Assembly: GCF_000219725.1 (NCBI RefSeq)
Contig: NC_015732.1
Location: 2,480,001-2,544,000 of the forward strand
From: Gracilinema caldarium DSM 7334
GTDB taxonomy: Bacteria; Spirochaetota; Spirochaetia; Treponematales; Breznakiellaceae
Direction: 5' to 3'
DNA length: 64,000 bases
A program made the translations under genes and the position numbers. Below are positions 1-64,000 of the stretch, one piece after another. The notes beneath the pieces are model-generated. The model made no database searches. It was not told the DNA's origin and worked only from the letters and a program-made list of their open reading frames with translations. The stretch's first letter is position 1, and each line of letters begins with the position of its first letter.

Positions 1-1
1 C

Positions 2-3000
2 CGCAGTCTCGATGGGTATGTACTGGCTAAAACCGGTTATGAAGGGGAGGAATATCAGCGCACAGAAGGGATAAGCCATGTAATGCTGGAATTCGAGAAG
101 GGTGAAGCATCATTTTCTGCGGGGATCTGCGCGGAAATTACCAAAGATACAACCCAGGTCAGGGAACTCCCCTGGATTGCCCAGGGGGTTCAGGTAAAGG
201 ATATTCCCCTCTTTCTCGATAGCACCCACCTTTTGGGATCCCAGCAGTTTAAACAGCGGATGCGAGACCTGGGCGCCCTGGTCTTTGATTCCAAAAAAGA
301 ATACCAGAAGGAACTTACCCACCTTTTGGGGGTATTCCGGCGTAATGTGGAATTCAATCCCTCTCTGGATGCCCTGGTCCGCTCGATTGGCTTTGTACCC
401 ATGGATTCGGTAAACCGTTTTGTCTGCGATTATATCCTGGAAGAGCGGATGGTAGACATCTCTGTGATGAAGAGCAACCTCCAGAGCTATAAGGATGCGG
501 AGGCCGAAGCTGAGCTTGCCATAAAAAATATTGCAGCTTTGGAGGATATCCTCGCCATAGCCAGGGTTTGGCAGCAGCATAATAGAACCATCCTGAACCA
601 GGAATATCTGCAAAAGCGACTCCAGATGGAACTGGAACAGGAACGGCTAGAGGAAAACCACAAAGAAAGCCAGCGGCTCGAAGCGGAAGAACAGCGAAAA
701 GCCGAAGAAATCCGACGCCTCCAGGAAGAGCTCGAAGCCCTGCGGGACCAGGTGAACCAGCTGAGCCTATCCATACAGACCCACCAGGTGTATCAGCTTA
801 TCCAGGATCTGGAGCGCCGCAAGAATCAGCTCTTAAAGGAGCTGGAACAGGCCCGCTCAAACCGGGAACGGTACCAAACCCTGCTAAGCCAGCTTGAAGC
901 CCTATTAAATCGGGAGCTCGAACGGGACAGGGAAGGCAATGTGGATATGGACCGCTCTGCAGAAAGCCTGGAAACGGAAAAAGAAACCCTCTACCGGAGT
1001 CTGAGCAAGAGCCAGGAAGAACGGGAAAACCTGCGCAAAGACCTGGGCGACCTGGCACGAGAACTGGAGGAACTGGAACGGGGCCTGGTCCGCTATCCTG
1101 AGGGGCCTGCAGAACTGGTATCGGCCTTAAGAGAAGAGGGTATTCAGGCATGGATATTTGCAGACCTGGTAGAAGTAGCCGATCCGGCCTGGCAGAACGC
1201 CCTGGAGGGCTGGCTTAATACCCAGCGTTTTGCGGTGCTGGTGGAACAGGAACAGTTTCAGCGGGCCATCGCCATCTATGATCGGCTTCCCCGGCAGATC
1301 GGAGGGGTTCCTCTGCCAAACCTGGAGCGGATGGCCCAAAGCGAGGTACGCCCCCACTCACTGGCAGAGCTTGTAGTGACCGATTCACCCTTTGCCCGGC
1401 GCTATGCGGACTACATCCTGGGCCGGGTTATCCGAACCGACCAGGAACACTTAAAGGACTTTGACCAGAGTGTTACCCAAACCTGTCTCACCTACTCTGC
1501 CCATACGGTAAACCGGATCCGGGAGGCGGTGTACAGCCGCTGGTATCTGGGCAAAGGGGCCCGGGAGCGCCGTAAGGCAGAACTCCTTGCCCGGCGAAAG
1601 GAACTGCAGGAAGCGCTCAGCCGGCTCGAACTATCCATCAAACTGATGGAACAACAAACGGAACTTTTAAAGCGGGCCCTGCCGGCCCTCACCGAAATGC
1701 GGTACCTTTCATCGTCCATCGCTACCATTCCCGAACTGGAGCGCAGTATTACCGAAATCTCTGAACAGATTCGCCGGGTAGACACCTCTGACCTGGAAGT
1801 ACTTCGGAATGAGCTTGATGAACGGAAGCGGACATTAGGGAGCCGGGAGGCGGCTCTTTCCCAAGCCCAGATTGCCCTGGGAAGCATTCAGGGAAGGGCA
1901 AAGACCCTGGCAGAAGCAAGGCCTCCGCTGGAGGCGTCCGCCGAAACCCGAAGAGCCCAGTTTCAAGCCTTTGTGGCGAACCGAGAGCAGTTCCTTGAGG
2001 AATGGGAAGCCTACTACAAAGAACGGGTCCACTCCCGGGAGGATCGGCAGAGCATCCTGGCCAATTATGAGGGGAGTCTGCAGGGGACCCGGAACAAACT
2101 ACAGAAAGCCCTGGAAAACTACCAGAGGGCTATTCAGAAATACAACCTTGACTGGAACGCCCTCCTTTCTCTCCTGCCAGAGGAGGCATCCGAGATCGAA
2201 GCCCTTAAGAAACGGCTCGAAGCTTCGGAACTTCCCCTCTATAAAGAAAAGATTTCCCGTGCCCGAGCTATGGCTGAAAAGCAGTTCAAGGAACACTTTG
2301 TGACCCGGCTCAACGAATATATCGAAGAAGCCCGGGAGAGTTTCCGGGAGATCAACGCTATTTTACGGAGCCTTACCTTTGGCAAGGACCAGTATCACTT
2401 TACCCTGGAAGAACGGAACGACCGGAAGGCCCAGCTGGAGGTTATCCGGAAGGCCGCGGAGATCCATGAAAATCAGGGGAGCCTCTTTGATGCATTGATC
2501 AGTGAGGGTGAGCGGGAGGCCGTAGAGGAACTATTTAACAGGATCCTTAAAAACGAACTGGACTCCTTTGAGGTCCGCCAGCTTTGCGACTACCGGACCT
2601 ACTTTACCTATGATATTCGGGTTCGGGACACCTCTGCCATGGATCCAAAAACGGGCAAGGTCCCCGAACTATCCCTATCCCGGGCGCTTAAGGAAAAGTC
2701 TGGCGGCGAATCCCAGACGCCCTACTATGTGGCTATAGCAGCGAGTATTTACCGATATTACAAGGACGATCCTGAAAACACGGTGCGCCTCGTAGTTTTT
2801 GATGAAGCCTTTAACAAAATGGATGAACGGCGCATTGGGGTTACCCTAGAACTGTTCCAGGAACTGGGAATGCAGATCATCACGGCGGTCCCCTCAGAAA
2901 AGCTCGAGATCATCCAACCCTATATGGATACGGTGAACCTGGTGCTCCGCTATGGCAATGAAGGCTGGGTTCGGGATTATAGGGCGGTGACTGTTGCGGC

Positions 3001-3019
3001 AACTACAGGATCAGAGTGA
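2..3019 (+). CDS. jetC: Wadjet SMC-like ATPase JetC (5' partial)
   Basis: The frame is open from the first codon of the window, so the N-terminus with the Walker A motif lies upstream; about 1,006 codons are visible. The visible part is mostly long charged coiled coil (roughly residues 150-320 and 500-780), interrupted by a globular hinge-like stretch near residues 360-490. It ends in an ABC head: signature KSGGESQ near residue 900 and Walker B LVVFDEAFNKMDE near residue 930. This is the layout of SMC/MukB-like condensin subunits. The jetD gene follows 13 bp after the stop, which identifies the Wadjet (Jet/Mks) family. JetC is known to be the motor that extrudes loops of circular plasmid DNA, with JetA and JetB as partners; those genes would lie upstream and are not visible. 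The Wadjet subtype cannot be decided from this part. Confidence 0.88.
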   Translation, partial: RSLDGYVLAKTGYEGEEYQRTEGISHVMLEFEKGEASFSAGICAEITKDTTQVRELPWIAQGVQVKDIPLFLDSTHLLGSQQFKQRMRDLGALVFDSKKEYQKELTHLLGVFRRNVEFNPSLDALVRSIGFVPMDSVNRFVCDYILEERMVDISVMKSNLQSYKDAEAEAELAIKNIAALEDILAIARVWQQHNRTILNQEYLQKRLQMELEQERLEENHKESQRLEAEEQRKAEEIRRLQEELEALRDQVNQLSLSIQTHQVYQLIQDLERRKNQLLKELEQARSNRERYQTLLSQLEALLNRELERDREGNVDMDRSAESLETEKETLYRSLSKSQEERENLRKDLGDLARELEELERGLVRYPEGPAELVSALREEGIQAWIFADLVEVADPAWQNALEGWLNTQRFAVLVEQEQFQRAIAIYDRLPRQIGGVPLPNLERMAQSEVRPHSLAELVVTDSPFARRYADYILGRVIRTDQEHLKDFDQSVTQTCLTYSAHTVNRIREAVYSRWYLGKGARERRKAELLARRKELQEALSRLELSIKLMEQQTELLKRALPALTEMRYLSSSIATIPELERSITEISEQIRRVDTSDLEVLRNELDERKRTLGSREAALSQAQIALGSIQGRAKTLAEARPPLEASAETRRAQFQAFVANREQFLEEWEAYYKERVHSREDRQSILANYEGSLQGTRNKLQKALENYQRAIQKYNLDWNALLSLLPEEASEIEALKKRLEASELPLYKEKISRARAMAEKQFKEHFVTRLNEYIEEARESFREINAILRSLTFGKDQYHFTLEERNDRKAQLEVIRKAAEIHENQGSLFDALISEGEREAVEELFNRILKNELDSFEVRQLCDYRTYFTYDIRVRDTSAMDPKTGKVPELSLSRALKEKSGGESQTPYYVAIAASIYRYYKDDPENTVRLVVFDEAFNKMDERRIGVTLELFQELGMQIITAVPSEKLEIIQPYMDTVNLVLRYGNEGWVRDYRAVTVAATTGSE

Positions 3020-3032
3020 TAGAGCCAGATTG

Positions 3033-4277
3033 ATGAAATACGATGAGCTCATCTTGCATGTATTTGCCGCTTCCTATCCTCGTTCTGCCATGCGCCAGGG
3101 CGGCCGGCCGCTCAGGCTTCGCCATTGGGAGCAGCTCCTGCCAGAAGCCTATGCCAGTGCCATGGAACAGGAAGGCTTTCTCCAGGCCATGGAATGGCTG
3201 GAGGCTCAAGGACTACTCCGTTTGGGCTGGGCCCACCGGCGAAAACGGGATAGGCTCCTTTGGGCGGAACTGGTTGATCCCCGGCGTCTCTATGCAAACC
3301 TGGGGCAGCCCTATCCGGATACGGTAGAAGAAGTTCTCCGGGAAACCGCCCGGGGCCTTGCCCAAAGGGCCCGGGATGCGGAGCAAGGCGATACGGAGCA
3401 GTTATTTACTGCCCTGGCCAGCTACCCATCCTTTTTAGATAGCCTGGTTTCGATCCGGGATATGGAGGACCTGTATATCCTCCTCACTAAACGGAAGGAA
3501 GGAGCATACAAAGGACCTATTCGCAGTCTTTCGGTTACCCTCTTTCGGGACTCCAAACGGCTCGAGGCCCTGCTGGGCATTCTGAAGCGTCTTACTACCC
3601 TATGTAATACACCGGACCTGCTCTTGGGCCTCCCCCGGCGCAATTTCCCCGTGGTGTGGCTTGCGGGGCCCTTCCGGCTGAGCGCAGAGGGGCCCGATAC
3701 AGAAGACCATAGCGCAGGGGCCCGACTTCTTCTAGATCTGGGCCAGAGGTCCCCTTTAATCGGAGTAGGCGCCCCCTTCGGTCTTTCTCTGGAACTTCTG
3801 GCCGGTGCCACAAAACTGGAAATCGCCGGTGCCACAGGGCGGGAAAGGGACATCAATATACTTACTATAGAAAATAAGGAAACCTTTTTTTCCCTGTGGC
3901 AGATGGAAAACCCCTTTACGGCCTATGTGTATACCAACGGCTGGCCCAACAGTGCGGTCCGACGGGTATTGGAACTGCTCCATCGGCAGGGGTACCGGCT
4001 GTACCATGCGGGAGACTTAGACCCGGAGGGGCTTGCGATCTGCCAGTACCTGCAGGATCACTACGGCAGTCGGCCCTTTGGAATGGATATGGCAACCTTT
4101 GAGCGCTACCGACCCTATGGCAGGCCCCTCTCCGACCCGGAGCTCCGTTCCCGCCGTTTTGAAAAATACCTTTCCCGACTAAACCCACCATTGCAAGACC
4201 TGGCCCGGCGCATCCAGGAAAGCCGCATCGGCATAGAGCAGGAAGTTATCGATTATAAGGAGTGTGAGATTTTGTAA
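3033..4277 (+). CDS. jetD: Wadjet nuclease subunit JetD (TOPRIM)
   Basis: Predicted to be the plasmid-cleaving nuclease of Wadjet, related to the topoisomerase VI A subunit (DUF2220/DUF2399-type). A TOPRIM core is visible: the glutamate in TIENKETF (E280) and the DLDPEG motif (D328, D330), the metal-binding acidic residues. An N-terminal winged-helix-like part precedes it (MKYDELILHVF...WEQLL...GLL). I chose the ATG at 3033 because JetD proteins usually begin near this KYDEL segment and it does not overlap jetC. A TTG at 2994 would add 13 residues and overlap jetC by 26 bp. The gene is likely co-transcribed and translationally coupled with jetC. Catalytic residues look intact. Confidence 0.87.
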   Translation: MKYDELILHVFAASYPRSAMRQGGRPLRLRHWEQLLPEAYASAMEQEGFLQAMEWLEAQGLLRLGWAHRRKRDRLLWAELVDPRRLYANLGQPYPDTVEEVLRETARGLAQRARDAEQGDTEQLFTALASYPSFLDSLVSIRDMEDLYILLTKRKEGAYKGPIRSLSVTLFRDSKRLEALLGILKRLTTLCNTPDLLLGLPRRNFPVVWLAGPFRLSAEGPDTEDHSAGARLLLDLGQRSPLIGVGAPFGLSLELLAGATKLEIAGATGRERDINILTIENKETFFSLWQMENPFTAYVYTNGWPNSAVRRVLELLHRQGYRLYHAGDLDPEGLAICQYLQDHYGSRPFGMDMATFERYRPYGRPLSDPELRSRRFEKYLSRLNPPLQDLARRIQESRIGIEQEVIDYKECEIL

Positions 4278-4333
4278 AAAACCGAAAAGTGCATAAAATT
4301 CCCAATTACTGTAAAATCGAATACAGGAAATCA

Positions 4334-4342
4334 TGCTATACT
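4334..4342 (+). promoter_or_regulatory. Extended -10 promoter for the sensor kinase
   Basis: TGCTATACT is an extended -10 element (TG at 4334-4335, TATACT at 4337-4342) with no good -35. The predicted start of transcription (about 4349-4350) falls just before the GTG at 4351, and there is no Shine-Dalgarno sequence. The kinase mRNA may therefore be leaderless. Inference from sequence only. Confidence 0.45.
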
Positions 4343-4350
4343 GATGTTGT

Positions 4351-6135
4351 GTGAAAATACCGTCCCTTTCGATACGGAACAGACTTCTTTTTTCATTTCT
4401 TGCCCTCCTTTTACTCCCCGTAATAACCTTGGGGGTGGTGGGACCGTTAATTTTTTCCCGTTCAATAGAAACCCAGGTAATCGACCATACTCTGAGAATG
4501 ATTGCTCAGGTGGATAAAAATCTTGAGTATCTGATTGTAAATCTAGAAAAACTGAGTAACCTGCTAGAAGCAACCCCTTCGATTCATCAATTTTTTATGC
4601 CTTCTGCAGGGGCTCTCCAGAAAAAGTATGAACAGGAAGCCCTTGCGTTTATGGATGCTTGCCTTAAAACTCATCGGGAAATTGCAGGAATTATGCTGAT
4701 ATCTTCCGATGATCGTATTGTATCAAATCATTACACCCGTATTACCCGGGACCCTCTGACCCTGGAACCCTGGTATTTAAAAGCTGTTGGTTCTACCAGC
4801 GGGATTACCATCATATCACGCCCAATTGGACGCAATATCCGCAGCCAGCTCGGTTATGGCAGTGATGACGTGGTATCAATTGTAAAGCCAATCCGGGACC
4901 CAGACCATTTTAACCGGATTACCGGAGCCATACTTATTGATCTGAGACTGGAAAGCATCCAGGAGTTGCTCGCAGATTCTTCTCTGGGTCGGGATGGCTA
5001 CCTGTATATTTCCGATCAGAATGGAGAGCTGGTTTTTGCACCGGTAAACCAAACCATCTACCGGATCGCACCCCGGCAAATAGAGGGCTCAGAAGGGAGA
5101 ACACTCCGCCGATGTAACCATGAAGTATTTCAGATCCTGTACAAACAGTCATCCTATACCGGATGGACCACCGCTGGAGTTTTTTCGATACAAAGTGTTC
5201 TCCGCGAAGTTTCTTTTATACGGTTTTACGCCCTAATTGTTGGAAGTTTCACCGTCCTCCTGGCCATTTTGCTTTCGGTATTCTTTGCATCTTCCATAGC
5301 ACTCCCCGTAGAAAAATTGCGTAGTTTGATGCGACAGGCTGAAACGGGAGATTTCTCCATCCGGTTTTCTGAAAACCGTCAGGACGAGATCGGCCAACTC
5401 GGACACTCTTTTAATCGTATGATATTGGAAATCAGCAACCTGATCGACCAGGTATACCATGAACAACAACGGAAACGAGAGACCGAGTTACGGGTTCTGC
5501 AAGAACAGATAAAACCGCACTTCCTATACAATACCCTCGATACCATTCAATGGATGGCCCAGGAACATAGAGCCCAAGATATAGTAGACATGGTGAGCGC
5601 CTTAACCCAGCTATTTAGGGTTGGACTTTCTAAGGGTCAAGAAATGATACCTCTCCGGGAAGAACTCAGACATGTGGAAAGCTATTTATTTATCCAGAAG
5701 GTCCGATATGAGGATAAGTTTGATTACACCATTTCTATAAGCCCTGGCATTGACCAGCTACGGGTGCTCAAGGTGATTTTACAGCCCCTGGTAGAAAATG
5801 CCATTTATCATGGGATAAAGGAACGACGGGGTAAAGGGCACATCCTGGTTAGTGCTGAACGTGAGGGACCAGACCTATTCCTGACCGTGGAAGATGACGG
5901 TATTGGAATGCCAGCAGACAAACTGGCACAACTGCAGGAAGAACTAAAGTCCAGTCATCAGTTGCATACAGACAGCCATAAAGATTGGGGTGAAGGGGGG
6001 CATATCGGGTTCGGTGCCAGAAATGTCCATGAACGGATATTTTTAAATTTTGGACCCGATTATGGCATTACCTACCAAAGCACCTGGGGTGTTGGTACCC
6101 GGGTTACCATCCGACATCCAGCAATAGAAGTATAA
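4351..6135 (+). CDS. YesM/LytS-type sensor histidine kinase
   Basis: A membrane sensor kinase of 594 residues. A transmembrane segment lies at about residues 9-31, an extracytoplasmic sensor region at about 32-285, a second membrane segment at about 290-312, and a HAMP domain to about 365. The His_kinase module (PF06580 type) has phosphoacceptor H390 in EQIKPHFLYN, and the ATPase domain has N483 in PLVENAIYHG, EDDGIGMP and a GFGARNVHERI glycine-rich box. The start is GTG; no SD sequence and no nearby alternative start is present. The response regulator follows after 15 bp, and the tandem sugar-binding protein after that, so the ligand is probably a sugar presented by that protein. This resembles known three-component systems in which a binding protein signals through a LytS/YesM kinase. 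Confidence 0.9.
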   Translation: MKIPSLSIRNRLLFSFLALLLLPVITLGVVGPLIFSRSIETQVIDHTLRMIAQVDKNLEYLIVNLEKLSNLLEATPSIHQFFMPSAGALQKKYEQEALAFMDACLKTHREIAGIMLISSDDRIVSNHYTRITRDPLTLEPWYLKAVGSTSGITIISRPIGRNIRSQLGYGSDDVVSIVKPIRDPDHFNRITGAILIDLRLESIQELLADSSLGRDGYLYISDQNGELVFAPVNQTIYRIAPRQIEGSEGRTLRRCNHEVFQILYKQSSYTGWTTAGVFSIQSVLREVSFIRFYALIVGSFTVLLAILLSVFFASSIALPVEKLRSLMRQAETGDFSIRFSENRQDEIGQLGHSFNRMILEISNLIDQVYHEQQRKRETELRVLQEQIKPHFLYNTLDTIQWMAQEHRAQDIVDMVSALTQLFRVGLSKGQEMIPLREELRHVESYLFIQKVRYEDKFDYTISISPGIDQLRVLKVILQPLVENAIYHGIKERRGKGHILVSAEREGPDLFLTVEDDGIGMPADKLAQLQEELKSSHQLHTDSHKDWGEGGHIGFGARNVHERIFLNFGPDYGITYQSTWGVGTRVTIRHPAIEV

Positions 6136-6150
6136 CACGGGAAAAAAACT

Positions 6151-7365
6151 ATGTGGAAAGTACTAATCGCCGATGATGAACCTAAAATCCGCCGAGGTAT
6201 CCGTTCTGTCCTTGAGCGGCTTGATTCGGAAATTGAGGTGGTTGCCGAAGCAGGCGACGGCGAGGCGGCCCTTGCTCTGGCTGAGGAGACAATCCCGGAT
6301 ATCCTCTTTATCGATATTCGTATGCCCTTCTTAAATGGTCTTGAATTAATTGAAAAACTTTCTGGCCTTCCCCATGACTGGATTATTATTATCGTGAGCG
6401 GACACGATGAATTTGAGTATGCCAGAAAAGCAGTATCTCTTAAAGTCTTTGAGTATCTCTTAAAACCGGTACAAGAAGCTGAAATAAAAAGAACACTGGA
6501 ACACGCTAAAAATGAACTTGCCCTGCGGCGAGAAACAAATCGGTACATTAACTGGGCAAGAGAGAAAATAACTGAACACCGAAGTACTCTGCAAGAACAA
6601 TTTATTCTGGAATGGCTTTCATCATCCCTTTCGAAAACTGACATTGAAGACTGTTCCAAATTCCTGGGGCTTACCTTGCCAGAAAAAGCGGTGGTGCTTG
6701 CTATTCGGCTGGAGGAAAAGGTACTCTCAGTAGGAAGTTTGCAAGCTGGTTACCGGACCATTCTTATCTATTCAGTACAATCAATTATTCAAGAACAGTT
6801 AGGTAAGGATATAATCTGCGTAATAGATAGAGATGATACGATTATTACCCTATATCCAGGGGATCTACAAGTATTACAAAATAAGATCCTTGGCATCGAA
6901 GCCGCTATTGAAGCGACAACCCATCAACATCCAATTATAGCAGTAGTGCCCAGCGGAAATTATAGAAAAGAAGGGCATCGCACGATACAGGAATCCTATG
7001 AAGAGGCCCTATCGGAGCTGACCAAGAAGGGAAATTACCAAACCTTTGTGCTCCTGGCTCAGGGATATATCGAAAAAAACTATCAATACCCGGATTTATC
7101 ATTAGAGGAAACCGCATCGGAATTGGAAATCAGCCCAGGCTATTTGTCCCGGCTGCTTAAACAAGCAACCGGTTACTCCTTTGTAGAATATGTGAGCAGA
7201 GTTCGGATCCAGCATGCCCTGCAGTTATTAACAGATCCGGCAATAAAGATCTATGAAATTGCTGAAAAGGTAGGCTATCGTAGCCAGCATTACTTTAGCA
7301 GGGCTTTTAAACAGATACTGGGTATATCTCCCATCGAATACCGAAAGGGAGGCAGCTTACCATGA
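6151..7365 (+). CDS. YesN-type response regulator, AraC DNA-binding domain
   Basis: The N-terminal receiver domain (about residues 1-120) has acidic pocket DDE at residues 8-10 and phosphoacceptor D55 in LFIDIRMP, with the conserved K in KPV. A middle region of unknown role (about 130-300) follows. The C-terminal AraC domain (about 305-400) has two helix-turn-helix units, including SLEETASELEISPGYLSRLLK and IYEIAEKVGYRSQHYFSRAFK. It is the cognate partner of the kinase 15 bp upstream, and its stop overlaps the start of the tandem binding protein by 4 bp (ATGA). It probably activates the sugar-uptake genes downstream. Confidence 0.92.
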   Translation: MWKVLIADDEPKIRRGIRSVLERLDSEIEVVAEAGDGEAALALAEETIPDILFIDIRMPFLNGLELIEKLSGLPHDWIIIIVSGHDEFEYARKAVSLKVFEYLLKPVQEAEIKRTLEHAKNELALRRETNRYINWAREKITEHRSTLQEQFILEWLSSSLSKTDIEDCSKFLGLTLPEKAVVLAIRLEEKVLSVGSLQAGYRTILIYSVQSIIQEQLGKDIICVIDRDDTIITLYPGDLQVLQNKILGIEAAIEATTHQHPIIAVVPSGNYRKEGHRTIQESYEEALSELTKKGNYQTFVLLAQGYIEKNYQYPDLSLEETASELEISPGYLSRLLKQATGYSFVEYVSRVRIQHALQLLTDPAIKIYEIAEKVGYRSQHYFSRAFKQILGISPIEYRKGGSLP

Positions 7366-9260
7366 AACGGTATATCCAGCCTTCATTCATCCTCATTGCC
7401 CTTGGCATTATGGTCCTAGCCGTTTCCTTGCTCTGGTTTGTGAATATTCTACCCCTTATTTCATACAATAAGGTAGAGCCAGAAGTTGGCAAACTCATAG
7501 GCCTTTCACAGGCCAACCTTTCAGAACCATGGCGCATCAGCATGACGGAAGAAATAACCCAGCAGGCAAAAAAATACCTCGATATGCGGGTAATTATTAC
7601 TGATGCGGTAGATTCCAGCGAACGCCAGGTTGATGATGTGAAACGGCTCCTTGCCTATGGCATCGATCTCCTTATCATCTCGCCGACAGATTCGCAGATT
7701 CTGACCCCCGTCGTAACTGAAGCGTATAAAACTATTCCAGTGATTGTACTGGATCGGGCAGTGGAAGGCTATGATTACACCCTGTATATCGGTCCGGACA
7801 ACCAGCTCATTGGTCGCGAGACGGGTCGCTATGTCTCAGAATTATTGGGAGAAAAGGGCGGTCAGGTCTGGGAAATTCAGGGCCGCTCAGGCTCTCCGCC
7901 TACCATCGACCGAAGTACCGGTTTACGGCAGGAAATTGAGCGACATCCCGGGATCAGATTGGTCAAAACAGTCACCGCCGATTGGCTCCGGGACCAAGCT
8001 GAGGATACCCTCTCTCATTTATTTAAAACCACCCCAACGCCCGATGTCATCGTATCCCAGAATGACGCCATGGCCTATGGGGCAATTTTAGCAGCGAAGA
8101 AAGCAGCGGTTTCAAATATCAAATTCATCGGGGTAGATGGACTGGAGGGTGCCAATGGGGGCCTAGACCTGGTACGGAAGGGACTCCTATCAGCCACTTT
8201 TATTTGCCCCACCGGCGGAAAAGAAGCGGTAAACTACGCCTGGGATATTCTAGAAAAGAAACCCGGCATTCCCAAAAAAATATATTTACGCACAAGAAAG
8301 ATAACCGCCGAAACAGTTAATGCTAATGTGGATCCCTATGCGTCATTCCGGCATCCCCGCTCCAACAAGGAACCCATACGCCTCGGCTTTGCCCAGGTAG
8401 GAAGCGAAAGCCGTTGGCGGCTTACCAATACAAAATCGATAAAAGATGCGGCCCGTGACGCCGGCATTGAGCTTACCTTTATAGACGGCCAGCAAAAGCA
8501 GGAAAACCAGATTGCAGCGATCAGGTCATTTATCAAACAGAAGGTGGACATCATCGCCTTTTCACCGATTGTCGAATCAGGCTGGGAAGAGGTGCTCCAG
8601 GAAGCAAAAGCCGCAGGGATTCCGGTTATTCTTTCTGACCGGGAAGTAGATATAAAAGATGACTCCCTTTGGGCTACCTTTATCGGCTCAGATTTTCTAG
8701 AAGAGGGCCGACGGGCCGCCCGGTGGCTCCTGTCCTATATAGAACATCATCCTACCCCAGATGGTCAAGTTAATATCGTGGAACTCCAAGGGACGGTAGG
8801 TTCAGCTCCTGCCATTGACCGGAAACGGGGCTTTGAGCTAACCCTGGAACCTCATCCAGAGTTCCGCATCATCCGATCGGAAATTGCCAATTTTTATTTC
8901 GATCAGGGCCGGGATGTGATGAAAAAAATCCTTGAAACGGAAAAGAGACGGATTGATGTCCTCTTTGCCCACAATGATGATATGGCTCTGGGAGCAATTC
9001 AAACACTTGAATCAGCAGGACTGCGACCGGGAAAGGATATGGTGATCGTCTCGGTAGATGCGGTAAAGGAAGCCTTTCAGGCTATGATTGCGGGTAAACT
9101 CAACTGTACCGTGGAATGTACTCCCCTCCTGGGGCCCCAATTAATGAAAGTAATCCAGGATTATTTTGATGGAAAGGAACTACCCACCCGGATTATCACC
9201 AGTGAAGAAGTATTCCCCGCCGAGGTAGCCCGAACAGTACTGCCAAAACGTCGGTATTAA
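7362..9260 (+). CDS. Membrane-anchored tandem sugar-binding protein (two Peripla_BP domains)
   Basis: 632 residues. An uncleaved-looking N-terminal membrane segment (about 8-28) is followed by two consecutive periplasmic binding domains of the LacI/ribose-binding type. Domain A spans about residues 40-305 and domain B about 345-632. Domain B aligns by eye at roughly 60% identity with the separate binding protein encoded directly downstream: shared blocks include DAQQKQENQI-like, AFSPVVE-like, VELQGTVGSAPAIDR and NCTVEC. Domain A is more distant but keeps the fold landmarks (LIISPTD, VIVLDRAVEG, VSQNDAMAYGAI). Family binding proteins are normally single-domain and free or lipid-anchored. The gene sits between the regulator (4-bp overlap) and the transporter, so a sensing role for the kinase is likely. 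It may instead serve the transporter as a tethered receptor. A gene fusion following duplication of the downstream gene would explain it. Confidence 0.85.
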   Translation: MKRYIQPSFILIALGIMVLAVSLLWFVNILPLISYNKVEPEVGKLIGLSQANLSEPWRISMTEEITQQAKKYLDMRVIITDAVDSSERQVDDVKRLLAYGIDLLIISPTDSQILTPVVTEAYKTIPVIVLDRAVEGYDYTLYIGPDNQLIGRETGRYVSELLGEKGGQVWEIQGRSGSPPTIDRSTGLRQEIERHPGIRLVKTVTADWLRDQAEDTLSHLFKTTPTPDVIVSQNDAMAYGAILAAKKAAVSNIKFIGVDGLEGANGGLDLVRKGLLSATFICPTGGKEAVNYAWDILEKKPGIPKKIYLRTRKITAETVNANVDPYASFRHPRSNKEPIRLGFAQVGSESRWRLTNTKSIKDAARDAGIELTFIDGQQKQENQIAAIRSFIKQKVDIIAFSPIVESGWEEVLQEAKAAGIPVILSDREVDIKDDSLWATFIGSDFLEEGRRAARWLLSYIEHHPTPDGQVNIVELQGTVGSAPAIDRKRGFELTLEPHPEFRIIRSEIANFYFDQGRDVMKKILETEKRRIDVLFAHNDDMALGAIQTLESAGLRPGKDMVIVSVDAVKEAFQAMIAGKLNCTVECTPLLGPQLMKVIQDYFDGKELPTRIITSEEVFPAEVARTVLPKRRY

Positions 9261-9369
9261 TGCATTTCTCAGTGCGTTATCGTACACAAAATTATGGAAT
9301 CCTCTAAATACATATTCTCCAAGGGGTGCCACAATATTGGTATCAACGAAGCCCACAAAGGAGGCATGT

Positions 9370-10329
9370 ATGAAGAAATCCTTACAAGTTTTTGCGGGAG
9401 TGTGCGCACTCATCACCCTGGTGTCTCTGAACGCCTTTGCTCAGAGCAATAAAAAAATTGTGCTCGGGTTCTCCCAGATCGGGGCAGAAAGCGAATGGCG
9501 GACCGCCAACACCGAATCCATTAAGGCGGCTGCAGCTGCAGCGGGCATTGAACTAAAATTTGCCGATGCCCAGCAAAAGCAGGAAAACCAGATTAAAGCC
9601 ATCCGCTCCTTTATTGCCCAGAAGGTAGATGTGATCGCCTTCTCACCGGTTGTAGAAACCGGTTGGGAAACGGTGCTTCAGGAAGCCAAGCGGGCAAAAA
9701 TTCCTGTTATTCTTACTGATCGAGCAGTTAATGTCAAAGATGATAGCCTTTATGTATCCTTTATGGGATCCGACTTTGTCGAAGAAGGCAGACGTGCTGC
9801 GGTCTGGCTCATGGGCTACCTGCACACCGACAAACCAGTAAACATTGTGGAACTCCAGGGCACCGTTGGTTCTGCTCCGGCCATCGACCGTAAGCGTGGT
9901 TTTGAGGAAATGCTGAAGCCCTTCCCCAATTATAAAATCATCCGTTCCCAGACCGGTGACTTTACCCGTGCCAAGGGCAAGGAAGTCATGGAAGCGTTCC
10001 TGAAGGCAGAAGGTAAGAATATCAATGTCCTCTTTGCCCACAATGACGACATGGCAATTGGTGCCATCCAGGCTATTGAAGAATTCGGACTAAAACCCGG
10101 AAAGGATATCATCATCGTATCCATCGATGCTGTAAAGGGCGCCTTCGAAGCAATGATCGCCGGTAAACTCAATTGCACCGTGGAATGCTCTCCTCTGCTT
10201 GGAGAGCAGCTCATGGCTGCTGTTAAAGATCTGATGGCAGGAAAAACATTACCCAAACGGATCGTTACCAATGAAGGTGTATACCCCGCAGAATTTGCGG
10301 CCCAGGTATTCCCCTCCCGCAAGTACTAG
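9370..10329 (+). CDS. ytfQ: YtfQ-like sugar ABC transporter binding protein
   Basis: Periplasmic substrate-binding protein of the galactofuranose-type (YtfQ) family. A signal peptide is visible (MKKSLQVFAGVCALITLV..AFAQ, cleavage near residue 23). The mature part carries Peripla_BP_4 landmarks: GFSQIGAESEWR, QQKQENQIKAIRSF, AFSPVVETGW, SDFVEEGRRAA, NDDMAIGAI and NCTVECSPLLG. The ATG at 9370 is chosen over an upstream GTG because AAAGGAGG lies 5-6 bp before it and the signal peptide then starts correctly. A terminator hairpin directly follows the gene, which should make this product more abundant than the membrane components. Galactofuranose as ligand is inferred from the family. Confidence 0.9.
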   Translation: MKKSLQVFAGVCALITLVSLNAFAQSNKKIVLGFSQIGAESEWRTANTESIKAAAAAAGIELKFADAQQKQENQIKAIRSFIAQKVDVIAFSPVVETGWETVLQEAKRAKIPVILTDRAVNVKDDSLYVSFMGSDFVEEGRRAAVWLMGYLHTDKPVNIVELQGTVGSAPAIDRKRGFEEMLKPFPNYKIIRSQTGDFTRAKGKEVMEAFLKAEGKNINVLFAHNDDMAIGAIQAIEEFGLKPGKDIIIVSIDAVKGAFEAMIAGKLNCTVECSPLLGEQLMAAVKDLMAGKTLPKRIVTNEGVYPAEFAAQVFPSRKY

Positions 10330-10348
10330 GGCTACTTGGTAACTACAG

Positions 10349-10382
10349 GGGCGTTTCGGCGTAAACCGGAACGCCCTTTTTT
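10349..10382 (+). terminator. Intercistronic terminator/attenuator after ytfQ
   Basis: GGGCGTTTCGG at 10349-10359 pairs with CCGGAACGCCC at 10366-10376 (one G-U pair, 6-nt loop) and is followed by six T. It lies between the binding-protein gene and the ATPase gene of one operon, so partial termination here would set the usual excess of binding protein. Confidence 0.8.
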
Positions 10383-10401
10383 ATCAAAGGAGAATTACAG
10401 C

Positions 10402-11943
10402 ATGGAAAATATTGAAATTCTTTCCATGGTTAACATTTCAAAGTATTTTCCCGGAGTCAGGGCCCTTTCACAGGTTAATTTTTCCTTAAAAAGCGGAGAA
10501 ATTCATGCCCTTATGGGGCAGAATGGAGCCGGGAAATCCACATTAATAAAAATAATGACCGGAGTATATCAACCTGACTCGGGTCACATGTATCTTCGAG
10601 GGGAAAGCATAAAAGTAGAATCCCCTGAACATGCTCAGACCCTGGGAATCGCGACCGTTTACCAGGAAGTAAATCTTTGCCCCAATGTAACAGTTGCAGA
10701 GAACCTTTTGCTCGGACGAGAACCACGGAATCTCATAGGTATTAAATGGAAGCATCTTTTTGAGGAAGCCCATAAAATTATTAAAGAAAAATTGGACCTT
10801 GATCTGGACACAACAAAACCTCTTGGTTCTTACTCTCTGGCAATTCAACAAATGATCGCTATTGCCCGATCCCTCTGTGTGAAATCGGACATTTTAATAC
10901 TTGATGAACCAACTTCGAGTCTTGATGAAGCCGAAGTTGAGCGGCTGTTTTACATTTTGCGTAAGTTAAAAAATGAAGGAATGGCGATTCTCTTTATAAC
11001 TCATTTCATAGATCAGGTATATGCCGTATCCGATCGGATTACGGTTCTGCGGAACGGCGAATACATAGGAACCGCAGAGGCCTCTGCATTATCCAAACTC
11101 GAACTCATTAGCATGATGGTTGGTAAGGATCCAGCAGAACTTGCAGCAACAGCAACCAGGCAGGAAGTAAAACTTTCCCATGGTACCGAGGAGCTTCTTA
11201 AAGTTGATGGATTGGGCCGTACTGGCTATCTTAAACCCATCAACATAAGCTTAAAAAAAGGCGAAGTTCTCGGCCTGGCAGGGTTACTCGGCTCAGGACG
11301 TACGGAGACTGCAAAACTGATATTCGGGGCCGAACGGGCACTTGAAGGTAAATTATTCCGGAATGGGCAGGAAGTTGCCTTATCCGCCCCCCGGGATGCC
11401 ATTATGGTTGGAATGGGATTCTGTCCGGAGGACAGAAAAACCGAAGGCCTTATTGGCGACCTTTCCATCCGGGAGAATATCATACTCGCATTGCAGGCAA
11501 AACAGGGTATCCTAAAATACATACCCCGGAAGACTCAGGAGGAAATTGCAAATCAGTTTATTAAAGAACTGGGTATAAAGACCCCCGATGCGGAACGACC
11601 GGTCAAAACCCTATCCGGCGGCAACCAGCAGAAGGTACTACTTGCCCGATGGCTTGCAACAAAACCGGCTATACTCATTTTAGATGAACCAACCAGAGGA
11701 ATTGATGTGGCCGCCAAAAGTGAAATTCTACAACGTATTTTACAATTAAGGAATGAAGGCCTGTCGATAATATTCATTTCATCGGAGTTGGAAGAAGTAT
11801 CAGCTATCAGCGACCGGGTTGCGGTTTTCCGGGATAAAAAAAAGATTGCTGAAATAGAAGGTACTGAAATTAATGAGCATACCATTATGCGTCTTATTGC
11901 CCAGGAGGAGCTAGAAAATGAAAAACAAGTTAAAGCGAATTAA
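10402..11943 (+). CDS. ytfR: YtfR-like sugar ABC transporter ATPase (double cassette)
   Basis: ATP-binding subunit with two ABC cassettes, the RbsA/MglA/YtfR layout. Cassette 1 has Walker A GQNGAGKST and Walker B ILILDEPTSSLD. Its signature loop reads LGSYSLAIQQMIAIAR and lacks the usual LSGG, as is common in one half of this family. Cassette 2 has a degenerate P-loop (LAGLLGSGRTETAK), signature LSGGNQQK and Walker B ILILDEPTRGID. The ATG at 10402 is preferred because AAAGGAGAA precedes it and it lies after the terminator; an upstream GTG at 10336 would start before the hairpin. Its 3' end overlaps the first permease gene by 26 bp. Confidence 0.92.
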   Translation: MENIEILSMVNISKYFPGVRALSQVNFSLKSGEIHALMGQNGAGKSTLIKIMTGVYQPDSGHMYLRGESIKVESPEHAQTLGIATVYQEVNLCPNVTVAENLLLGREPRNLIGIKWKHLFEEAHKIIKEKLDLDLDTTKPLGSYSLAIQQMIAIARSLCVKSDILILDEPTSSLDEAEVERLFYILRKLKNEGMAILFITHFIDQVYAVSDRITVLRNGEYIGTAEASALSKLELISMMVGKDPAELAATATRQEVKLSHGTEELLKVDGLGRTGYLKPINISLKKGEVLGLAGLLGSGRTETAKLIFGAERALEGKLFRNGQEVALSAPRDAIMVGMGFCPEDRKTEGLIGDLSIRENIILALQAKQGILKYIPRKTQEEIANQFIKELGIKTPDAERPVKTLSGGNQQKVLLARWLATKPAILILDEPTRGIDVAAKSEILQRILQLRNEGLSIIFISSELEEVSAISDRVAVFRDKKKIAEIEGTEINEHTIMRLIAQEELENEKQVKAN

Positions 11944-12970
11944 CGACACCACCTTATTCTGGCCCTTTATGGTCCTTCTTTTATTGTTATTGATTAATGC
12001 ATTTTTAACGAAAGGATTTTTTTCAATTGAATGGAAGGATGGCCGGTTCTCCGGCATCCTTGTTGATATTCTAAATAGGTCTACCTATATCGGTATCATT
12101 GCCATTGGACTGACTCTGGTAATTTCCACCGGCGGAATCGATATATCGGTGGGATCCGTGGTTGCTATTTCCGGAGCTATTGCAGCATACCTTATCGGCG
12201 GAGAATTAATCTTGCAGGGGGACCAACAGGTACTAGTTACCCGGACCCCTATGGGAGTTGCTATTACAGCGGCTCTCTTATCCGCCCTTATTTTAGGGAT
12301 GTGGAATGGGTTTCTCGTTTCACGACTCCGAATCCAGCCAATTGTAGCTACCCTGATCCTTATGGTCGCAGGAAGGGGCATCGCCCAGCTGGTTACCAAC
12401 GGACAAATTATCACCATTTATTACAAACCTTACTATTTTATTGGAAACGGCACCTTTCTTGGCATCCCCTTTTCATTGTATATTCTGCTTGCTGTTCTGA
12501 TACTGGTCATCCTCGCAACAAGAAAGACTGCCCTGGGACTCTTTTTTGAATCGATCGGCGTGAATAGAACTGCAAGCCGTTACTCAGGAATACAGGAACA
12601 ACGGATCGTGTTCTGGTCTTATGCATTCTGTGCTTTCTGTGCCGGTGTCTCGGGGCTTCTAGTAAGTTCCAATGTAAAAAGTGCCGACGGAAACAACGCG
12701 GGAGACCTCTTTGAACTGGATGCCATTTTAGCAGTAGTTATTGGCGGTACTTCTCTAAATGGGGGCAAATTCAATCTGGCAGGCTCTATTCTCGGGGCGG
12801 TCATTATTCAGACCCTGACAACAACCATCTATTCTATCGGAGTACCGCCCCAGGTCAACTTAGTTATAAAGTCCATCGTTGTATTTTTAGTGAGCATGCT
12901 TCAGTCGGAAAACTTTAGAGCCCTGTTCCGCTTTGGCCGCAAGAGCTTTCAGATGAGAGGCGCTTTATGA
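11918..12970 (+). CDS. ytfT: YtfT-like sugar ABC transporter permease
   Basis: Membrane permease of the BPD_transp_2 (ribose/galactofuranose) family, 350 residues with about 8-10 hydrophobic segments. Family marks are GLTLVISTGGIDISVGSV near residues 65-85 and AVVIGGTSLNGGKFNLAGSILGA near residues 275-297. It overlaps the ATPase gene by 26 bp and the next permease by 4 bp (ATGA), so translation is coupled. It would form a heterodimeric channel with the second permease. Confidence 0.9.
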   Translation: MKNKLKRINDTTLFWPFMVLLLLLLINAFLTKGFFSIEWKDGRFSGILVDILNRSTYIGIIAIGLTLVISTGGIDISVGSVVAISGAIAAYLIGGELILQGDQQVLVTRTPMGVAITAALLSALILGMWNGFLVSRLRIQPIVATLILMVAGRGIAQLVTNGQIITIYYKPYYFIGNGTFLGIPFSLYILLAVLILVILATRKTALGLFFESIGVNRTASRYSGIQEQRIVFWSYAFCAFCAGVSGLLVSSNVKSADGNNAGDLFELDAILAVVIGGTSLNGGKFNLAGSILGAVIIQTLTTTIYSIGVPPQVNLVIKSIVVFLVSMLQSENFRALFRFGRKSFQMRGAL

Positions 12971-13962
12971 AACAGATTGATAGAAAACATCTGCCCTTTA
13001 TTGTCACCGTGAGTCTCTTTATTGTAATGTACAGTGCTGGTTCCATCGCCTACCCAAATTTTCTTTCAATCCAGGTGTTCATCAACCTGTTTATTGATAA
13101 TGCCTTTTTAGGGATTGCGGCGGTAGGCATGACCTTTGTCATCCTATCTGGCGGGATTGATCTGTCTATGGGATCCGTAGTTGCCTTAGTCACGATGATC
13201 TCCGCGGACCTGCTGCGAAAGGATGTGCCACCGGCGGTGGTGATCCCGGTGGTACTTCTTGCAGCTTCCGGTATTGGACTCTTTCAGGGTATCATGATCC
13301 AGTTTTTTAAGGTGCAACCCTTTATCGCAACCCTGGCGGGGATGTTCTTTGCCCGGGGAGCTTGCTACCTCATCAGCATAGATACCATCAATATTGAAAA
13401 TGATTGGTATCGGGATGTTAGCATGGCTGCTATAGAGTTGCCAACCGGCGATTTTATTTCAGTTAACGTCTTGATTTTTGTAGTCTTTGCCATAGTCGGA
13501 TGGTGGTTACTGCGCTTTACCCGTTTCGGAAGAACCGTTTATGCCATAGGGGGTTCGGAGCAATCGGCCCTACTCATGGGCTTGCCAGTTAATCGAACCA
13601 AAGTTTTAATTTATACCTTTAATGGCTTTTGTTCAGGCCTGGCAGGCATTGTGTTTACTTTTTATATGCTTTCCGGGTATGCACTTCACTGCAAGGACCT
13701 GCACATGGATGCCATTGCAGCGGTCGTCATGGGCGGAACCCTTTTAACTGGCGGCGTCGGATCCATTGGCGGCTCTATCATGGGGGTTCTGATTCTAGGA
13801 ACCATCCAGACCATCATCAATTTCCAGGGAACCTTAAGTTCCTGGTGGACCCGAATTGTGGTGGGCATCCTAATATTTGCATTTATATTGATGCAAAGCC
13901 TTTTGAATCGGCCTATGAAAGTTACCAATAAGAACAGCAAACAAGAACAAAACGCAGCCTAA
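12967..13962 (+). CDS. yjfF: YjfF-like sugar ABC transporter permease
   Basis: Second BPD_transp_2 permease, 331 residues. It carries the same paired motifs (GMTFVILSGGIDLSMGSVVAL and AVVMGGTLLTGGVGSIGGSIMG) and about 8-10 membrane segments. It starts inside the 3' end of the first permease gene and is the last gene of the operon; a strong terminator follows 5 bp after the stop. Confidence 0.9.
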   Translation: MKQIDRKHLPFIVTVSLFIVMYSAGSIAYPNFLSIQVFINLFIDNAFLGIAAVGMTFVILSGGIDLSMGSVVALVTMISADLLRKDVPPAVVIPVVLLAASGIGLFQGIMIQFFKVQPFIATLAGMFFARGACYLISIDTINIENDWYRDVSMAAIELPTGDFISVNVLIFVVFAIVGWWLLRFTRFGRTVYAIGGSEQSALLMGLPVNRTKVLIYTFNGFCSGLAGIVFTFYMLSGYALHCKDLHMDAIAAVVMGGTLLTGGVGSIGGSIMGVLILGTIQTIINFQGTLSSWWTRIVVGILIFAFILMQSLLNRPMKVTNKNSKQEQNAA

Positions 13963-13966
13963 GATT

Positions 13967-13990
13967 AAGCCCGCAGGTGCGGGCTTTTTT
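13967..13990 (+). terminator. Rho-independent terminator of the ytfQRT-yjfF operon
   Basis: AGCCCGCA (13968-13975) and TGCGGGCT (13978-13985) form a perfect 8-bp stem with a 2-nt loop, followed by a T run. It separates this operon from the convergent alpha-galactosidase operon. Confidence 0.9.
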
Positions 13991-14010
13991 ATGCTTCTAA
14001 CATTTTAATC

Positions 14011-16200
14011 TTATTCAGCTCTAAACCTGAAAATAATGCTTTGATTTTCCTGTAAAGGATAGGGTAATAATAACCCCACCTGCATTAATTCTTCTCCCCA
14101 AAATACTTTCCCATCGCCTAACAGTCTGTATTTATAGTTTGATTGTAATCCCTTCAATCGCACTATTCTGAAAACATCATTTGCTTCAGTTCGTAATAAT
14201 ACAAAGGTTACCAATACTTCTCGTTTATCCTTTGATACGTAGCTCCATGAAGTGTACACTAAAGGGAACTCTTCATTATCTAATCGATATAGATCACCAA
14301 ATTGTACAAGAGGGCGTATCTCTTTATAAAATGATACCTGTTCTTTAATTTCTGTTTTATCTGCTTCAGTTAGTCTTGTTAAATCTAATTCATAACCAAA
14401 ATTGCCTGCCATTGCTACCGCACCACGCAACGATAAGGGGACAACTCTTCCGGTCTGATGATTTGGTACAGTGGAGACATGGGCTCCCATAGTAATTGCG
14501 GGATATGGGATAGTTGTACCCTTTTGGATATAAATCCTAGAAATTGCATCTGTATTATCACTGGTCCATGTCTGAGGCATATAATACAACATGCCCGGAT
14601 CAAACCGTCCGCCACCTCCAGAACAACTTTCAAAAAGAATATCTGGAAATGAAGAGGTAATCCGTTCTAATATTTCATAGAGGCCAAGAACATAACGATG
14701 AGAGATTTCACCTTGTTGAGAGGAAGAAAACGCAGATGAACCGATCTCAGTTAAATGTCTATTCATATCCCATTTAACATACGATATTGGAGCACTGCTT
14801 AAAACCATCGTGATTGTTTCAATTATATACTCTCTTACTTCGCGACGTGTCAAATCGAGCACTAACTGGTTCCGTCCTTCGGAACGTGAACGATTGGGAA
14901 CATGCAGACACCAATCTGGATGCGTTTTATATAATCTACTTTCAACAGATACCATCTCTGGCTCTACCCAAATACCAAATTTCATGCCAAGCTTGTTGAT
15001 CTCTTCAGCTAAAGTTTTTAACCCGCCTGGTAATTTGTGTTTATCAGGAAACCAATCACCAAGAGAGCGTTTATCATCTTTTCTGTTGTCAAACCAGCCA
15101 TCATCGAGAACAAATAATTCTATTCCGAGAGGGGCTGCCTCTTTTGCAAGAGAGACTAATTTATCTTCGTTAAAATCGAAGTAGGTACCTTCCCAATTAT
15201 TAATGAGTATCGGACGAACCGTATCACGGTATTTTCCCCGGCACAAACGTTTCCGATATAAATCATGAAATGTCCGGGACATGTCTCCCAAACCGTTTCT
15301 ACTATAAACCATTACAACTTCTGGTGTCTGGAATTGTTCCCCCGGATTTAAAACCCAATTAAAATTCAGCGGGTTAATTCCCATCATAACTCGTATCATT
15401 TCAAATTGATCTACTTCTACCTGAGCAAGGAAATTGCCTGAATAAACCAGATTAAAACCAAAAACTTCACCGTGGTCTTCATCAGCATCAGGAGAAAGAA
15501 TAGCAATAAATGGGTTCTGTTGATGACTACTGGTTCCTCGACGACTTTCTATGGATTGCATTCCTGGAACCAGAGATCGGGTATATATATGACGTTCACG
15601 GCAGTGGGCCCCTGATAGCTGTAAGAGCTTATACTTTTTATTGGGAAAATCAAGACTAAAACTCATTGTTTGTAATAAGGAGATGCAATTTTCTGAATCA
15701 TTTATAAATCTGACATTTCTTGTAATGACATCAAATTCATTCCAAACTGTATATGAAAGAATACAACGCAATCTTCCTACTGGATCAAATAGAATAATTT
15801 CCAGCGTGTCTGCTTCTTGATTATTTTCTATATATGTACCAGGCAATTTATCTAAACCTGGTTTCCCTTTTATAATACGATATTCTTTATACCATAAGTC
15901 AGCAACTCTGCTGCCATCTTGATACTGAATTGTATAGGCTGGCGAGCGAAAATCTGTTCTTCCATATCCAGGATATTCTTGTGGTAATGTATCTAAAGAA
16001 AAAGTCCTGTCATCCGGTTCAGGATTAGGAGAAAACGAGCGATCTATAAACTGTAATGAATACGACCCATTCCATTCTTGCAAGATACTATACCAACCAA
16101 GATGCGCAACATATTTTCCACGAACAATCTGAATAATATAACTTGAATGTATGGTTTTTAGATGAAACACGTTATGCTCAGGCGAATAGGTAATACTCAT
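14011..16200 (-). CDS. Alpha-galactosidase, GH36
   Basis: Hydrolyses terminal alpha-galactosyl residues of oligosaccharides such as melibiose or raffinose; cytoplasmic, as no signal peptide is seen. About 729 residues. An N-terminal beta-sandwich domain is followed by the GH36 barrel with LFVLDDGWF, GIWVEPEMVS and the nucleophile aspartate in VKWDMNRHLTE. The CSGGGGRFDPGML loop and the likely acid/base aspartate in WTSDNTDA lie further on; the 70-residue spacing between the two aspartates fits the family. The ATG at 16200 is chosen because AAGAGGAA precedes it and the protein then begins MSITYSPEHN; an upstream in-frame ATG at 16236 has no SD. It is the last gene of the minus-strand importer operon, so imported sugars are probably galactosides. 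Confidence 0.93.
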   Translation of the reverse strand: MSITYSPEHNVFHLKTIHSSYIIQIVRGKYVAHLGWYSILQEWNGSYSLQFIDRSFSPNPEPDDRTFSLDTLPQEYPGYGRTDFRSPAYTIQYQDGSRVADLWYKEYRIIKGKPGLDKLPGTYIENNQEADTLEIILFDPVGRLRCILSYTVWNEFDVITRNVRFINDSENCISLLQTMSFSLDFPNKKYKLLQLSGAHCRERHIYTRSLVPGMQSIESRRGTSSHQQNPFIAILSPDADEDHGEVFGFNLVYSGNFLAQVEVDQFEMIRVMMGINPLNFNWVLNPGEQFQTPEVVMVYSRNGLGDMSRTFHDLYRKRLCRGKYRDTVRPILINNWEGTYFDFNEDKLVSLAKEAAPLGIELFVLDDGWFDNRKDDKRSLGDWFPDKHKLPGGLKTLAEEINKLGMKFGIWVEPEMVSVESRLYKTHPDWCLHVPNRSRSEGRNQLVLDLTRREVREYIIETITMVLSSAPISYVKWDMNRHLTEIGSSAFSSSQQGEISHRYVLGLYEILERITSSFPDILFESCSGGGGRFDPGMLYYMPQTWTSDNTDAISRIYIQKGTTIPYPAITMGAHVSTVPNHQTGRVVPLSLRGAVAMAGNFGYELDLTRLTEADKTEIKEQVSFYKEIRPLVQFGDLYRLDNEEFPLVYTSWSYVSKDKREVLVTFVLLRTEANDVFRIVRLKGLQSNYKYRLLGDGKVFWGEELMQVGLLLPYPLQENQSIIFRFRAE

Positions 16201-16221
16201 ATTTATTCCTCTTATTGCGTT

Positions 16222-16271
16222 TTTATAAAAATACACGTACTCCTTAAATGTAAAGAGAAGTACGTGTATTT
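16222..16271 (-). terminator. Hairpin between binding-protein gene and alpha-galactosidase
   Basis: An inverted repeat of about 13 bp (AAATACACGTACT near 16229-16241 with AGTACGTGTATTT at 16259-16271) is followed, in the minus direction, by TTTTTATAAAAA. It can act as an attenuator or mRNA-stabilising structure between the two genes. Confidence 0.6.
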
Positions 16272-16283
16272 GTTTCTGATTAT

Positions 16284-17636
16284 TTATTTAAACAGATCAA
16301 GAATTTTTTTATTCGCGTCCTTAAGTCCAGCTTCAGGAGTCACCTTTCCGATAAAAATTGCATCGAAGGTCTGAGTCATTATTTCACTGATTTTTACTCC
16401 ATTTTCAACGACTGGATATACAAAGGTACCATTTTTCTCATTAGCTTCATCTGTAAAGGCGGTTACATTGATGTTTTTAGAAGTATATGCTTTTAATGCT
16501 TCATCAACACCAGCTTTGATTGCGGGGAATACAACTCCATAACTACCAACAATCTTCTGAGCCTCTTCTGAAGCGAGATATTTGACCCATTGCCAGGCTT
16601 CTTCTGGATGTTTTGTACCTACCCAAATAGAATCCGCAAGACCATTTATCATACTGCGTCGACCAACTGGCCCTACGGGAAGTTTGGCAAAACCAACCTT
16701 AAAGGGAGAACTGCTGGTATAATAGCCAATCATCCAGGAGCCATCGAATACTGTTGCAGCTTTTTTTGACGTAAAAAGTGAATTTGCTCCGTTTACAGTA
16801 TCTTCATAGGAAGCCATATAGCCCTTTTTAGTGACCCTTACCATCCATTCAATTGTTTTAATAAAACGCGGATCATCAAAATGGAAATTCGCATTGTACA
16901 GTCCATCCGTATACATCCATCCAGTACTAACGGCCAGAGGACTAAATTGTGCTTGCCCTCTGTCATCACTATGATTTAATGCTATTCCATACTGAACTAC
17001 ATTATTTGCATCAAAACTGGGATCTAGACCATTTTTACCATTTTTATCGATAGAAAGTTTTGCGATAAATTTTTCAAAAGTTCCACCATCATTTGGATTC
17101 CAGGTTAATTCATTTGCTTCCTTTTCAGAAATTCCTGCAGCCTTTAGCATTTCCGCATTATAAACGATCGCAATAGTATCCCAATCTTTCGGAAGCCCAT
17201 ATCGCTTACCATCTTTTGTTGCCCAGAGTCCGGCTAAACCATTCATGTATATCGAAGTATCTACATTATCCCGCTTAACAAGAGGAGTAATGTCTACCAA
17301 TTGTTTTTTTGAAGAAAAGTCCGGGTATTTTGCCAGGTGGTTCGTAAATACATCTGGAGCAGTACCGCTGACCATATCGGTCTGCAGTGCAGTCCAATAA
17401 TCCCCCCACCCTAATTGTTCAATTTTAATTTGAATGTTGGGATTTTTTGCCATAAAGCTTTCCGCAACTTTCTGATATGCGGGTAACTGATTCGCATCCC
17501 AGAGTACATATCGTATGGTAACTTTCCCACTACTTTTACTGGTACTCTGTTTTGCATCCTCACTGGTGCCTGAAGCAAACACCATACTGGATATGGCAAT
17601 TGCCATAACCATTAAAACCAAGCTTCTCTTTTTCAT
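16284..17636 (-). CDS. Sugar ABC transporter binding protein (family 1 type)
   Basis: Extracellular solute-binding protein of the maltose/oligosaccharide class (SBP_bac_1), about 450 residues. A signal peptide starts MKKRSLVLMVMAIAIS and ends near VFASG. Family-like stretches are VTIRYVLWDANQ, SGTAPDVF, LPKDWDTIAIVYNAEML and AWQWVKYLASEEAQKIVG. The ATG at 17636 has GGAGGAG just upstream; an earlier in-frame ATG would spoil the signal peptide. It is encoded between the permease genes and the alpha-galactosidase, so an alpha-galactoside is the likely ligand. No ATPase gene is present; such systems often share a common MsmK/MalK-type ATPase encoded elsewhere. Confidence 0.9.
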   Translation of the reverse strand: MKKRSLVLMVMAIAISSMVFASGTSEDAKQSTSKSSGKVTIRYVLWDANQLPAYQKVAESFMAKNPNIQIKIEQLGWGDYWTALQTDMVSGTAPDVFTNHLAKYPDFSSKKQLVDITPLVKRDNVDTSIYMNGLAGLWATKDGKRYGLPKDWDTIAIVYNAEMLKAAGISEKEANELTWNPNDGGTFEKFIAKLSIDKNGKNGLDPSFDANNVVQYGIALNHSDDRGQAQFSPLAVSTGWMYTDGLYNANFHFDDPRFIKTIEWMVRVTKKGYMASYEDTVNGANSLFTSKKAATVFDGSWMIGYYTSSSPFKVGFAKLPVGPVGRRSMINGLADSIWVGTKHPEEAWQWVKYLASEEAQKIVGSYGVVFPAIKAGVDEALKAYTSKNINVTAFTDEANEKNGTFVYPVVENGVKISEIMTQTFDAIFIGKVTPEAGLKDANKKILDLFK

Positions 17637-17692
17637 AAGCTTCTCCTCCAAAACCATATGTTATTCCAAGGGCCAGGCCCGGAATTTTCGAT

Positions 17693-18595
17693 TTAGCGGA
17701 ACCCCGAAAAACCAATCGAATCTACTATTTTTCTTCCAAAAAGAATGAAAATACCGAAGGTAGGTATCATAGCCAGAGTAGTCCCTGCCATCATACCGCT
17801 CCAATCAGGCTGTCCTTGCGGTGTTTGCAACCGGAAAATTGCAAGCGCAACGGTAAGGGTTCGTATACTTTCTTTTTTACCCACAATTAGTGGCCACATA
17901 TAATCATTCCATGCAGTGATAAAGGTGATTACCGCTAAAGTTGTCAGTGCAGTAGTACTAATCGGAAGAATTACCTCAATAAATGTTTTCAAGTATCCAG
18001 CCCCATCAAGGTAGGCAGCTTCTTCCAATTCCTTGTTAATACGCAAAAAGAATTGTCTCAGAAAGAAAACGGCAAAAGGGGTCATCAGCAATGTTGGTGC
18101 CATAATCCCCCAATAAGAATTTAATAAGCCTAATTGCTTTACAAGGATAAAATTGGGAAGCATAGTGACAATCCCTGGTATCATCAAAGTAGAGACATAG
18201 AGACTAAACAAATTATCACGAAATCTGAAATGCAGGCGGGCAAACGCATAGGCTGCCATAGAAGAAAATAAAACTTGAAAAAAGGTAACCCCTATTGAAA
18301 CCAGAAATGAGTTATAAATATTTAAGAAGAAATTTACCTTCTGGCCGGAACCACCCATTTTTATTGCTGTTTCAGAATCAATTAATCCCAAAACGCGGGC
18401 ATAATTTAACAAAGTAGCATGAGGTGGCCATAGTGCGGTAGGATTTGCAAAAACAGATTGTTGTGGTGCTACGGATGTTCGAAAAACCCAATAAAATGGA
18501 AAAAGGGTTAAAAATAGAAATAAAACTACTATTATAAATACTGCCATTTTATATAACATGTTCGTTCTTTGGTTGATTGATAAGGAGTTCTTCAT
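17693..18595 (-). CDS. MalG-like sugar ABC permease
   Basis: Permease of the carbohydrate uptake-1 family, 300 residues, about six membrane segments. The inner-membrane ATPase-coupling loop EEAAYLDGAGYLKTFIEVILP is clear, and the C-terminal part is MalG-like (TFITAWNDYMWPLIV). An AAAGGAAT ribosome site lies before the ATG. It starts 12 bp after the stop of the other permease gene. Confidence 0.9.
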   Translation of the reverse strand: MKNSLSINQRTNMLYKMAVFIIVVLFLFLTLFPFYWVFRTSVAPQQSVFANPTALWPPHATLLNYARVLGLIDSETAIKMGGSGQKVNFFLNIYNSFLVSIGVTFFQVLFSSMAAYAFARLHFRFRDNLFSLYVSTLMIPGIVTMLPNFILVKQLGLLNSYWGIMAPTLLMTPFAVFFLRQFFLRINKELEEAAYLDGAGYLKTFIEVILPISTTALTTLAVITFITAWNDYMWPLIVGKKESIRTLTVALAIFRLQTPQGQPDWSGMMAGTTLAMIPTFGIFILFGRKIVDSIGFSGFR

Positions 18596-18607
18596 ATCTG
18601 TATTCCT

Positions 18608-19501
18608 TTAAAAGTCTGACTCATTTGCTCTGGACAATCGCATCTGCAAAAAGCTGATACCAATTAATATGAGGAAAAGGACCATCGAAACTGCAGTGGC
18701 ATATCCCATACGATAACTTTCAAAACCATTTTTAAATATATACAAATAAATAACATACGTTGCGTTTACAGGCCCACCTTTTGTGGTAACCGCAATCGTA
18801 TCGTATATTTGAAACGAACCAATAACAGAGGTAATGACAACAAAGGCAAGAACAGGTTTTAAGTAGGGGATGAGAATTGTAAAAAATCGTTTCCAGGGGC
18901 CAGCACCATCAATTAATGCGGCTTCTTCGACTTCTTTAGGAAATCCTTGAATGCCTGCAAAAACAATTAAAGCCGTATATCCCATATGGCGCCAGATATT
19001 TATAGCTGCTACTGATGGTAACGATAGGGTATCAGAAAAAAGGAATGGAACAGATTTAAAACCGACAGCTTTAATTATTTCATTAATAATACCAATTGCG
19101 GGATCCATCATCCAGAGCCAAAGAAGGGCAACTACAACATTTGGTAACAACCATGGAATAAGAAACAAGCTTCTTACCAACACGGAAGAAGTAGATCGTT
19201 CCATAATCATGGCAAGCAGTAATGCTAAAACAGTTTGTATTGGTATATTCCAGAGGACATACTGAAACGTGATAAAGAGAGAATGCCAGAAATCTGGATC
19301 AGTAATCAGTGCCTTATAATTTTTAAAACCAATAAATTCAGCCTTACTTAATAAATCCCAGTTTGTAAAACTTAACCAAAAACCACGTAACGTAGGTACT
19401 AGGAAAAACATGCTGAATCCAATCAAGCTCGGGAAAATGAAGAAAAGGGCTATTATATGCTCTCTTGTGGTATGTGATGAAACATTCTTTATGCCTTTCA
19501 T
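18608..19501 (-). CDS. MalF-like sugar ABC permease
   Basis: First gene of the importer operon, about 297 residues with six membrane segments. The coupling motif EEAALIDGAGPWKRFFTILIP is present, as is the N-terminal FIFPSLIGFSMFFLVPTLRGFWLSFTNW typical of MalF/UgpA proteins (split here by function, not by a gap). The ATG at 19501 follows AGGAGGTG by 7 bp; a start 21 bp upstream lacks an SD. It is divergent from the LacI regulator at 19670, which probably controls it through the 168-bp shared region. Confidence 0.9.
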   Translation of the reverse strand: MKGIKNVSSHTTREHIIALFFIFPSLIGFSMFFLVPTLRGFWLSFTNWDLLSKAEFIGFKNYKALITDPDFWHSLFITFQYVLWNIPIQTVLALLLAMIMERSTSSVLVRSLFLIPWLLPNVVVALLWLWMMDPAIGIINEIIKAVGFKSVPFLFSDTLSLPSVAAINIWRHMGYTALIVFAGIQGFPKEVEEAALIDGAGPWKRFFTILIPYLKPVLAFVVITSVIGSFQIYDTIAVTTKGGPVNATYVIYLYIFKNGFESYRMGYATAVSMVLFLILIGISFLQMRLSRANESDF

Positions 19502-19669
19502 CCTTTCACACCTCCTATTCAAAACTATACTACGATTTGTAAAATCTGTAAAGTTATAATGTAAATATTTTCTAATTATCTGAAATTTATTTCTATTATT
19601 TTAATTAATTCTCCATAATCATATATTTACAAGACCTTCACTTTAGATATAATTGGTTCAGAGAAAATT
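19502..19669. promoter_or_regulatory. Divergent promoter region between sugar importer and lacI
   Basis: AT-rich 168-bp intergenic region. The plus-strand promoter is listed separately. For the minus strand, several TTTACA-like hexamers are present, but no single -35/-10 pair stands out. I did not find a clear LacI-type palindrome with a central CG. Confidence 0.5.
19626..19653 (+). promoter_or_regulatory. Sigma-70-type promoter of lacI
   Basis: TTTACA at 19626-19631, 16-bp spacer, perfect TATAAT at 19648-19653. Transcription would start near 19660, leaving only about 10 nt before the ATG at 19670 and no SD sequence. Confidence 0.7.
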
Positions 19670-20674
19670 ATGACTATACAAGAAATAGCACTGGAAGCAG
19701 GTGTATCAACTGCAACTGTATCCCGAGTAATTAATAATCAGCCGGTAAGCAAAGAAAAGCGGGAATTGGTTGAGGGAGCGATTCGTCGCTTAAATTATTT
19801 GCCCGATGATCTGACTCGTAGACATTTGGGAACCCCCTACAAAGCTGTAGCTGTCCTAACCCATAGCATGACTAATCCATATAGCATGGAGTTTGTTGAA
19901 ACAATTATAGATAGATATGAAGAATTGGGGATAAATGTATATGTAAGCAGGAATGAAACTGCTGACATTGAGTATCGCTGCCTTGCGGATCTGCTTGCCC
20001 GGGGTGTTGAAGGCATTATTCTCCACGATCCACCTTTTAAAAACTACGAGACCGGCCTATTTACAAAGATTTCTGAACGATTACCCCTTGTTATTGTACA
20101 TTCTTTTAATCAAGTTTTGGAAATGAATGAAGTTGTTGTGGACCAATACTACGGTATGAAAAAAGTAATGTCCCACCTCATCGGGCTTGGACACCGGGAT
20201 ATTCTGTTTCTCAGAAATAAAATTGGTTATTCATTAGATTTAAAAGAAAAAGTATGGAGAGAGGAACTTACCCTGGCCGGGACGCCTCCAAAGGATAATT
20301 ATGTATTAGTAATTCCTGATGCTGACAAAGAAGCAGGAATAAAAGAAACTGAAGATATTGTACGAGAGTTCTTTGTCTCGAATAAAAGGCCCACAGCAAT
20401 ATTTGCAGCCAATGATATGATGGGGGTAGGGGCACTTAATGTGATTAAAGAGCTTGGACTGAGAGTCCCGGAGGATATTTCTGTTATCAGTCATGACAAT
20501 ACAATGCTTGCCGCTAGTTATCATTTAAGCTCTGTGGACCTTAAAATTAAAAGTGTCGCCCATGCGGTCGTCGATTTAATGCAGTATGTTGTCAATGGCC
20601 ACGATAAAGAGCCACGGAGAATCATGATCACCCCGGAGCTTATCCTCCGTGGTTCCACAGCGAAAATTGGATAG
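19670..20674 (+). CDS. LacI-family transcriptional regulator
   Basis: 334 residues. The N-terminal helix-turn-helix and hinge are typical (IQEIALEAGVSTATVSRVINN, about residues 3-23), followed by a periplasmic-binding-like sensor domain with landmarks VEGIILHDPP, PTAIFAANDMMGVGA and VPEDISVISHDN. It is divergent from the alpha-galactoside importer operon and is its probable repressor, with a galactoside or galactose as inducer (inferred from position). A second, truncated copy of its last 100 codons lies at 26410-26702. Confidence 0.92.
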   Translation: MTIQEIALEAGVSTATVSRVINNQPVSKEKRELVEGAIRRLNYLPDDLTRRHLGTPYKAVAVLTHSMTNPYSMEFVETIIDRYEELGINVYVSRNETADIEYRCLADLLARGVEGIILHDPPFKNYETGLFTKISERLPLVIVHSFNQVLEMNEVVVDQYYGMKKVMSHLIGLGHRDILFLRNKIGYSLDLKEKVWREELTLAGTPPKDNYVLVIPDADKEAGIKETEDIVREFFVSNKRPTAIFAANDMMGVGALNVIKELGLRVPEDISVISHDNTMLAASYHLSSVDLKIKSVAHAVVDLMQYVVNGHDKEPRRIMITPELILRGSTAKIG

Positions 20675-20688
20675 TATATGTATTAGCT

Positions 20689-21723
20689 TTACACCGCGAC
20701 CTTGATCGCTTCGCTCCTGCTGGCGGTGGCGGTAACGGGGACGTCATAAGCGGCCAAAATGGCATTCAGCCGGTTGATGAGCTCCTGCCGGGAATCCTTG
20801 AACCGGAACCCAACGGGAATAACCGCGGGCCGCCGCAGCTGTTCGAGGGAGGCGAGAAAGCGCGGTAAAACTTTTCCGAGTTCCCGCACATCGTACACCA
20901 TGAGGCCCCGGCCGCTTTGCTGGAGCATCCGGGCATTCAGTTCCTGTTCAGCCTGGCCTCGCTGGGGAATAGCCAGCACCGGTTTACCAAGAACCAGGGC
21001 TTCCGACAGGGTCTGGTGCCCCCCGTTGGTGATCACTGCGGTACAGTTCCGCAGGCCCTCATCAAAATCCGCCCCCGGTGCTGGATAAAGCCGGTAGGTT
21101 AAACCGGGAATCGCGTCCAGGAGGGGGAGAATGTCCTTGCGGCTTTCTATTTTTAGGTTTACCGCGAGGAAAGCCTCATTCCGAACCGGTTTGGCAAGCA
21201 AGGCCTTGCGCAGTACAGGCCCGATATCGCCTCCGAAAAATGACACATGGAGCCGCCAATCCCAGGGGCCTTCCATCATAAACGCTACCAGGGCGGCCAC
21301 CCAGGTTCGGGGGTCCAGAGTAAGATACCGGCGGATGATGCCGGGATGATTCATCTGAATGACTGGTATGCCCACGAGCCGGGCAGCCCAGGGCAGATAG
21401 GGATCGAAATCGGAGAGCACCGCCTGAATCCGGTCCTTTACCAACTGACGGGAGAGCCGCTTTATGGCAGGAAAAAAATGCAGGGCCTGTCTCAGGCTAT
21501 AAAAAACAGTACGAATATACTCTACACGGTTTTTATTTTTTATAAAGGTAAAACAGGGTATACTGCGCACTGCCGCCCGGGGTAAGCGGGATGCAACAAA
21601 GGCCGACACTGTTTCAGGTATATACAACAGTACCTCATGATACTGCTTAAGGTCATCATACAGGGCGACCATCCGGCCCGCATGTCCGAATCCTTCCCCA
21701 GCACAGGAATAGGCTATACGCAT
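20689..21723 (-). CDS. UDP-glycosyltransferase-like protein (GT28/MGT type)
   Basis: 344 residues with the two-lobe GT-B layout. The N-terminal lobe starts IAYSCAGEGFGHAGRM. The C-terminal lobe has a nucleotide-sugar binding stretch, ITNGGHQTLSEALVLGKPVLAIPQ near residue 235-258, as in MurG/MGT-like enzymes. Acceptor and donor are unknown; no signal peptide. GGAGGT precedes the ATG. It is divergent from rtcB (110 bp apart) and convergent with lacI (14 bp apart). The GC content looks higher than in the neighbouring lacI. A broken second copy is found at 26821-27149 plus 28799-29278. Confidence 0.82.
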   Translation of the reverse strand: MRIAYSCAGEGFGHAGRMVALYDDLKQYHEVLLYIPETVSAFVASRLPRAAVRSIPCFTFIKNKNRVEYIRTVFYSLRQALHFFPAIKRLSRQLVKDRIQAVLSDFDPYLPWAARLVGIPVIQMNHPGIIRRYLTLDPRTWVAALVAFMMEGPWDWRLHVSFFGGDIGPVLRKALLAKPVRNEAFLAVNLKIESRKDILPLLDAIPGLTYRLYPAPGADFDEGLRNCTAVITNGGHQTLSEALVLGKPVLAIPQRGQAEQELNARMLQQSGRGLMVYDVRELGKVLPRFLASLEQLRRPAVIPVGFRFKDSRQELINRLNAILAAYDVPVTATASRSEAIKVAV

Positions 21724-21832
21724 AGGAGTACCTCCATGCTAAGGTTCGCCTATGGATGTTAAAAAAGGCCTAAAAAAGTATTAGAATTATATAAAAAGTT
21801 CCGCTCCTTGAGACTTCTGCCAGGAGGTTTCC

Positions 21833-23260
21833 ATGAAATATGCCTTTGAAAGAAAATCACCCTGGGTCTTTGAACTCCCCCGAAAGGGCCCCATGCAGGT
21901 GCCCCTGCGGCTCTATACCACCGAAGGGATGCTGAAACAGCTCGAAGAAGACCAATCCATAGACCAGTTGATGAACGTCGCGAGTCTCCCCGGCATTTAC
22001 CGGTATGCCCTGGGCATGCCCGACATGCACCAGGGCTTTGGCTTCCCCATCGGTGCGGTCGCCGCCTTTGACATCGACTCGGGGATCATTTCCCCCGGCG
22101 GTGTGGGCTTTGATATTAACTGCGGGGTGCGGCTCCTGCGAACCGGTTTAAGCCGCCAGGCCATCGAAGACCGTCTGGATGAACTGGGGAAAAGGCTCTT
22201 CGCCCTTGTGCCCAGCGGTGTGGGTTCAACGGGACACAGGGTCTTCAGCAAGGCTGAGATGAAAGGGCTCCTCAGCGAAGGTGCCCCCTGGATTATTTCA
22301 GCAGGTTTCGGTGTTCCTTCTGATCAGTCAGCCATGGAAAGCCAGGGGCACCTTGCGGCCGCCGATGCGGAACTGGTGAGTGAAAAGGCTATTGAGCGGG
22401 GCCGGGATGAACTTGGCACCCTGGGGGCGGGGAACCATTTCCTCGAGGTCGATTACATCGAAACTATCTACGATGCGGAATATGCCGCGGCCTTTGGGCT
22501 ACGGGAACATGACATTGTGGTCTGGATACACACCGGCTCCCGGGGCTTAGGCCACCAGGTCGCCACGGATTTCATCAACCTGTTTAAGAAAAAGATGGAC
22601 CAATACAAGATACCCCTGTACAACCACGAACTCGCGGCCCTACCCTTTAAAACCAGCGAAGGCCGCCAGTATTTTGCTGCCATGTCCGCGGCGGCAAATT
22701 ATGCCTGGGTGAACCGGCAGATCATTACCCACCAGGTCAGGACCGCCTTTGAGCAGGTCTATCCAGACCTCATGGCGGGACAGAGCATCGACCTCATCTA
22801 CGATGTGGCCCACAACATTGCCAAGGAGGAGGTCCACGACGGAAAAAAACTACTGGTCCATCGCAAGGGCGGCACCCGGGCATTCCCGGCGGGGCATCCT
22901 GAATTGGAGGGGCCCTTCGCCCAATATGGACAGCCGGTTCTCCTTCCGGGGGACATGAAGCGGGGCAGTTACATTCTTGTAGGTACCGGGGCCAGTATGG
23001 ATGAAACCTTCGGCAGTACCGCCCATGGGGCGGGCCGCCGCTTAAGCCGGAACGAGGCGGTGCGGCGCTACCAGTTCGAGGACATCAGCGCGGATATGGC
23101 CCAGCATCACATTAGGCTCTTTGCGGCGGACAAAAAGGTTGCCCGGGAAGAGGCCCCCGATGCGTATAAAAATGTGGATGAAGTAGTGGGCCCCATAGTC
23201 CATGCAGGCATTGCCCGCCCCGTTGCCCGTTCCCGGCCCCTCTTGGTAATTAAGGGGTGA
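21833..23260 (+). CDS. rtcB: RtcB RNA-splicing ligase
   Basis: Joins RNA ends bearing 2',3'-cyclic phosphate or 3'-phosphate to 5'-OH, using GTP and Mn2+; role in tRNA or RNA repair. 475 residues, full length for the family. Metal-site motifs are visible: DINCGVRLL, GAGNHFLEV, HTGSRGLGHQ and DVAHNIAKEE. The guanylated histidine lies in STAHGAGR near residue 405. AGGAGG precedes the ATG. No rtcA or archease gene is adjacent. The promoter region (about 21760-21810) is AT-rich and conserved in the decayed copy upstream of 29387. Confidence 0.95.
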   Translation: MKYAFERKSPWVFELPRKGPMQVPLRLYTTEGMLKQLEEDQSIDQLMNVASLPGIYRYALGMPDMHQGFGFPIGAVAAFDIDSGIISPGGVGFDINCGVRLLRTGLSRQAIEDRLDELGKRLFALVPSGVGSTGHRVFSKAEMKGLLSEGAPWIISAGFGVPSDQSAMESQGHLAAADAELVSEKAIERGRDELGTLGAGNHFLEVDYIETIYDAEYAAAFGLREHDIVVWIHTGSRGLGHQVATDFINLFKKKMDQYKIPLYNHELAALPFKTSEGRQYFAAMSAAANYAWVNRQIITHQVRTAFEQVYPDLMAGQSIDLIYDVAHNIAKEEVHDGKKLLVHRKGGTRAFPAGHPELEGPFAQYGQPVLLPGDMKRGSYILVGTGASMDETFGSTAHGAGRRLSRNEAVRRYQFEDISADMAQHHIRLFAADKKVAREEAPDAYKNVDEVVGPIVHAGIARPVARSRPLLVIKG

Positions 23261-23287
23261 GCAGGGTCAGAGACCCCATGGTGACCA

Positions 23288-24895
23288 TTACCCTCCATCA
23301 ATAAAAAAGCCCAGACTCTTTGCAACAGAAAGAAATTTTTGTTCATCCTGTAATGAGACAACAATTTTGTTGCCTTCGACCAGACTGTAAAGGGGCCTTA
23401 TTTTTTCATTCTGCAATAAAGCATAAACTTCGGGGCTGGCATTTGTAAGATCATAAAGCAAGGCCCGTTGTGGGCTTTTAAGTACCCCAAACCGAGATTT
23501 AAGGTTTCTAAAAAACTCGTTCCACCGCACAGAAGGTTCCGGGGAAATAAGTTGTTTAAACTTGTTTATTCTCATTTCTACTTGTTTATACGTGGTACAA
23601 GCCCGCATAAAAGAAATTTCATCAATCTTATATCTATCGGGGCCCAAAGGATTGCCTATTTGTTCCAAAAAAAGTTTATGCCCCAGAGATTTACCCCGAA
23701 AAGTTACTAAAAGCAGATCCTTATCTGCCAGAGCTTCGTAAGAGGTCTGAGATTGGGTTTCATACTCATCGATAAGACCCAGACAATAGGCACCCAATTT
23801 AGTCACCCGGACCATAAAAAGGCCATCAAATCTGGAGATGATCCTATCCTTGCCATTATAGTGTAGCGGTTTTGGGGGTTCTTTTTCACTAATTTCTACT
23901 AAACCCAAGAGGGCCAAGAGATACCAATAACCTTTAAAAAGCGGGAGCCCCATCAAAAGGTGGCTTTGAGGGCCCCACACATAGATGATTCGTTGATAAT
24001 CTGAGTTTAGAAGAGCATCCTCTTCGCCTATATCGATGTACTCAGCCCTACAAAACAGGCTATACTTCTCTATGTACGGGTCTGCATAGGTAAATCTGTA
24101 GCCTCGAACATAGAGGGTTTTATACAGTGATTCTACAGAAAACCACCGTTGTGCCTTGGCGCATTCGACAAAAACATGCCAGAATAGGGATCTACAATCG
24201 GGGGCCTTAGCTGAAATGCGGGCACTGTTAACCTGACGGAATGAAAGATGTTCAGTAAGTACAGCAAATTCAAAAAAACTGCCCAGGGGATCATCCAATT
24301 TATAAAATGTTTTTTCTGGATTAAAAAATCGAGGAACTATTTTTCTTAAGATCTGTGGAACAGTACCATCTTGTTCAGTAAAGTCTGACTGCACCGATTG
24401 ATACCAGCGAACAAATAGTTCTATTGGATCAAGCCCATGGATTTTACTAAGGGGAAATTCTCCCTGACCGCAGAGGGGTCGTATACTTTTAATTTCAGTT
24501 TTTGTCAGGCCGCTTTCCATCAATCCCCGAGAATATTTACGTTCGTCATGTAATACATCTTTAGATACCTGGATAAGCAAAGACAAATTATCCACAATAG
24601 TGGTTTCATTAGACCAAACATCGGTTGGTGCCTCCATAAGTTCCTGAAAAGAATATTCCGGAGGTTTTTTCATATACCCTATAAACAGACTACGAAATAG
24701 TTCGTAAAGATATAAATACTTATTTTGAACAACAGTAAAGAGACTCAGAGCTGGCTCTAACTCTATTAGGTACTGCGATGGTTCATACAGAGCAATTTCA
24801 TTGTGCAGGTCTTCATCAATTTCATACTTTTTAAACAATGTTTCAAAATTTACAAAGCCCCAGAATACACCCACATATCGGTTTGGTTTGACCAA
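23288..24895 (-). CDS. Unknown protein, likely missing its N-terminus
   Basis: I do not recognise this 535-codon frame. It has no signal peptide and no long membrane segment. It is rich in aromatic residues, with predicted helical blocks (YLYLYELFRSLFIGYM, FVRWYQSVQSDF). Its only possible start near the 5' end is a TTG that lies inside the reading frame of the SNF2 helicase fragment, with no SD sequence. The first codons (to about FVNFETLF) read across the point where the helicase homology stops (about 24888). A deletion that fused the gene to the helicase remnant is therefore likely, and the true N-terminus is gone or the protein is not made. It ends close to the rtcB stop (convergent, 27 bp). 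Confidence 0.45.
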   Translation of the reverse strand: MVKPNRYVGVFWGFVNFETLFKKYEIDEDLHNEIALYEPSQYLIELEPALSLFTVVQNKYLYLYELFRSLFIGYMKKPPEYSFQELMEAPTDVWSNETTIVDNLSLLIQVSKDVLHDERKYSRGLMESGLTKTEIKSIRPLCGQGEFPLSKIHGLDPIELFVRWYQSVQSDFTEQDGTVPQILRKIVPRFFNPEKTFYKLDDPLGSFFEFAVLTEHLSFRQVNSARISAKAPDCRSLFWHVFVECAKAQRWFSVESLYKTLYVRGYRFTYADPYIEKYSLFCRAEYIDIGEEDALLNSDYQRIIYVWGPQSHLLMGLPLFKGYWYLLALLGLVEISEKEPPKPLHYNGKDRIISRFDGLFMVRVTKLGAYCLGLIDEYETQSQTSYEALADKDLLLVTFRGKSLGHKLFLEQIGNPLGPDRYKIDEISFMRACTTYKQVEMRINKFKQLISPEPSVRWNEFFRNLKSRFGVLKSPQRALLYDLTNASPEVYALLQNEKIRPLYSLVEGNKIVVSLQDEQKFLSVAKSLGFFIDGG

Positions 24896-25529
24896 TTCGA
24901 TGCACCCGGTCTATTGCCTGAGCTTCAGCGGCTCGATTCCACCAGGGGTCAAAAATAAAAACATAATCCGCAGCGGTCAGATTAAGACCCACCCCACCGG
25001 TTTTCAGTGTCATAATAAGAACCTTTACTTCCGGATCAGTCTGAAAGCGCTGAACCAATGCCTGCCGATCTACGGTGGCTCCAGTCATAACCAAATTCGC
25101 CAGCCCTCGCTTGGACAGATCTTCCGAAAGTAAATCTACCGTCGCAAGGAAATTGGTAAAGACCAGACATTTGTGTCCCTCTGCTGAAAGGTTTTCCACC
25201 ATATCCAGAAAATATTCCCGTTTTGCTGAAATACCGTTGTAGTTATCATCAGCTTCCGGAATACCTGCTAAACGCCGTAAACGGGTCATGGCTTTAAGCA
25301 GTCTGAACAAACCCTTTGCAGTTTCCCCGGATGAGAAGGCCTCTTGCACAGCCCGCAATTCCTCTTCTCGGATCTGGTGATATAATTCTAGATGGTCCTG
25401 GTCTAATTCGATTATTACTGTCTGCTCGGTTTTACTGGGCAAATCTTTGAGCACATCGGTCTTCATCCGACGCAAGATAAATGGATAAATTTTTAGCCGT
25501 AGTTCCCGACTTACTGGTTCTTCGCTATT
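24843..25529 (-). pseudogene. SNF2-family helicase fragment, truncated at both ends
   Basis: The C-terminal helicase lobe of a SNF2/RapA-like ATPase is clear: LRRMKTDVLKDLPSKTE, then LVFTNFLATVDLL, then TLKTGGVGLNLTAADYVFIFDPWWN and the motif VI box AIDRVHRIGQT. The frame runs back to about 25529 without a start codon and without the N-terminal Walker A/DEAH lobe. Downstream it leaves the family right after GQTKP and stops after 13 unrelated codons. Both ends are abrupt, which indicates deletions on each side. An IS1380-type remnant lies 50 bp beyond the 5' break. Confidence 0.85.
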
Positions 25530-25578
25530 TTATATGGGTAAGTACCCCAGTTTACCAGCGATCCGGTAAATAATAAGC

Positions 25579-26409
25579 TTAAACCTGAATCCGTATAAAA
25601 AATAAAGTAACCCAAGCCAACCTGATGGTGTATAATGAATTACCACTAAAACAAAATGCACCCAAGAGGTGAAGCTTGGATTACGTCATAAATACTACCA
25701 CAGAAAAATTAAATAGCATAGGCGGAATGGCGCTGGTAGGAAAAATACTAGAAAAAGGGGAAAAAGCCTGCTGGAGATGCATCGCTTCCTGATATTGATA
25801 TTATTTTTCAGGTTACTGAAACACGTATAACCAAAGATGGGACACCCTTACTGTTTCCGGAGATAGACATTGAAACCTTCTGGACGAATCTGTATGAAAG
25901 CCCTGAAACAGTAATCGATCTCTATCATGAACATGGTACCTCGGAACAGTTCCACAGTGAGTTGAAATCAGATATGAACGTTGAACGCTTGCCTTCGGGG
26001 AAGTTTGTGGTAAATGCCATCCTGCTGAAACTCGCCATGCTGTCGTTCAATATCTTGCGATTTATCGGCCAGACATCGCTTGCTTTCCCGGATGCACTTC
26101 CCTATAAAACAGATTCTAAAAGAAAGCGTCTACGAAAAGTCATTGATGACTTGATTCGTGTTGCGGTAAAGATTGTGAGACACGCCAGACAGACCTGTAT
26201 CCGGTTGTGGGAACAAGATCCCTGGCTTGCTTGTTTCAAACAGGTCTATAGCGTCTGCTGTAATCTATAATTTTTTTTGCTCTTTTTCAGCTAAATTCTG
26301 GAAGCAGCCTTCTCTTAAAAGATTTTCTCCCTTACTTTGTGGGCTGTTTTTATGCTTCTTTTCCTTGGTTACTGCTAATTTGGATGGTTTTATACGGATT
26401 TAGGTTTAA
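25579..26409 (+). mobile_element. Internally deleted IS1380-family element
   Basis: 22-bp terminal inverted repeats with one mismatch lie at 25579-25600 (TTAAACCTGAATCCGTATAA...) and 26388-26409. The 831-bp span is about half of a normal IS1380-type element. It holds a broken transposase gene. The left flank is near the SNF2 break and the right flank is inside a lacI remnant, so the element marks a rearrangement junction. TTAA occurs at both outer ends, but it cannot be called a target duplication with confidence because the flanks come from different genes. Confidence 0.8.
25676..26270 (+). pseudogene. IS1380-family transposase remnant
   Basis: Starts with TTG after AGAGGTG and reads LDYVINTTTEKLNSIGGMAL for about 38 codons to a stop. 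It then resumes in another frame with DIETFWTNLYESPETVIDLYHEHGTSEQFHSELK and the C-terminal part to VYSVCCNL. The YHxxGTSEQFHSELK block is the IS1380 DDE-domain hallmark around the catalytic glutamate. Most of the N-terminal and central domain is deleted, so no active transposase can be made. Confidence 0.85.
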
Positions 26410-26702
26410 ATAAAAAACCTACAGCAATATTTGCTGCTAATGATATAATAGGTGTAGGGGCACTTAATGCAATTAAAGATCTTGGATTAAGAGTTCCGGA
26501 GGATATTTCTGTCATAAGTCATGACAATACGATGCTTGCTGCTAGTTACCATTTAAGTTCGGTGGACCTTAAAATTAAAAGTGTGGCCCATGCGGTTGTC
26601 GATTTAATGCAGTATGTTGTCAATGGCCATGACAAAGAGCCACGGAGAATCATGATCACCCCAGATATCATTCTTCGCGGCTCAACAGCTAAGACTATAT
26701 AA
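26410..26702 (+). pseudogene. lacI 3'-end remnant (copy of the gene at 19670)
   Basis: This segment aligns without gaps to the last 98 or so codons of the LacI gene at 19670-20674 (homology from 20381). By hand it is about 85% identical, with most differences at third codon positions. It carries its own stop, TAA. It lacks the DNA-binding domain and starts directly at the IS1380 right end. Confidence 0.9.
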
Positions 26703-26820
26703 GAACGTTTCTAAAATTGAATTATTTTTTTTAGACATAGGAGCAAATGTTTGCAGAGTTGGCTTAAAAGTTTAAAAAACTGCTAAAAATCAAAAATTTT
26801 GTCCTCTCCATAATATACTA

Positions 26821-27149
26821 CTACACCGCAGCCTTGACCGCTTCATCAGTCTTGCTGGGAACAAAAGTACAGTATGTTGCAAGTATACAATTTAGCCGAT
26901 CTAGCAACTCTTTCTGGGAATCCTTAAAGCTGAACCCCACAGGGATGACCGCAGGCCTTCATCAAAATTAGCCCCCGGCGCGGGATAAAGCCGGTAGCGT
27001 AGACCGGGAATTGCATCTAATATGGGGAGAATCTCCTTGCGGCTTTCCACCTTAAGATTTACCGCCAGGAACCCCTCATCCCGTACCGGTTTGGATAGCA
27101 GGGCCTTCCTCAGTACCGGTCCTATATCTCCACCGAAAAATGAAACATA
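26821..27149 (-). pseudogene. Glycosyltransferase remnant, C-terminal part
   Basis: Copy of the 3' half of the gene at 20689-21723. About 230 bp are missing between two short CCGC(A/G)GGCC repeats, which removes the nucleotide-sugar binding stretch; the gene is then cut at 27149 by the IS insertion. The remainder of the gene resumes at 28799. Confidence 0.88.
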
Positions 27150-28798
27150 GGGCTTCCTGAAAAACAAACAACTCTTTACAAAAGAAGCAAATACAGAGAT
27201 AATCTCAATAAGAAGTGCACGGAAGAAAGGGGTAAGGCCTTAAAAAGCGTGCACTTTACTATGGGGTAACGATGTATAAGGAAAAGGAACAGGTACCTGA
27301 GTTTGAAGACTTTTATGTACCCTTCGGAGGACATTTACGAGAAGATAATCGATGGGTACGATTAGCCGCAATTATTCCATGGGAAGAGATAGAAGCTGAA
27401 TATAAAAAATGTTTTTCAAAACGAATTGGAAGAACAGCCAAGACCGTACGGCTCGCCTTGGGATCATTATTGATAAAAGAGAAATTACAATTAACAGATG
27501 AAGAAACGGTAGAAACAATACGAGAGAACCATTACCTGCAATATTTTTTAGGATATGAATCTTACAAAGATGAAAAACCCTTTGATCCAAGCATGATGGT
27601 TCATTTTCGAAAACGGCTTGGACCTGATGCAATAGCAAAGATAAATGAGTTGATAGCGAAACGGTATCAAGAACAGGTAGAAGCAGAATCTGAAAAAAAA
27701 CAGAACAAAAAAAACCAAAAGGATGACCATGATCATGGAAATCGAGGGCAACTCATTATAGATGCCACGTGCGTCCCCCAGGATATCCGGCATCCCCATG
27801 ATGTCACTTTATTGGATGAAGCGCGAAGGAAAACAGAAAAGATAATTGATACGTTATATGAAGCGAGTGAGCTCACCATAAAACCACGAACCTATAGAAA
27901 ACAGGCCCGTATCAAATATCTCAATTTTATACGAGGGCGACGAAGAACAAAAAAAGAAATACGCAGAGCGATTCGGACCCAACTCCAATACATACGACGT
28001 AATTTACGGACTATCAATGAATTACAAAACAAGGTTCCCAGTACAACGTTGAGTGCAAAACAGCGACGTGATCTTATCGTGATACATGAGGTTTACCGGC
28101 AACAGGTACAGATGTATAAGGGAAAGACCCATTCGATATCGGGAAAAATCGTCAGTATCAGTCAACCCCATGTACGACCAATAGCCCGAGGTAAAGCAAA
28201 AGCGGCCTTTGAATTCGGAGCAAAACTATCAGCATCGATGACCGAACACGGGATGATTTTTATAGATCGATTACAATGGGAACCCTATAACGAACAAGAA
28301 GATTTGCCAACACAAATAGAAAAATATAAGAGGCGATGTGGTCGATATCCGGAATCGGTGCATGCCGATAAAATATATCGGACACGAGCAAACCGAGCCT
28401 ATTGTGAAGCTCGAGGAATACGATTGTCTGGACCACCCTTAGGCAGACCGATTAAAGAAACATTAGAGAATAAAAAGATAGTACGACAGCTACGAAAGAT
28501 TCAAAGACTTGACGAAGCCATTCGACAAGCGATTGAAGGTGGCTTTGGATATATGAAACGAAAGTTTGGTCTTGGTACAATCTATGAAAAATTACGCGAA
28601 ACTAGTGAAACAGCAATCATGGTATGTGTATTGCTGACCAACTGTGAAAAGATCCTGAGGGATCTTTTTATGCGCTTTTTATTTTTACTTGGTTTTAAAC
28701 CTCATAAATCATATTTGAAAGTTTTAGTATACTAAATTAAACCCATTTTAACGTAAAAAAGTTTTGAAATATCATTTTTAGACATTTTCAGTAGGCCC
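27150..28798 (+). mobile_element. Complete IS5-like insertion sequence, 1,649 bp
   Basis: Imperfect 14-bp terminal inverted repeats: GGGCTTCCTGAAAA at 27150-27163 and TTTTCAGTAGGCCC at 28785-28798 (12 of 14 match). A 6-bp direct repeat AACATA flanks the element at 27144-27149 and 28799-28804. Joining the flanks restores the glycosyltransferase copy, which proves the insertion site. One uninterrupted transposase gene is carried, so the element may still be active. Confidence 0.9.
27272..28735 (+). CDS. IS5/IS4-superfamily transposase (DDE)
   Basis: 487 residues, uninterrupted. The N-terminal region contains a DUF772-like segment (FGGHLREDNRWVRLAAIIPW, FDPSMMVHFRKRL). The DDE domain starts with LIIDATCVPQDIRHPHDV (first catalytic aspartate), then VHADKIYRTRANRAYC and a C-terminal EGGFGYMKRKFGLG region with the glutamate. 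Lysine/arginine-rich helices between them are typical of this long transposase type. The surrounding inverted repeats and target duplication confirm it. Codon use is more AT-rich than in the flanking remnants, as expected for an incoming element. Confidence 0.92.
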   Translation: MYKEKEQVPEFEDFYVPFGGHLREDNRWVRLAAIIPWEEIEAEYKKCFSKRIGRTAKTVRLALGSLLIKEKLQLTDEETVETIRENHYLQYFLGYESYKDEKPFDPSMMVHFRKRLGPDAIAKINELIAKRYQEQVEAESEKKQNKKNQKDDHDHGNRGQLIIDATCVPQDIRHPHDVTLLDEARRKTEKIIDTLYEASELTIKPRTYRKQARIKYLNFIRGRRRTKKEIRRAIRTQLQYIRRNLRTINELQNKVPSTTLSAKQRRDLIVIHEVYRQQVQMYKGKTHSISGKIVSISQPHVRPIARGKAKAAFEFGAKLSASMTEHGMIFIDRLQWEPYNEQEDLPTQIEKYKRRCGRYPESVHADKIYRTRANRAYCEARGIRLSGPPLGRPIKETLENKKIVRQLRKIQRLDEAIRQAIEGGFGYMKRKFGLGTIYEKLRETSETAIMVCVLLTNCEKILRDLFMRFLFLLGFKPHKSYLKVLVY

Positions 28799-29278
28799 AA
28801 CATAGAGTCGTTTGTCCCAGGGGCCTTCCATCATGCAAGCTACCAGGGCAGCCACCCAGGTTCGAGGATCCATAGTCAGGTAGCGGCGGATGATTCCGGG
28901 ATGATTCATCTGAATGACCGGAATTCCCGCAAGCCGGGCAGCCCAGGGCAGATAGGGATCAAAATCGGAGAGGACCGCCTGAATACGATCCTTTACCAAC
29001 TGCCTGCTTATGCGTTTTATAGTTGGGTAAAAATGCAGAGCCAAGCGAAGACTGTGAAATATGGTGCGGATATATTCAACGCGGTTTTTATTTTTAATAA
29101 ATGTAAAACAGGGAATGGACCGCACTGTGGCACGGGGCAGGCGGGAGGTAACAAAGGACGACACGGTCTCGGGTATATACAACAAAACTTCATGATACTG
29201 TTTCAGATCATCATACAGGGCGACCATCCGGCCGGCATGACCGAATCCTTCTCCTGCACAAGAATAGGCTATACGCAT
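28799..29278 (-). pseudogene. Glycosyltransferase remnant, N-terminal part
   Basis: Carries the start (IAYSCAGEGFGHAGRM) and about 155 codons of the copy of the gene at 20689-21723, ending at the IS right end. The reading frame runs a few codons into the insertion sequence before stopping. The GT-B C-terminal lobe is missing, so the product cannot be functional. Confidence 0.9.
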
Positions 29279-29386
29279 GGAATAACTCCATGCTAACGTT
29301 CGCCTAAGGATGTTAAAAAACACCTAAAAACGTATTAGAATTATATAAAAAGTGTTGCTCCATAATCCTTCTGTAAGGAGGTCTCG

Positions 29387-29787
29387 ATGAACTATCCCTT
29401 TGAAAAACTATCCCCCTGGGCTTTTGAACTCCCCCGCTAGGGGCCCATGCAGGTACCCCTGCGGCTCTATACCACTGAAAACATGCTGAAACAGCTTAAA
29501 GAAGATTAATCCATAGACCAGTTGATGAACGTCGCAAGCCTCTCTGGCATTTACCGGTATGCTCTGGGCATGCCCGACATGCACCAGGGCTTCGGGTTCC
29601 CGGCGGGACATCTAGAATTGGAGGAGCCTTTCGAACAGTATGGGCAGCCGGTCCTGTTTCAGGGGGATATAAAGCGAGGCAGTTACTTTCTTGTTGATAC
29701 CGATTGATACCGAGGCCAGTATGGATGAAACCTTCGGCAGTACTGCCCCTGGCTCGTTCCCGGCCCCTGTTGGTAATTAAGGAGTAA
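29387..29787 (+). pseudogene. rtcB: rtcB remnant (decayed copy)
   Basis: It starts like rtcB (ATG with GGAGG upstream, then the FEKLSPWAFELPR block) but has an in-frame TAG after 14 codons and a TAA further on. Two large internal deletions follow: from GFGFP directly to AGHLELE, and another before the last codons. The final VIK-like codons remain. About 400 of 1,428 bp survive. Its last 11 bp overlap the 3' end of the next, convergent gene. Confidence 0.92.
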
Positions 29788-30868
29788 GTACTTTTGTCAG
29801 GAAATGGGCTGGAGGCTCCCAGGCATAGTCGCCATATCCACCTGCCAGAAGCCAGGTAGAAGGAATAGCCCGATCTCGCAGGAAGGAAAAAACCGTCATG
29901 TCCCGTTTTACACAGGTATCGAGGGGTAGTTGTAAATCAACAGAGGAAGGCAGTTCATCCTTTTCATAGGGGTCAGCGCCATCAACCACGATGGCGAGAT
30001 CCGGTTTTTTACCACCTGAAAGCATTTCAAGCTGAAGAAGCCCAGAGGCAAGGCGGGATACATAGGACGCTTGATCTTCTTTCGATACAGGAATATCTAC
30101 ATCAGAAGCCACCAGCGGGGCTCTGCTGGGAACTGCATGAGCTAATGTTTCCGGGTCGAGAGGCCAACCTAAAGCCATGTGTATGGAGAGGGTCAGTATA
30201 CAAGGATCACCAGAAGCAAGCTCTGCTGTACCGTCTCCCTTATGAGCATCGAGATCAATAATCCATATTGATGAAATGAGTCCTTCCGCTTTAAGCCTCC
30301 GGGCTGCGATAATAATGTCATTGAGAAGGCAGAAACCTGCACCGGAATCGTAGCGGGCATGGTGCATTCCACCGCCTAAATAGTAGCAAAAACCCGGATT
30401 GGAATTATTTGTAGACAATGGTTCAGAACTTACACCGGAAGGTTTGCTACGATGAGCCAGAGCTAAACGGCAGGCGAGATAGGTTCCCCAGACCTGGGCC
30501 CGGATCGTGGTAAAAAGCTCTGAAAGGGGTCGCACCGCATCACCAGGGCTGTATCGCCTAAACCTTCCCTGTTCATCCATCAATTCATAGGTCTTGATAA
30601 GTTCTTTTTCGAGCCCTTCACCGAACAGCGCTGCCACAAAGTTGGCATCATGTGCCCTGGCAATATCTTCCCGACTAATATGTCGGTCTCCTTCGGGAAT
30701 AGAGAGCATATCCGCAGCTGATGCAAGCGAGTGTACAGGCCGCATGGGTGGTATTATCTTTTTTTTAAGATACTCAAGTACTGCCAAGGCCCGCCGATCC
30801 CGTATCGGGATTTGAATCCCATAATCGGGGAATCGCATATCAAGAGCAGGATCGTACAGCAAAATCAT
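29777..30868 (-). CDS. Histone deacetylase-fold (class II/acetylpolyamine-type) hydrolase
   Basis: About 363 residues. Zinc and active-site motifs of the arginase/deacetylase fold are visible: MHHARYDSGAGFCLLND, IDLDAHKGDGT (Asp and His ligands), GADPYEKD (second Asp ligand) and AGGYG with the tyrosine. Bacterial members deacetylate small molecules such as acetylpolyamines or propionyl/acetyl lysine; the substrate here is unknown. The ATG at 30868 starts 5 bp after the stop of the outer-membrane protein gene; a start at 30913 would overlap it by 40 bp. It is the last gene of the envelope operon. Its 3' end overlaps the rtcB remnant, so the C-terminal few residues may have been altered. Confidence 0.85.
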   Translation of the reverse strand: MILLYDPALDMRFPDYGIQIPIRDRRALAVLEYLKKKIIPPMRPVHSLASAADMLSIPEGDRHISREDIARAHDANFVAALFGEGLEKELIKTYELMDEQGRFRRYSPGDAVRPLSELFTTIRAQVWGTYLACRLALAHRSKPSGVSSEPLSTNNSNPGFCYYLGGGMHHARYDSGAGFCLLNDIIIAARRLKAEGLISSIWIIDLDAHKGDGTAELASGDPCILTLSIHMALGWPLDPETLAHAVPSRAPLVASDVDIPVSKEDQASYVSRLASGLLQLEMLSGGKKPDLAIVVDGADPYEKDELPSSVDLQLPLDTCVKRDMTVFSFLRDRAIPSTWLLAGGYGDYAWEPPAHFLTKVLTP

Positions 30869-30873
30869 AGGAT

Positions 30874-32154
30874 CTAAAAACGCATCACTAACTTGAGCGT
30901 CATTTCTACCCAATACCCCACATGGGCAGGCCCCAATTCACCATACCAACCAGAGGGATACAACATTGTCATATCTACTGGTATTTTATTCACAAGACTG
31001 ACTGTAGTTCCTTGGAAAAGGGTATGATCAATATTGAATGAACACAAAAACGAGCCATCCTCAAGCGCGATAAGAGCATTACTACCCAGCATGGTATAAT
31101 CATCAATTTTATAAATCCCGTTCACTATAAAATAATGCATCCGATTCAAATCACCTAACGGAAGGTTTACATTAAAAGACCGCTGTTCAGGTACTGTGTT
31201 GATCCAATCTTTTGTATATAGCATATCTATACTATCTTGTGAAACCAGTGCACTTCCACCATTGTACCAATATTGACTGGTAATGATGAACATTCCATCG
31301 TTGATAGAAAAATCTAAACCTATTGCAGCTTCAAGGCCTCGATACCAAATCCAGTCTCTGGTATAATAGGTTTGTGTATGCAACCAATGCATATCAAGGG
31401 TATATAAAGCATCAAAAACGATTGAAACCGGTCCATCATATTTTATAGAGCTACCGAAACGATGTAGAGGTTCATTGGTTGCATCTCGAAGTGTGACAGA
31501 TCCAACCTTCATTGCAGGTCTACCAGCTTGAATTGCATAGAGCCCTTGCACACTCCAATGATTTCCGTGGTGTTCTGACACTATACCAGCTAGACTGGTT
31601 CTCCCATTCGTTTCAGTTGTATCATAAGGTCCGGTCCCAAAGAAACTCATTTTTAGAGTATCCATCGGGTACCAGTTACAAACAAGCCCAAGAATACCCC
31701 GAGGTCGAGCATCGGGATTTCGTGGATTTGGATGGATAAGAAAATCGGTAGGGCGAAATAGTTGCCCAAATCCAAAGGATAATCTAAGAATTCCCATATC
31801 TGTTGCAAAGGAATCGCCCTTGATTTGGTAATATAAACGATCTACATCTATAGTACTGGAATAGAAAGAATCAGTATTATTTTCATTTACCTCATTTGAA
31901 CTACCACTTTGAATATAAAGGTTAACTGAAGATATAAAAATCCCTCGGTCTCCTACTGGGGCTTTCATCCTTAGATTGGCATACTGTTCTATTCCAAATA
32001 AATTATTTGAAGTCTCATTATAACCATATCCCCAGGAAGAACGTACAAGAGATTCACTCATACCGCTCCATTGCCAATCTGAAGCTACTGAATATGGAAT
32101 AGAAATTATAAAAATAAAACCTACTATAAATAGAAATACACGCCAATATTTCAT
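30874..32154 (-). CDS. Predicted outer-membrane beta-barrel protein
   Basis: 426 residues with a signal peptide (MKYWRVFLFIVGFIFIISIPYSVAS). Alternating hydrophobic/polar strands and abundant aromatic residues follow, and the protein ends in phenylalanine (LKLVMRF), a typical barrel end. I do not recognise a named family; it resembles the porin-like proteins that accompany LolA-like genes in lipid-export loci. It overlaps the LolA-like gene by 4 bp (ATGA). Proposed role (inference): outer-membrane partner of the FtsX transporters in this operon. Confidence 0.7.
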   Translation of the reverse strand: MKYWRVFLFIVGFIFIISIPYSVASDWQWSGMSESLVRSSWGYGYNETSNNLFGIEQYANLRMKAPVGDRGIFISSVNLYIQSGSSNEVNENNTDSFYSSTIDVDRLYYQIKGDSFATDMGILRLSFGFGQLFRPTDFLIHPNPRNPDARPRGILGLVCNWYPMDTLKMSFFGTGPYDTTETNGRTSLAGIVSEHHGNHWSVQGLYAIQAGRPAMKVGSVTLRDATNEPLHRFGSSIKYDGPVSIVFDALYTLDMHWLHTQTYYTRDWIWYRGLEAAIGLDFSINDGMFIITSQYWYNGGSALVSQDSIDMLYTKDWINTVPEQRSFNVNLPLGDLNRMHYFIVNGIYKIDDYTMLGSNALIALEDGSFLCSFNIDHTLFQGTTVSLVNKIPVDMTMLYPSGWYGELGPAHVGYWVEMTLKLVMRF

Positions 32155-32909
32155 CGTTCAAGATTCCTCATACTAAATAAGGTATCATCTATAGGTTTGT
32201 CTAAAACAACATTAGACATTTTCAGAACCGTTCGACTCCCCTTTCTCAGAAGATCTCTCATTTCAAATTCTATCGGAAACCGTCTATTTCCAATTTGTTC
32301 AATCTTATGCAAGGTATACTCTTTCAACTTTGCACCTGAAAGTGCATACTGCTCAGTCTTTAATACATCTCCTGTTTGGATATCTACCCATATCTTTTGT
32401 TTTGGATAGCTTTCAGTTTTTTTATTAGCTAATAATTCGAGAACCCAAGCATCTCTATTATTTATAGACTCTTTACCAAGCAATGTAGGAGTATACCGAA
32501 CCGATAATTTCTCATTTTCAATTGTATCTTCATAAGAAAAATCGGAACCCATCATAGATTCTTTAAGCATATGACCAGAAATCAGCATAACCGATTCAGT
32601 ATCTGGTGAATACACATAGAGACGGCCTTCACGTTTTAAATATCTGGTATCCCGATCTTCAGGATTATAAAATTCAACAAAACTTAGTTGATTACCCTTT
32701 GCCCAAGCTTTAAACAATTTAACAAAACGCTTCCCCTGGTATTCAATAATCATTTCACCCGTATAGTGAATACTATCATATACTTCATTCGCATCAATCT
32801 GGGCCAATAGCTGCTTTGGATCCGGGCTTTGATGTTGTGCATACATGGCAGAAAATTTTACAAAGAAAATCAGCAATATAACGAGTACAAACCTTGTTTT
32901 ATATTTCAT
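32151..32909 (-). CDS. LolA-like outer-membrane lipoprotein-sorting protein (COG2834)
   Basis: 252 residues, signal peptide (KTRFVLVILLIFFVKFSAMYAQ), then a half-open beta-barrel pattern: YTGEMIIEYQGKRFVKLFKAW, then YLKREGRLYVYSPDTESVMLISGHML, and IWVDIQTGDVLKTEQYALSG. Family members carry lipids or lipoprotein-like cargo across the periplasm and often sit beside MMPL exporters; here the partners are two FtsX permeases. GGGAGGAAC precedes the ATG. Tight coupling to the barrel gene (4-bp overlap). Confidence 0.85.
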   Translation of the reverse strand: MKYKTRFVLVILLIFFVKFSAMYAQHQSPDPKQLLAQIDANEVYDSIHYTGEMIIEYQGKRFVKLFKAWAKGNQLSFVEFYNPEDRDTRYLKREGRLYVYSPDTESVMLISGHMLKESMMGSDFSYEDTIENEKLSVRYTPTLLGKESINNRDAWVLELLANKKTESYPKQKIWVDIQTGDVLKTEQYALSGAKLKEYTLHKIEQIGNRRFPIEFEMRDLLRKGSRTVLKMSNVVLDKPIDDTLFSMRNLER

Positions 32910-32947
32910 AATGTTCCTCCCTTAATCACGGTTCTATTAAAGACATC

Positions 32948-34204
32948 TTATCTTCGTAAAGCTTCTACAGGTTCGATGTATGCACTTTTTAAGGATGGTA
33001 GCAATGTACAACAGGCAGATACTAACACACCAAAACCAAATCCTTGCAATAATATATTTGGAGTAAATGAAAGAAAGATGGTACCTGCAATGGGATAATC
33101 CTTGAGGCCTCCACCAGTAAAATAGGTAAAATCCATAGGGAACATCGATCCTAACCAGGTTCCTAAAGCACCAATGAGAGTTCCTAACATAGCGCCAAAA
33201 ACACTAAGATAAAGGGCTTCGTAAAAAAACGTCCGTACAATTTGCCATCGAGTAAAACCTAAAGCCCCCATCATTCCAATTTCTTTGATACGTTCATGAA
33301 TCACCATTAAAATAGTGTTAATGATCAAGAAACTTGCAACTACTTGAAATATGGTAAAAATGATTACATAGAGGAAATTGAATGATTTCATTAAAGCAAT
33401 CCAATAGTGTTCCCTCCATTCTCGAACCAGTGCTCCCGGTCCTACGATAGATTGTACTGCTAATTTTACCGTTCCAGCCTGCTCATAACGGTTTGTATAA
33501 ATAAAGAGTTGTTGTATGTTATTCTGCATTACAAGCACTTTTGAAAGTCGATCATAAGGTAAGATGATCACATTTTCATCATATTTAATATAATCAAAAT
33601 TAAAAATGCCAACGATCTGAGGATTCATAAATTTATCAGAATATTGGGCAGAAATCATTTTAAAAGAAATCGTATCCCCTATCTTAACACCTAACTTCTT
33701 TGCCAATGTATAGCCAATTGCACATTCGTTGGATCCCAATGTAGGGAAACGTCCCGCTACAATGCCATCATTGCGCTTTGTAAGATTAAAATGATTTACC
33801 AGTAATTCCCGTTCTGTATCTATTCCCCACACAATTGCATGTTTTACTGTACTGTCAAAAAGACTTGCATAGACACTGATTCTTGGAAGGGCTGCCTTTA
33901 CTCCAGGAATAGATTCAATCTCTGATAATAAATTCTTGAGAGGCATAGTCTCATTAAGAGGATATTGAACTGGAAGATATTCTTTGTTTTCTTCAAAGTC
34001 TCGTGAAACCACAAGCACATGTCCTGTTTCAAAGGTACGTACTGCTACTTCCATAGCCTTAACCATTCCATCAATCATGGAATTCATAGCAATATTAAAA
34101 AATACAGCAATTGCGACCGCAGAAATACAGAACCAAGTTCTGCGTTTATTACGCCAGATATTTCTAAAGGCTATTACAAGGAATGTTCCATTTGCAAATT
34201 TCAT
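32948..34204 (-). CDS. FtsX-type ABC permease (LolC/MacB-like), second of pair
   Basis: 418 residues. One N-terminal membrane segment near residues 20-40 (FCISAVAIAVFFNIAM) is followed by a large periplasmic MacB-PCD-like domain (about 45-265). Three C-terminal membrane segments follow, with the FtsX signature stretch TILMVIHERIKEIGMMGALGFTRWQI near residues 300-325. Such permeases transfer mechanical force from ATP hydrolysis to periplasmic substrates such as lipoproteins. It starts 9 bp after the stop of the first permease gene. Confidence 0.88.
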   Translation of the reverse strand: MKFANGTFLVIAFRNIWRNKRRTWFCISAVAIAVFFNIAMNSMIDGMVKAMEVAVRTFETGHVLVVSRDFEENKEYLPVQYPLNETMPLKNLLSEIESIPGVKAALPRISVYASLFDSTVKHAIVWGIDTERELLVNHFNLTKRNDGIVAGRFPTLGSNECAIGYTLAKKLGVKIGDTISFKMISAQYSDKFMNPQIVGIFNFDYIKYDENVIILPYDRLSKVLVMQNNIQQLFIYTNRYEQAGTVKLAVQSIVGPGALVREWREHYWIALMKSFNFLYVIIFTIFQVVASFLIINTILMVIHERIKEIGMMGALGFTRWQIVRTFFYEALYLSVFGAMLGTLIGALGTWLGSMFPMDFTYFTGGGLKDYPIAGTIFLSFTPNILLQGFGFGVLVSACCTLLPSLKSAYIEPVEALRR

Positions 34205-34213
34205 AATCTCATC

Positions 34214-35728
34214 CTATTCAAAACGCAGGCTGTCAGTGACTGGTAATTTCAGAGCCCTTATGGTTGGGAAAAGGGCTCCCAGACCAGAAATACTTGTAGC
34301 CACAGGGCCTATACCGAAAATAACTGGCCAATTCCAGGTAGACCTAAATAACCCCACTATTCGGTAGCCAAAATCTCCCTCCATCTCTCTTACCATTGCA
34401 GAATAATCAATTCCATATAAAACCATAGGAATATTGATAAGGCATCCAAGAACTATACCAAAACAAGAACCTAAGAAGCCAATCAATGATGCTTCTATAA
34501 TGTACACTAGGAGTATTTCACTATCTATCATTCCAAGAGATCGAAGCATGCCGGTTTCTTTAGTTCTTTCAAGAACCGCCATCAGCATGGTATTTGAGAT
34601 TCCAATAAACGAAATAATAAAAAGCAAGATTATTATTATTCGATTAGAAATATTATCACCTGTAGAAACAGCAATATAATCGGATACATATGATTTCCAG
34701 CCATATACCACTAAATTAGATGGTATAGGCAACCCTTTCTGCTCTATACCTTTTAAAAGACAGGACTGAATCTGTTCAGGATGTTCTTGCGGACCAGGGA
34801 GACGATCATCACGGGTATTTTTAGACCTGATAATAAGCTCGGTAATATGTCCTTGTAACATCATGCCAGCCTCATCCTGAAGCACATCTAAAGGTATACA
34901 TGCGACATTTGCGTTTAATTGTGGGTTTGGACAATTAATAACACCAACAACTTGAACATCAATAATCTGGTTGATATGTCGAATAGCTCCCGTTTCTGTT
35001 TTTATATCAATTACGGTAGCAATTCGTACCCGCATTTGACCTGCCTCAAATAAACGATTCCAGAGAAATTGCAGATCATCTTTCTTCGCATCAGAACGCA
35101 AGATAAATCTTTTTTCATCACTATTTTCTGACAAGCGGTACAATCCACGAATTTTATTTTCTTCTTCTTTTGTTATGGCTAGTGACAATAGATCTTCCTC
35201 CAACCTTTCAGGAGATAATATACGAGGGATCCCAATCCTTAATTTTTCTGCAGCCATATAACCAAGAACAATCTCGAAAGATCCCTTATTGGGAAAGCGG
35301 CCTAGATCTATATAATTTGGATATCGTAAAACCGAGGATTCTCGTTCAGGATCGATAGCATAAAATACAATCGGCGCAGAACCAGAACTTGAAAAAAGTG
35401 TGCCATTAAAAACAAAGCGAGGGGCTACGGCATACCCATTTTGTTCTAACACTTCTGCAATTGGCTCCCAATGAGAAAAACTTTCATACATTGGTAATTC
35501 GTCCTTTATCTCATAGTATTCTTTTGTCTGAAGTTTTGCAGCACCTGTTTCAAAAGCAACAATATTTCGCTGAGATTCAATATTCATCCCAGCCAACCAA
35601 CCATCGATAAAAATGTAAAGACCCACAGAGATTGCGACTGCAGCAATAGTGATAATTGTCTTAACACGGTGGCGGGTTAAATTTTTTAAAGCCATCCGGA
35701 CAAGTTCAATGAGTACTTGTATTTTCAT
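34214..35728 (-). CDS. FtsX-type ABC permease, first of pair
   Basis: 504 residues with the same layout: N-terminal membrane segment (VKTIITIAAVAISVGLYIF), a larger periplasmic domain (about 45-365) and three C-terminal segments containing NTMLMAVLERTKETGMLRSLG. Its 5' end overlaps the ATPase gene by 4 bp, so subunits are made together. The two different permeases suggest a LolCE-like heterodimer. Confidence 0.88.
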   Translation of the reverse strand: MKIQVLIELVRMALKNLTRHRVKTIITIAAVAISVGLYIFIDGWLAGMNIESQRNIVAFETGAAKLQTKEYYEIKDELPMYESFSHWEPIAEVLEQNGYAVAPRFVFNGTLFSSSGSAPIVFYAIDPERESSVLRYPNYIDLGRFPNKGSFEIVLGYMAAEKLRIGIPRILSPERLEEDLLSLAITKEEENKIRGLYRLSENSDEKRFILRSDAKKDDLQFLWNRLFEAGQMRVRIATVIDIKTETGAIRHINQIIDVQVVGVINCPNPQLNANVACIPLDVLQDEAGMMLQGHITELIIRSKNTRDDRLPGPQEHPEQIQSCLLKGIEQKGLPIPSNLVVYGWKSYVSDYIAVSTGDNISNRIIIILLFIISFIGISNTMLMAVLERTKETGMLRSLGMIDSEILLVYIIEASLIGFLGSCFGIVLGCLINIPMVLYGIDYSAMVREMEGDFGYRIVGLFRSTWNWPVIFGIGPVATSISGLGALFPTIRALKLPVTDSLRFE

Positions 35729-36411
35729 AACTGCACCTGCTCTGTTTCAATCATTCCATCTCGTAATACAATGATTCGACGAGCATATTCCATGACCAAT
35801 TTGTCATGGGTAGAAAAGATAAAGGTACTTTTTTCTTTTTTATTTAGTTCCAACATCAATTCAAGAATTTCTCGCGCTGTTTTAGAATCAAGATTAGCTG
35901 TCGGTTCATCAGCTAGAATAATCGCTGGATGTTTTACCAAGGCCCGTGCAATTGCAACTCTTTGTTGTTGACCTCCAGACATCTCCTTTGGCCGCCTCTT
36001 TCCCATATTGATAAGACCGACATCTTCTAAGGCCTTTTCAGCTCGCATCTTTGCTTCATTTTGAGGAATACCGAGTAATGTAAGGGGCAGCATGACATTT
36101 TCAAGAGCAGTTAAGACAGGAATTAGATTATATGCTTGAAAAATAAAACCGGTTTTTTGCCGACGTAAGATAGCCAGTTCTTTTTTACTTTGATTTCCTA
36201 TGTTTTTATCTTCTATTTCAATTATTCCTTCAGTGGGAGTATCTAAACATCCAACCAAATGTAAAAATGTCGATTTTCCACTTCCCGAAGGTCCTGCAAT
36301 TGCAGCAAAATCACCAGTTTCAAATTGTAAAGTAATACCTTGTAGAGCTGGTATAATCATACCATTTATATGGTACTGTTTTACTAAATTACTTGTTTTA
36401 ACAACAACCAT
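35725..36411 (-). CDS. LolD/MacB-type ABC ATPase
   Basis: About 228 residues, single cassette: Walker A AGPSGSGKST, Q-loop FIFQAYNLIPVLTALENV, signature MSGGQQQR, Walker B AIILADEPTANLD and H-loop FSTHD. The Q-loop and surrounding sequence are typical of ATPases that pair with FtsX-type permeases. The ATG at 36411 has AAGGAGG upstream; an in-frame ATG 18 bp earlier lacks it. Confidence 0.92.
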   Translation of the reverse strand: MVVVKTSNLVKQYHINGMIIPALQGITLQFETGDFAAIAGPSGSGKSTFLHLVGCLDTPTEGIIEIEDKNIGNQSKKELAILRRQKTGFIFQAYNLIPVLTALENVMLPLTLLGIPQNEAKMRAEKALEDVGLINMGKRRPKEMSGGQQQRVAIARALVKHPAIILADEPTANLDSKTAREILELMLELNKKEKSTFIFSTHDKLVMEYARRIIVLRDGMIETEQVQL

Positions 36412-36433
36412 GAATGGCCTCCTTTTCATTGCT

Positions 36434-37510
36434 TTATTTCTTTTGTTGTTTCAATTCCTGCAATGCCTCTAGTCCAAATACATCCTTAACTTTTAATTCT
36501 TCTGTAATAGAGTTGGGGACTAACATCATCGAATTACCAGCCTTAAGGCCTTCATTTAATATTGATAAGTTTTTAAGCTTTAACGCGGTTTCATTGTTTA
36601 TATAGATTTCAGCCGCTTCTTTAAATCGATTAGCGATATCAATCTCCGCTTCTGCCAGTAGTATACGACCTTTCTTTTCTCGTTCAGCCTGGGCAAGCCG
36701 GCTTAATGAACTCTGTAATTCCTGTGGGATTTGGATATCCGTAATTTCGATATGTTGAACAGTGATACCCCAATCAGTTGTTTTTATATCTACTTCTTTT
36801 CGAATTTGGTGTTCAATTTCATCACCTAGCTCAAGGAATGTGGTGAGATCATGCTTACTAATTGCGTTTCGCAAAGCAGTTTTTGCTGATAAAACTACAG
36901 CTTCTTCATAATTCTGAACCTCGCATATTGCTTTTTCTGCATCCCATACAAGCCAAAAGCAAAGAGCATCCACTGTGACTGTTACAGAATCTCTCGTAAG
37001 TGTTGTTTCAGCAGAGAAATCGGTAACCCTAATCCGTAAATCTACTGTTTCAGCAATCTTATCAGCAATTGGAAATAATATAAAAACACCAGGTCCTTTA
37101 ACTTGATGAAATTTACCAAAACGCAAAATGATAGCCCGCTCCCATTCATCCATTTTTTGAATACTAGGAGCAACCAATGCACCAAAGGCAGCATAAAGAA
37201 TATAAATTTGTGGATTATTTACATACCAAATTATAATAAGGATACTCATGATAATAAGAACTTTTACAGCCACTTGCCATCGAGGAAACAAGGTCATAAC
37301 CAGTGTTGTCACAATGGGAGCTGCAATGAGTGCTAATGCATCGAGACCTCTAAATTGAATATTAGTTGTATATCGGAAAACTGCTGTTACAAGCAGCAAC
37401 ATGAGTAAAACCCCGATACCAATCACATGTAAGGAGAAATCTCTCTGTGAATTTTCCTTATGTACATTTTTAATATAGGGCTGCTGTTGATCCTTTTTAT
37501 GAAACCACAT
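36434..37510 (-). CDS. SPFH/Band 7 (slipin-like) membrane protein
   Basis: 358 residues. Three to four hydrophobic segments in the first 130 residues (for example VLLMLLLVTAVFRY and VLIIMSILIIIWYV) precede an SPFH domain: ERAIILRFGKFHQVKGPGVF, then VDLRIRVTDF, then AKTALRNAISKHDL and an oligomerising helix LAQAEREKKGRILLAEAEID. SPFH proteins form membrane microdomain rings and often regulate membrane proteases or transporters. AAGGAGGAA lies in the last codons of the GntR gene, 2 bp apart. The role in this transport operon is unknown. Confidence 0.88.
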   Translation of the reverse strand: MWFHKKDQQQPYIKNVHKENSQRDFSLHVIGIGVLLMLLLVTAVFRYTTNIQFRGLDALALIAAPIVTTLVMTLFPRWQVAVKVLIIMSILIIIWYVNNPQIYILYAAFGALVAPSIQKMDEWERAIILRFGKFHQVKGPGVFILFPIADKIAETVDLRIRVTDFSAETTLTRDSVTVTVDALCFWLVWDAEKAICEVQNYEEAVVLSAKTALRNAISKHDLTTFLELGDEIEHQIRKEVDIKTTDWGITVQHIEITDIQIPQELQSSLSRLAQAEREKKGRILLAEAEIDIANRFKEAAEIYINNETALKLKNLSILNEGLKAGNSMMLVPNSITEELKVKDVFGLEALQELKQQKK

Positions 37511-37512
37511 TG

Positions 37513-37914
37513 TTATTCCTCCTTAAATTGCTGTATTAATTCGATTAGATCCTGTTTTGTTCGAATTCCCAAGGCTTCCATCTCTTTAAAAAACCTCCCA
37601 ATACATTCTTCTATTCTTTTTTGCCGTTCAGTCTCTTTTAAATCCACTTCTTTATCAGAAATATAGGTACCACTACCAACTTGGGTAATGACCAAACCAC
37701 GAAGCTCTAATTCACTATAAGCCTTTGCAATTGTATTCGGATTAATTTTTAATTCTATTGCCAGAGATCTAATCGTCGGCAGTCGATCTCCAGGAACTAA
37801 ATGTTTTGCAAGTATTGCCCGTTCTACTTGCTGGATAATTTGTCGATAAAAGGGAACTCCACTCACGGGATCAAGAGAAAATGTTATTTTGCTACGTATA
37901 CTTGTACTATACAT
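37513..37914 (-). CDS. GntR-family regulator, YtrA type
   Basis: 133 residues: a winged-helix domain (PFYRQIIQQVERAILAKHLVPGDRLP, IRSLAIELKINPNTIAKAYSELELRG, GSGTYIS) and a short C-terminal helix region, the small-effector-domain YtrA layout. It is the first gene of the eight-gene envelope operon. YtrA-type regulators usually repress their own ABC transporter operon and respond to cell-wall stress. A palindrome sits inside its promoter. The ATG lies only 8 bp after the -10 element, so the mRNA is probably leaderless. Confidence 0.9.
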   Translation of the reverse strand: MYSTSIRSKITFSLDPVSGVPFYRQIIQQVERAILAKHLVPGDRLPTIRSLAIELKINPNTIAKAYSELELRGLVITQVGSGTYISDKEVDLKETERQKRIEECIGRFFKEMEALGIRTKQDLIELIQQFKEE

Positions 37915-37922
37915 TTAGTGCT

Positions 37923-37952
37923 ATTGTATTATTGTAATAGTACAATTGTCAA
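37923..37952 (-). promoter_or_regulatory. Promoter and operator of the GntR/envelope operon
   Basis: On the minus strand TTGACA (37947-37952) and TACAAT (37923-37928) are 18 bp apart. The spacer contains a perfect inverted repeat ATTGTA-ATAG-TACAAT at 37931-37946 (16 bp). The position between -35 and -10 suits autorepression by the GntR protein. The site was inferred from sequence, not from binding data. Confidence 0.7.
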
Positions 37953-37979
37953 GTAAAAACATACAAAAAATAACACAAA

Positions 37980-38008
37980 GGACCCCTAAAGCTATTCTTT
38001 AGAGGTCC
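37980..38008 (-). terminator. Terminator of the fucose operon
   Basis: GGACCCCTAAAG (37980-37991) pairs with CTTTAGAGGTCC (37997-38008) with one mismatch and a 5-nt loop. Read on the minus strand it is followed by a T-rich stretch (TTTGTGTTATTTT). It lies 61 bp beyond the fucI stop. Confidence 0.7.
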
Positions 38009-38068
38009 TAATTGAATGTACGTATAAGCTATAATAGATTTTTAAAATTAACTTTCTAAAAGCAACCT

Positions 38069-39889
38069 TTATGCATTTCCATATAGAGGCCCAAGGATCT
38101 GACATGCCCGGTAATCGGAACCTTCACTGTCCATACCAAAGGCACTCCAATAACTGGGGCGGTACACCCTACTGATGTCCACATTGTGCATACAGACAGG
38201 GATCCGCAGGATGGAAGCCAGGGTAATCAGGTCAGCCCCAATGTGACCGTAGCTGATTGCCCCATGGTTCGCGCCCCAGGCAGCCATAACCGAGTAGACA
38301 TCCTTAAAGGGACCATTGCCTGTAAGCCGCGGAACAAACCAGGTAGTTGGCCAGGTTTCATTGGTCCGCTTATCAAGCTTATTATGGACATCCTCCGGCA
38401 AGGTGGCGGTGACCCCTTCGGCTATTTGCAGTACCGGCCCAAGGCCCTTTACCAGATTGATGCGACTCATGGTCACCGGCATTCCGCCTTCGGTTAAGAA
38501 ATCCGATGAGTAGCCGCCGCCCCGGAAGTAGCCCAGGTCTGCATAACGCCAGAGGGTGGCATCCAGGCAAGCCCCAGCCTCTTCGGGGGTAATTTCCCAG
38601 AAGGGTTTCATGGCAGGCTTGCCATCCCTGCGCTGTTTGCCGGTCCCATCCATGGTCGTAGCCCCTGAGTTTATCAGGTGGATGAACCCCTGGGCCGCGA
38701 CGCCCTCAGGTTTCCATCCCGTAACTCGCTGGACCGCTTCGGGACTCCAATAGGTCCGCACATCGGAGAATATCTGGGCTGTTCCGGTAAGGAGATGCCC
38801 GAAGAGCATAGCCGCTCCGTTCAGGGAGTCATTTTCCGTTGCTACCAGATAGGGACTGCGGATTCCGTTCCAATCAAAGGATGAATTTAAAATAGTTTCA
38901 AGGAAGTCCCCATTGGGGAAATGGTCTGTCCAATGCCGCTGTCCCTGGAAGCCAGCCAAAAGAGCATTATGTCCCAGGGCTTCTTCATAGAGGCCTTTCC
39001 GTTTCAGGTCAGAATTTCCAACCATCAGATCCCGAACAATCATGGCCATTTTTACACTGGTAGACCAGACCTCATCTTTTTTTTTGCGGTTGTGCTGTTT
39101 TTCCGGCGGATTGATATCCGGTCCTTCCTTGCAGTTTTCCCGAACCCATTCCAGAGCCCGTTTATATTCGGCTTCGCTGTAAATCTTTTCCTCAAAACGC
39201 CGGACCAGTTCGCTCATATCGACATACTCGGTCCGCATCCCCAGATAGTCCTGGAAAAAGTCCGGATTTACAATGGAGCCAGCGATGCCCATGGAAACGG
39301 AACCGATGGAAAGGTAGCTCTTTCCCCGCATCCAGGCGGCGGCAATACCTGCACGGGCAAAACGGAGGATTTTTTCTTCCACATCGGCGGGTATTTTATC
39401 CGTATCCTGCAGATCCTGCACATCGTGGCCATAGATGCCAAAGGCAGGCAGACCCTTCTGGTTATGGGCTGCCAATACTGCCGCCAGGTACACCGCCCCT
39501 GGCCGGTCGGTGCCATTAAAGCCCCACACGGCTTTAATGGTCAGGGGGTCCATATCCATGGTTTCAGAGCCGTAGCACCAGCAGGGAGTAACGGTTAGGG
39601 TTACCGACACATTTTCCCGTCTGAATTTGTCCGCGCAGGCCGCGGCTTCTGCTACCCCCCCAATAGTGGTGTCCGCAATCACACACTGTACGGGCATGCC
39701 ATTGGGATGTCGCAGTTTCGACTGAATCAAGGCCGCTGCAGCCTTGGCCATTCCCATGGTCACCTCTTCCAGGGATTCCCGCACGCCGCCAAGCCGGCCA
39801 TCGATTGTGGGACGTATACCGATTTTGGGAAGTTCCCCCCGATACCGTTGCTCCGGTGGATTCATTTTTAAACTGGCTATATCTGCCAT
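38069..39889 (-). CDS. fucI: L-fucose isomerase
   Basis: Converts L-fucose to L-fuculose (also D-arabinose to D-ribulose), cytoplasmic, Mn2+-dependent. About 606 residues, full length. Catalytic glutamate in [10 protein letters not shown] and aspartate in IFSDVRTYW match the family. Other marks are [32 protein letters not shown] and [19 protein letters not shown]. The ATG at 39889 follows AAGGAGGTG; an upstream start adds six residues without an SD. The last gene of the fucU-AEC-lacI-fucI operon. No fuculokinase or aldolase gene is in the window. Confidence 0.95.
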
Positions 39890-39946
39890 ACCGACACCTC
39901 CTTTCAAGGCAATTTTGATGTTTGGATACCCCTAAAACGAAAAGTT

Positions 39947-41002
39947 TTAGAAGATCCTATGAGAGTTCACCGGCAATATGGTAACCGGCAGACGGACAAT
40001 TTCCGGTTCTATTGGATGCACCGTTCCGGTGGAAGGGATCCTTTTTACTTCATCAATTTGTATGAGAATCCGTTCAGCCGCCAGCCGTCCCAAACCAGCT
40101 ATATCCTGAGCTGCTATATATTTACAGAAAGGCAAGAAGGCCGAATAAGCTGTTTGATCAAAAGCAGCAACTGCGAAGGAAGGTAAAGGATAACCCTGTT
40201 TAATGTCTTCCAAAAGGCGCCGCTGCATTCCCAGATGCACCAAAAGGTTCACCGCCACCAGGGCTTCCGGAGGATTCCGGCTTTGCAGTAGTTCATCCAT
40301 CCGCTGATACCCGTCGCTTACCCCCATACCCCCTAATCGGATCAGGTCGCCCTCCACAGAAAGCCCCGCCTCAGCCATAGCCCGGCCATAACCGGCAAGC
40401 CGTTCCCGGGCAGTCGAAATGCTGATATCTCCCCCGACAAAAGCAATCCGGGAATATCCATCCTGGATTAAGGCCCGAGTAAGGGCCGCCGATCCTGTTT
40501 CATTTTCCGAGAGCACCGCACCAAGGGAACAGCCTTCCACAAGCCGATCCACCAGCAGGATGGGCATACCCTGACAGGCTAAGTGCTGCAGGTGGTCTCC
40601 CTGGGATCCTGCCGGAATGACGATGATCCCATCCACCAGACGTTCCGCAAAAAGGGAAATCCGCTTTTGTTCTTCCTCCACCGAATTGGAAGAAGAAGCA
40701 ACAAGAAGGGTATATCCTGCCTGTTCAAGGATGCAGTCCATAGCTTCGGTGAGTTCCATAAAAAAATCGTTAGACAGTTCCGGAGCAATCACCGCTACGG
40801 TCTTGGTGGATTTTGTTTTTAGACTCCGGGCTACATGGTTTATCGTAAAATGCAACTCTTCTGCAGCAGTAAGAACTTTCTGACGGGTTTCCGCCGTTAC
40901 CAGATGGGAAAGGTCCGGATCAAAGCAACGGGAAACCGTGGCTGTAGAAACCCCTGCCAGGGCCGCTACATCCCGGACCGTGGCATGTTGCCTGCGGCTC
41001 AC
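39947..41002 (-). CDS. LacI-family regulator of the fucose operon
   Basis: 351 residues. The helix-turn-helix and hinge (TVRDVAALAGVSTATVSRCF, INHVARSLKTKSTKTVAVIAPE) precede a sugar-sensing domain (VDGIIVIPAGS, RIAFVGGDIS, AVAAFDQTAY). The start codon GTG shares one base with the TAG stop of the AEC transporter gene. Two palindromic sites with the central CG typical of LacI operators lie in the operon (41982-41995 and 42506-42527), so autoregulation is likely, with fucose or a related sugar as inducer (inferred from neighbours). Confidence 0.92.
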   Translation of the reverse strand: MSRRQHATVRDVAALAGVSTATVSRCFDPDLSHLVTAETRQKVLTAAEELHFTINHVARSLKTKSTKTVAVIAPELSNDFFMELTEAMDCILEQAGYTLLVASSSNSVEEEQKRISLFAERLVDGIIVIPAGSQGDHLQHLACQGMPILLVDRLVEGCSLGAVLSENETGSAALTRALIQDGYSRIAFVGGDISISTARERLAGYGRAMAEAGLSVEGDLIRLGGMGVSDGYQRMDELLQSRNPPEALVAVNLLVHLGMQRRLLEDIKQGYPLPSFAVAAFDQTAYSAFLPFCKYIAAQDIAGLGRLAAERILIQIDEVKRIPSTGTVHPIEPEIVRLPVTILPVNSHRIF

Positions 41003-41982
41003 TAAAGCACCCCTGAAAGCAACCCTGCGTTATTCCCCCATATAAGGGCAATTATAAAGGCAAGCAAAAGAGCCACCAGGGTGTGCAAGGAGAGGACGGT
41101 GCTAATAAAAGCTCCATCCTCATTATTTGTTTTAAAAACCGGAATGATAAAGGGCGGCGGCAGTATGAAGAGGGTCATCAACGCTAAGGCTTGCAGGGGA
41201 CCATAACCAAGACGGGGCAGTATCAGGAGGGTTATCCCTAAACCGACCAGGATAACCGCAACCAGCCGGCTTATAATAAGCAGTACACTTTTGCCCAGGT
41301 TCTGCAACGAAAGATCCTTAAGCCCAAAGCCTACTACAAGAGATACCAGGGGAGTGGTCATTGAGCCTATGGTACTAAACAGCGGATATAAAAATCCCCT
41401 ATCCCCCCAGGGAAGATTTTGAGCCTGAGGAACAAAGGTTGATGAAATGAGGCCTGAAATAATGGCTATCATGACCGGAGATTTGAGCATACCAAGAACT
41501 ATTGTTCCTAAAGACTGCCGGCCCCGCTGGTGAGGCTTTATATGTTCCGTCTGCAGCTGAAACATCAGGATGGTGAACACATAGAGAACCTGTCCAAGAT
41601 CGGCTGATGCAAAAGCTGGAAGGGCTTGCGTTCCATACAGGGTTGTAAAAAGGGCATAGCCCAGCATTCCTGCCTCGAAACCTTGGAATAGAAAGACCGT
41701 AGTTTGCCTTGGCAGTGAAAAAAGCTTTGCAGGGATAATGGCAGCAAATCCCAGTAAACCACAGGAAACAAATACGGACAATGCTAATATCCCAAGCCGG
41801 CCATTTATGGAGATACGAGAAAAGGCGAGAAAAAGCAAAGCCGGCAGACTGATAGAAGACACAATCCGTTTAAGTCCCTCTATCATTGAAAAAGTGATAT
41901 ACTCTCGCTTCCCTAAAACAGCTCCCAGCAGGACAAGCACTATAATTGGTAAAAATTGAGATAACAGGCCCAGTTCATCCAT
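41002..41982 (-). CDS. AEC-family transporter
   Basis: 326 residues with about ten membrane segments (for example FLPIIVLVLLGAVLG, ISLPALLFLAFSRI, LLIISRLVAVILVGLGITLLIL). Membrane transport family AEC (auxin efflux carrier, PF03547); characterised members move organic acids or auxin. Here it sits between fucU and the LacI regulator where a fucose permease would be expected, and no FucP is seen. A sugar or sugar-acid substrate is an inference from position only. A LacI-type operator overlaps its start codon. Confidence 0.85.
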   Translation of the reverse strand: MDELGLLSQFLPIIVLVLLGAVLGKREYITFSMIEGLKRIVSSISLPALLFLAFSRISINGRLGILALSVFVSCGLLGFAAIIPAKLFSLPRQTTVFLFQGFEAGMLGYALFTTLYGTQALPAFASADLGQVLYVFTILMFQLQTEHIKPHQRGRQSLGTIVLGMLKSPVMIAIISGLISSTFVPQAQNLPWGDRGFLYPLFSTIGSMTTPLVSLVVGFGLKDLSLQNLGKSVLLIISRLVAVILVGLGITLLILPRLGYGPLQALALMTLFILPPPFIIPVFKTNNEDGAFISTVLSLHTLVALLLAFIIALIWGNNAGLLSGVL

Positions 41983-41995
41983 GTAATCGTTTACA
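41982..41995. promoter_or_regulatory. LacI-type operator at the AEC gene start
   Basis: TGTAATCGTTTACA is a near-perfect palindrome with central CG, differing by one base per arm from the core of the 22-bp site at 42506. Its first base is the last base of the start-codon triplet of the AEC gene on the minus strand, so bound repressor would block passage into that gene. Confidence 0.65.
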
Positions 41996-42014
41996 CCTTA
42001 TCACTATTGAGTGG

Positions 42015-42452
42015 TCATCGAGATACTGGAATAACACCTTTTTTTAGAATGATATTCCCGTATTTTACGGTTTCACCGGTCATAACCACCGCGAAGGCCT
42101 TTTTTGCCCTTTCATAAAAAGCAAATCGCTCCATCCGTTCAGTAGGAGGAGTTCCAGGCCAGCGACGGTCGATAACCTCCCGGTAAGAACGTTCAACTGA
42201 AAGATCAAGTTCGTCCCCAGGAACTGGTTGCATCATAACAACCGGATGTTCCACATAGGAATCCAGATTGATCAACGCAAGTATGCCATCCAACAGGTCG
42301 GGAATCCTCAATCCATCAGCCCGTATCACCCTTGAATTAAGGGAATCACCAGTAAAAAAAGCATCGGCCAGCACTATTTCGTCACCATGTCCCATCCGGA
42401 AGAGAGTATCCAATAGATCAGGGCCAATTACCGGGGAAATACCAATAAGCAT
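42015..42452 (-). CDS. fucU: L-fucose mutarotase (RbsD/FucU family)
   Basis: Interconverts alpha- and beta-L-fucose to feed fucose isomerase. About 145 residues. Family marks are MLIGISPVIGPDLLDTLFRMGHGDEIVLADAFFT (split by function), the catalytic histidine in MGHGDEI, and the C-terminal FAVVMTGETVKYGNIILKKG. The ATG at 42452 follows AGGAGG; an earlier in-frame TTG or ATG lacks one. First gene of the fucose operon. Confidence 0.92.
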   Translation of the reverse strand: MLIGISPVIGPDLLDTLFRMGHGDEIVLADAFFTGDSLNSRVIRADGLRIPDLLDGILALINLDSYVEHPVVMMQPVPGDELDLSVERSYREVIDRRWPGTPPTERMERFAFYERAKKAFAVVMTGETVKYGNIILKKGVIPVSR

Positions 42453-42496
42453 AACTACCTCCTGTATGATAGTATCATCAGCCTGAAATAAGGAAT

Positions 42497-42502
42497 TGTC
42501 AA
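42497..42502 (-). promoter_or_regulatory. -35 element of the fucU promoter
   Basis: TTGACA on the minus strand, directly beside the 22-bp operator. The matching -10 is not clear; GATGAT, 17 bp downstream, is a weak candidate. Confidence 0.4.
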
Positions 42503-42505
42503 GCA

Positions 42506-42527
42506 AAAATGTAATCGATTACATTTT
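42506..42527. promoter_or_regulatory. Perfect 22-bp LacI-type operator upstream of fucU
   Basis: A perfect palindrome centred on TCGA; its 14-bp core is TGTAATCGATTACA, with four A and four T extending the two arms. It lies 3 bp upstream of the -35 hexamer and 54 bp upstream of fucU. The central CG and arms are typical for LacI-family repressors, and the regulator gene is in the same operon. Confidence 0.8.
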
Positions 42528-42559
42528 ATGTACAAGTCTGGTATATGAAAACAGACACT

Positions 42560-43005
42560 TCAGGGGCGGATATGGTAGACATCGTAGGTTCCATCCAGAC
42601 CTTTAAAGGCATGGGTGGATCGAAACACCCTGAATACCGGCTGCCATAGTAACCATAGTTCCAAGTTAAATAATACTCACGCAGAGCCTGCTGGGCTTCG
42701 ATTGCGACTTGAATGGTATGGCGGGAGTCGATTAAAAAGCCCATGACCGCATCCCCAATGGTTTTGACCGGAAGGCCATTATATTTTTCAATGTATTTAA
42801 AAAGTATCCTAAAATGTTCCCGTACAAGACCAACGGCTTTGGCATCCCCTAAATCGGAATACAATCTGGTTGAACCTTTTATATCGATAAACAGGATGGT
42901 ACTGATCATCAATTCCAGACTCTAATCCTGAGGAAGGGTCTCACTTCCAAATATCTCCCGGTACAGGGGATGTTGCAGTACATCCAGCTCTACAAGAATA
43001 AGATC
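42560..43005 (-). pseudogene. Adenylate/guanylate cyclase (class III) remnant
   Basis: Only pieces of the catalytic domain remain. The start region reads LQHPLYREIFGSE, then an in-frame TAG, then STILFIDIKGSTRLYSDLGD with the metal-binding aspartate. Next come LPVKTIGDAVMGFL, QVAIEAQQALREYY, a break with loss of about 100 residues, and the family end HAFKGLDGTYDVYHIRP in another frame. No start and no sensory domain are present. The remnant lies between the fucose and mannitol operons. Confidence 0.85.
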
Positions 43006-43016
43006 TTAATTTACCT

Positions 43017-44279
43017 TTATATTGCAGGCCAGTGTTCCAGCAGGTACTGTTCCGCTTCTGCATTCCAGAGCCCTTGGTACTTATCGCAGAGCACAGCTAA
43101 GCGTGCATACCGTGCATCTGTTTCCTCCAGCTGTTTAAAATCGGTAATCGCAGTCATCGGCATAGAGATCCCTGTATAGACAAGTTTTTTCCCCGCAGGC
43201 TTATCCGGCAGATGCAGGGTTGCCTCAGCGGCACTGTCCAGGCCTCCCACATGGGTAACCATAACCGCCGGGTTAATACGTCCCTGTTCCGAGAGACTCA
43301 GGGCTTCCCGCATATCATCTGTGTTGCCGCCAGTGGTCCCTACAATATGGGTTGCACCATAATGGATATTATAAAAATTCACTTTGGCACTGAACTGGGA
43401 ATCCACAGGGCCGGCAAAGAAATTAAGACATCCGTCTTTACCCAGAATTGCGTCCCCCTGCTCTACGACAGGCGCTACCGGGGCAAACACAAAGACATCA
43501 TCATAACCAGTACCCTCATTCAGCTCGATAAGCCGAGCCACCGGATCAGAGATCGTGGCGGTATTGATGAACACCAGGTCCACACCCCGCTTTTTCTGCT
43601 CCGCTGGGGGAAATAAAGAGGCAGCCCGGGCCAAACGGCCATCATCAATATCGGTAACCACCAGACGACGGGGTCGGTGTTCTAACTGTAGGGCATAACT
43701 GATGGCTCCTAGCCCCATCGGCCCGGCTCCGGCAAGAATGGCCATGGTCCCTCCGGGCAGGGTACCCATCTTGTGTTCATAACTACCCATGGTGGTATGA
43801 TAACTTGCATGGAAAGCTCCGATAATGCAGGACATGGGTTCTGCCAGGGATGCCATAAAAAAAGCATCTCCCTTATACTCTAAGAGACAATCCAGTTCCA
43901 TGACTTCATGGGGCATAATAGCATAGGTCGCCGCTCCACCACAGTACCGGTAGGAATAACCAGGTGAAGCCATGCTACCCTTATAATTCAGCGCAGGCTG
44001 TAGGGCAAATTTTGCCCCAACCTTATAGCGATGGGCCCATTTAGCACCAACCTTTTCAATAATTCCTGCAGTTTCATGACCTACAATGATTGGTTCTTGT
44101 GCTATATTTTTAGGCACCCGTTTATGGTCACTTCCAAGTTTTGCAGCCTTATAGGTGGACATACAGATAGAATCAGTAATAATTTTTACCAGTATTTCAT
44201 CATCCTGAATCTCAGGAAGTTCAAATTCTTCCAGACGTAAATCCATTTTGCCATAGAGGCGCACCGCCTTCGTTTTCAT
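43017..44279 (-). CDS. Zinc-dependent alcohol dehydrogenase, sorbose-1-phosphate reductase (SorE)-like
   Basis: 420 residues of the MDR family. A GroES-like domain carries the catalytic zinc ligands (cysteine in DSICMSTYKA, GHETAG, glutamate in SLAEPMSC), and a Rossmann domain follows (ILAGAGPMGLGAISYA). The structural four-cysteine zinc site is not obvious. The sequence style (opening with AVRLYGKMDLRLEEF, TGYDDVFVFAPV) recalls L-sorbose-1-phosphate reductases. It is the last gene of the mannitol PTS operon and overlaps the kinase gene by 4 bp. No classical mannitol-1-phosphate 5-dehydrogenase (MtlD) is present, so this enzyme is the candidate that oxidises the imported polyol phosphate. Substrate not proven. 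Confidence 0.8.
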   Translation of the reverse strand: MKTKAVRLYGKMDLRLEEFELPEIQDDEILVKIITDSICMSTYKAAKLGSDHKRVPKNIAQEPIIVGHETAGIIEKVGAKWAHRYKVGAKFALQPALNYKGSMASPGYSYRYCGGAATYAIMPHEVMELDCLLEYKGDAFFMASLAEPMSCIIGAFHASYHTTMGSYEHKMGTLPGGTMAILAGAGPMGLGAISYALQLEHRPRRLVVTDIDDGRLARAASLFPPAEQKKRGVDLVFINTATISDPVARLIELNEGTGYDDVFVFAPVAPVVEQGDAILGKDGCLNFFAGPVDSQFSAKVNFYNIHYGATHIVGTTGGNTDDMREALSLSEQGRINPAVMVTHVGGLDSAAEATLHLPDKPAGKKLVYTGISMPMTAITDFKQLEETDARYARLAVLCDKYQGLWNAEAEQYLLEHWPAI

Positions 44280-45244
44280 AGTTCCTCCTCAATTTCATGA
44301 ACCTGTACTTGTTGAGTATAATAATGCAGGGCTTCTCTTGTAGGGACCGCAGTACCTTCCGTAGTAACCGCTGCGGTTCCTGCTCCAACTGCGTTGCGGA
44401 TCATGTTGTGCAAGGGATCCTCCCGCTGCAAACACAGGGCCAGCGCAGCCACCATAGCATCCCCTGCTCCTACAGTACTTTTAGGTTGTACCGGGATGCC
44501 TTCGGCAAATAGGACGGCCTTCTCATGTACTAAGAGGGCCCCTTGGGAACCCAGGGAAACAACTATTAGTTCCACTCCTTGTGCCAGCAAGGCCCGGCAT
44601 GCATAAGCCATTTCACCAAGCCGAGGTTTGTCTTCCTTACGGAAAGAACGGCCGAATAACCGCTCTAATTCATCAATATTGGGCTTAACAAGGGTTGGCC
44701 CAACTTCCAAACCTAAACGGAGCGATTCTCCATCTGCATCCAGTATGGTTCGAGCTCCCAGGGATCGGGCCTTTAGGATCAGCCTTCGATACATATCTGG
44801 AGGGGTGCCTCTTCCAATACTGCCGGAAAAGACAAATATGGTTTCTGGACTAGCTTCAGAAAACAGGATAGCTTCCAATGCAGTTAAGGCCTTTTCCGAT
44901 ATGAGCGGCCCCTGATCATTGATATCCGTATGGGTGTGGTTAAGCGGATCGACAATTTTCATATTCGTCCTTGTTTCTCCCGGCACAGATACAAAGCGGT
45001 GTTCAATCCCACGTTCATCCAAATAGGTCTTAATAAAATTGCCTGCTGTACCTGCGATAACACCAAAAGCAGTACTTGTCCCCCCAAAGCCGTGTATCGA
45101 TTTTGATACGTTAATTCCCTTACCCCCTGCATCGAGTCTTGAGGTACTGATACGATTTACCTGGTTTAAGGCAAAACCTTCTATTTCGACGGTCCGATCC
45201 ACTGCAGGGTTTAAGGTAAGGGTACGAATCTTGCGATTATTCAT
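44276..45244 (-). CDS. PfkB-family hexose-phosphate kinase, 1-phosphofructokinase-like
   Basis: 322 residues. Ribokinase-fold marks of the 1-phosphofructokinase/tagatose-6-phosphate kinase group: TLTLNPAVDRTVEIEGF at the N-terminus, DAGGKGINVSKSIHGFG, VKPNIDELERLFG, and the C-terminal STVGAGDAMVAAL with the catalytic aspartate. The ATG at 45244 overlaps the ptsH end by 8 bp; an upstream in-frame start would add 18 residues of HPr-overlapping sequence. Expected reaction: ATP-dependent phosphorylation of fructose-1-phosphate to fructose-1,6-bisphosphate. Tagatose-6-phosphate or fructose-6-phosphate remain possible substrates. Confidence 0.85.
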   Translation of the reverse strand: MNNRKIRTLTLNPAVDRTVEIEGFALNQVNRISTSRLDAGGKGINVSKSIHGFGGTSTAFGVIAGTAGNFIKTYLDERGIEHRFVSVPGETRTNMKIVDPLNHTHTDINDQGPLISEKALTALEAILFSEASPETIFVFSGSIGRGTPPDMYRRLILKARSLGARTILDADGESLRLGLEVGPTLVKPNIDELERLFGRSFRKEDKPRLGEMAYACRALLAQGVELIVVSLGSQGALLVHEKAVLFAEGIPVQPKSTVGAGDAMVAALALCLQREDPLHNMIRNAVGAGTAAVTTEGTAVPTREALHYYTQQVQVHEIEEEL

Positions 45245-45506
45245 GATGAATAGCCTCAAAGAAAGCGCCGAGGACTTCCTGGGCTTTATCTTCTTCATCT
45301 CCTGATATTTCCAGGGTTACCTGTTCCTGATATTTCACACCCAGGGTAAGCATGTGCAGAAGACTTTTGCCATTAATCACCTTGTCCCCTTTAATAACCG
45401 TAACTTGACAATCAGGAAACTGTTCGTTTGCAGTATCCACAAAGAGGCGGGCAGGCCGGGTATGGAACCCCGTAGGATTTATAATGGTATAGGTTTTACG
45501 ATTCAT
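45237..45506 (-). CDS. ptsH: Phosphocarrier protein HPr
   Basis: 89 residues. Phosphoryl-carrier histidine H15 lies in NPTGFHTRPA, and the regulatory serine equivalent (S48) in INGKSLLHML. It passes phosphate from enzyme I to the mannitol EIIA encoded upstream. It overlaps ptsI by 4 bp. The conserved S48 region suggests that HPr kinase control is possible. Confidence 0.95.
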   Translation of the reverse strand: MNRKTYTIINPTGFHTRPARLFVDTANEQFPDCQVTVIKGDKVINGKSLLHMLTLGVKYQEQVTLEISGDEEDKAQEVLGAFFEAIHHE

Positions 45507-47221
45507 GATAAAACTCCTTTCATATAGGTATAAATTGCTTCAGAACTTTCCATTGTGCTTGCCTGCGAAGCCCATTGGGCTGCCTCATGTAAGGTGATAT
45601 GAGCTAAACGGGATCGAATCTTAGGAATTGATGCAGAACCCATACTAAGTTCAGTAATACCCAGCCCGATAAAGAGGGGAAAGAGTTCCGGATCTCCTGC
45701 GAGTTCTCCACATACACCGATCCAGATGCCATGAGCTCGTGCAGCTTTCGCGGCCAGCTCTATAAGCTGTAAAACCGCAGGAGTTAAACCCTGATGCAGG
45801 TACGTCAGGGACCGGTTCATACGATCAGCGGCCATGGTGTATTGGGTTAAATCATTGGTACCTACGCTGAAGAAATCAACCTCTTGGGCAAAATGATTTG
45901 CCAGGAGAGCCGCGGAGGGAATTTCTATCATTATACCCAATTCCCAGGAATCGGAAATGGATATGCCACTTTGTTGTAAATATGTAGTTTCTTCTGCAAT
46001 GATCTTTTTAGCCGCCCTTAACTCTTCAAGGGTTGCGATCATAGGAAGTAAAATTCTGAGCTTTCCAAAGCTACTGGCTCTGAGCAGAGCCCGGATCTGG
46101 GTCCGAAAGAGCGTTTCTTTCTGTAGGCAAAGCCGGATTGCCCGAACTCCAAGGAATGGATTTGCTTCTTGTTCAAGCTCTATATAGGGAATCTGCTTAT
46201 CTCCCCCTACATCGAGAGTCCGGATGACTACTGGTTTGCCCTTCATCCGCTGTAAAACAAATTTATAAACCTCGAACTGCTCATCTTCAGATGGCATGGA
46301 TGGCCGGTCCATAAACATGAATTCGGTTCTGAAAAGTCCTATGCCATCGGCCCCATTGGTCAGCACCCCATCCAAATCTTGTAAGCTACCGATATTGGCG
46401 GCGATTTCTATCGGTACACCATCTCTGGTTACCGAAGGCTTCCCTGCATAATGACGAATCAGTGACTGTTCTTCGATATAGGCACTGCGTTTCTGTTCAT
46501 ATTCTGAAAGGATATCCGCATGAGGATTGATAATCACTGTGCCGGTTATTCCATCTACAATAATAGAGCTCCCTTCATGAAGGTCTGGCAGGGGGCCTAA
46601 TCCAACAACCGCAGGAATTCCTAACGAACGGGCCAGAATACTTGAATGAGACAGTGCACTGCCTCCTTCAGTAATAAAGGCAAGCACCATAGCTCGATCC
46701 AATGAGGCAGTTTCAGAAGGGGTCAGATCTTTCGCTGCAACAATCGAAGGTTGCTGTAAATGCAGGGTTCCTAGCTCATCACCCTGGATATTTTGAACAA
46801 GACGATGCACAATATCCTCTATATCATTGATACGCCCCATAAAGAGTTCATCCTGCACCTGGCGTAAAAGTTCAATAAACAGGTCCCCCGTTTCTTTTAC
46901 AGCCATGACTGCGCTTTTGTGTTCATCAGAAATTTTTTTTCTAATCTCCGCCAAAAACTCAGGATCCCGTAAAATCGAAAGATGACTCGCAAATATTTCT
47001 GCTTTTTCGGTACCTAATTCTGCTTGTGTCTTATCCCGTAAGAATGTAACCTGTTCTTTGGCCTGTTCCAAAGCTTTTGTAAAATGTTGCCACTCCACTT
47101 CCGGACTATTCGCACAGAGCTCTGGGCTCTGTTGTTGTGTAGTTTTGGTTGGTTCGATGAAATAAACTGGCCCTATGGCCACTCCCGGGGAAGCAGGAAT
47201 CCCCTGCAAGGTAACAGTCAT
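45503..47221 (-). CDS. ptsI: PTS enzyme I
   Basis: 572 residues, full length. Phosphohistidine in TEGGSALSHSSILARSLGIPAV; PEP-binding barrel motifs GIGLFRTEFMFMDR, RTLDVGGDKQIPY, LGVRAIRLCL and FSVGTNDLTQYTMAADR, with cysteine in the active-site loop GVCGELAGD. Uses PEP to phosphorylate HPr. Its start overlaps the EIIA stop by one base (TAATG). Having EI and HPr inside a sugar-specific operon suggests a dedicated phosphorelay for this PTS. Confidence 0.96.
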   Translation of the reverse strand: MTVTLQGIPASPGVAIGPVYFIEPTKTTQQQSPELCANSPEVEWQHFTKALEQAKEQVTFLRDKTQAELGTEKAEIFASHLSILRDPEFLAEIRKKISDEHKSAVMAVKETGDLFIELLRQVQDELFMGRINDIEDIVHRLVQNIQGDELGTLHLQQPSIVAAKDLTPSETASLDRAMVLAFITEGGSALSHSSILARSLGIPAVVGLGPLPDLHEGSSIIVDGITGTVIINPHADILSEYEQKRSAYIEEQSLIRHYAGKPSVTRDGVPIEIAANIGSLQDLDGVLTNGADGIGLFRTEFMFMDRPSMPSEDEQFEVYKFVLQRMKGKPVVIRTLDVGGDKQIPYIELEQEANPFLGVRAIRLCLQKETLFRTQIRALLRASSFGKLRILLPMIATLEELRAAKKIIAEETTYLQQSGISISDSWELGIMIEIPSAALLANHFAQEVDFFSVGTNDLTQYTMAADRMNRSLTYLHQGLTPAVLQLIELAAKAARAHGIWIGVCGELAGDPELFPLFIGLGITELSMGSASIPKIRSRLAHITLHEAAQWASQASTMESSEAIYTYMKGVLS

Positions 47222-47664
47222 TATTGTTTCTCCATTGTCCTGATTACATCCATTATTTCTTTAGTACTCTGGGCTTTTAGCATCTTATTTAGTTTAGCAT
47301 CGTCGATGCAAATCTGAGCAATGTTGGTAAGAAGGTCGATATGTTCATTTCCTTGAGCGGCCACAGCAATAAGCAATTTTGCTATCCGGCCCTTGCCAAA
47401 ATCGACACCTCCAGGAACCTGAATAATCGCTAATCCAGTCTTTTTCACCAGGGGTTTAGCAGCTTCGGTTCCATGGGGCACCGCCACACCATTCCCAACA
47501 TAGGTCGTTGAGATACTGTCCCGCTGGACCATTGCATCAACATATCCCGGTTCTATATACCCCGTCTTTAACAGCAGTTCCCCGCACGCACGGATTGCTT
47601 CATCCTTACTGGTAAAACAAGCATTCAATCTAATGTTGTTTTCTGAAAGCATCGCTTCATACAT
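47221..47664 (-). CDS. mtlF: PTS mannitol-type EIIA
   Basis: About 147 residues, the MtlF/FruA EIIA fold: phosphorylated histidine in VAVPHGTEAAK, flanked by STTYVGNG and QVPGGVDFGKGRIAKLLIAVAA. Accepts phosphate from HPr and passes it to the EIIB domain encoded at 49826. The ATG at 47664 follows AAGGAGG by 8 bp. A longer frame reaching to 47811 overlaps the mtlR end and carries no ribosome site. Confidence 0.9.
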   Translation of the reverse strand: MYEAMLSENNIRLNACFTSKDEAIRACGELLLKTGYIEPGYVDAMVQRDSISTTYVGNGVAVPHGTEAAKPLVKKTGLAIIQVPGGVDFGKGRIAKLLIAVAAQGNEHIDLLTNIAQICIDDAKLNKMLKAQSTKEIMDVIRTMEKQ

Positions 47665-47702
47665 ACTCTGATCCTCCTTAGCCCAAATTGAGTAATTGGG
47701 CA

Positions 47703-47738
47703 CCTCAAAAAAATCGGTTGGATTTTTAAAAGCGCTTA
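47703..47738 (-). repeat. 36-bp dispersed repeat with terminator-like hairpin (copy 1)
   Basis: The plus-strand sequence has CCTC, seven A, TCGGT, then GATTTTT and AAAGCGCTTA. On the minus strand it forms an AAAAATC/GATTTTT stem followed by T-rich sequence. 33 of 36 bases equal the copy at 62472-62507. The mtlR stop codon lies inside the stem. Confidence 0.75.
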
Positions 47739-49783
47739 TAAAAACTCCTGATATGTTGTTCTGTTTCCTGTTCCAGATACTCAAGTATAGTAGTATCCAA
47801 AAGTGAAACACTTATTTCATTTAGAAGGGACAGATCCCGGTCATTCAGGTTCTGTGGTGCAAGCATCAACAGTATTGTTCTCGGGGCAGATGACCACTGC
47901 ACAGCATCCACAACTAGGGGTTCTCTAAGTCGATGAATGGTAAAACAGGGCCTGGTGACGGCTGTACTGCGGGCATGTAAAAACAAAGAGCGGTTATCGG
48001 GCAATAAAATCCCATGATCGGTTGATCGCTGGGCCAGTGCTGCAAAAGCCGCTTCCTCATCGTTTATACAACCCAGACCCTTGCATGCATATATAAGTTG
48101 TTGTAAAACTTCATTCCAATCCTTCCCATAGGAACAGGATGTAAATACGAAAATATGATCAAAAATAGTTTCTTTCGGTAGATGAACGGTATCAGCCTGA
48201 CAAGATGCAGGAATGGGTGTCACAACTGGAGCTGTTCGAGAATGTTCCGGATGCTCCCTCTGTTTGATCTTATCCTTTGCGTTCAAGTAGTTTCTGATCA
48301 GCTTTACGCCCTCATCAGATAAGAGGGGTTCCACTAATACATAGCTCCCTTGCGGGATTGGTAATGGGATGGTTGAAATAAGAATATCCCACCCTTCTAA
48401 AGACATGGTTTGAATATCAAACCATGATACATTCACAATAAGCTCAATCTCCGGGATCTTCTCCCGCAACCGGCTTGCGAGCATATTGGCACTGCCGATA
48501 CCTGCAGAACACACAACCAGGGCTCGATATCGTCTGCGCTCCTGGGTTCTACGCGAGAGGGCCGCACCGAAATGGAGTACCAGGTAACCTACCTCATCAT
48601 CAGGCACCCTGAGGCTGGGGAACAATTCATGCACAATATGAGACAATATTTCAAATAACGACCCATATTCCTCTTTGATACGATGCAAGAGGGGGTTTTT
48701 AATTGGTAGGTTATGTTGTAAGCGATACAGGGCGGGCACCCAATGGGCCAATAATCCATCACGCAGGATCCGATCTTCACTGAGTCCCTGCCCTAATGTT
48801 TCTTCACATTTCTGAATGAGGAGAGTGATTTCCGGAAGCACCTGCAGATTATCCGCAAGGAGTGTTTTGCCAAGCCGCTCCTGATGAGCGCCCCGAAGAA
48901 ACCGTTCTATCGCTTCCTGTTCTGCATCATCAACAGGGATCGAAAAGTGGGAAAACATTGCAGTCAGGGCTGCCCGTGCAATACGGCAGACCTCTTCATC
49001 GCTCACCTGCTTCAGTTCTTGCGTCACAACAGGAAGCATATAGCCAGATTTGCGTCGTACAGCCGCCACAGCAAGTACCAAGAGGAGTTGCAAATAATCC
49101 TGTGGAGCCATATCGGGCAATAATTCCCGGGAAAGCCCCGAAAGAACATGTTCCGCATACCGAATATACTGCAGGGGGATAATTCTCAGAGCCAATAGTT
49201 CTGCTTCTTCCAGACAGAGACGGGAAAGTGCTGCCTCAGAACGAAGCAGAGCAAGGAGGCCACTCTCACCAAACAGATCCCATAACAGCATCACCAGCGC
49301 TTCCCGTTTCCGGTTTTCACTGCCCTCGAGTCGGAGTCCCATTCCCTTCCGCAGGGTCAACTGAAAACCATACAGGGAAAACCAGGATTGCAGGGTATCC
49401 AGATCCCGCCGTATGACTTGGATTGAACTATACAGCTCTTCTGCAAGAGCCGAGAGCTTTATCGCCTCATTCGATTCCAGAAGCAAGAGACACAGCATTC
49501 GCTGTCGTTCTTCCGGGCTTGTATCGCTTGGCACCGATTCCTGTAAGTCATTCCGGCACCGGGTTATACCCTCAGCATCACCTGCAAGTTTAAGTCCTAG
49601 CCCAGGCCGTGCCTGAAGTCGTATACCATAATCCCGCTCAAGATTTCTGGACAAGCTCACCAGTTCACGATGCACCGTACGGATACTCACCTTAATCTTC
49701 TGGGCAATATGGGCTAGGGTAACCTCACTCGGTTCATCGATGAGAATCTGAAGAATATTCCGTTGTCTCAAAGTCAGATTCAT
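47726..49783 (-). CDS. mtlR: MtlR-type transcriptional activator (HTH, PRDs, EIIB- and EIIA-like domains)
   Basis: About 685 residues. N-terminal HTH domains (MNLTLRQRNILQILIDEP, LAHIAQKIKVSIRTVHREL, SALAEELYSSIQVIRRDL) are followed by two PRD regions (about 190-395, with RYAEHVLSGL and VGYLVLHFGAAL). A galactitol-type EIIB-like domain follows (VVCSAGIGSANMLASRL, cysteine phospho-site), then an EIIA-like domain (GILLPDNRSLFLHARS). Phosphorylation by HPr/EIIB switches its activity, so it should activate the mannitol operon when substrate is transported. The ATG at 49783 has GGTGGAG upstream. The last codons and stop fall in a 36-bp dispersed repeat. Confidence 0.9.
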   Translation of the reverse strand: MNLTLRQRNILQILIDEPSEVTLAHIAQKIKVSIRTVHRELVSLSRNLERDYGIRLQARPGLGLKLAGDAEGITRCRNDLQESVPSDTSPEERQRMLCLLLLESNEAIKLSALAEELYSSIQVIRRDLDTLQSWFSLYGFQLTLRKGMGLRLEGSENRKREALVMLLWDLFGESGLLALLRSEAALSRLCLEEAELLALRIIPLQYIRYAEHVLSGLSRELLPDMAPQDYLQLLLVLAVAAVRRKSGYMLPVVTQELKQVSDEEVCRIARAALTAMFSHFSIPVDDAEQEAIERFLRGAHQERLGKTLLADNLQVLPEITLLIQKCEETLGQGLSEDRILRDGLLAHWVPALYRLQHNLPIKNPLLHRIKEEYGSLFEILSHIVHELFPSLRVPDDEVGYLVLHFGAALSRRTQERRRYRALVVCSAGIGSANMLASRLREKIPEIELIVNVSWFDIQTMSLEGWDILISTIPLPIPQGSYVLVEPLLSDEGVKLIRNYLNAKDKIKQREHPEHSRTAPVVTPIPASCQADTVHLPKETIFDHIFVFTSCSYGKDWNEVLQQLIYACKGLGCINDEEAAFAALAQRSTDHGILLPDNRSLFLHARSTAVTRPCFTIHRLREPLVVDAVQWSSAPRTILLMLAPQNLNDRDLSLLNEISVSLLDTTILEYLEQETEQHIRSFYKRF

Positions 49784-49825
49784 CGCAATCTCCACCCTAA
49801 ACCCATACCGATTAATACTACCCGC

Positions 49826-51235
49826 TTATGCCTTTAACTTCTCTACAAGCACATCATATTCTGGACTCTTTAAAAAGTCATCGATGGAAATATGAACAGC
49901 ACCTGGCAATATTGAACGGGCCCGTTCTGTCAAAGCTTCATGGGTAATGACGATATCCGCATCTTGAGGCAGATCGTTAATTGCACAATTGGTCACAGTT
50001 ATCTGTAGACCTGCTTTCTGAATCTTGGAACGAAGTATCGATGCACCCATAGCACTGGAACCCATACCTGCATCACAGGCGAAGACGATCTTTTTTACGC
50101 CCTTTTTCTGAGGAATAACATCTACCTTGAGCTTGGAGCCCTTGAAGGCAGCAGTCTGGGCCGCAGCCTGTTCCAAACCATCCTCAGCTTCATTCTGTTT
50201 ACCAAACTTCAGGAGCAGATAGGCTACTGCAAAGGATGCTGCAGATGAAAGCAGAACCCCTGTCAGCATCGGGAACAGTCCCCCCTTGGGAGTCATAGCC
50301 AGATAGGCAAAAATGGAACCAGGCGAAGGAGTAGCGACAAGGCCAGCCCCCAGTACCGAGAATGTAAAGGTACCGGTCATACCACCTGCAATTGCTGCAA
50401 GTATGAGTTTGGGATTCATTAAAATATAGGGGAAGTAAATTTCATGAATGCCGCCCAGGAAATGAATAATAATTGCACCGGGGGCAGATTCTTTAGCCAT
50501 CCCCTTGCCAACAAGCCAATAGGCGACGAGGATTCCAAGTCCAGGACCAGGGTTGGATTCCAGCATAAAGATGATGGATTTACCCGCCTCAGTTGCCTGC
50601 TGAACACCGATGGGAGCAAGAACACCATGATTAATTGCATTGTTCAGGAAGAGTACTTTACCAGGTTCAATAAAAATATTTGCTAGGGGAAGCAGGTTCA
50701 TAGAAACAATGGACCGAACACCAGCAGCTAAAACATTTGAGATAAACATAACCGCCGGAGCAATAACTACATAGGCGATAAGGGCAAGAATGGTACCCAA
50801 AATACCCATGGAGAAATTGTTCACCAGCATCTCAAAGCCTACAGGTATCTTACCTTCGAAGAAGGCATCTACCTTTTTTAAGCACCATGCGGCGATAGGA
50901 CCTACAATCATTGCACCAAGGAACATGGGTATACTCGAACCAACAATGATACCCATAACCGCCGCAGCACCAATTACACCACCGCGAACATCATAGACCA
51001 TTTTTCCGCCGGTGTATCCAATTAAGAGGGGCAGGAGATAGGTAATCATGGGGCCTACGAGCTTTGCAAAAGATTCATTAGGTAGCCAGCCTGTCGGAAT
51101 AAACAATGCAGTAATAAGTCCCCAGGTAATAAAAGCCCCGATGTTTGGCATCACCATGCCGCTTAAAAACCGCCCGGTCCGCTGGATATGCATGCGGGCA
51201 CCGGATTGATTCGCTTTTTGTACAGAATCACTCAT
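49826..51235 (-). CDS. mtlA: PTS mannitol-specific EIICB
   Basis: About 470 residues. The EIIC membrane domain (about 1-340) shows the mannitol-family motifs GRFLSGMVMPNIGAFI, GGKMVYDVRGG, NNAINHGVLAPIG and GGIHEIYFPYI. The cytoplasmic EIIB domain (about 380-470) has the phosphocysteine in IVFACDAGMGSSAMGAS. It imports mannitol and releases mannitol-1-phosphate. The ATG at 51235 follows TTGGAGGTTC. EIIA is encoded separately downstream. First gene of the operon. Confidence 0.95.
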   Translation of the reverse strand: MSDSVQKANQSGARMHIQRTGRFLSGMVMPNIGAFITWGLITALFIPTGWLPNESFAKLVGPMITYLLPLLIGYTGGKMVYDVRGGVIGAAAVMGIIVGSSIPMFLGAMIVGPIAAWCLKKVDAFFEGKIPVGFEMLVNNFSMGILGTILALIAYVVIAPAVMFISNVLAAGVRSIVSMNLLPLANIFIEPGKVLFLNNAINHGVLAPIGVQQATEAGKSIIFMLESNPGPGLGILVAYWLVGKGMAKESAPGAIIIHFLGGIHEIYFPYILMNPKLILAAIAGGMTGTFTFSVLGAGLVATPSPGSIFAYLAMTPKGGLFPMLTGVLLSSAASFAVAYLLLKFGKQNEAEDGLEQAAAQTAAFKGSKLKVDVIPQKKGVKKIVFACDAGMGSSAMGASILRSKIQKAGLQITVTNCAINDLPQDADIVITHEALTERARSILPGAVHISIDDFLKSPEYDVLVEKLKA

Positions 51236-51257
51236 ATTCTGAACCTCCAATACTGGC

Positions 51258-51263
51258 AGTATA
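51258..51263 (-). promoter_or_regulatory. Putative -10 of the mannitol operon
   Basis: TATACT on the minus strand, 22 bp upstream of the mtlA start. The -35 region is poor, as expected for a promoter that needs the MtlR activator. Confidence 0.4.
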
Positions 51264-51332
51264 TCCGTCTTCTGTACAGCAGAAATGACAACTTAATGAT
51301 GTTACGGCAGGAATATTGTTGACAAATTACAT

Positions 51333-52601
51333 TTAGTCTTTAAGCAAGCCTGCACGGGCCAGTTCCAGTTCCAGGTAGGTAGGGCCCACGCCCCAGAGGT
51401 CAAGAAATTCCCGGTAGGCCCGGTATCCGGAGTCTTTTATATTGATGAACAGCTCCCGCCTGTCCGCACCTTCCCGGTAAGCCCGGATAAGCACATTTTT
51501 CGGGGTATGTTCCATGGTGATAAACTCGACCATTTCCACCGCATATCCAAAAGCCCGGAGCATGAGAGCCCGGGAAGCATCGGTAACGAGGGTTGCCTGC
51601 TTATCCCTGGTTACCCCGTAGCGAATGATCGGGTCCATAGCGGGCGCTTTAAGTTGATGAAAGAACTCATGCTGACAGCAGGGTACGGCTAAAATGACCG
51701 GGCACCCCCATTGGAGGCCCTTAACCAGGGCCGCATCGGTGGCTATATCACAGGCATGGAGGCTGATAATCATGTCAGGCCGGCGAGCAGAAGCCGGCGA
51801 GCCTTCATCAATCTGAAAATTGGCGATATCCCCGACTTCGAAATGGAGCCGGTCGTAGCCGAGACGCCGGGCGGTATCATTGCAAAAGGCAACCACATCA
51901 TCCTTTAGGTCCAGGCCGGTGACCTGAAATTGGCTGTACCCCCGGTCTATCAGGTAGTGATAGAGCGCAAAGGTAAGATAGGCCTTGCCACTGCCAAAAT
52001 CTACTATATACAAAGGCTTATCTTTGGGGAAATGCCGGAGCGCGTCCTCTGCAAATTCCAGGTATTTATTGATCTGCCGAAATTTATCGTACCGTTTCTG
52101 AGAAACCCGGCCGTTGGTATCCATGACGCCAAGCTCGACTAAGAACGGAATTGCCTCTCCTTCCGAAAGGAGATAAGCCTTCTGGCGGTTATGAGAAAGG
52201 GAAGACCTGGACTTGGTGGGGGGCTTTTCCGCAATCTGACAAAGGCCGGCGGCGGTCCAATGGAATTGATAATCGGCGCGGCTTGTAAAAATGGTACCCT
52301 CTGCAAAGTTCCGAAGACCTTCTGCGAGGGGCGGTGCATCTGAAGCAAGGGGGTACTGTTGATGAAAGGTCTTGGGGCCGAATTGGAACTCTGCCTGCAG
52401 TTGTATGCCGCCTTTAAGGGCGACGGGCCTAAGTTTTAATTTTTGGCACCCCTCAGCCTGACGGATAAAAAGGCTGTCTTCTGCAGGGGCATAAGCATCC
52501 CGGAGCCGGGAGAACACGGCGTACACCAGGGTTTCTGCCACATCAAGGGAATCGAGGAAACTCTGCAGTTGTTCGGGACGGAGCGAAATCTTGGCTGTCA
52601 T
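51333..52601 (-). CDS. Class I SAM-dependent methyltransferase (COG0500-like)
   Basis: About 422 residues. The C-terminal Rossmann domain is clear: IVDFGSGKAYLTFALYHYL (SAM-binding glycine loop), VTGLDLKDDVVAF, and IISLHACDIATDAALVKGL with LAVPCCQHEFF. The N-terminal ~170 residues are of unknown function. Similar proteins are annotated as SAM methyltransferases with RNA or other unknown substrates (Methyltransf_32-like). Start uncertain: ATG at 52601 lies 2 bp after the PHP gene stop; 52610 would overlap it. Confidence 0.82.
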   Translation of the reverse strand: MTAKISLRPEQLQSFLDSLDVAETLVYAVFSRLRDAYAPAEDSLFIRQAEGCQKLKLRPVALKGGIQLQAEFQFGPKTFHQQYPLASDAPPLAEGLRNFAEGTIFTSRADYQFHWTAAGLCQIAEKPPTKSRSSLSHNRQKAYLLSEGEAIPFLVELGVMDTNGRVSQKRYDKFRQINKYLEFAEDALRHFPKDKPLYIVDFGSGKAYLTFALYHYLIDRGYSQFQVTGLDLKDDVVAFCNDTARRLGYDRLHFEVGDIANFQIDEGSPASARRPDMIISLHACDIATDAALVKGLQWGCPVILAVPCCQHEFFHQLKAPAMDPIIRYGVTRDKQATLVTDASRALMLRAFGYAVEMVEFITMEHTPKNVLIRAYREGADRRELFINIKDSGYRAYREFLDLWGVGPTYLELELARAGLLKD

Positions 52602-52602
52602 A

Positions 52603-53355
52603 TTAAGCATGGACCTGGCTGGCCTCGATATAGGCGGCATGCCGGGCGGCTCTTCGGGTAGAGGAAAAGGCTTCGAAGCGCTCGAGGCTGCTGTTCAGCA
52701 CCAGGTTTTCAGGAGCCTTCACTTCGGCGAGCAAGGCTTGCACTTCATCGAAACGGCCCACATCTTCCCAGTAATGGGCATCGCTGCCGCAGACCATGGG
52801 ACAGCCCAGTTCTATACAGAGTTGTGCAATCCTGAGGCAATTGGGATGGCTGCCCTTGCGGATCCGGAAGGAGCTGTCGTTAATTTCCAGGGCTTTCCCA
52901 TAATCCCGGGCTGTGGCCACCACCCGTTCCATATCGATGGGGAAGGCGGGGTTCCCGGGGTGGGAAATGGCATCTACCCAGGGACTGCGCAGGGCATTCA
53001 CCAGGGCTTCCGTGTTTTCCTCTTGGCCGTGATCTTCAAAACAGATTTCGTGAAAACCCGCCATAACAAAATCGAGCCTGGCGAGAATATAGGGTTCCAG
53101 GTCAATCTCACCGGCGGTATTCATAATATTGGCCTCGATGCCGGTGAAAAACCGCACCCCCTGTATGGTCTTAGGCAGTACACGCAGGTTTCCGAAATGA
53201 TAGGGATGGGTAGTCCCGGGCATAGCCGGACCATGATCAGTTAATACAAAGGCTTTGAGTCCCCGTCGTTGAGCCCCCCGGGCAAGATCATCGACGGTAG
53301 AAAAGGCATGGCCAGAGGCCACCGAATGGGTATGGGAATCAATATGTATGTTCAT
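52603..53355 (-). CDS. PHP-domain phosphatase, YcdX-like
   Basis: About 250 residues. Metal-binding PHP motifs: IDSHTHS near the N-terminus, LTDHGPAMPG, GIEANIM, MAGFHE, SHPGNP and CGSDAHYWEDVG at the C-terminus. The family includes YcdX phosphatases and histidinol-phosphatase relatives; the physiological substrate is unknown. The start at 53355 (MNIHIDSHTHS) places the first metal motif at the usual distance from the N-terminus. Coupled to the methyltransferase gene and following the MATE gene. Confidence 0.87.
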   Translation of the reverse strand: MNIHIDSHTHSVASGHAFSTVDDLARGAQRRGLKAFVLTDHGPAMPGTTHPYHFGNLRVLPKTIQGVRFFTGIEANIMNTAGEIDLEPYILARLDFVMAGFHEICFEDHGQEENTEALVNALRSPWVDAISHPGNPAFPIDMERVVATARDYGKALEINDSSFRIRKGSHPNCLRIAQLCIELGCPMVCGSDAHYWEDVGRFDEVQALLAEVKAPENLVLNSSLERFEAFSSTRRAARHAAYIEASQVHA

Positions 53356-53386
53356 AGAGATGTACCTTATAGCATAATCATTTGTT

Positions 53387-54736
53387 CTACACAATTGCCT
53401 TGGTCATCCAACGTTTGCTCTTCCAGCGGAACAGCATGATGATACCCCGTATTGTTTCGTCGGTGCCCACAGCAAGCCAGATGCCAACCATGCCAAGCCC
53501 GAAGTGGAGCCCCAAAAGCCATGCACCCAAAACCCCAAGCCCCCACATCGATACGATACCCACCATAACGGGAAACTGAACATCCCCTGCCCCCTTCAAA
53601 GCCGGTATGGTAATCAGGTTAATAGACCGGCCCGTTTCCACATAAAAGGAAACAAAGAGCATATTGTAGGTAACTACAGCTATTTCCTTGACGTGGGTAA
53701 AAATACCAATGAGAGGCCGCTTGAATATATTAAGAAGGAGCACAAGGCTTACCGAGATGAGGGTTCCCGCAATCTGGTAGAGGTACACCCGCTTATAGGC
53801 CGCTTCAGGCTGTTTCGCCCCGACAAAATAACCGGTTTTTATCTGAGCTCCGTTACCAATGGACATGGCAGCAACAAACACAAAACGAACCAGCGTCTGG
53901 GCATAGACCTGAGCAGACATGGCATAGGTCCCCAGGGTAGTCACCATAGCCATAATGACAATCTGGCCTACGTTATAGGAGAGGGCTTCACCCGCAGAGG
54001 GAACACCGATTTCCAGAATCTTTCTATAAATTGATGCAGGAACAGTACGCCAGCCTTCTGACCGGAAAACAATATTTTGATGTTTCTTAATCCTGTAGCG
54101 GGTCATGATGACCGCCGCAATCTGGGAAACTACCGACGACACAGCAACCCCGGCAACCCCGGTTACCGGCAATCCAAACCATCCGTAGAGGGCCAGTGCA
54201 TTTCCTACAACATTAATCAGATTCGCAATAATCGAAATATACATGGCATCCCGGGTATAACCATAAGTCCGGAGCACCGTTCCCTGAAACATGTTAAAGG
54301 CAATAAAAGCCGAACCAAAACCACCAAAGATAGTAAAATACTGCCACGCATAGGTTCGAACCTTTGGTTCCAGAGGATACAGAGAAAGCAGGGGCCAGGA
54401 CCCCGCAAGAACCAGAACCGTAACCAAGAGGGCCAGCATCAGTACCATAACCGCACCAGCTTGGGCGATCAGCCCCGATTCCTCCTTCCGCTCCGCACCC
54501 AGATACTGGGCCAGTACAATACCCGATCCGGTACACACGATGGTAAACAGGAGTTGGATAAAAAACATGTATTGGGACACCATACCAACGCCCGCTACAG
54601 CCTCTTGGGCATAGGAACTGAGCATGAAGGTATCGATGGATGATACCAGCATTCTGAAAAGGGATTCGAGAAATATGGGCAGTACCAGTACTGGTAACCC
54701 CACCGACCCAGGGTTAATTGATTTTTGAGCTTTCAT
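53387..54736 (-). CDS. MATE-family efflux transporter
   Basis: About 449 residues with 12 predicted membrane segments; two-fold repeated MATE arrangement (for example LPVLVLPIFLESLFRMLVSSIDTFM and VGVPSAGEALSYN-like internal repeat near residue 235). Exports drugs or organic cations by Na+ or H+ antiport. GGAG lies about 10 bp before the chosen ATG at 54736. It is the first gene of a minus-strand run, divergent from the sugar kinase gene. Confidence 0.9.
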   Translation of the reverse strand: MKAQKSINPGSVGLPVLVLPIFLESLFRMLVSSIDTFMLSSYAQEAVAGVGMVSQYMFFIQLLFTIVCTGSGIVLAQYLGAERKEESGLIAQAGAVMVLMLALLVTVLVLAGSWPLLSLYPLEPKVRTYAWQYFTIFGGFGSAFIAFNMFQGTVLRTYGYTRDAMYISIIANLINVVGNALALYGWFGLPVTGVAGVAVSSVVSQIAAVIMTRYRIKKHQNIVFRSEGWRTVPASIYRKILEIGVPSAGEALSYNVGQIVIMAMVTTLGTYAMSAQVYAQTLVRFVFVAAMSIGNGAQIKTGYFVGAKQPEAAYKRVYLYQIAGTLISVSLVLLLNIFKRPLIGIFTHVKEIAVVTYNMLFVSFYVETGRSINLITIPALKGAGDVQFPVMVGIVSMWGLGVLGAWLLGLHFGLGMVGIWLAVGTDETIRGIIMLFRWKSKRWMTKAIV

Positions 54737-54989
54737 TATTGCATTACTCCAGCGGAACAGCTCTCCGATGAGCATAATGTCCAGCGGAGCCATACTACTC
54801 AATTTTTAATCTTTGGTATAGATGGATGAAATTTTCCAAATATTATTCTGTATAAAACATATAGAGACATATTGCCCGTCGTATACCCGTCGTATACATA
54901 AGTACCCTCAGTTATACAATCTAATTACTTTTGTCATCTTTAACTTGCGCAACATGCATACTCAAGGTAGTATAACTGTGGAGGTTTTT
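54737..54989. promoter_or_regulatory. Divergent intergenic region, MATE gene / sugar kinase
   Basis: About 250 bp. It holds an AT-rich stretch, a tandem 11-bp repeat (listed separately) and no recognisable gene or RNA. Promoters in both directions are expected, but I could not fix the hexamers. Confidence 0.4.
54875..54896. repeat. Tandem 11-bp repeat upstream of the sugar kinase
   Basis: CCCGTCGTATA occurs twice in direct succession. Alternatively the site can be read as the palindromic GTATAC pair separated by CCGTC (54881-54897), a possible regulator-binding site. Confidence 0.6.
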
Positions 54990-55961
54990 ATGATTATATG
55001 CTGCGGTGAAGCCCTTATCGATATGGTTCCCTATACAACGTCCGATGACATTGATACCTATCGTCCCCTGCCTGGTGGCAGTCCCTATAACACTGCTATT
55101 GCCATAGGCCGGCTGGGCGCTCCGGTCAGTTTTATGGGCCGCCTTTCATCCGACTTTTTTGGAACCATGCTCGTAGATCGGCTTCGAGCAAACAACGTAG
55201 AGACCAATCTCATCGTCCGGTCAACTCAAAACAGCACCCTGGCTTTCGTAAAAATAGAAGCAGGGAAAGAACCCCAATACGCCTTTTACACCGAAGGAAC
55301 CGCTGACCGGTCATTCTCGGTAGAAGATCTGCCAAAAACCTTACCACAGGACCTGCATGGAATTCTTTTTGGGTCCATATCGATGACCATGGAGCCCGTG
55401 GCGAGCACCATAGAAACCTTTATACAATCCCAGAGCAGGCGGAATGATGCCTCTGCACCGGTCATCTCGCTGGATCCTAACGTCCGTCCTGTAATGATCC
55501 ATGATCGGGCTCGGTATGTGCAACGTCTTGAATCATGGATAGCCTCTGCCACCATCGTTAAAATTTCCGGCGCCGATTTGGAATATGTCTACCCATCCCT
55601 GTCGCGGGAAGCGGCGCTTGAAAAGGTTCTATCCTTAGGTCCCACCCTGGTGGTGACCACCCTCGGCGCCGATGGTGCCCTCGCCATCGGCCGCCGTAGT
55701 GACGGCAGCCGCTTCAGTGCCACCGCACCAGTAGTTCCGGTTAAAGTTGCCGACACCATCGGCGCCGGCGACACCTTTCACGGAGCCTTATTATCATGGC
55801 TGGAACTCAAGGGCAAACTGAACCGGCTCGCCCTGTCAAAGATTTCAGAAGCAGACCTGCATGAAGCCCTCTTTTTTGCGAATAAGGCAGCTTCTTTGGT
55901 CTGTACTAAACATGGCGCAGAGCCTCCCACCATGGCAGAAATGGAAGCGTTGCAGACCTAA
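54990..55961 (+). CDS. PfkB-family sugar kinase (fructokinase-like)
   Basis: About 323 residues. Marks: CCGEALIDMVPY at the N-terminus, PGGSPYNTAIAIGRLGAPVSFMGRLSSDFFG, LDPNVRPVMI, and the C-terminal ATP/catalytic motif ADTIGAGDTFHGALLSWL. The sequence resembles fructokinases that phosphorylate fructose or related ketoses; the exact substrate is not proven. TGGAGG lies 4-5 bp before the ATG at 54990; a long upstream frame from 54822 lacks a ribosome site and reads an unlikely peptide. Confidence 0.87.
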   Translation: MIICCGEALIDMVPYTTSDDIDTYRPLPGGSPYNTAIAIGRLGAPVSFMGRLSSDFFGTMLVDRLRANNVETNLIVRSTQNSTLAFVKIEAGKEPQYAFYTEGTADRSFSVEDLPKTLPQDLHGILFGSISMTMEPVASTIETFIQSQSRRNDASAPVISLDPNVRPVMIHDRARYVQRLESWIASATIVKISGADLEYVYPSLSREAALEKVLSLGPTLVVTTLGADGALAIGRRSDGSRFSATAPVVPVKVADTIGAGDTFHGALLSWLELKGKLNRLALSKISEADLHEALFFANKAASLVCTKHGAEPPTMAEMEALQT

Positions 55962-55996
55962 GGCATCCTAATCAATTTTATAGAGGAAAACGTTGG

Positions 55997-56617
55997 ATGG
56001 AATATCTTTTTGATGGAGTTCGAGAGTTTAATCAAAAGGATTATCGGGAATACAAAAACCTCTTTCAGGGACTCAGTCGCAGACAACAACCGCATACTCT
56101 TTTTATCGGCTGTTCCGATTCTCGGGTGGTTCCTAACCTGATAACTAAAACATTACCTGGAGAGCTATTCGTCATTCGTAATATCGCAAATATTGTTCCC
56201 TTTTACCGGGAATCTGAAGAATTCCTTGCCACCACAGCCGCAATTGAATATGCTGTCCAGGTTCTTAAGGTTGATAACATTCTCATTTGCGGCCATTCAA
56301 ATTGCGGGGGATGTAAAGCCCTGTATATGGATGAACATCAAACCCAGGAGATTCCCCACACTAAAAAATGGCTTGAACTTGCAGGGCGGGTAAAGCAAAA
56401 AATACTATCAGAACCGGTTCTTGATGAACTGGAACGGGAATGGAAAACAGAACAGCTGAATGTGGTGGAACAGATGAATCATCTTATCACCTACCCCTAC
56501 ATCAAGGAGAAATATCGGAATAAGGAGATCAACATCCTCGGGTGGTATTATCACATCGAAACCGGGGATGTCTTTAATTATAACCCTGAGGAAAAACGTT
56601 TTGTAAAAATTACTTGA
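55997..56617 (+). CDS. Beta-class carbonic anhydrase
   Basis: 206 residues. Zinc ligands C39, H100 and C103, and the catalytic dyad D41-R43, are visible in GCSDSRVVPN and ICGHSNCGGCKAL. Interconverts CO2 and bicarbonate in the cytoplasm. Starts 35 bp after the sugar kinase stop with AGAGG upstream and is probably co-transcribed. Confidence 0.95.
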   Translation: MEYLFDGVREFNQKDYREYKNLFQGLSRRQQPHTLFIGCSDSRVVPNLITKTLPGELFVIRNIANIVPFYRESEEFLATTAAIEYAVQVLKVDNILICGHSNCGGCKALYMDEHQTQEIPHTKKWLELAGRVKQKILSEPVLDELEREWKTEQLNVVEQMNHLITYPYIKEKYRNKEINILGWYYHIETGDVFNYNPEEKRFVKIT

Positions 56618-56628
56618 AACAAGCGCTT

Positions 56629-56660
56629 CTCCCACAACCCAATCAGGGTTTTGGGGAGCC
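56629..56660. terminator. Hairpin between convergent genes
   Basis: CTCCCACAACCC pairs with GGGTTTTGGGGAG over about 11 bp around 56629-56660; it has no long T run. Probably a shared terminator or end barrier for the carbonic anhydrase and LA_2272-type genes. Confidence 0.55.
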
Positions 56661-56676
56661 TTTACACCATACACAA

Positions 56677-57813
56677 CTACAAAGTAACCTTAGCGCCTAC
56701 AAACCACTGGGACCAGGCAGTAAAGGGAATACCAAACCAGGTGGCCGATAGTGTATCCTGGGTCTTCATAAACTCTGGAACTGTTCCGCCCTCTTCCAGT
56801 TGAACCAGGGTTTTAATACCTCCTGTCAGGTGAAGGGACCGGCTCAAAGGAAGTCCGAGGCTGAGACGGGCTGTGGGATAGGGTTTAATTAAGGAAATAA
56901 AAGCATCTTTATCACAATCTACTCCCGCCTGATACAGGGCTTCAATATCCTTCCCAAGGTGTTGCTCTGCGGACACATCAATATCAATATAGGGACCTCC
57001 CAGCCGTACCCTGGTACCGAGGCCTGCACTCACCATGAGGTTGTCATTTCGGACAAACCAGTCAGTCCGCGGAGCTCCTGCACCTAGTACCAAATAGATG
57101 AAGGGACTTCCGGCCTGCCAATAGGCAAAGGCCGTGTCCGTAGCGGGCATATATACAAAGCTCAGACTGTCCACTCCATTCCGGGATATATTGATGAGCC
57201 CGATCTGTAGGCCCCGTAACTCATCGGTGATATTCACGAGGCCAATCTGCATCCCATCCACCGATTCAGCCACATTGAATACTTCCGCAATCTGTATACC
57301 CTTAACGGTTTTGGCAATATTAAAAACCCCTGCGGCCTGCACCGATCCCGTAACATCCTCTGCAATATTAAACACCCCTGCCAGCTGAGCTCCCCGAACG
57401 GGACCGCCGGCTATATTAAACACCCCGGCCCCTTGAAAACCAAAACCCTGGTTATAGATATTAAAAACCCCAGCCCCGGCAAAGCCATAGGAGGCTTCGA
57501 AGGTTGCTCCAATTAAAGCAAAGGAAGCAGAGGTGCGATAATACCCAAAAGGACTAGATACCCCTGGCGCAAACGAAAGCAGTACCGGTGTATAGGGAAC
57601 TTCAGAGTCTTCGTAAGATTCTGTAGCTTCCCTTACCTGAGACGGAAACTCCGCATCTGCTCTGTTTGTATCCCGTTCCCTGTTCAGTTTTTCCTGGTAT
57701 TGCTCCCGAGCTTTCTGCAGAACAGTCTCATCATCTTCCTGGGCAGCCAGGGGACCAGCAAAAAACGAAAAACCCATTAGTAATGCGACGAGTGAACCAA
57801 CAATACGTTTCAT
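56677..57813 (-). CDS. LA_2272-type surface repeat protein
   Basis: About 378 residues with signal peptide (MKRIVGSLVALLMGFSFFAGPLAAQ). The central part has about seven short repeats ending in G-V-F-N-I-A or G-L-V-N-I: GAGVFNIYNQ, GAGVFNIAGG, AGVFNIAEDV, AGVFNIAKTV, AEVFNVAESV, IGLVNITDEL and IGLINISRNG. These repeats are the mark of LA_2272-family surface proteins described in leptospires and treponemes; they stack as a beta-helix-like surface. A barrel-like C-terminal portion follows. ATG at 57813 follows GAGAGGAG; upstream in-frame starts lack a signal peptide. Confidence 0.85.
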   Translation of the reverse strand: MKRIVGSLVALLMGFSFFAGPLAAQEDDETVLQKAREQYQEKLNRERDTNRADAEFPSQVREATESYEDSEVPYTPVLLSFAPGVSSPFGYYRTSASFALIGATFEASYGFAGAGVFNIYNQGFGFQGAGVFNIAGGPVRGAQLAGVFNIAEDVTGSVQAAGVFNIAKTVKGIQIAEVFNVAESVDGMQIGLVNITDELRGLQIGLINISRNGVDSLSFVYMPATDTAFAYWQAGSPFIYLVLGAGAPRTDWFVRNDNLMVSAGLGTRVRLGGPYIDIDVSAEQHLGKDIEALYQAGVDCDKDAFISLIKPYPTARLSLGLPLSRSLHLTGGIKTLVQLEEGGTVPEFMKTQDTLSATWFGIPFTAWSQWFVGAKVTL

Positions 57814-57953
57814 TTCGCTCTCCTCTCCATTCGATGAACCAACACAAGAGTCCGATCCATCAATTAAAAATTGAGGGATTAAAAATCCATCCCCCGATGT
57901 CTCCATAAGAGCACATCGGTTATATATATAGCACGAAACAACTAACATTTCAG

Positions 57954-58552
57954 ATGAATATGTCAAAATCTAAAAATCCCAACTTATTTTTTAAGCGACT
58001 GGTTAACTATTGATGATATATTTACAGCTGCTTTGCCTTATCGATTAATAAACAACCGCATTAACCTGGACTTTATACCCCAATTTCGCTATTTTAAAAT
58101 TGCAGAGAATGAGTTCAGCACAAAGGAACTCCTTTCCTTAAAGAACCTGATTGGGGCATTGTTTTTAGTTGAAACTTCAGTCCCCAACGGAACTCGAAGG
58201 GATATTTAAACAGCTGAGGGCTTTGCTTGAGCAGGAACAGCCGGAGGTGTATCGGGCATTTCTTTCCTGGCTGTATAATTTTTTCTCAAAATCCGTACCT
58301 GATTGGGTGAGAGAGCCGTTAGATCCGAAGGAGGCACCGACCATGCTAGCCACAAACCTGAAGAAATGGGAACAGGAACTTATCCAACAGGGTATATTCA
58401 AAGGTAAACAAGAAGGTTTGCAAGAAGGGCTACAACAGGGTATAGTAAGAGGCAAACTGGAAACGGCTCGAAAACTGAAACAAAAAGGTTTAAGTGTACA
58501 GGAAATTGCTGAGGTTACGGGACTCAGCTTTGAGGACATAGAACAACTTTAG
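57954..58552 (+). pseudogene. Rpn-family (PD-(D/E)XK) gene remnant
   Basis: Pieces are found in three frames: SKSKNPNLFFKRLVNY then stop; DDIFTAALPYRLINNRINLDFIPQFRYFKIAENEF with KNLIGALFLVE; and the C-terminal part ELEGIFKQLRALLEQEQPEVYRAFLSWLYNF with the GxxEGxxEG repeat and the terminal EIAEVTGLSFEDIEQL. This is the architecture of Rpn/DUF4351-like recombination-promoting nucleases. The catalytic N-terminal region is lost and frames are shifted. The intact-looking 127-codon 3' frame from 58169 has no start context of its own. Confidence 0.78.
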
Positions 58553-58624
58553 AAGACTTTTAGAAATATCATATTTTAAAAGTATAATATTGTTGATGTG
58601 CAAATCCCGTAACAGGGGGCCCCG

Positions 58625-59440
58625 GTGGGTGAACAAGAAACGATAGAGAATCGTAAAAACGGTCCTAATACGGTGATAAGCCTCGCAGAGGAACTTTTGT
58701 CTGCAGGACTCCGTCCCGGGATGACCATCCTCCTGCATTCTTCCCTCAGTGCTCTTGGCTGGGTTTGCGGCGGTGCACCGGCGGTCATCATGGCGTTCCA
58801 ACAGGTTTTAACCGAAGAAGGAACCCTCGTCATGCCAACCCATTCGGGGGATTTATCAGACCCGGCCCAGTGGGAACATCCGCCGGTTCCCCGTGAGTGG
58901 TGGGAAACCATACGGAGTACCATGCCTGCTTATCGAAAAGATCGAACCCCCACACGAGGCATGGGCATCATTCCGGAAACCTTCCGAAAAATGGATGGTG
59001 TACTGCGGTCCAGTCACCCCCAGATGTCCTTTGCTGCCTGGGGAAAACACAAAGCATACATTTTGCAGGACGAACACTACGATTTTGGCATGAATGACCA
59101 GAGCCCCCTGGGCCGCCTTTACGAACTGGACGGACAGGTCTTTCTGCTTGGCGTAGGCCATGACAGGAACACTTCGATACACCTGGCTGAATACCGAGCC
59201 GAGTGGCCTTCCAAATTGATGATTAAAAACGGCATGCCCATAGAAGAAGGGGGCATAACCTCCTGGCGCGAGTTTGATGACATCGCCTATGGGGGCGAAG
59301 ACTTCGAAGCCCTCGGCAAGGCCTTTGAGGAGCAGCATCACATAAAACCATTCAAGGTTGGCAATGCAAGCTGCCGCATGTTTTCCCAGCGGGCCCTGGT
59401 GGACTTTGCAGTCCATTGGATCTCTACTCACCGGACCTAA
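58625..59440 (+). CDS. AAC(3)-family N-acetyltransferase
   Basis: About 271 residues. Motifs of the aminoglycoside 3-N-acetyltransferase family (YokD/FrbF-like): LLHSSLSALGWVCGGAPAVI, LVMPTHSGD, YRKDRTPTRGMGIIPETFRK, SFAAWGKHKAYIL, DEHYDFGMNDQSPLGRLYELDGQVFLLGVGHDRNTSIHLAE (split here as separate blocks). Uses acetyl-CoA to acetylate amines; the substrate need not be an antibiotic. Start is GTG at 58625 with weak ribosome signal; it does not follow a gene closely, so its promoter must lie in 58553-58624. Confidence 0.85.
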   Translation: MGEQETIENRKNGPNTVISLAEELLSAGLRPGMTILLHSSLSALGWVCGGAPAVIMAFQQVLTEEGTLVMPTHSGDLSDPAQWEHPPVPREWWETIRSTMPAYRKDRTPTRGMGIIPETFRKMDGVLRSSHPQMSFAAWGKHKAYILQDEHYDFGMNDQSPLGRLYELDGQVFLLGVGHDRNTSIHLAEYRAEWPSKLMIKNGMPIEEGGITSWREFDDIAYGGEDFEALGKAFEEQHHIKPFKVGNASCRMFSQRALVDFAVHWISTHRT

Positions 59441-59446
59441 GGCCCT

Positions 59447-61408
59447 TTACTTTAGAGCCCGCAGTGCATTCAGCACCGCCAGGAGGGCAACCCCCACATC
59501 GGCAAGGACCCCCATCCACATGGTTGCCAGCCCCAGGGCACCAAGCACCATGACAGCAATCTTCACCAGCAGGGCAAAGAGTATGTTCTGCCAGACGATG
59601 CGGCGGGTTTTCCGCGCCCGGTCGATGGCTTCGGGTATCCGGGACAGGTCATCGGTCATAAGGACCATATCCGCCTGTTCTATAGCCAGGTCCGACCCGG
59701 CCCTGCCCATGGCGATTCCCACATCGGAGCGGGCCAGCACCGGCCCATCGTTAATGCCATCGCCTACAAAGGCCGTAGTCCCCCCAGAGCTTTGCTGTAA
59801 CAGCGATTCGAACCGCTCCAGCTTATCCTCAGGGAGCAGGCTGTGGTGTACTTCAGTGACCCCGGTTTGCCGGCCAACAGCATGGGCAGGGCCGGGGCCG
59901 TCACCGGTAAAGAGGGCGACCTGCTCGACCCCGCGATCCCGCAGTTCCCGGATGACCCGGGGAGCATCGGCCTTTATCTGGTCTTCCAGGTGTACCGTTC
60001 CGACAATGGAGCCATCGTATGCAACATGAATAACCGTTGCGTCGGCGGAGCTGCATTCATGGGGAATAGATTTAAGATGGAGGAGCCGATCATTCCCGGC
60101 AAGAATTTCCGTTCCCTCCTGGGTCACCAGACTGCCATGACCGGGAATTTCGTAGTAGGAGCCCTCATCATAGACAGGGTTGGTATCCGATTGGGTTTTC
60201 CAATGGCGCTGCACTGCCTGGGCCAAAGGATGATTGGATTGGGCAGTAGCGGCCGCTGCATAGGCCAGAACCTGTGCTTCCGAATGGTTAGGGTGGACAT
60301 CAATTTTTGACACCTGGAATTTTCCCGTGGTCAGGGTGCCGGTTTTATCAAAGACGATACGTTGGACATGAACCAGCCGGTCAAGGACTGCAGCTCCCTT
60401 GAGTAAAATGCCCCGTTTTGCCGCTCCCCCAAGACCGGCAAAATAGGTAAGAGGCACACTTAAGACAAAGGCACAGGGACAAGAAATGACTAGCATGATG
60501 AGGGCTCGGTACAGCCAATCATAGAACCGTGCTCCTGGAAGCAGAAGAGGCGGCACAACTGCTATAATGAGGGCTATTCCCACAACAACAGGGGTATAGA
60601 AGCGGGCAAAGCGGGTAACGAATAATTCAACCGGGGCTTTCCGCTGTTGGGCTGATTCTATCAGATGTAAAACCCGGTTTAAGGTCGAATGTTCATACTT
60701 TTCAGTTACCTGTACCGTAAGGGTGCCTTCTGTAAGTACATAACCGCCTAGCAATACCTGCCCCGGTTCAGCGGGCCGGGGTACGGACTCACCGGTTACT
60801 GCAGAAGTATCCACCGTACCGGTACCCTCTGCCACAAGACCATCCAGGGCAAGCCGCTCCCCTGCCCGCAACAGCAGGAGCTCTCCCGGTTCAACCTGTT
60901 CCGGAGGAGATGCTATCCAGGTGCCGTTTCGTTTAACCCGCACCTGGTCGGGGCGCAGATTCAGGAGAGCCTCGATGGATCGGCGGCTGCGGTGTACTGC
61001 ATAGTCCTGGAAGAATTCTCCAATCCGGTAAAACACCATAACACCCACCGCTTCTTCCCAGGCTCCGAGGGCAATAGCTCCAAGAGATGCAATGCTCATG
61101 AGGAAGAGTTCATCAAATACAAATCCCCTTCGCAGGTTCTGCCAGGCTCCCCTGAAAACGGGCCATGCGGCAGCCCCGTAGGTGACCATCAACATAATAA
61201 GACCCATTGTTGTCCCATAGGGGATACTGAGTAGATTTTCAGACAGTAGAATGCCAAAGATAGTCCCCAGAAACGCGAGGGCTAATGTCCGGGCTTCGGC
61301 AATCTGGGTCTCGGTAAGATGACCCACAGGAAGGCTCTTTTCAGCGGAACTTGAATCTTGTATGTCAAAGGCGGCACCACAACCGCAACTACTGCAGGAA
61401 TCATTCAT
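59447..61408 (-). CDS. Heavy-metal P1B-type ATPase (CadA/ZntA-like)
   Basis: 653 residues, membrane exporter for Zn/Cd/Pb. Marks: VISCPCAFVLSV (CPC metal channel), DKTGTLTTG phosphorylation site, TGESVPR, VGDGINDGPVLA hinge and the C-terminal membrane segments. There is no full HMA metal-binding domain; only a short N-terminal CSSCGCG cysteine patch precedes the first membrane segment. AGAGGAG precedes the ATG by about 12 bp. It follows the ArsR-type repressor gene, with a 22-bp palindrome between them. Confidence 0.93.
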   Translation of the reverse strand: MNDSCSSCGCGAAFDIQDSSSAEKSLPVGHLTETQIAEARTLALAFLGTIFGILLSENLLSIPYGTTMGLIMLMVTYGAAAWPVFRGAWQNLRRGFVFDELFLMSIASLGAIALGAWEEAVGVMVFYRIGEFFQDYAVHRSRRSIEALLNLRPDQVRVKRNGTWIASPPEQVEPGELLLLRAGERLALDGLVAEGTGTVDTSAVTGESVPRPAEPGQVLLGGYVLTEGTLTVQVTEKYEHSTLNRVLHLIESAQQRKAPVELFVTRFARFYTPVVVGIALIIAVVPPLLLPGARFYDWLYRALIMLVISCPCAFVLSVPLTYFAGLGGAAKRGILLKGAAVLDRLVHVQRIVFDKTGTLTTGKFQVSKIDVHPNHSEAQVLAYAAAATAQSNHPLAQAVQRHWKTQSDTNPVYDEGSYYEIPGHGSLVTQEGTEILAGNDRLLHLKSIPHECSSADATVIHVAYDGSIVGTVHLEDQIKADAPRVIRELRDRGVEQVALFTGDGPGPAHAVGRQTGVTEVHHSLLPEDKLERFESLLQQSSGGTTAFVGDGINDGPVLARSDVGIAMGRAGSDLAIEQADMVLMTDDLSRIPEAIDRARKTRRIVWQNILFALLVKIAVMVLGALGLATMWMGVLADVGVALLAVLNALRALK

Positions 61409-61445
61409 AGGTTCATATACTCCTCTTGATACTATGCAGGCCGCT

Positions 61446-61467
61446 TCTCAAAACTGCAGTTTTGAGA
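61446..61467. repeat. 22-bp perfect palindrome between arsR and the P-type ATPase
   Basis: Core CTCAAAACTGCAGTTTTGAG, extended by one T and A at the ends, flanked by GGCC on both sides. As RNA it is a strong hairpin with no T run, so it may be an mRNA-processing or stability element; as DNA it could be a second regulator site. Confidence 0.65.
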
Positions 61468-61473
61468 GGCCCT

Positions 61474-61845
61474 TTAAGAGAGGCCCTGCTCGGACACATG
61501 TTCCATGGCCAGGGCAATCAGGGCATCCACATGGTGATCATCGAGCTGGTAGTAAACAATTTTTCCAATTTTCACTGGCCGGACGAGCCGGGCACGGCGA
61601 AGTATTGCAAGCTGATGACTTAAGGCAGACTGACTCATATCAAGCAGTGCTGCGAGGTCACAGACACAGCGGTTTTCCGGACTTTGCAGGGCATGGAGAA
61701 TCCGCAATCGACTGGGATCCGCAAGAATTTTAAACAACTCCGATAAGGCTAAAAGCCGTGGAACAGGCCATTCCAGCTTCCGGTCTTCTTCCGAAATCGT
61801 TTCGTCCCTGTCGGTACAGGTACAATGATAAGTTTGTTGGTCCAT
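61474..61845 (-). CDS. ArsR/SmtB-family metal-sensing repressor
   Basis: 123 residues, winged helix with LADPSRLRILHALQS, CVCDLAALLDMSQSALSHQLAIL (recognition helix) and LVRPVKIGKIVYYQLD. Both known metal sites of the family are kept. The alpha-3N/thiolate site is CTCTD near the N-terminus with CVCD. The alpha-5 zinc site has the exact D-x-H, x10, H-x2-E spacing in DHHVDALIALAMEHVSE. It should therefore sense Cd/Pb and Zn and release the promoter upstream. The ATPase gene is its target. Confidence 0.92.
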   Translation of the reverse strand: MDQQTYHCTCTDRDETISEEDRKLEWPVPRLLALSELFKILADPSRLRILHALQSPENRCVCDLAALLDMSQSALSHQLAILRRARLVRPVKIGKIVYYQLDDHHVDALIALAMEHVSEQGLS

Positions 61846-61864
61846 ACTCGATGACAGCTCCCAT

Positions 61865-61898
61865 ACATGAATATATGTTCATACATAATAAATGTCAA
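61865..61898 (-). promoter_or_regulatory. Promoter and ArsR operator of the metal-export operon
   Basis: Minus-strand TTGACA (61893-61898), 17-bp spacer and TATATT (61870-61875). The palindrome ATGAATATATGTTCAT at 61867-61882 overlaps the -10, as in known SmtB/CadC operators, so repressor binding blocks polymerase. Confidence 0.85.
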
Positions 61899-61929
61899 GG
61901 GATGCATTAAACAAATACAAGCAACACCC

Positions 61930-62083
61930 GAGCAGTTTGTCGGACTTGTCTGAATAATCAGATAAAAATCGCAGACATTAGCGATTTTTTACCTTGCAAA
62001 CAGCCAAAGCAGCCAGGTTAATCGAGATTTTAATGGCTAAGGGTAATCCTTAGCCATTAAAAATCTACAAGTCCGACAGGCTC
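61930..62083. other. Structured intergenic element with nested inverted repeats
   Basis: An outer 11-bp perfect repeat (GTCGGACTTGT at 61939-61949, ACAAGTCCGAC at 62067-62077), with GAGC/GCTC pairing outside it, encloses two hairpins. One is AAAAATCGC/GCGATTTTTT (61964-61990); the other is an 18-bp stem (AGATTTTAATGGCTAAGG pairing with CCTTAGCCATTAAAAATCT, 62025-62066). The right end touches the stop codon of the DUF2200 gene. It could be a MITE-like element, a bidirectional terminator cluster or an RNA. It contains no ORF. Confidence 0.65.
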
Positions 62084-62434
62084 TTAAGTACGGAGAATTT
62101 TCTCCATTGGCTTTCCTTTTGCCAGTTCATCAACCAACTTATCAAGACAGCGGACAATACGTACAATTTCATCTTGAATATCCTCGATACGTATACCACA
62201 GATAAGTCCTGTAATAAGGCTAGCCTTGGGATTGATGCACGGGGCCTCTTTTACAAAGGTTTCCAGATTAATCTCTAAATCCGATTGCCGTTGTAGCTCT
62301 TCACTCGTATACCCCGTAAGCCAGGAAATGACCCGATCCACTTCTTCTTTTGTCCTGCCTTTTCGGACAGCTTTTTGGATATAGAGCGGGTATACTGTTG
62401 AAAAGCGCATTTTATATATTTTTTGTTGATCCAT
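62084..62434 (-). CDS. DUF2200 family protein
   Basis: About 116 residues, small cytosolic protein of unknown function. Family-like blocks are YKMRFSTVYPLYIQKAVRKGRTKEEVDRVI, SWLTGYTSEELQ, EAPCINPKASLITGLICGIRIEDI and LDKLVDELAKGKPMEKIL (shown as short parts). The ATG at 62434 follows AGGAGAG; an upstream in-frame start lacks it. It is flanked by the structured element on one side and a dispersed repeat on the other. Confidence 0.85.
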   Translation of the reverse strand: MDQQKIYKMRFSTVYPLYIQKAVRKGRTKEEVDRVISWLTGYTSEELQRQSDLEINLETFVKEAPCINPKASLITGLICGIRIEDIQDEIVRIVRCLDKLVDELAKGKPMEKILRT

Positions 62435-62471
62435 GGGGAACTCTCCTGATAATTTGACAGGATTCAAAGTG

Positions 62472-62507
62472 CCTCAAAAAAATCGGTAAGATTTTTGAAA
62501 GCGCTTA
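62472..62507 (-). repeat. 36-bp dispersed repeat with terminator-like hairpin (copy 2)
   Basis: Second copy of the sequence at 47703-47738 (33 of 36 bases equal). It starts 20 bp after the stop of the glycosyltransferase/acyltransferase gene and probably terminates it: AAAAATC stem with GGTAA loop, then a T run on the minus strand. Confidence 0.75.
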
Positions 62508-62526
62508 ATCAAATCTTTACAAAATC

Positions 62527-64000
62527 TCATTTTCCGTTACCCGCAAGCCTTTCCATCTCCTGTCGGGTCCGTTCCATCAGATCCGTTGTGGATTCCCGCT
62601 GTAAAAGATGGGGGTCGGGATATTGGGGATTCCCGATACGCACATAAATGGTCTGGCCAAAGAGGAACCGCAGTAGGCCCCAGGACCGTTTCTTAAAACT
62701 GATCCTGATCGGTACCACGGGCACCGAGGCTTCGACTGCAAGCTGAAAAGCCCCCCGCTTAAAGGGCCGCAGCTGTTCATCAAACTTAACCAGTTCTCCC
62801 TCAGGGAATACATGGATAAAGCGCCTGTGCCGCAAGAGACGGGAGAGTTCGTAAAAAAAGATACGGCCTTCGGTCAGCGTCTCTGGAATCGGCACACTGC
62901 CGAGGGCATTTACCAGAAAACCTGCAACCGGAAGCTTAAAATTGCTGGGCAGGGACGTAAAGACCGGTTTTTTCGGAAACGCTGCAAGGCCAACCATGGC
63001 TGAATCCAGGGTATGTACATGGTTGGCAACCAGGACTGCCCCGCTTTTCCGGCGTACCTTACGGAGGACCTTACGATTTTTAATTCGCACCCGCAGCACA
63101 AAGGTACAATAGAGCCACAGGAGAGGGATAGCGACAATATAATAGAAAACAATTGAAAAAAGCCTTGTGGGGATGCCCTTGTTTATCCGCCGTTTATACT
63201 CCCGTCCCGGGTTTTGCTTTTCCAGACGCCGGGTCTGTTCATCCTGCCGGGCCGCATCGAACATCTGCTCGGCCTTGCGTATTGAATAGTCCAGACGATA
63301 CACCTTCGCCCGCTCGGTATAGGCCGGCCCCATCCTATACCGTTCTTCCGGATGTTCTATCCAGTACTCAATTTTATGAGCCAGGTCCCGGCTGGAACCG
63401 GCTTTAAAGAGACTGCGTTCATCCAGGGCAAACTGGCCGGTGGCGCTTTTTTTACTGTTCGAAATCACCGGAACCTTACCGCAAGCGATTGCTTCGAGAC
63501 AGGCTATGGCTTCAATTTCCACATCTGCCGCATGCACATAGAGATCGCAGGAATGAATCAGATTAATGAGTTCCTCCTGCTGGTAAAATCCGAAGGTTAC
63601 CGGATTCGTGAGAGATTTCGCAAGCCACCGTAGATAGCCCTCTCGGGGGCCAGCACCGGCGAGATGTAGTTGAATACGATCTTCATATTTGGATAATTTT
63701 ATGGCTTTAATGAGCACATCCTGCCGTTTTTCCGGAGCAAAGCGACCCACCATGAGAATATGAAACAACCGGTTTCCTCCGGAATCTGTTGATGGGTGGA
63801 CCTCAGGTCCCTGAAAATTGGGAGCCGGGTATATAGCTCCCGGGAGATCTAAGCTCTGGGACACAGGACTGAAAGCGTAGCTGACTCCATTCGAAATTAC
63901 ATGGAGACGCCCCGTATAATGATGTTTAACCAGTTCCCGGGCAATAAAGGGAGAAGGACAGTGGATATGTTCAACCCTTCGGTAAAAGCTGAAACGAAAC
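62527..64000 (-). CDS. Glycosyltransferase (GT4) fused to 1-acylglycerol-phosphate acyltransferase-like domain (5' partial)
   Basis: The frame is open to the window end, so the N-terminus lies beyond 64000; about 491 codons are visible. The GT4 part shows HCPSPFIARELV, VISNGVSYAF, ILMVGRFAPEKRQDVLIKAI, LAGAGPREGYL and a nucleotide-sugar region with ADVEIEAIACLEAIACGKVPVI. The C-terminal PlsC-like domain (from about residue 310 of the visible part) has NHVHTLDSA (HxxxxD), FPEGELV and PVVPIRIS, preceded by a membrane segment (IVFYYIVAIPLLWLYCTFVL). Combining sugar and acyl transfer suggests synthesis of acylated glycolipids; substrates unknown. Confidence 0.88.
   Translation of the reverse strand, partial: FRFSFYRRVEHIHCPSPFIARELVKHHYTGRLHVISNGVSYAFSPVSQSLDLPGAIYPAPNFQGPEVHPSTDSGGNRLFHILMVGRFAPEKRQDVLIKAIKLSKYEDRIQLHLAGAGPREGYLRWLAKSLTNPVTFGFYQQEELINLIHSCDLYVHAADVEIEAIACLEAIACGKVPVISNSKKSATGQFALDERSLFKAGSSRDLAHKIEYWIEHPEERYRMGPAYTERAKVYRLDYSIRKAEQMFDAARQDEQTRRLEKQNPGREYKRRINKGIPTRLFSIVFYYIVAIPLLWLYCTFVLRVRIKNRKVLRKVRRKSGAVLVANHVHTLDSAMVGLAAFPKKPVFTSLPSNFKLPVAGFLVNALGSVPIPETLTEGRIFFYELSRLLRHRRFIHVFPEGELVKFDEQLRPFKRGAFQLAVEASVPVVPIRISFKKRSWGLLRFLFGQTIYVRIGNPQYPDPHLLQRESTTDLMERTRQEMERLAGNGK

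Follow-up and report, generated by a model that had tools for sequence, protein, structure and literature searches.

The locus described here lies in a window of 64,000 nucleotides from Gracilinema caldarium DSM 7334, in which a gene cassette is read from the forward strand. Its first gene (4351–6135) encodes a YesM-type sensor kinase, for which the domain search, an AlphaFold model and Foldseek give a dCache_1 sensor region (residues 37–276) followed by HAMP, His_kinase and HATPase_c domains. The model of the sensor region fits dCache structures, and the closest solved matches found by Foldseek include amino-acid receptors. The open reading frame at 6151–7365 encodes, according to the domain search, a YesN-type response regulator with a receiver and an AraC-type helix-turn-helix domain; the pair is thus of the LytS/YesM (His_kinase, PF06580) and YesN/AraC types. 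The ATG of the next gene (7362–9260) overlaps the regulator stop by 4 bp, and its open reading frame of 632 amino acids contains two Peripla_BP_4 stretches. We refer to its product as the double protein.

The importer genes follow. A free YtfQ-like binding protein is encoded at 9370–10329; its open reading frame is listed from 9337, and the most likely start, judging from the sequence, is the ATG at 9370, which stands after the conserved AAAGGAGG. Next come a YtfR-like ABC ATPase (10336–11943, as listed from the first TTG, the real start being probably later), a YtfT-like permease recognised by domain search (11918–12970) and a YjfF-like permease scoring above the NCBIfam cut-off (12967–13962). 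A strong terminator-like hairpin of 13 pairs followed by a T-run occupies positions 10347–10378 (+), between the binding-protein and ATPase genes, and it could reduce the expression of the ATPase and permeases relative to that of the binding protein. Convergent with the cassette, on the reverse strand at 14011–18595, are genes for a GH36 alpha-galactosidase (14011–16236), an SBP_bac_1-type sugar-binding protein (16284–17657) and an apparent permease.

The AlphaFold2 model of the double protein (pLDDT 86.9, pTM 0.80) shows an N-terminal helix and then two complete periplasmic-binding folds, approximately residues 44–323 and 340–632, joined by a linker of low confidence. In detail, the membrane helix spans residues 7–34 (7380–7463), the first domain, D1, residues 44–323 (7491–8330), the poorly conserved linker residues 324–339 (8331–8378), and the second domain, D2, residues 340–632 (8379–9257). 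The protein has no lipobox, because there is not a single cysteine in residues 1–70. A plain membrane helix is also found in Bacilli and Clostridium, and many Negativicutes, as well as L031 and L041, have a lipobox; as far as the sequences tell, the membrane tether is conserved along two routes, one being a transmembrane helix and the other a lipoprotein signal. Apart from the single N-terminal helix and the two folds, the chain contains neither a kinase domain nor a permease domain. Thus, the sequence-only reading, which described two binding-protein domains behind an N-terminal membrane anchor and a 4-bp overlap with the regulator gene, was accurate on these points.

The two domains have different relatives. 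D2 and the free binding protein encoded alongside are 66% identical, a little above the roughly 60% put forward in the sequence-only reading, whose claim of close likeness stands; D1 is divergent, as that reading also had it, sharing 28% identity with D2. The best solved relatives of D2 are YtfQ/GafA proteins, which bind galactofuranose and arabinofuranose (PMC10191376). Among solved structures, D1 comes closest to the sensor domain of BT1754 (185 bits, against 115 for the runner-up), in agreement with Foldseek; fructose is the ligand of that domain (PMC3404733). A maximum-likelihood tree unites all D1 domains in one clade (100/95) adjoining BT1754 (100/100), and D2, the free proteins and YtfQ make up a separate clade (99/96), in which D2 is not set apart from the free binding proteins as a clade of its own. 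When two rhizobial relatives are added, the D1 clade stands at 100/99 and the join between D1 and BT1754 falls to 90/76. At least one rhizobial D1 relative (L181) adjoins ATPase and permease genes, and some of these relatives look like ordinary importer proteins. The proposal that D1 is exclusively sensory by ancestry was therefore weakened once the rhizobial relatives entered the tree; from its sequence, D1 is likely, though not certain, to descend from a sensor. A recent internal duplication is ruled out by the 28% identity and the separate clades, and the description of the protein as a duplicated sensor has to be corrected. D1 comes from another subfamily, of the BT1754/rhizobial type, so that two subfamilies are fused in one chain.

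The homologue set comprises 37 distinct full-length proteins from Spirochaetota, Negativicutes, Clostridia, Bacilli and Lachnospiraceae; L156, at a contig end, and L036 were left out. In L036, a metagenome-assembled genome (MAG), the gene (6699–9875, +) passes from one reading frame to another near residue 200, which could reflect an error in sequencing or a disrupted gene. Among named genomes, those of Pelosinus, Bacillus, Gracilibacillus, Neobacillus, Clostridium, Butyrivibrio and spirochaete MAGs proved to encode full-length relatives. In the genome sampling, with E-value limits of 1e-80 to 1e-130 and counting full-length matches, the double protein was present in 2 of 296 Spirochaetota, 9 of 206 genomes from the family of Clostridium thailandense, 3 of 348 from the order of Gracilibacillus, 17 of 200 from the class of Pelosinus (including one truncated at a contig end) and 4 of 299 from the family of the Butyrivibrio MAG. 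Close relatives contributed further double proteins (G1353, G1355 and G1364). A 1025-aa frame in G1364, considered as a second tandem fusion, proved to be the same double protein in an over-extended open frame. The same genome has an extra response-regulator gene with a weak receiver domain (L177:11346–12659, −), which adjoins the cassette kinase. A search of a phage collection gave weak matches in unannotated records.

The linkage to the two-component genes is invariant. The double-protein gene lies directly 3′ of the regulator gene in 34 of the 37 loci and of the kinase gene in the other three, and nowhere else; the 4-bp overlap recurs in 21 of the 34 regulator-adjacent homologues. In L173, one of the kinase-adjacent cases, the regulator gene lies upstream, ahead of the binding-protein gene. 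Bacilli have the free binding-protein gene before the kinase gene, with the double protein still found behind the regulator, and in Lachnospiraceae the double protein comes after the kinase gene, downstream of the importer genes. Importer genes are present on the retrieved piece in 32 of the 37 loci, many of the pieces being short. Because the same architecture and position recur in 37 distinct homologues, the fusion is neither a chance event nor an assembly error. The association with a YesMN pair that had been suggested from the window is thus borne out, and neither of the findings that would have spoken against it, homologues free of kinases or an artefactual fusion, turned up among the 37.

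The stretch that separates the double-protein gene from the transporter gene after it contains a 29-bp element that is conserved in four lineages, with the consensus TATAAGAAATTACTGATTATTCTAAATAC, followed about 17–18 nt on by what is mostly TATAAT. The copy in the window is the candidate regulator site TACACAAAATTATGGAATCCTCTAAATAC at 9283–9311 (+), which consists of two direct half-sites 17 bp apart, ahead of the transporter genes. Eighteen nucleotides past it is a −10-like box, CACAAT (9330–9335, +), with four of the six consensus bases; most relatives have TATAAT. Direct half-sites at this distance beside a −10 box have the geometry that would be expected of an AraC-type activator overlapping the −35 region.

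A matrix built without spirochaetes ranked 9283–9311 first in the 64-kb window, with a score of 19.8 and a runner-up at 9.1. In 100 shuffled windows, the best score per window averaged 6.9 and reached a maximum of 19.0, as against 19.8 for the real site, the window copy being among the weaker ones; the copy in L031, which is outside the matrix set, scores 33.4. Across the whole genome, a degenerate pattern written from the known copies is matched exactly at one place, 9283–9311. This single match suggests a small regulon and would make a reporter assay simple. In Bacilli with the binding-protein gene upstream of the kinase, a second copy of the site stands ahead of that gene.

Upstream of the kinase genes there is no comparable copy, the window having there a weak match of 4.4, and autoregulation of the kinase unit through this site was accordingly discarded. 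The matrix scan of the window also gave no match ahead of the convergent genes at 14011–18595, and control of the GH36 gene by the element was likewise set aside. The element was not found in the Lachnospiraceae cassettes or in L036, and in a sigma-70 scan promoter-like sites were no more frequent than in shuffles. Since the conserved site precedes the transporter genes and not the kinase, the double protein belongs to the regulatory unit. This evidence, a site on the importer side with no counterpart ahead of the kinase, favours a sensor role for the double protein over a transporter role, which is what the sequence-only reading had anticipated. An importer-type YtfQ protein is free, has a single domain and is encoded inside the importer unit; the double protein is tethered, has two domains and is encoded upstream of the importer promoter site.

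What kind of sensor might this be? To our knowledge, the binding proteins that work with such kinases are single domains. With the systems of the XylFII–LytSR and CuaDSR kind, the cassettes share a dedicated binding-protein gene beside the kinase or regulator gene (37/37) and the additional presence of the importer's own binding protein. XylFII–LytSR of Clostridium beijerinckii, which responds to D-xylose, likewise has a dedicated type-I sugar-binding protein, separate from that of the importer; its partners are a kinase of the LytS/YesM type and a regulator, and the importer encoded alongside belongs to the same class. However, it has a single binding domain where the double protein has two complete folds, and XylFII binds the periplasmic region of LytS, a four-helix bundle (PMC9769921), whereas dCache_1 was found in all nine partner kinases from the nine loci with aligned kinases. 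The analogy with XylFII–LytSR, drawn in the sequence-only reading, is therefore right in outline but does not extend to the sensor region of the kinase.

CuaDSR of Ruminiclostridium cellulolyticum, a cellobiose system, also has a second, sensor-dedicated binding protein, a class-I kinase and a YesN/AraC-type regulator, and the importer next to it is under its control (PMC10384115, PMC5663094). CuaD, unlike the importer's CuaA, binds the kinase CuaS at its extracellular region; CuaD is, however, a single disaccharide-binding protein, and the extracellular region of its kinase was modelled as helices with no predicted domain (PMC10384115). In BT1754 of Bacteroides thetaiotaomicron, the protein with the solved sensor domain nearest to D1, one binding domain is fused directly to a hybrid kinase. 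The known members of the YtfQ/GafA family, to which D2 belongs and which serves the same importer class, are free single-domain importer components, and the survey of this family makes no mention of two-component systems (PMC10191376). Two binding domains do occur together elsewhere: BvgS-type kinases carry both Venus-flytrap domains in the kinase chain (PMC4352136) and GlnPQ-type importers carry both on the permease (PMC8025302), whereas here they form a separate tethered protein. In the open-access literature, we found BvgS, GlnPQ, CdgH and single-domain systems, and no description of a separate tethered tandem protein of two subfamilies acting with a dCache kinase.

Taken together, we consider it probable that the cassette encodes a three-component sugar sensor of the XylFII–LytSR/CuaDSR kind, in which a tandem co-receptor from two subfamilies works with a dCache kinase. 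We propose that the double protein is an extracytoplasmic co-receptor, held at the membrane by its N-terminal helix, that captures a monosaccharide. Closure of one or both domains would alter its docking on the dCache region of the kinase, which would then change the phosphorylation of the regulator. The regulator, in turn, would bind the direct half-site pair at 9283–9311, overlapping the −35 region, and activate the binding-protein, ATPase and permease genes, leading to import of the sugar. We infer the docking on the kinase, the identities of the ligands, the binding of the regulator at 9283–9311, the direction of control and the benefit of having two domains. A type-I binding protein acts on a kinase in LuxP–LuxQ as well; there, the ligand is an autoinducer, the binding domain is single, and the hybrid kinase has a tandem PAS/Cache-like periplasmic region. 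This pair may be the nearest mechanistic model for the proposed docking.

As to the ligands, D2 would probably bind L-arabinose or D-galactose in the furanose form, and D1 a related sugar, possibly a different one. The pocket of D2 is of the GafA type. Secreted GH43 enzymes adjoin the cassettes in L033 and L172, GH2 enzymes those in L033 and L034, and the GH36 alpha-galactosidase that of the window. These neighbouring enzymes and the D2 pocket would fit arabinose- or galactose-containing plant polymers, without settling the ligand. We take the sugar-contact positions of ribose-binding protein, mapped by alignment onto D1 and D2, to define the pocket equivalents. In D2, W352, R353, D426, R427, R487, N538, D566 and E585 are each kept in 37/37 homologues, as are W57, S107 and D259 in D1. 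Other D1 positions vary more than those of D2: at N234, 25 homologues have N and 12 have S, and at D131, 32 have D and 5 have G. In overall conservation, D1 and D2 are equal across the 37 homologues. The pocket residues kept in both domains would permit the comparison of two ligands or two occupancy states that the sequence-only reading put forward as a possibility.

The second domain could provide for two ligands, for higher affinity or a wider range, or for a division of tasks in which D1 faces the kinase and D2 reports the importer's substrate. It is tempting to propose that the BT1754-type and YtfQ-type domains of one tethered co-receptor recognise different sugars, or the same sugar in different forms, and that both signal to a single dCache kinase, importer expression then being set by the combination or ratio of the two ligands; we advance this tentatively, at somewhat less than even chances. 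A narrower form of the three-component sensor responds to a single ligand, one domain being structural, for example D1 as a kinase-facing scaffold and D2 as the sugar reporter, with no second input gained from the tandem. We regard this as possible rather than probable: the lesser uniformity at N234 and D131 speaks for it, as does L169 of the same genome, where a single YtfQ-like lipoprotein is encoded beside a kinase–regulator pair, while the invariance of W57, S107 and D259 and the equal conservation of the two domains speak against a merely structural D1. A co-receptor of two binding subfamilies, conserved with kinase, regulator, importer and candidate operator across lineages, would be a self-contained system for testing signal integration at the receptor level, and it could serve as a pentose- or hexose-responsive genetic part.

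Alternatively, the double protein might be a second, tethered binding protein of the neighbouring importer, feeding the same permease in the manner of the GlnPQ tandem domains, its adjacency to the kinase being a matter of operon history. The close identity of D2 to the importer's free binding protein and the importer genes in 32/37 loci, many on short pieces, speak for this account. Nevertheless, we find it unlikely, given that the conserved promoter site separates the double-protein gene from the importer genes, that a dedicated free binding protein is also present, and that the two genes go separate ways in other lineages: in Bacilli the free binding protein sits before the kinase with its own copy of the site and the double protein behind the regulator, and in Lachnospiraceae the importer genes come first, then the kinase gene and the double protein behind it.

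Small ligands are often bound by dCache domains themselves. That the dCache region senses the ligand itself, with the double protein merely concentrating sugar at the membrane or modulating the response without docking, would suit the amino-acid receptors among its closest solved matches and the finding that CuaSR kept responding without its binding protein (PMC10384115), but we think it very unlikely, for it leaves unexplained the strictness of the linkage to the regulator and the translational overlap with it, across several lineages, as well as the two-route tether.

Other arrangements of binding proteins and kinases occur in the same genome. At L164, L166 and L167 (approximately 31–40 kb, 2053–2061 kb and 2251–2260 kb), the kinase gene is preceded by one for a tethered single-domain binding protein, a second binding protein is encoded immediately behind the regulator, and a third goes with the transporter; Pfam gives no sensor domain for the kinases of these loci. 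The double protein may meet, in a single chain, the demand for two binding domains that these operons also face, although the tree does not derive it from their binding proteins. At L169 (5596–9712, approximately 2595.6–2599.7 kb), the gene for the YtfQ-like lipoprotein, a single-domain counterpart of D2, overlaps the kinase gene, and the regulator gene follows. At L171 (5189–7543, approximately 348 kb), a LacI-type binding-protein domain is in one chain with a HisKA_3/HATPase kinase, with the regulator gene next, which is a fused form of the same idea. Finally, the left edge of the window (83–4277, +) has two genes with matches to JetC and JetD, components of a Wadjet-type defence system; the beginning of the JetC gene, like any JetA and JetB, falls outside the window or at its edge.
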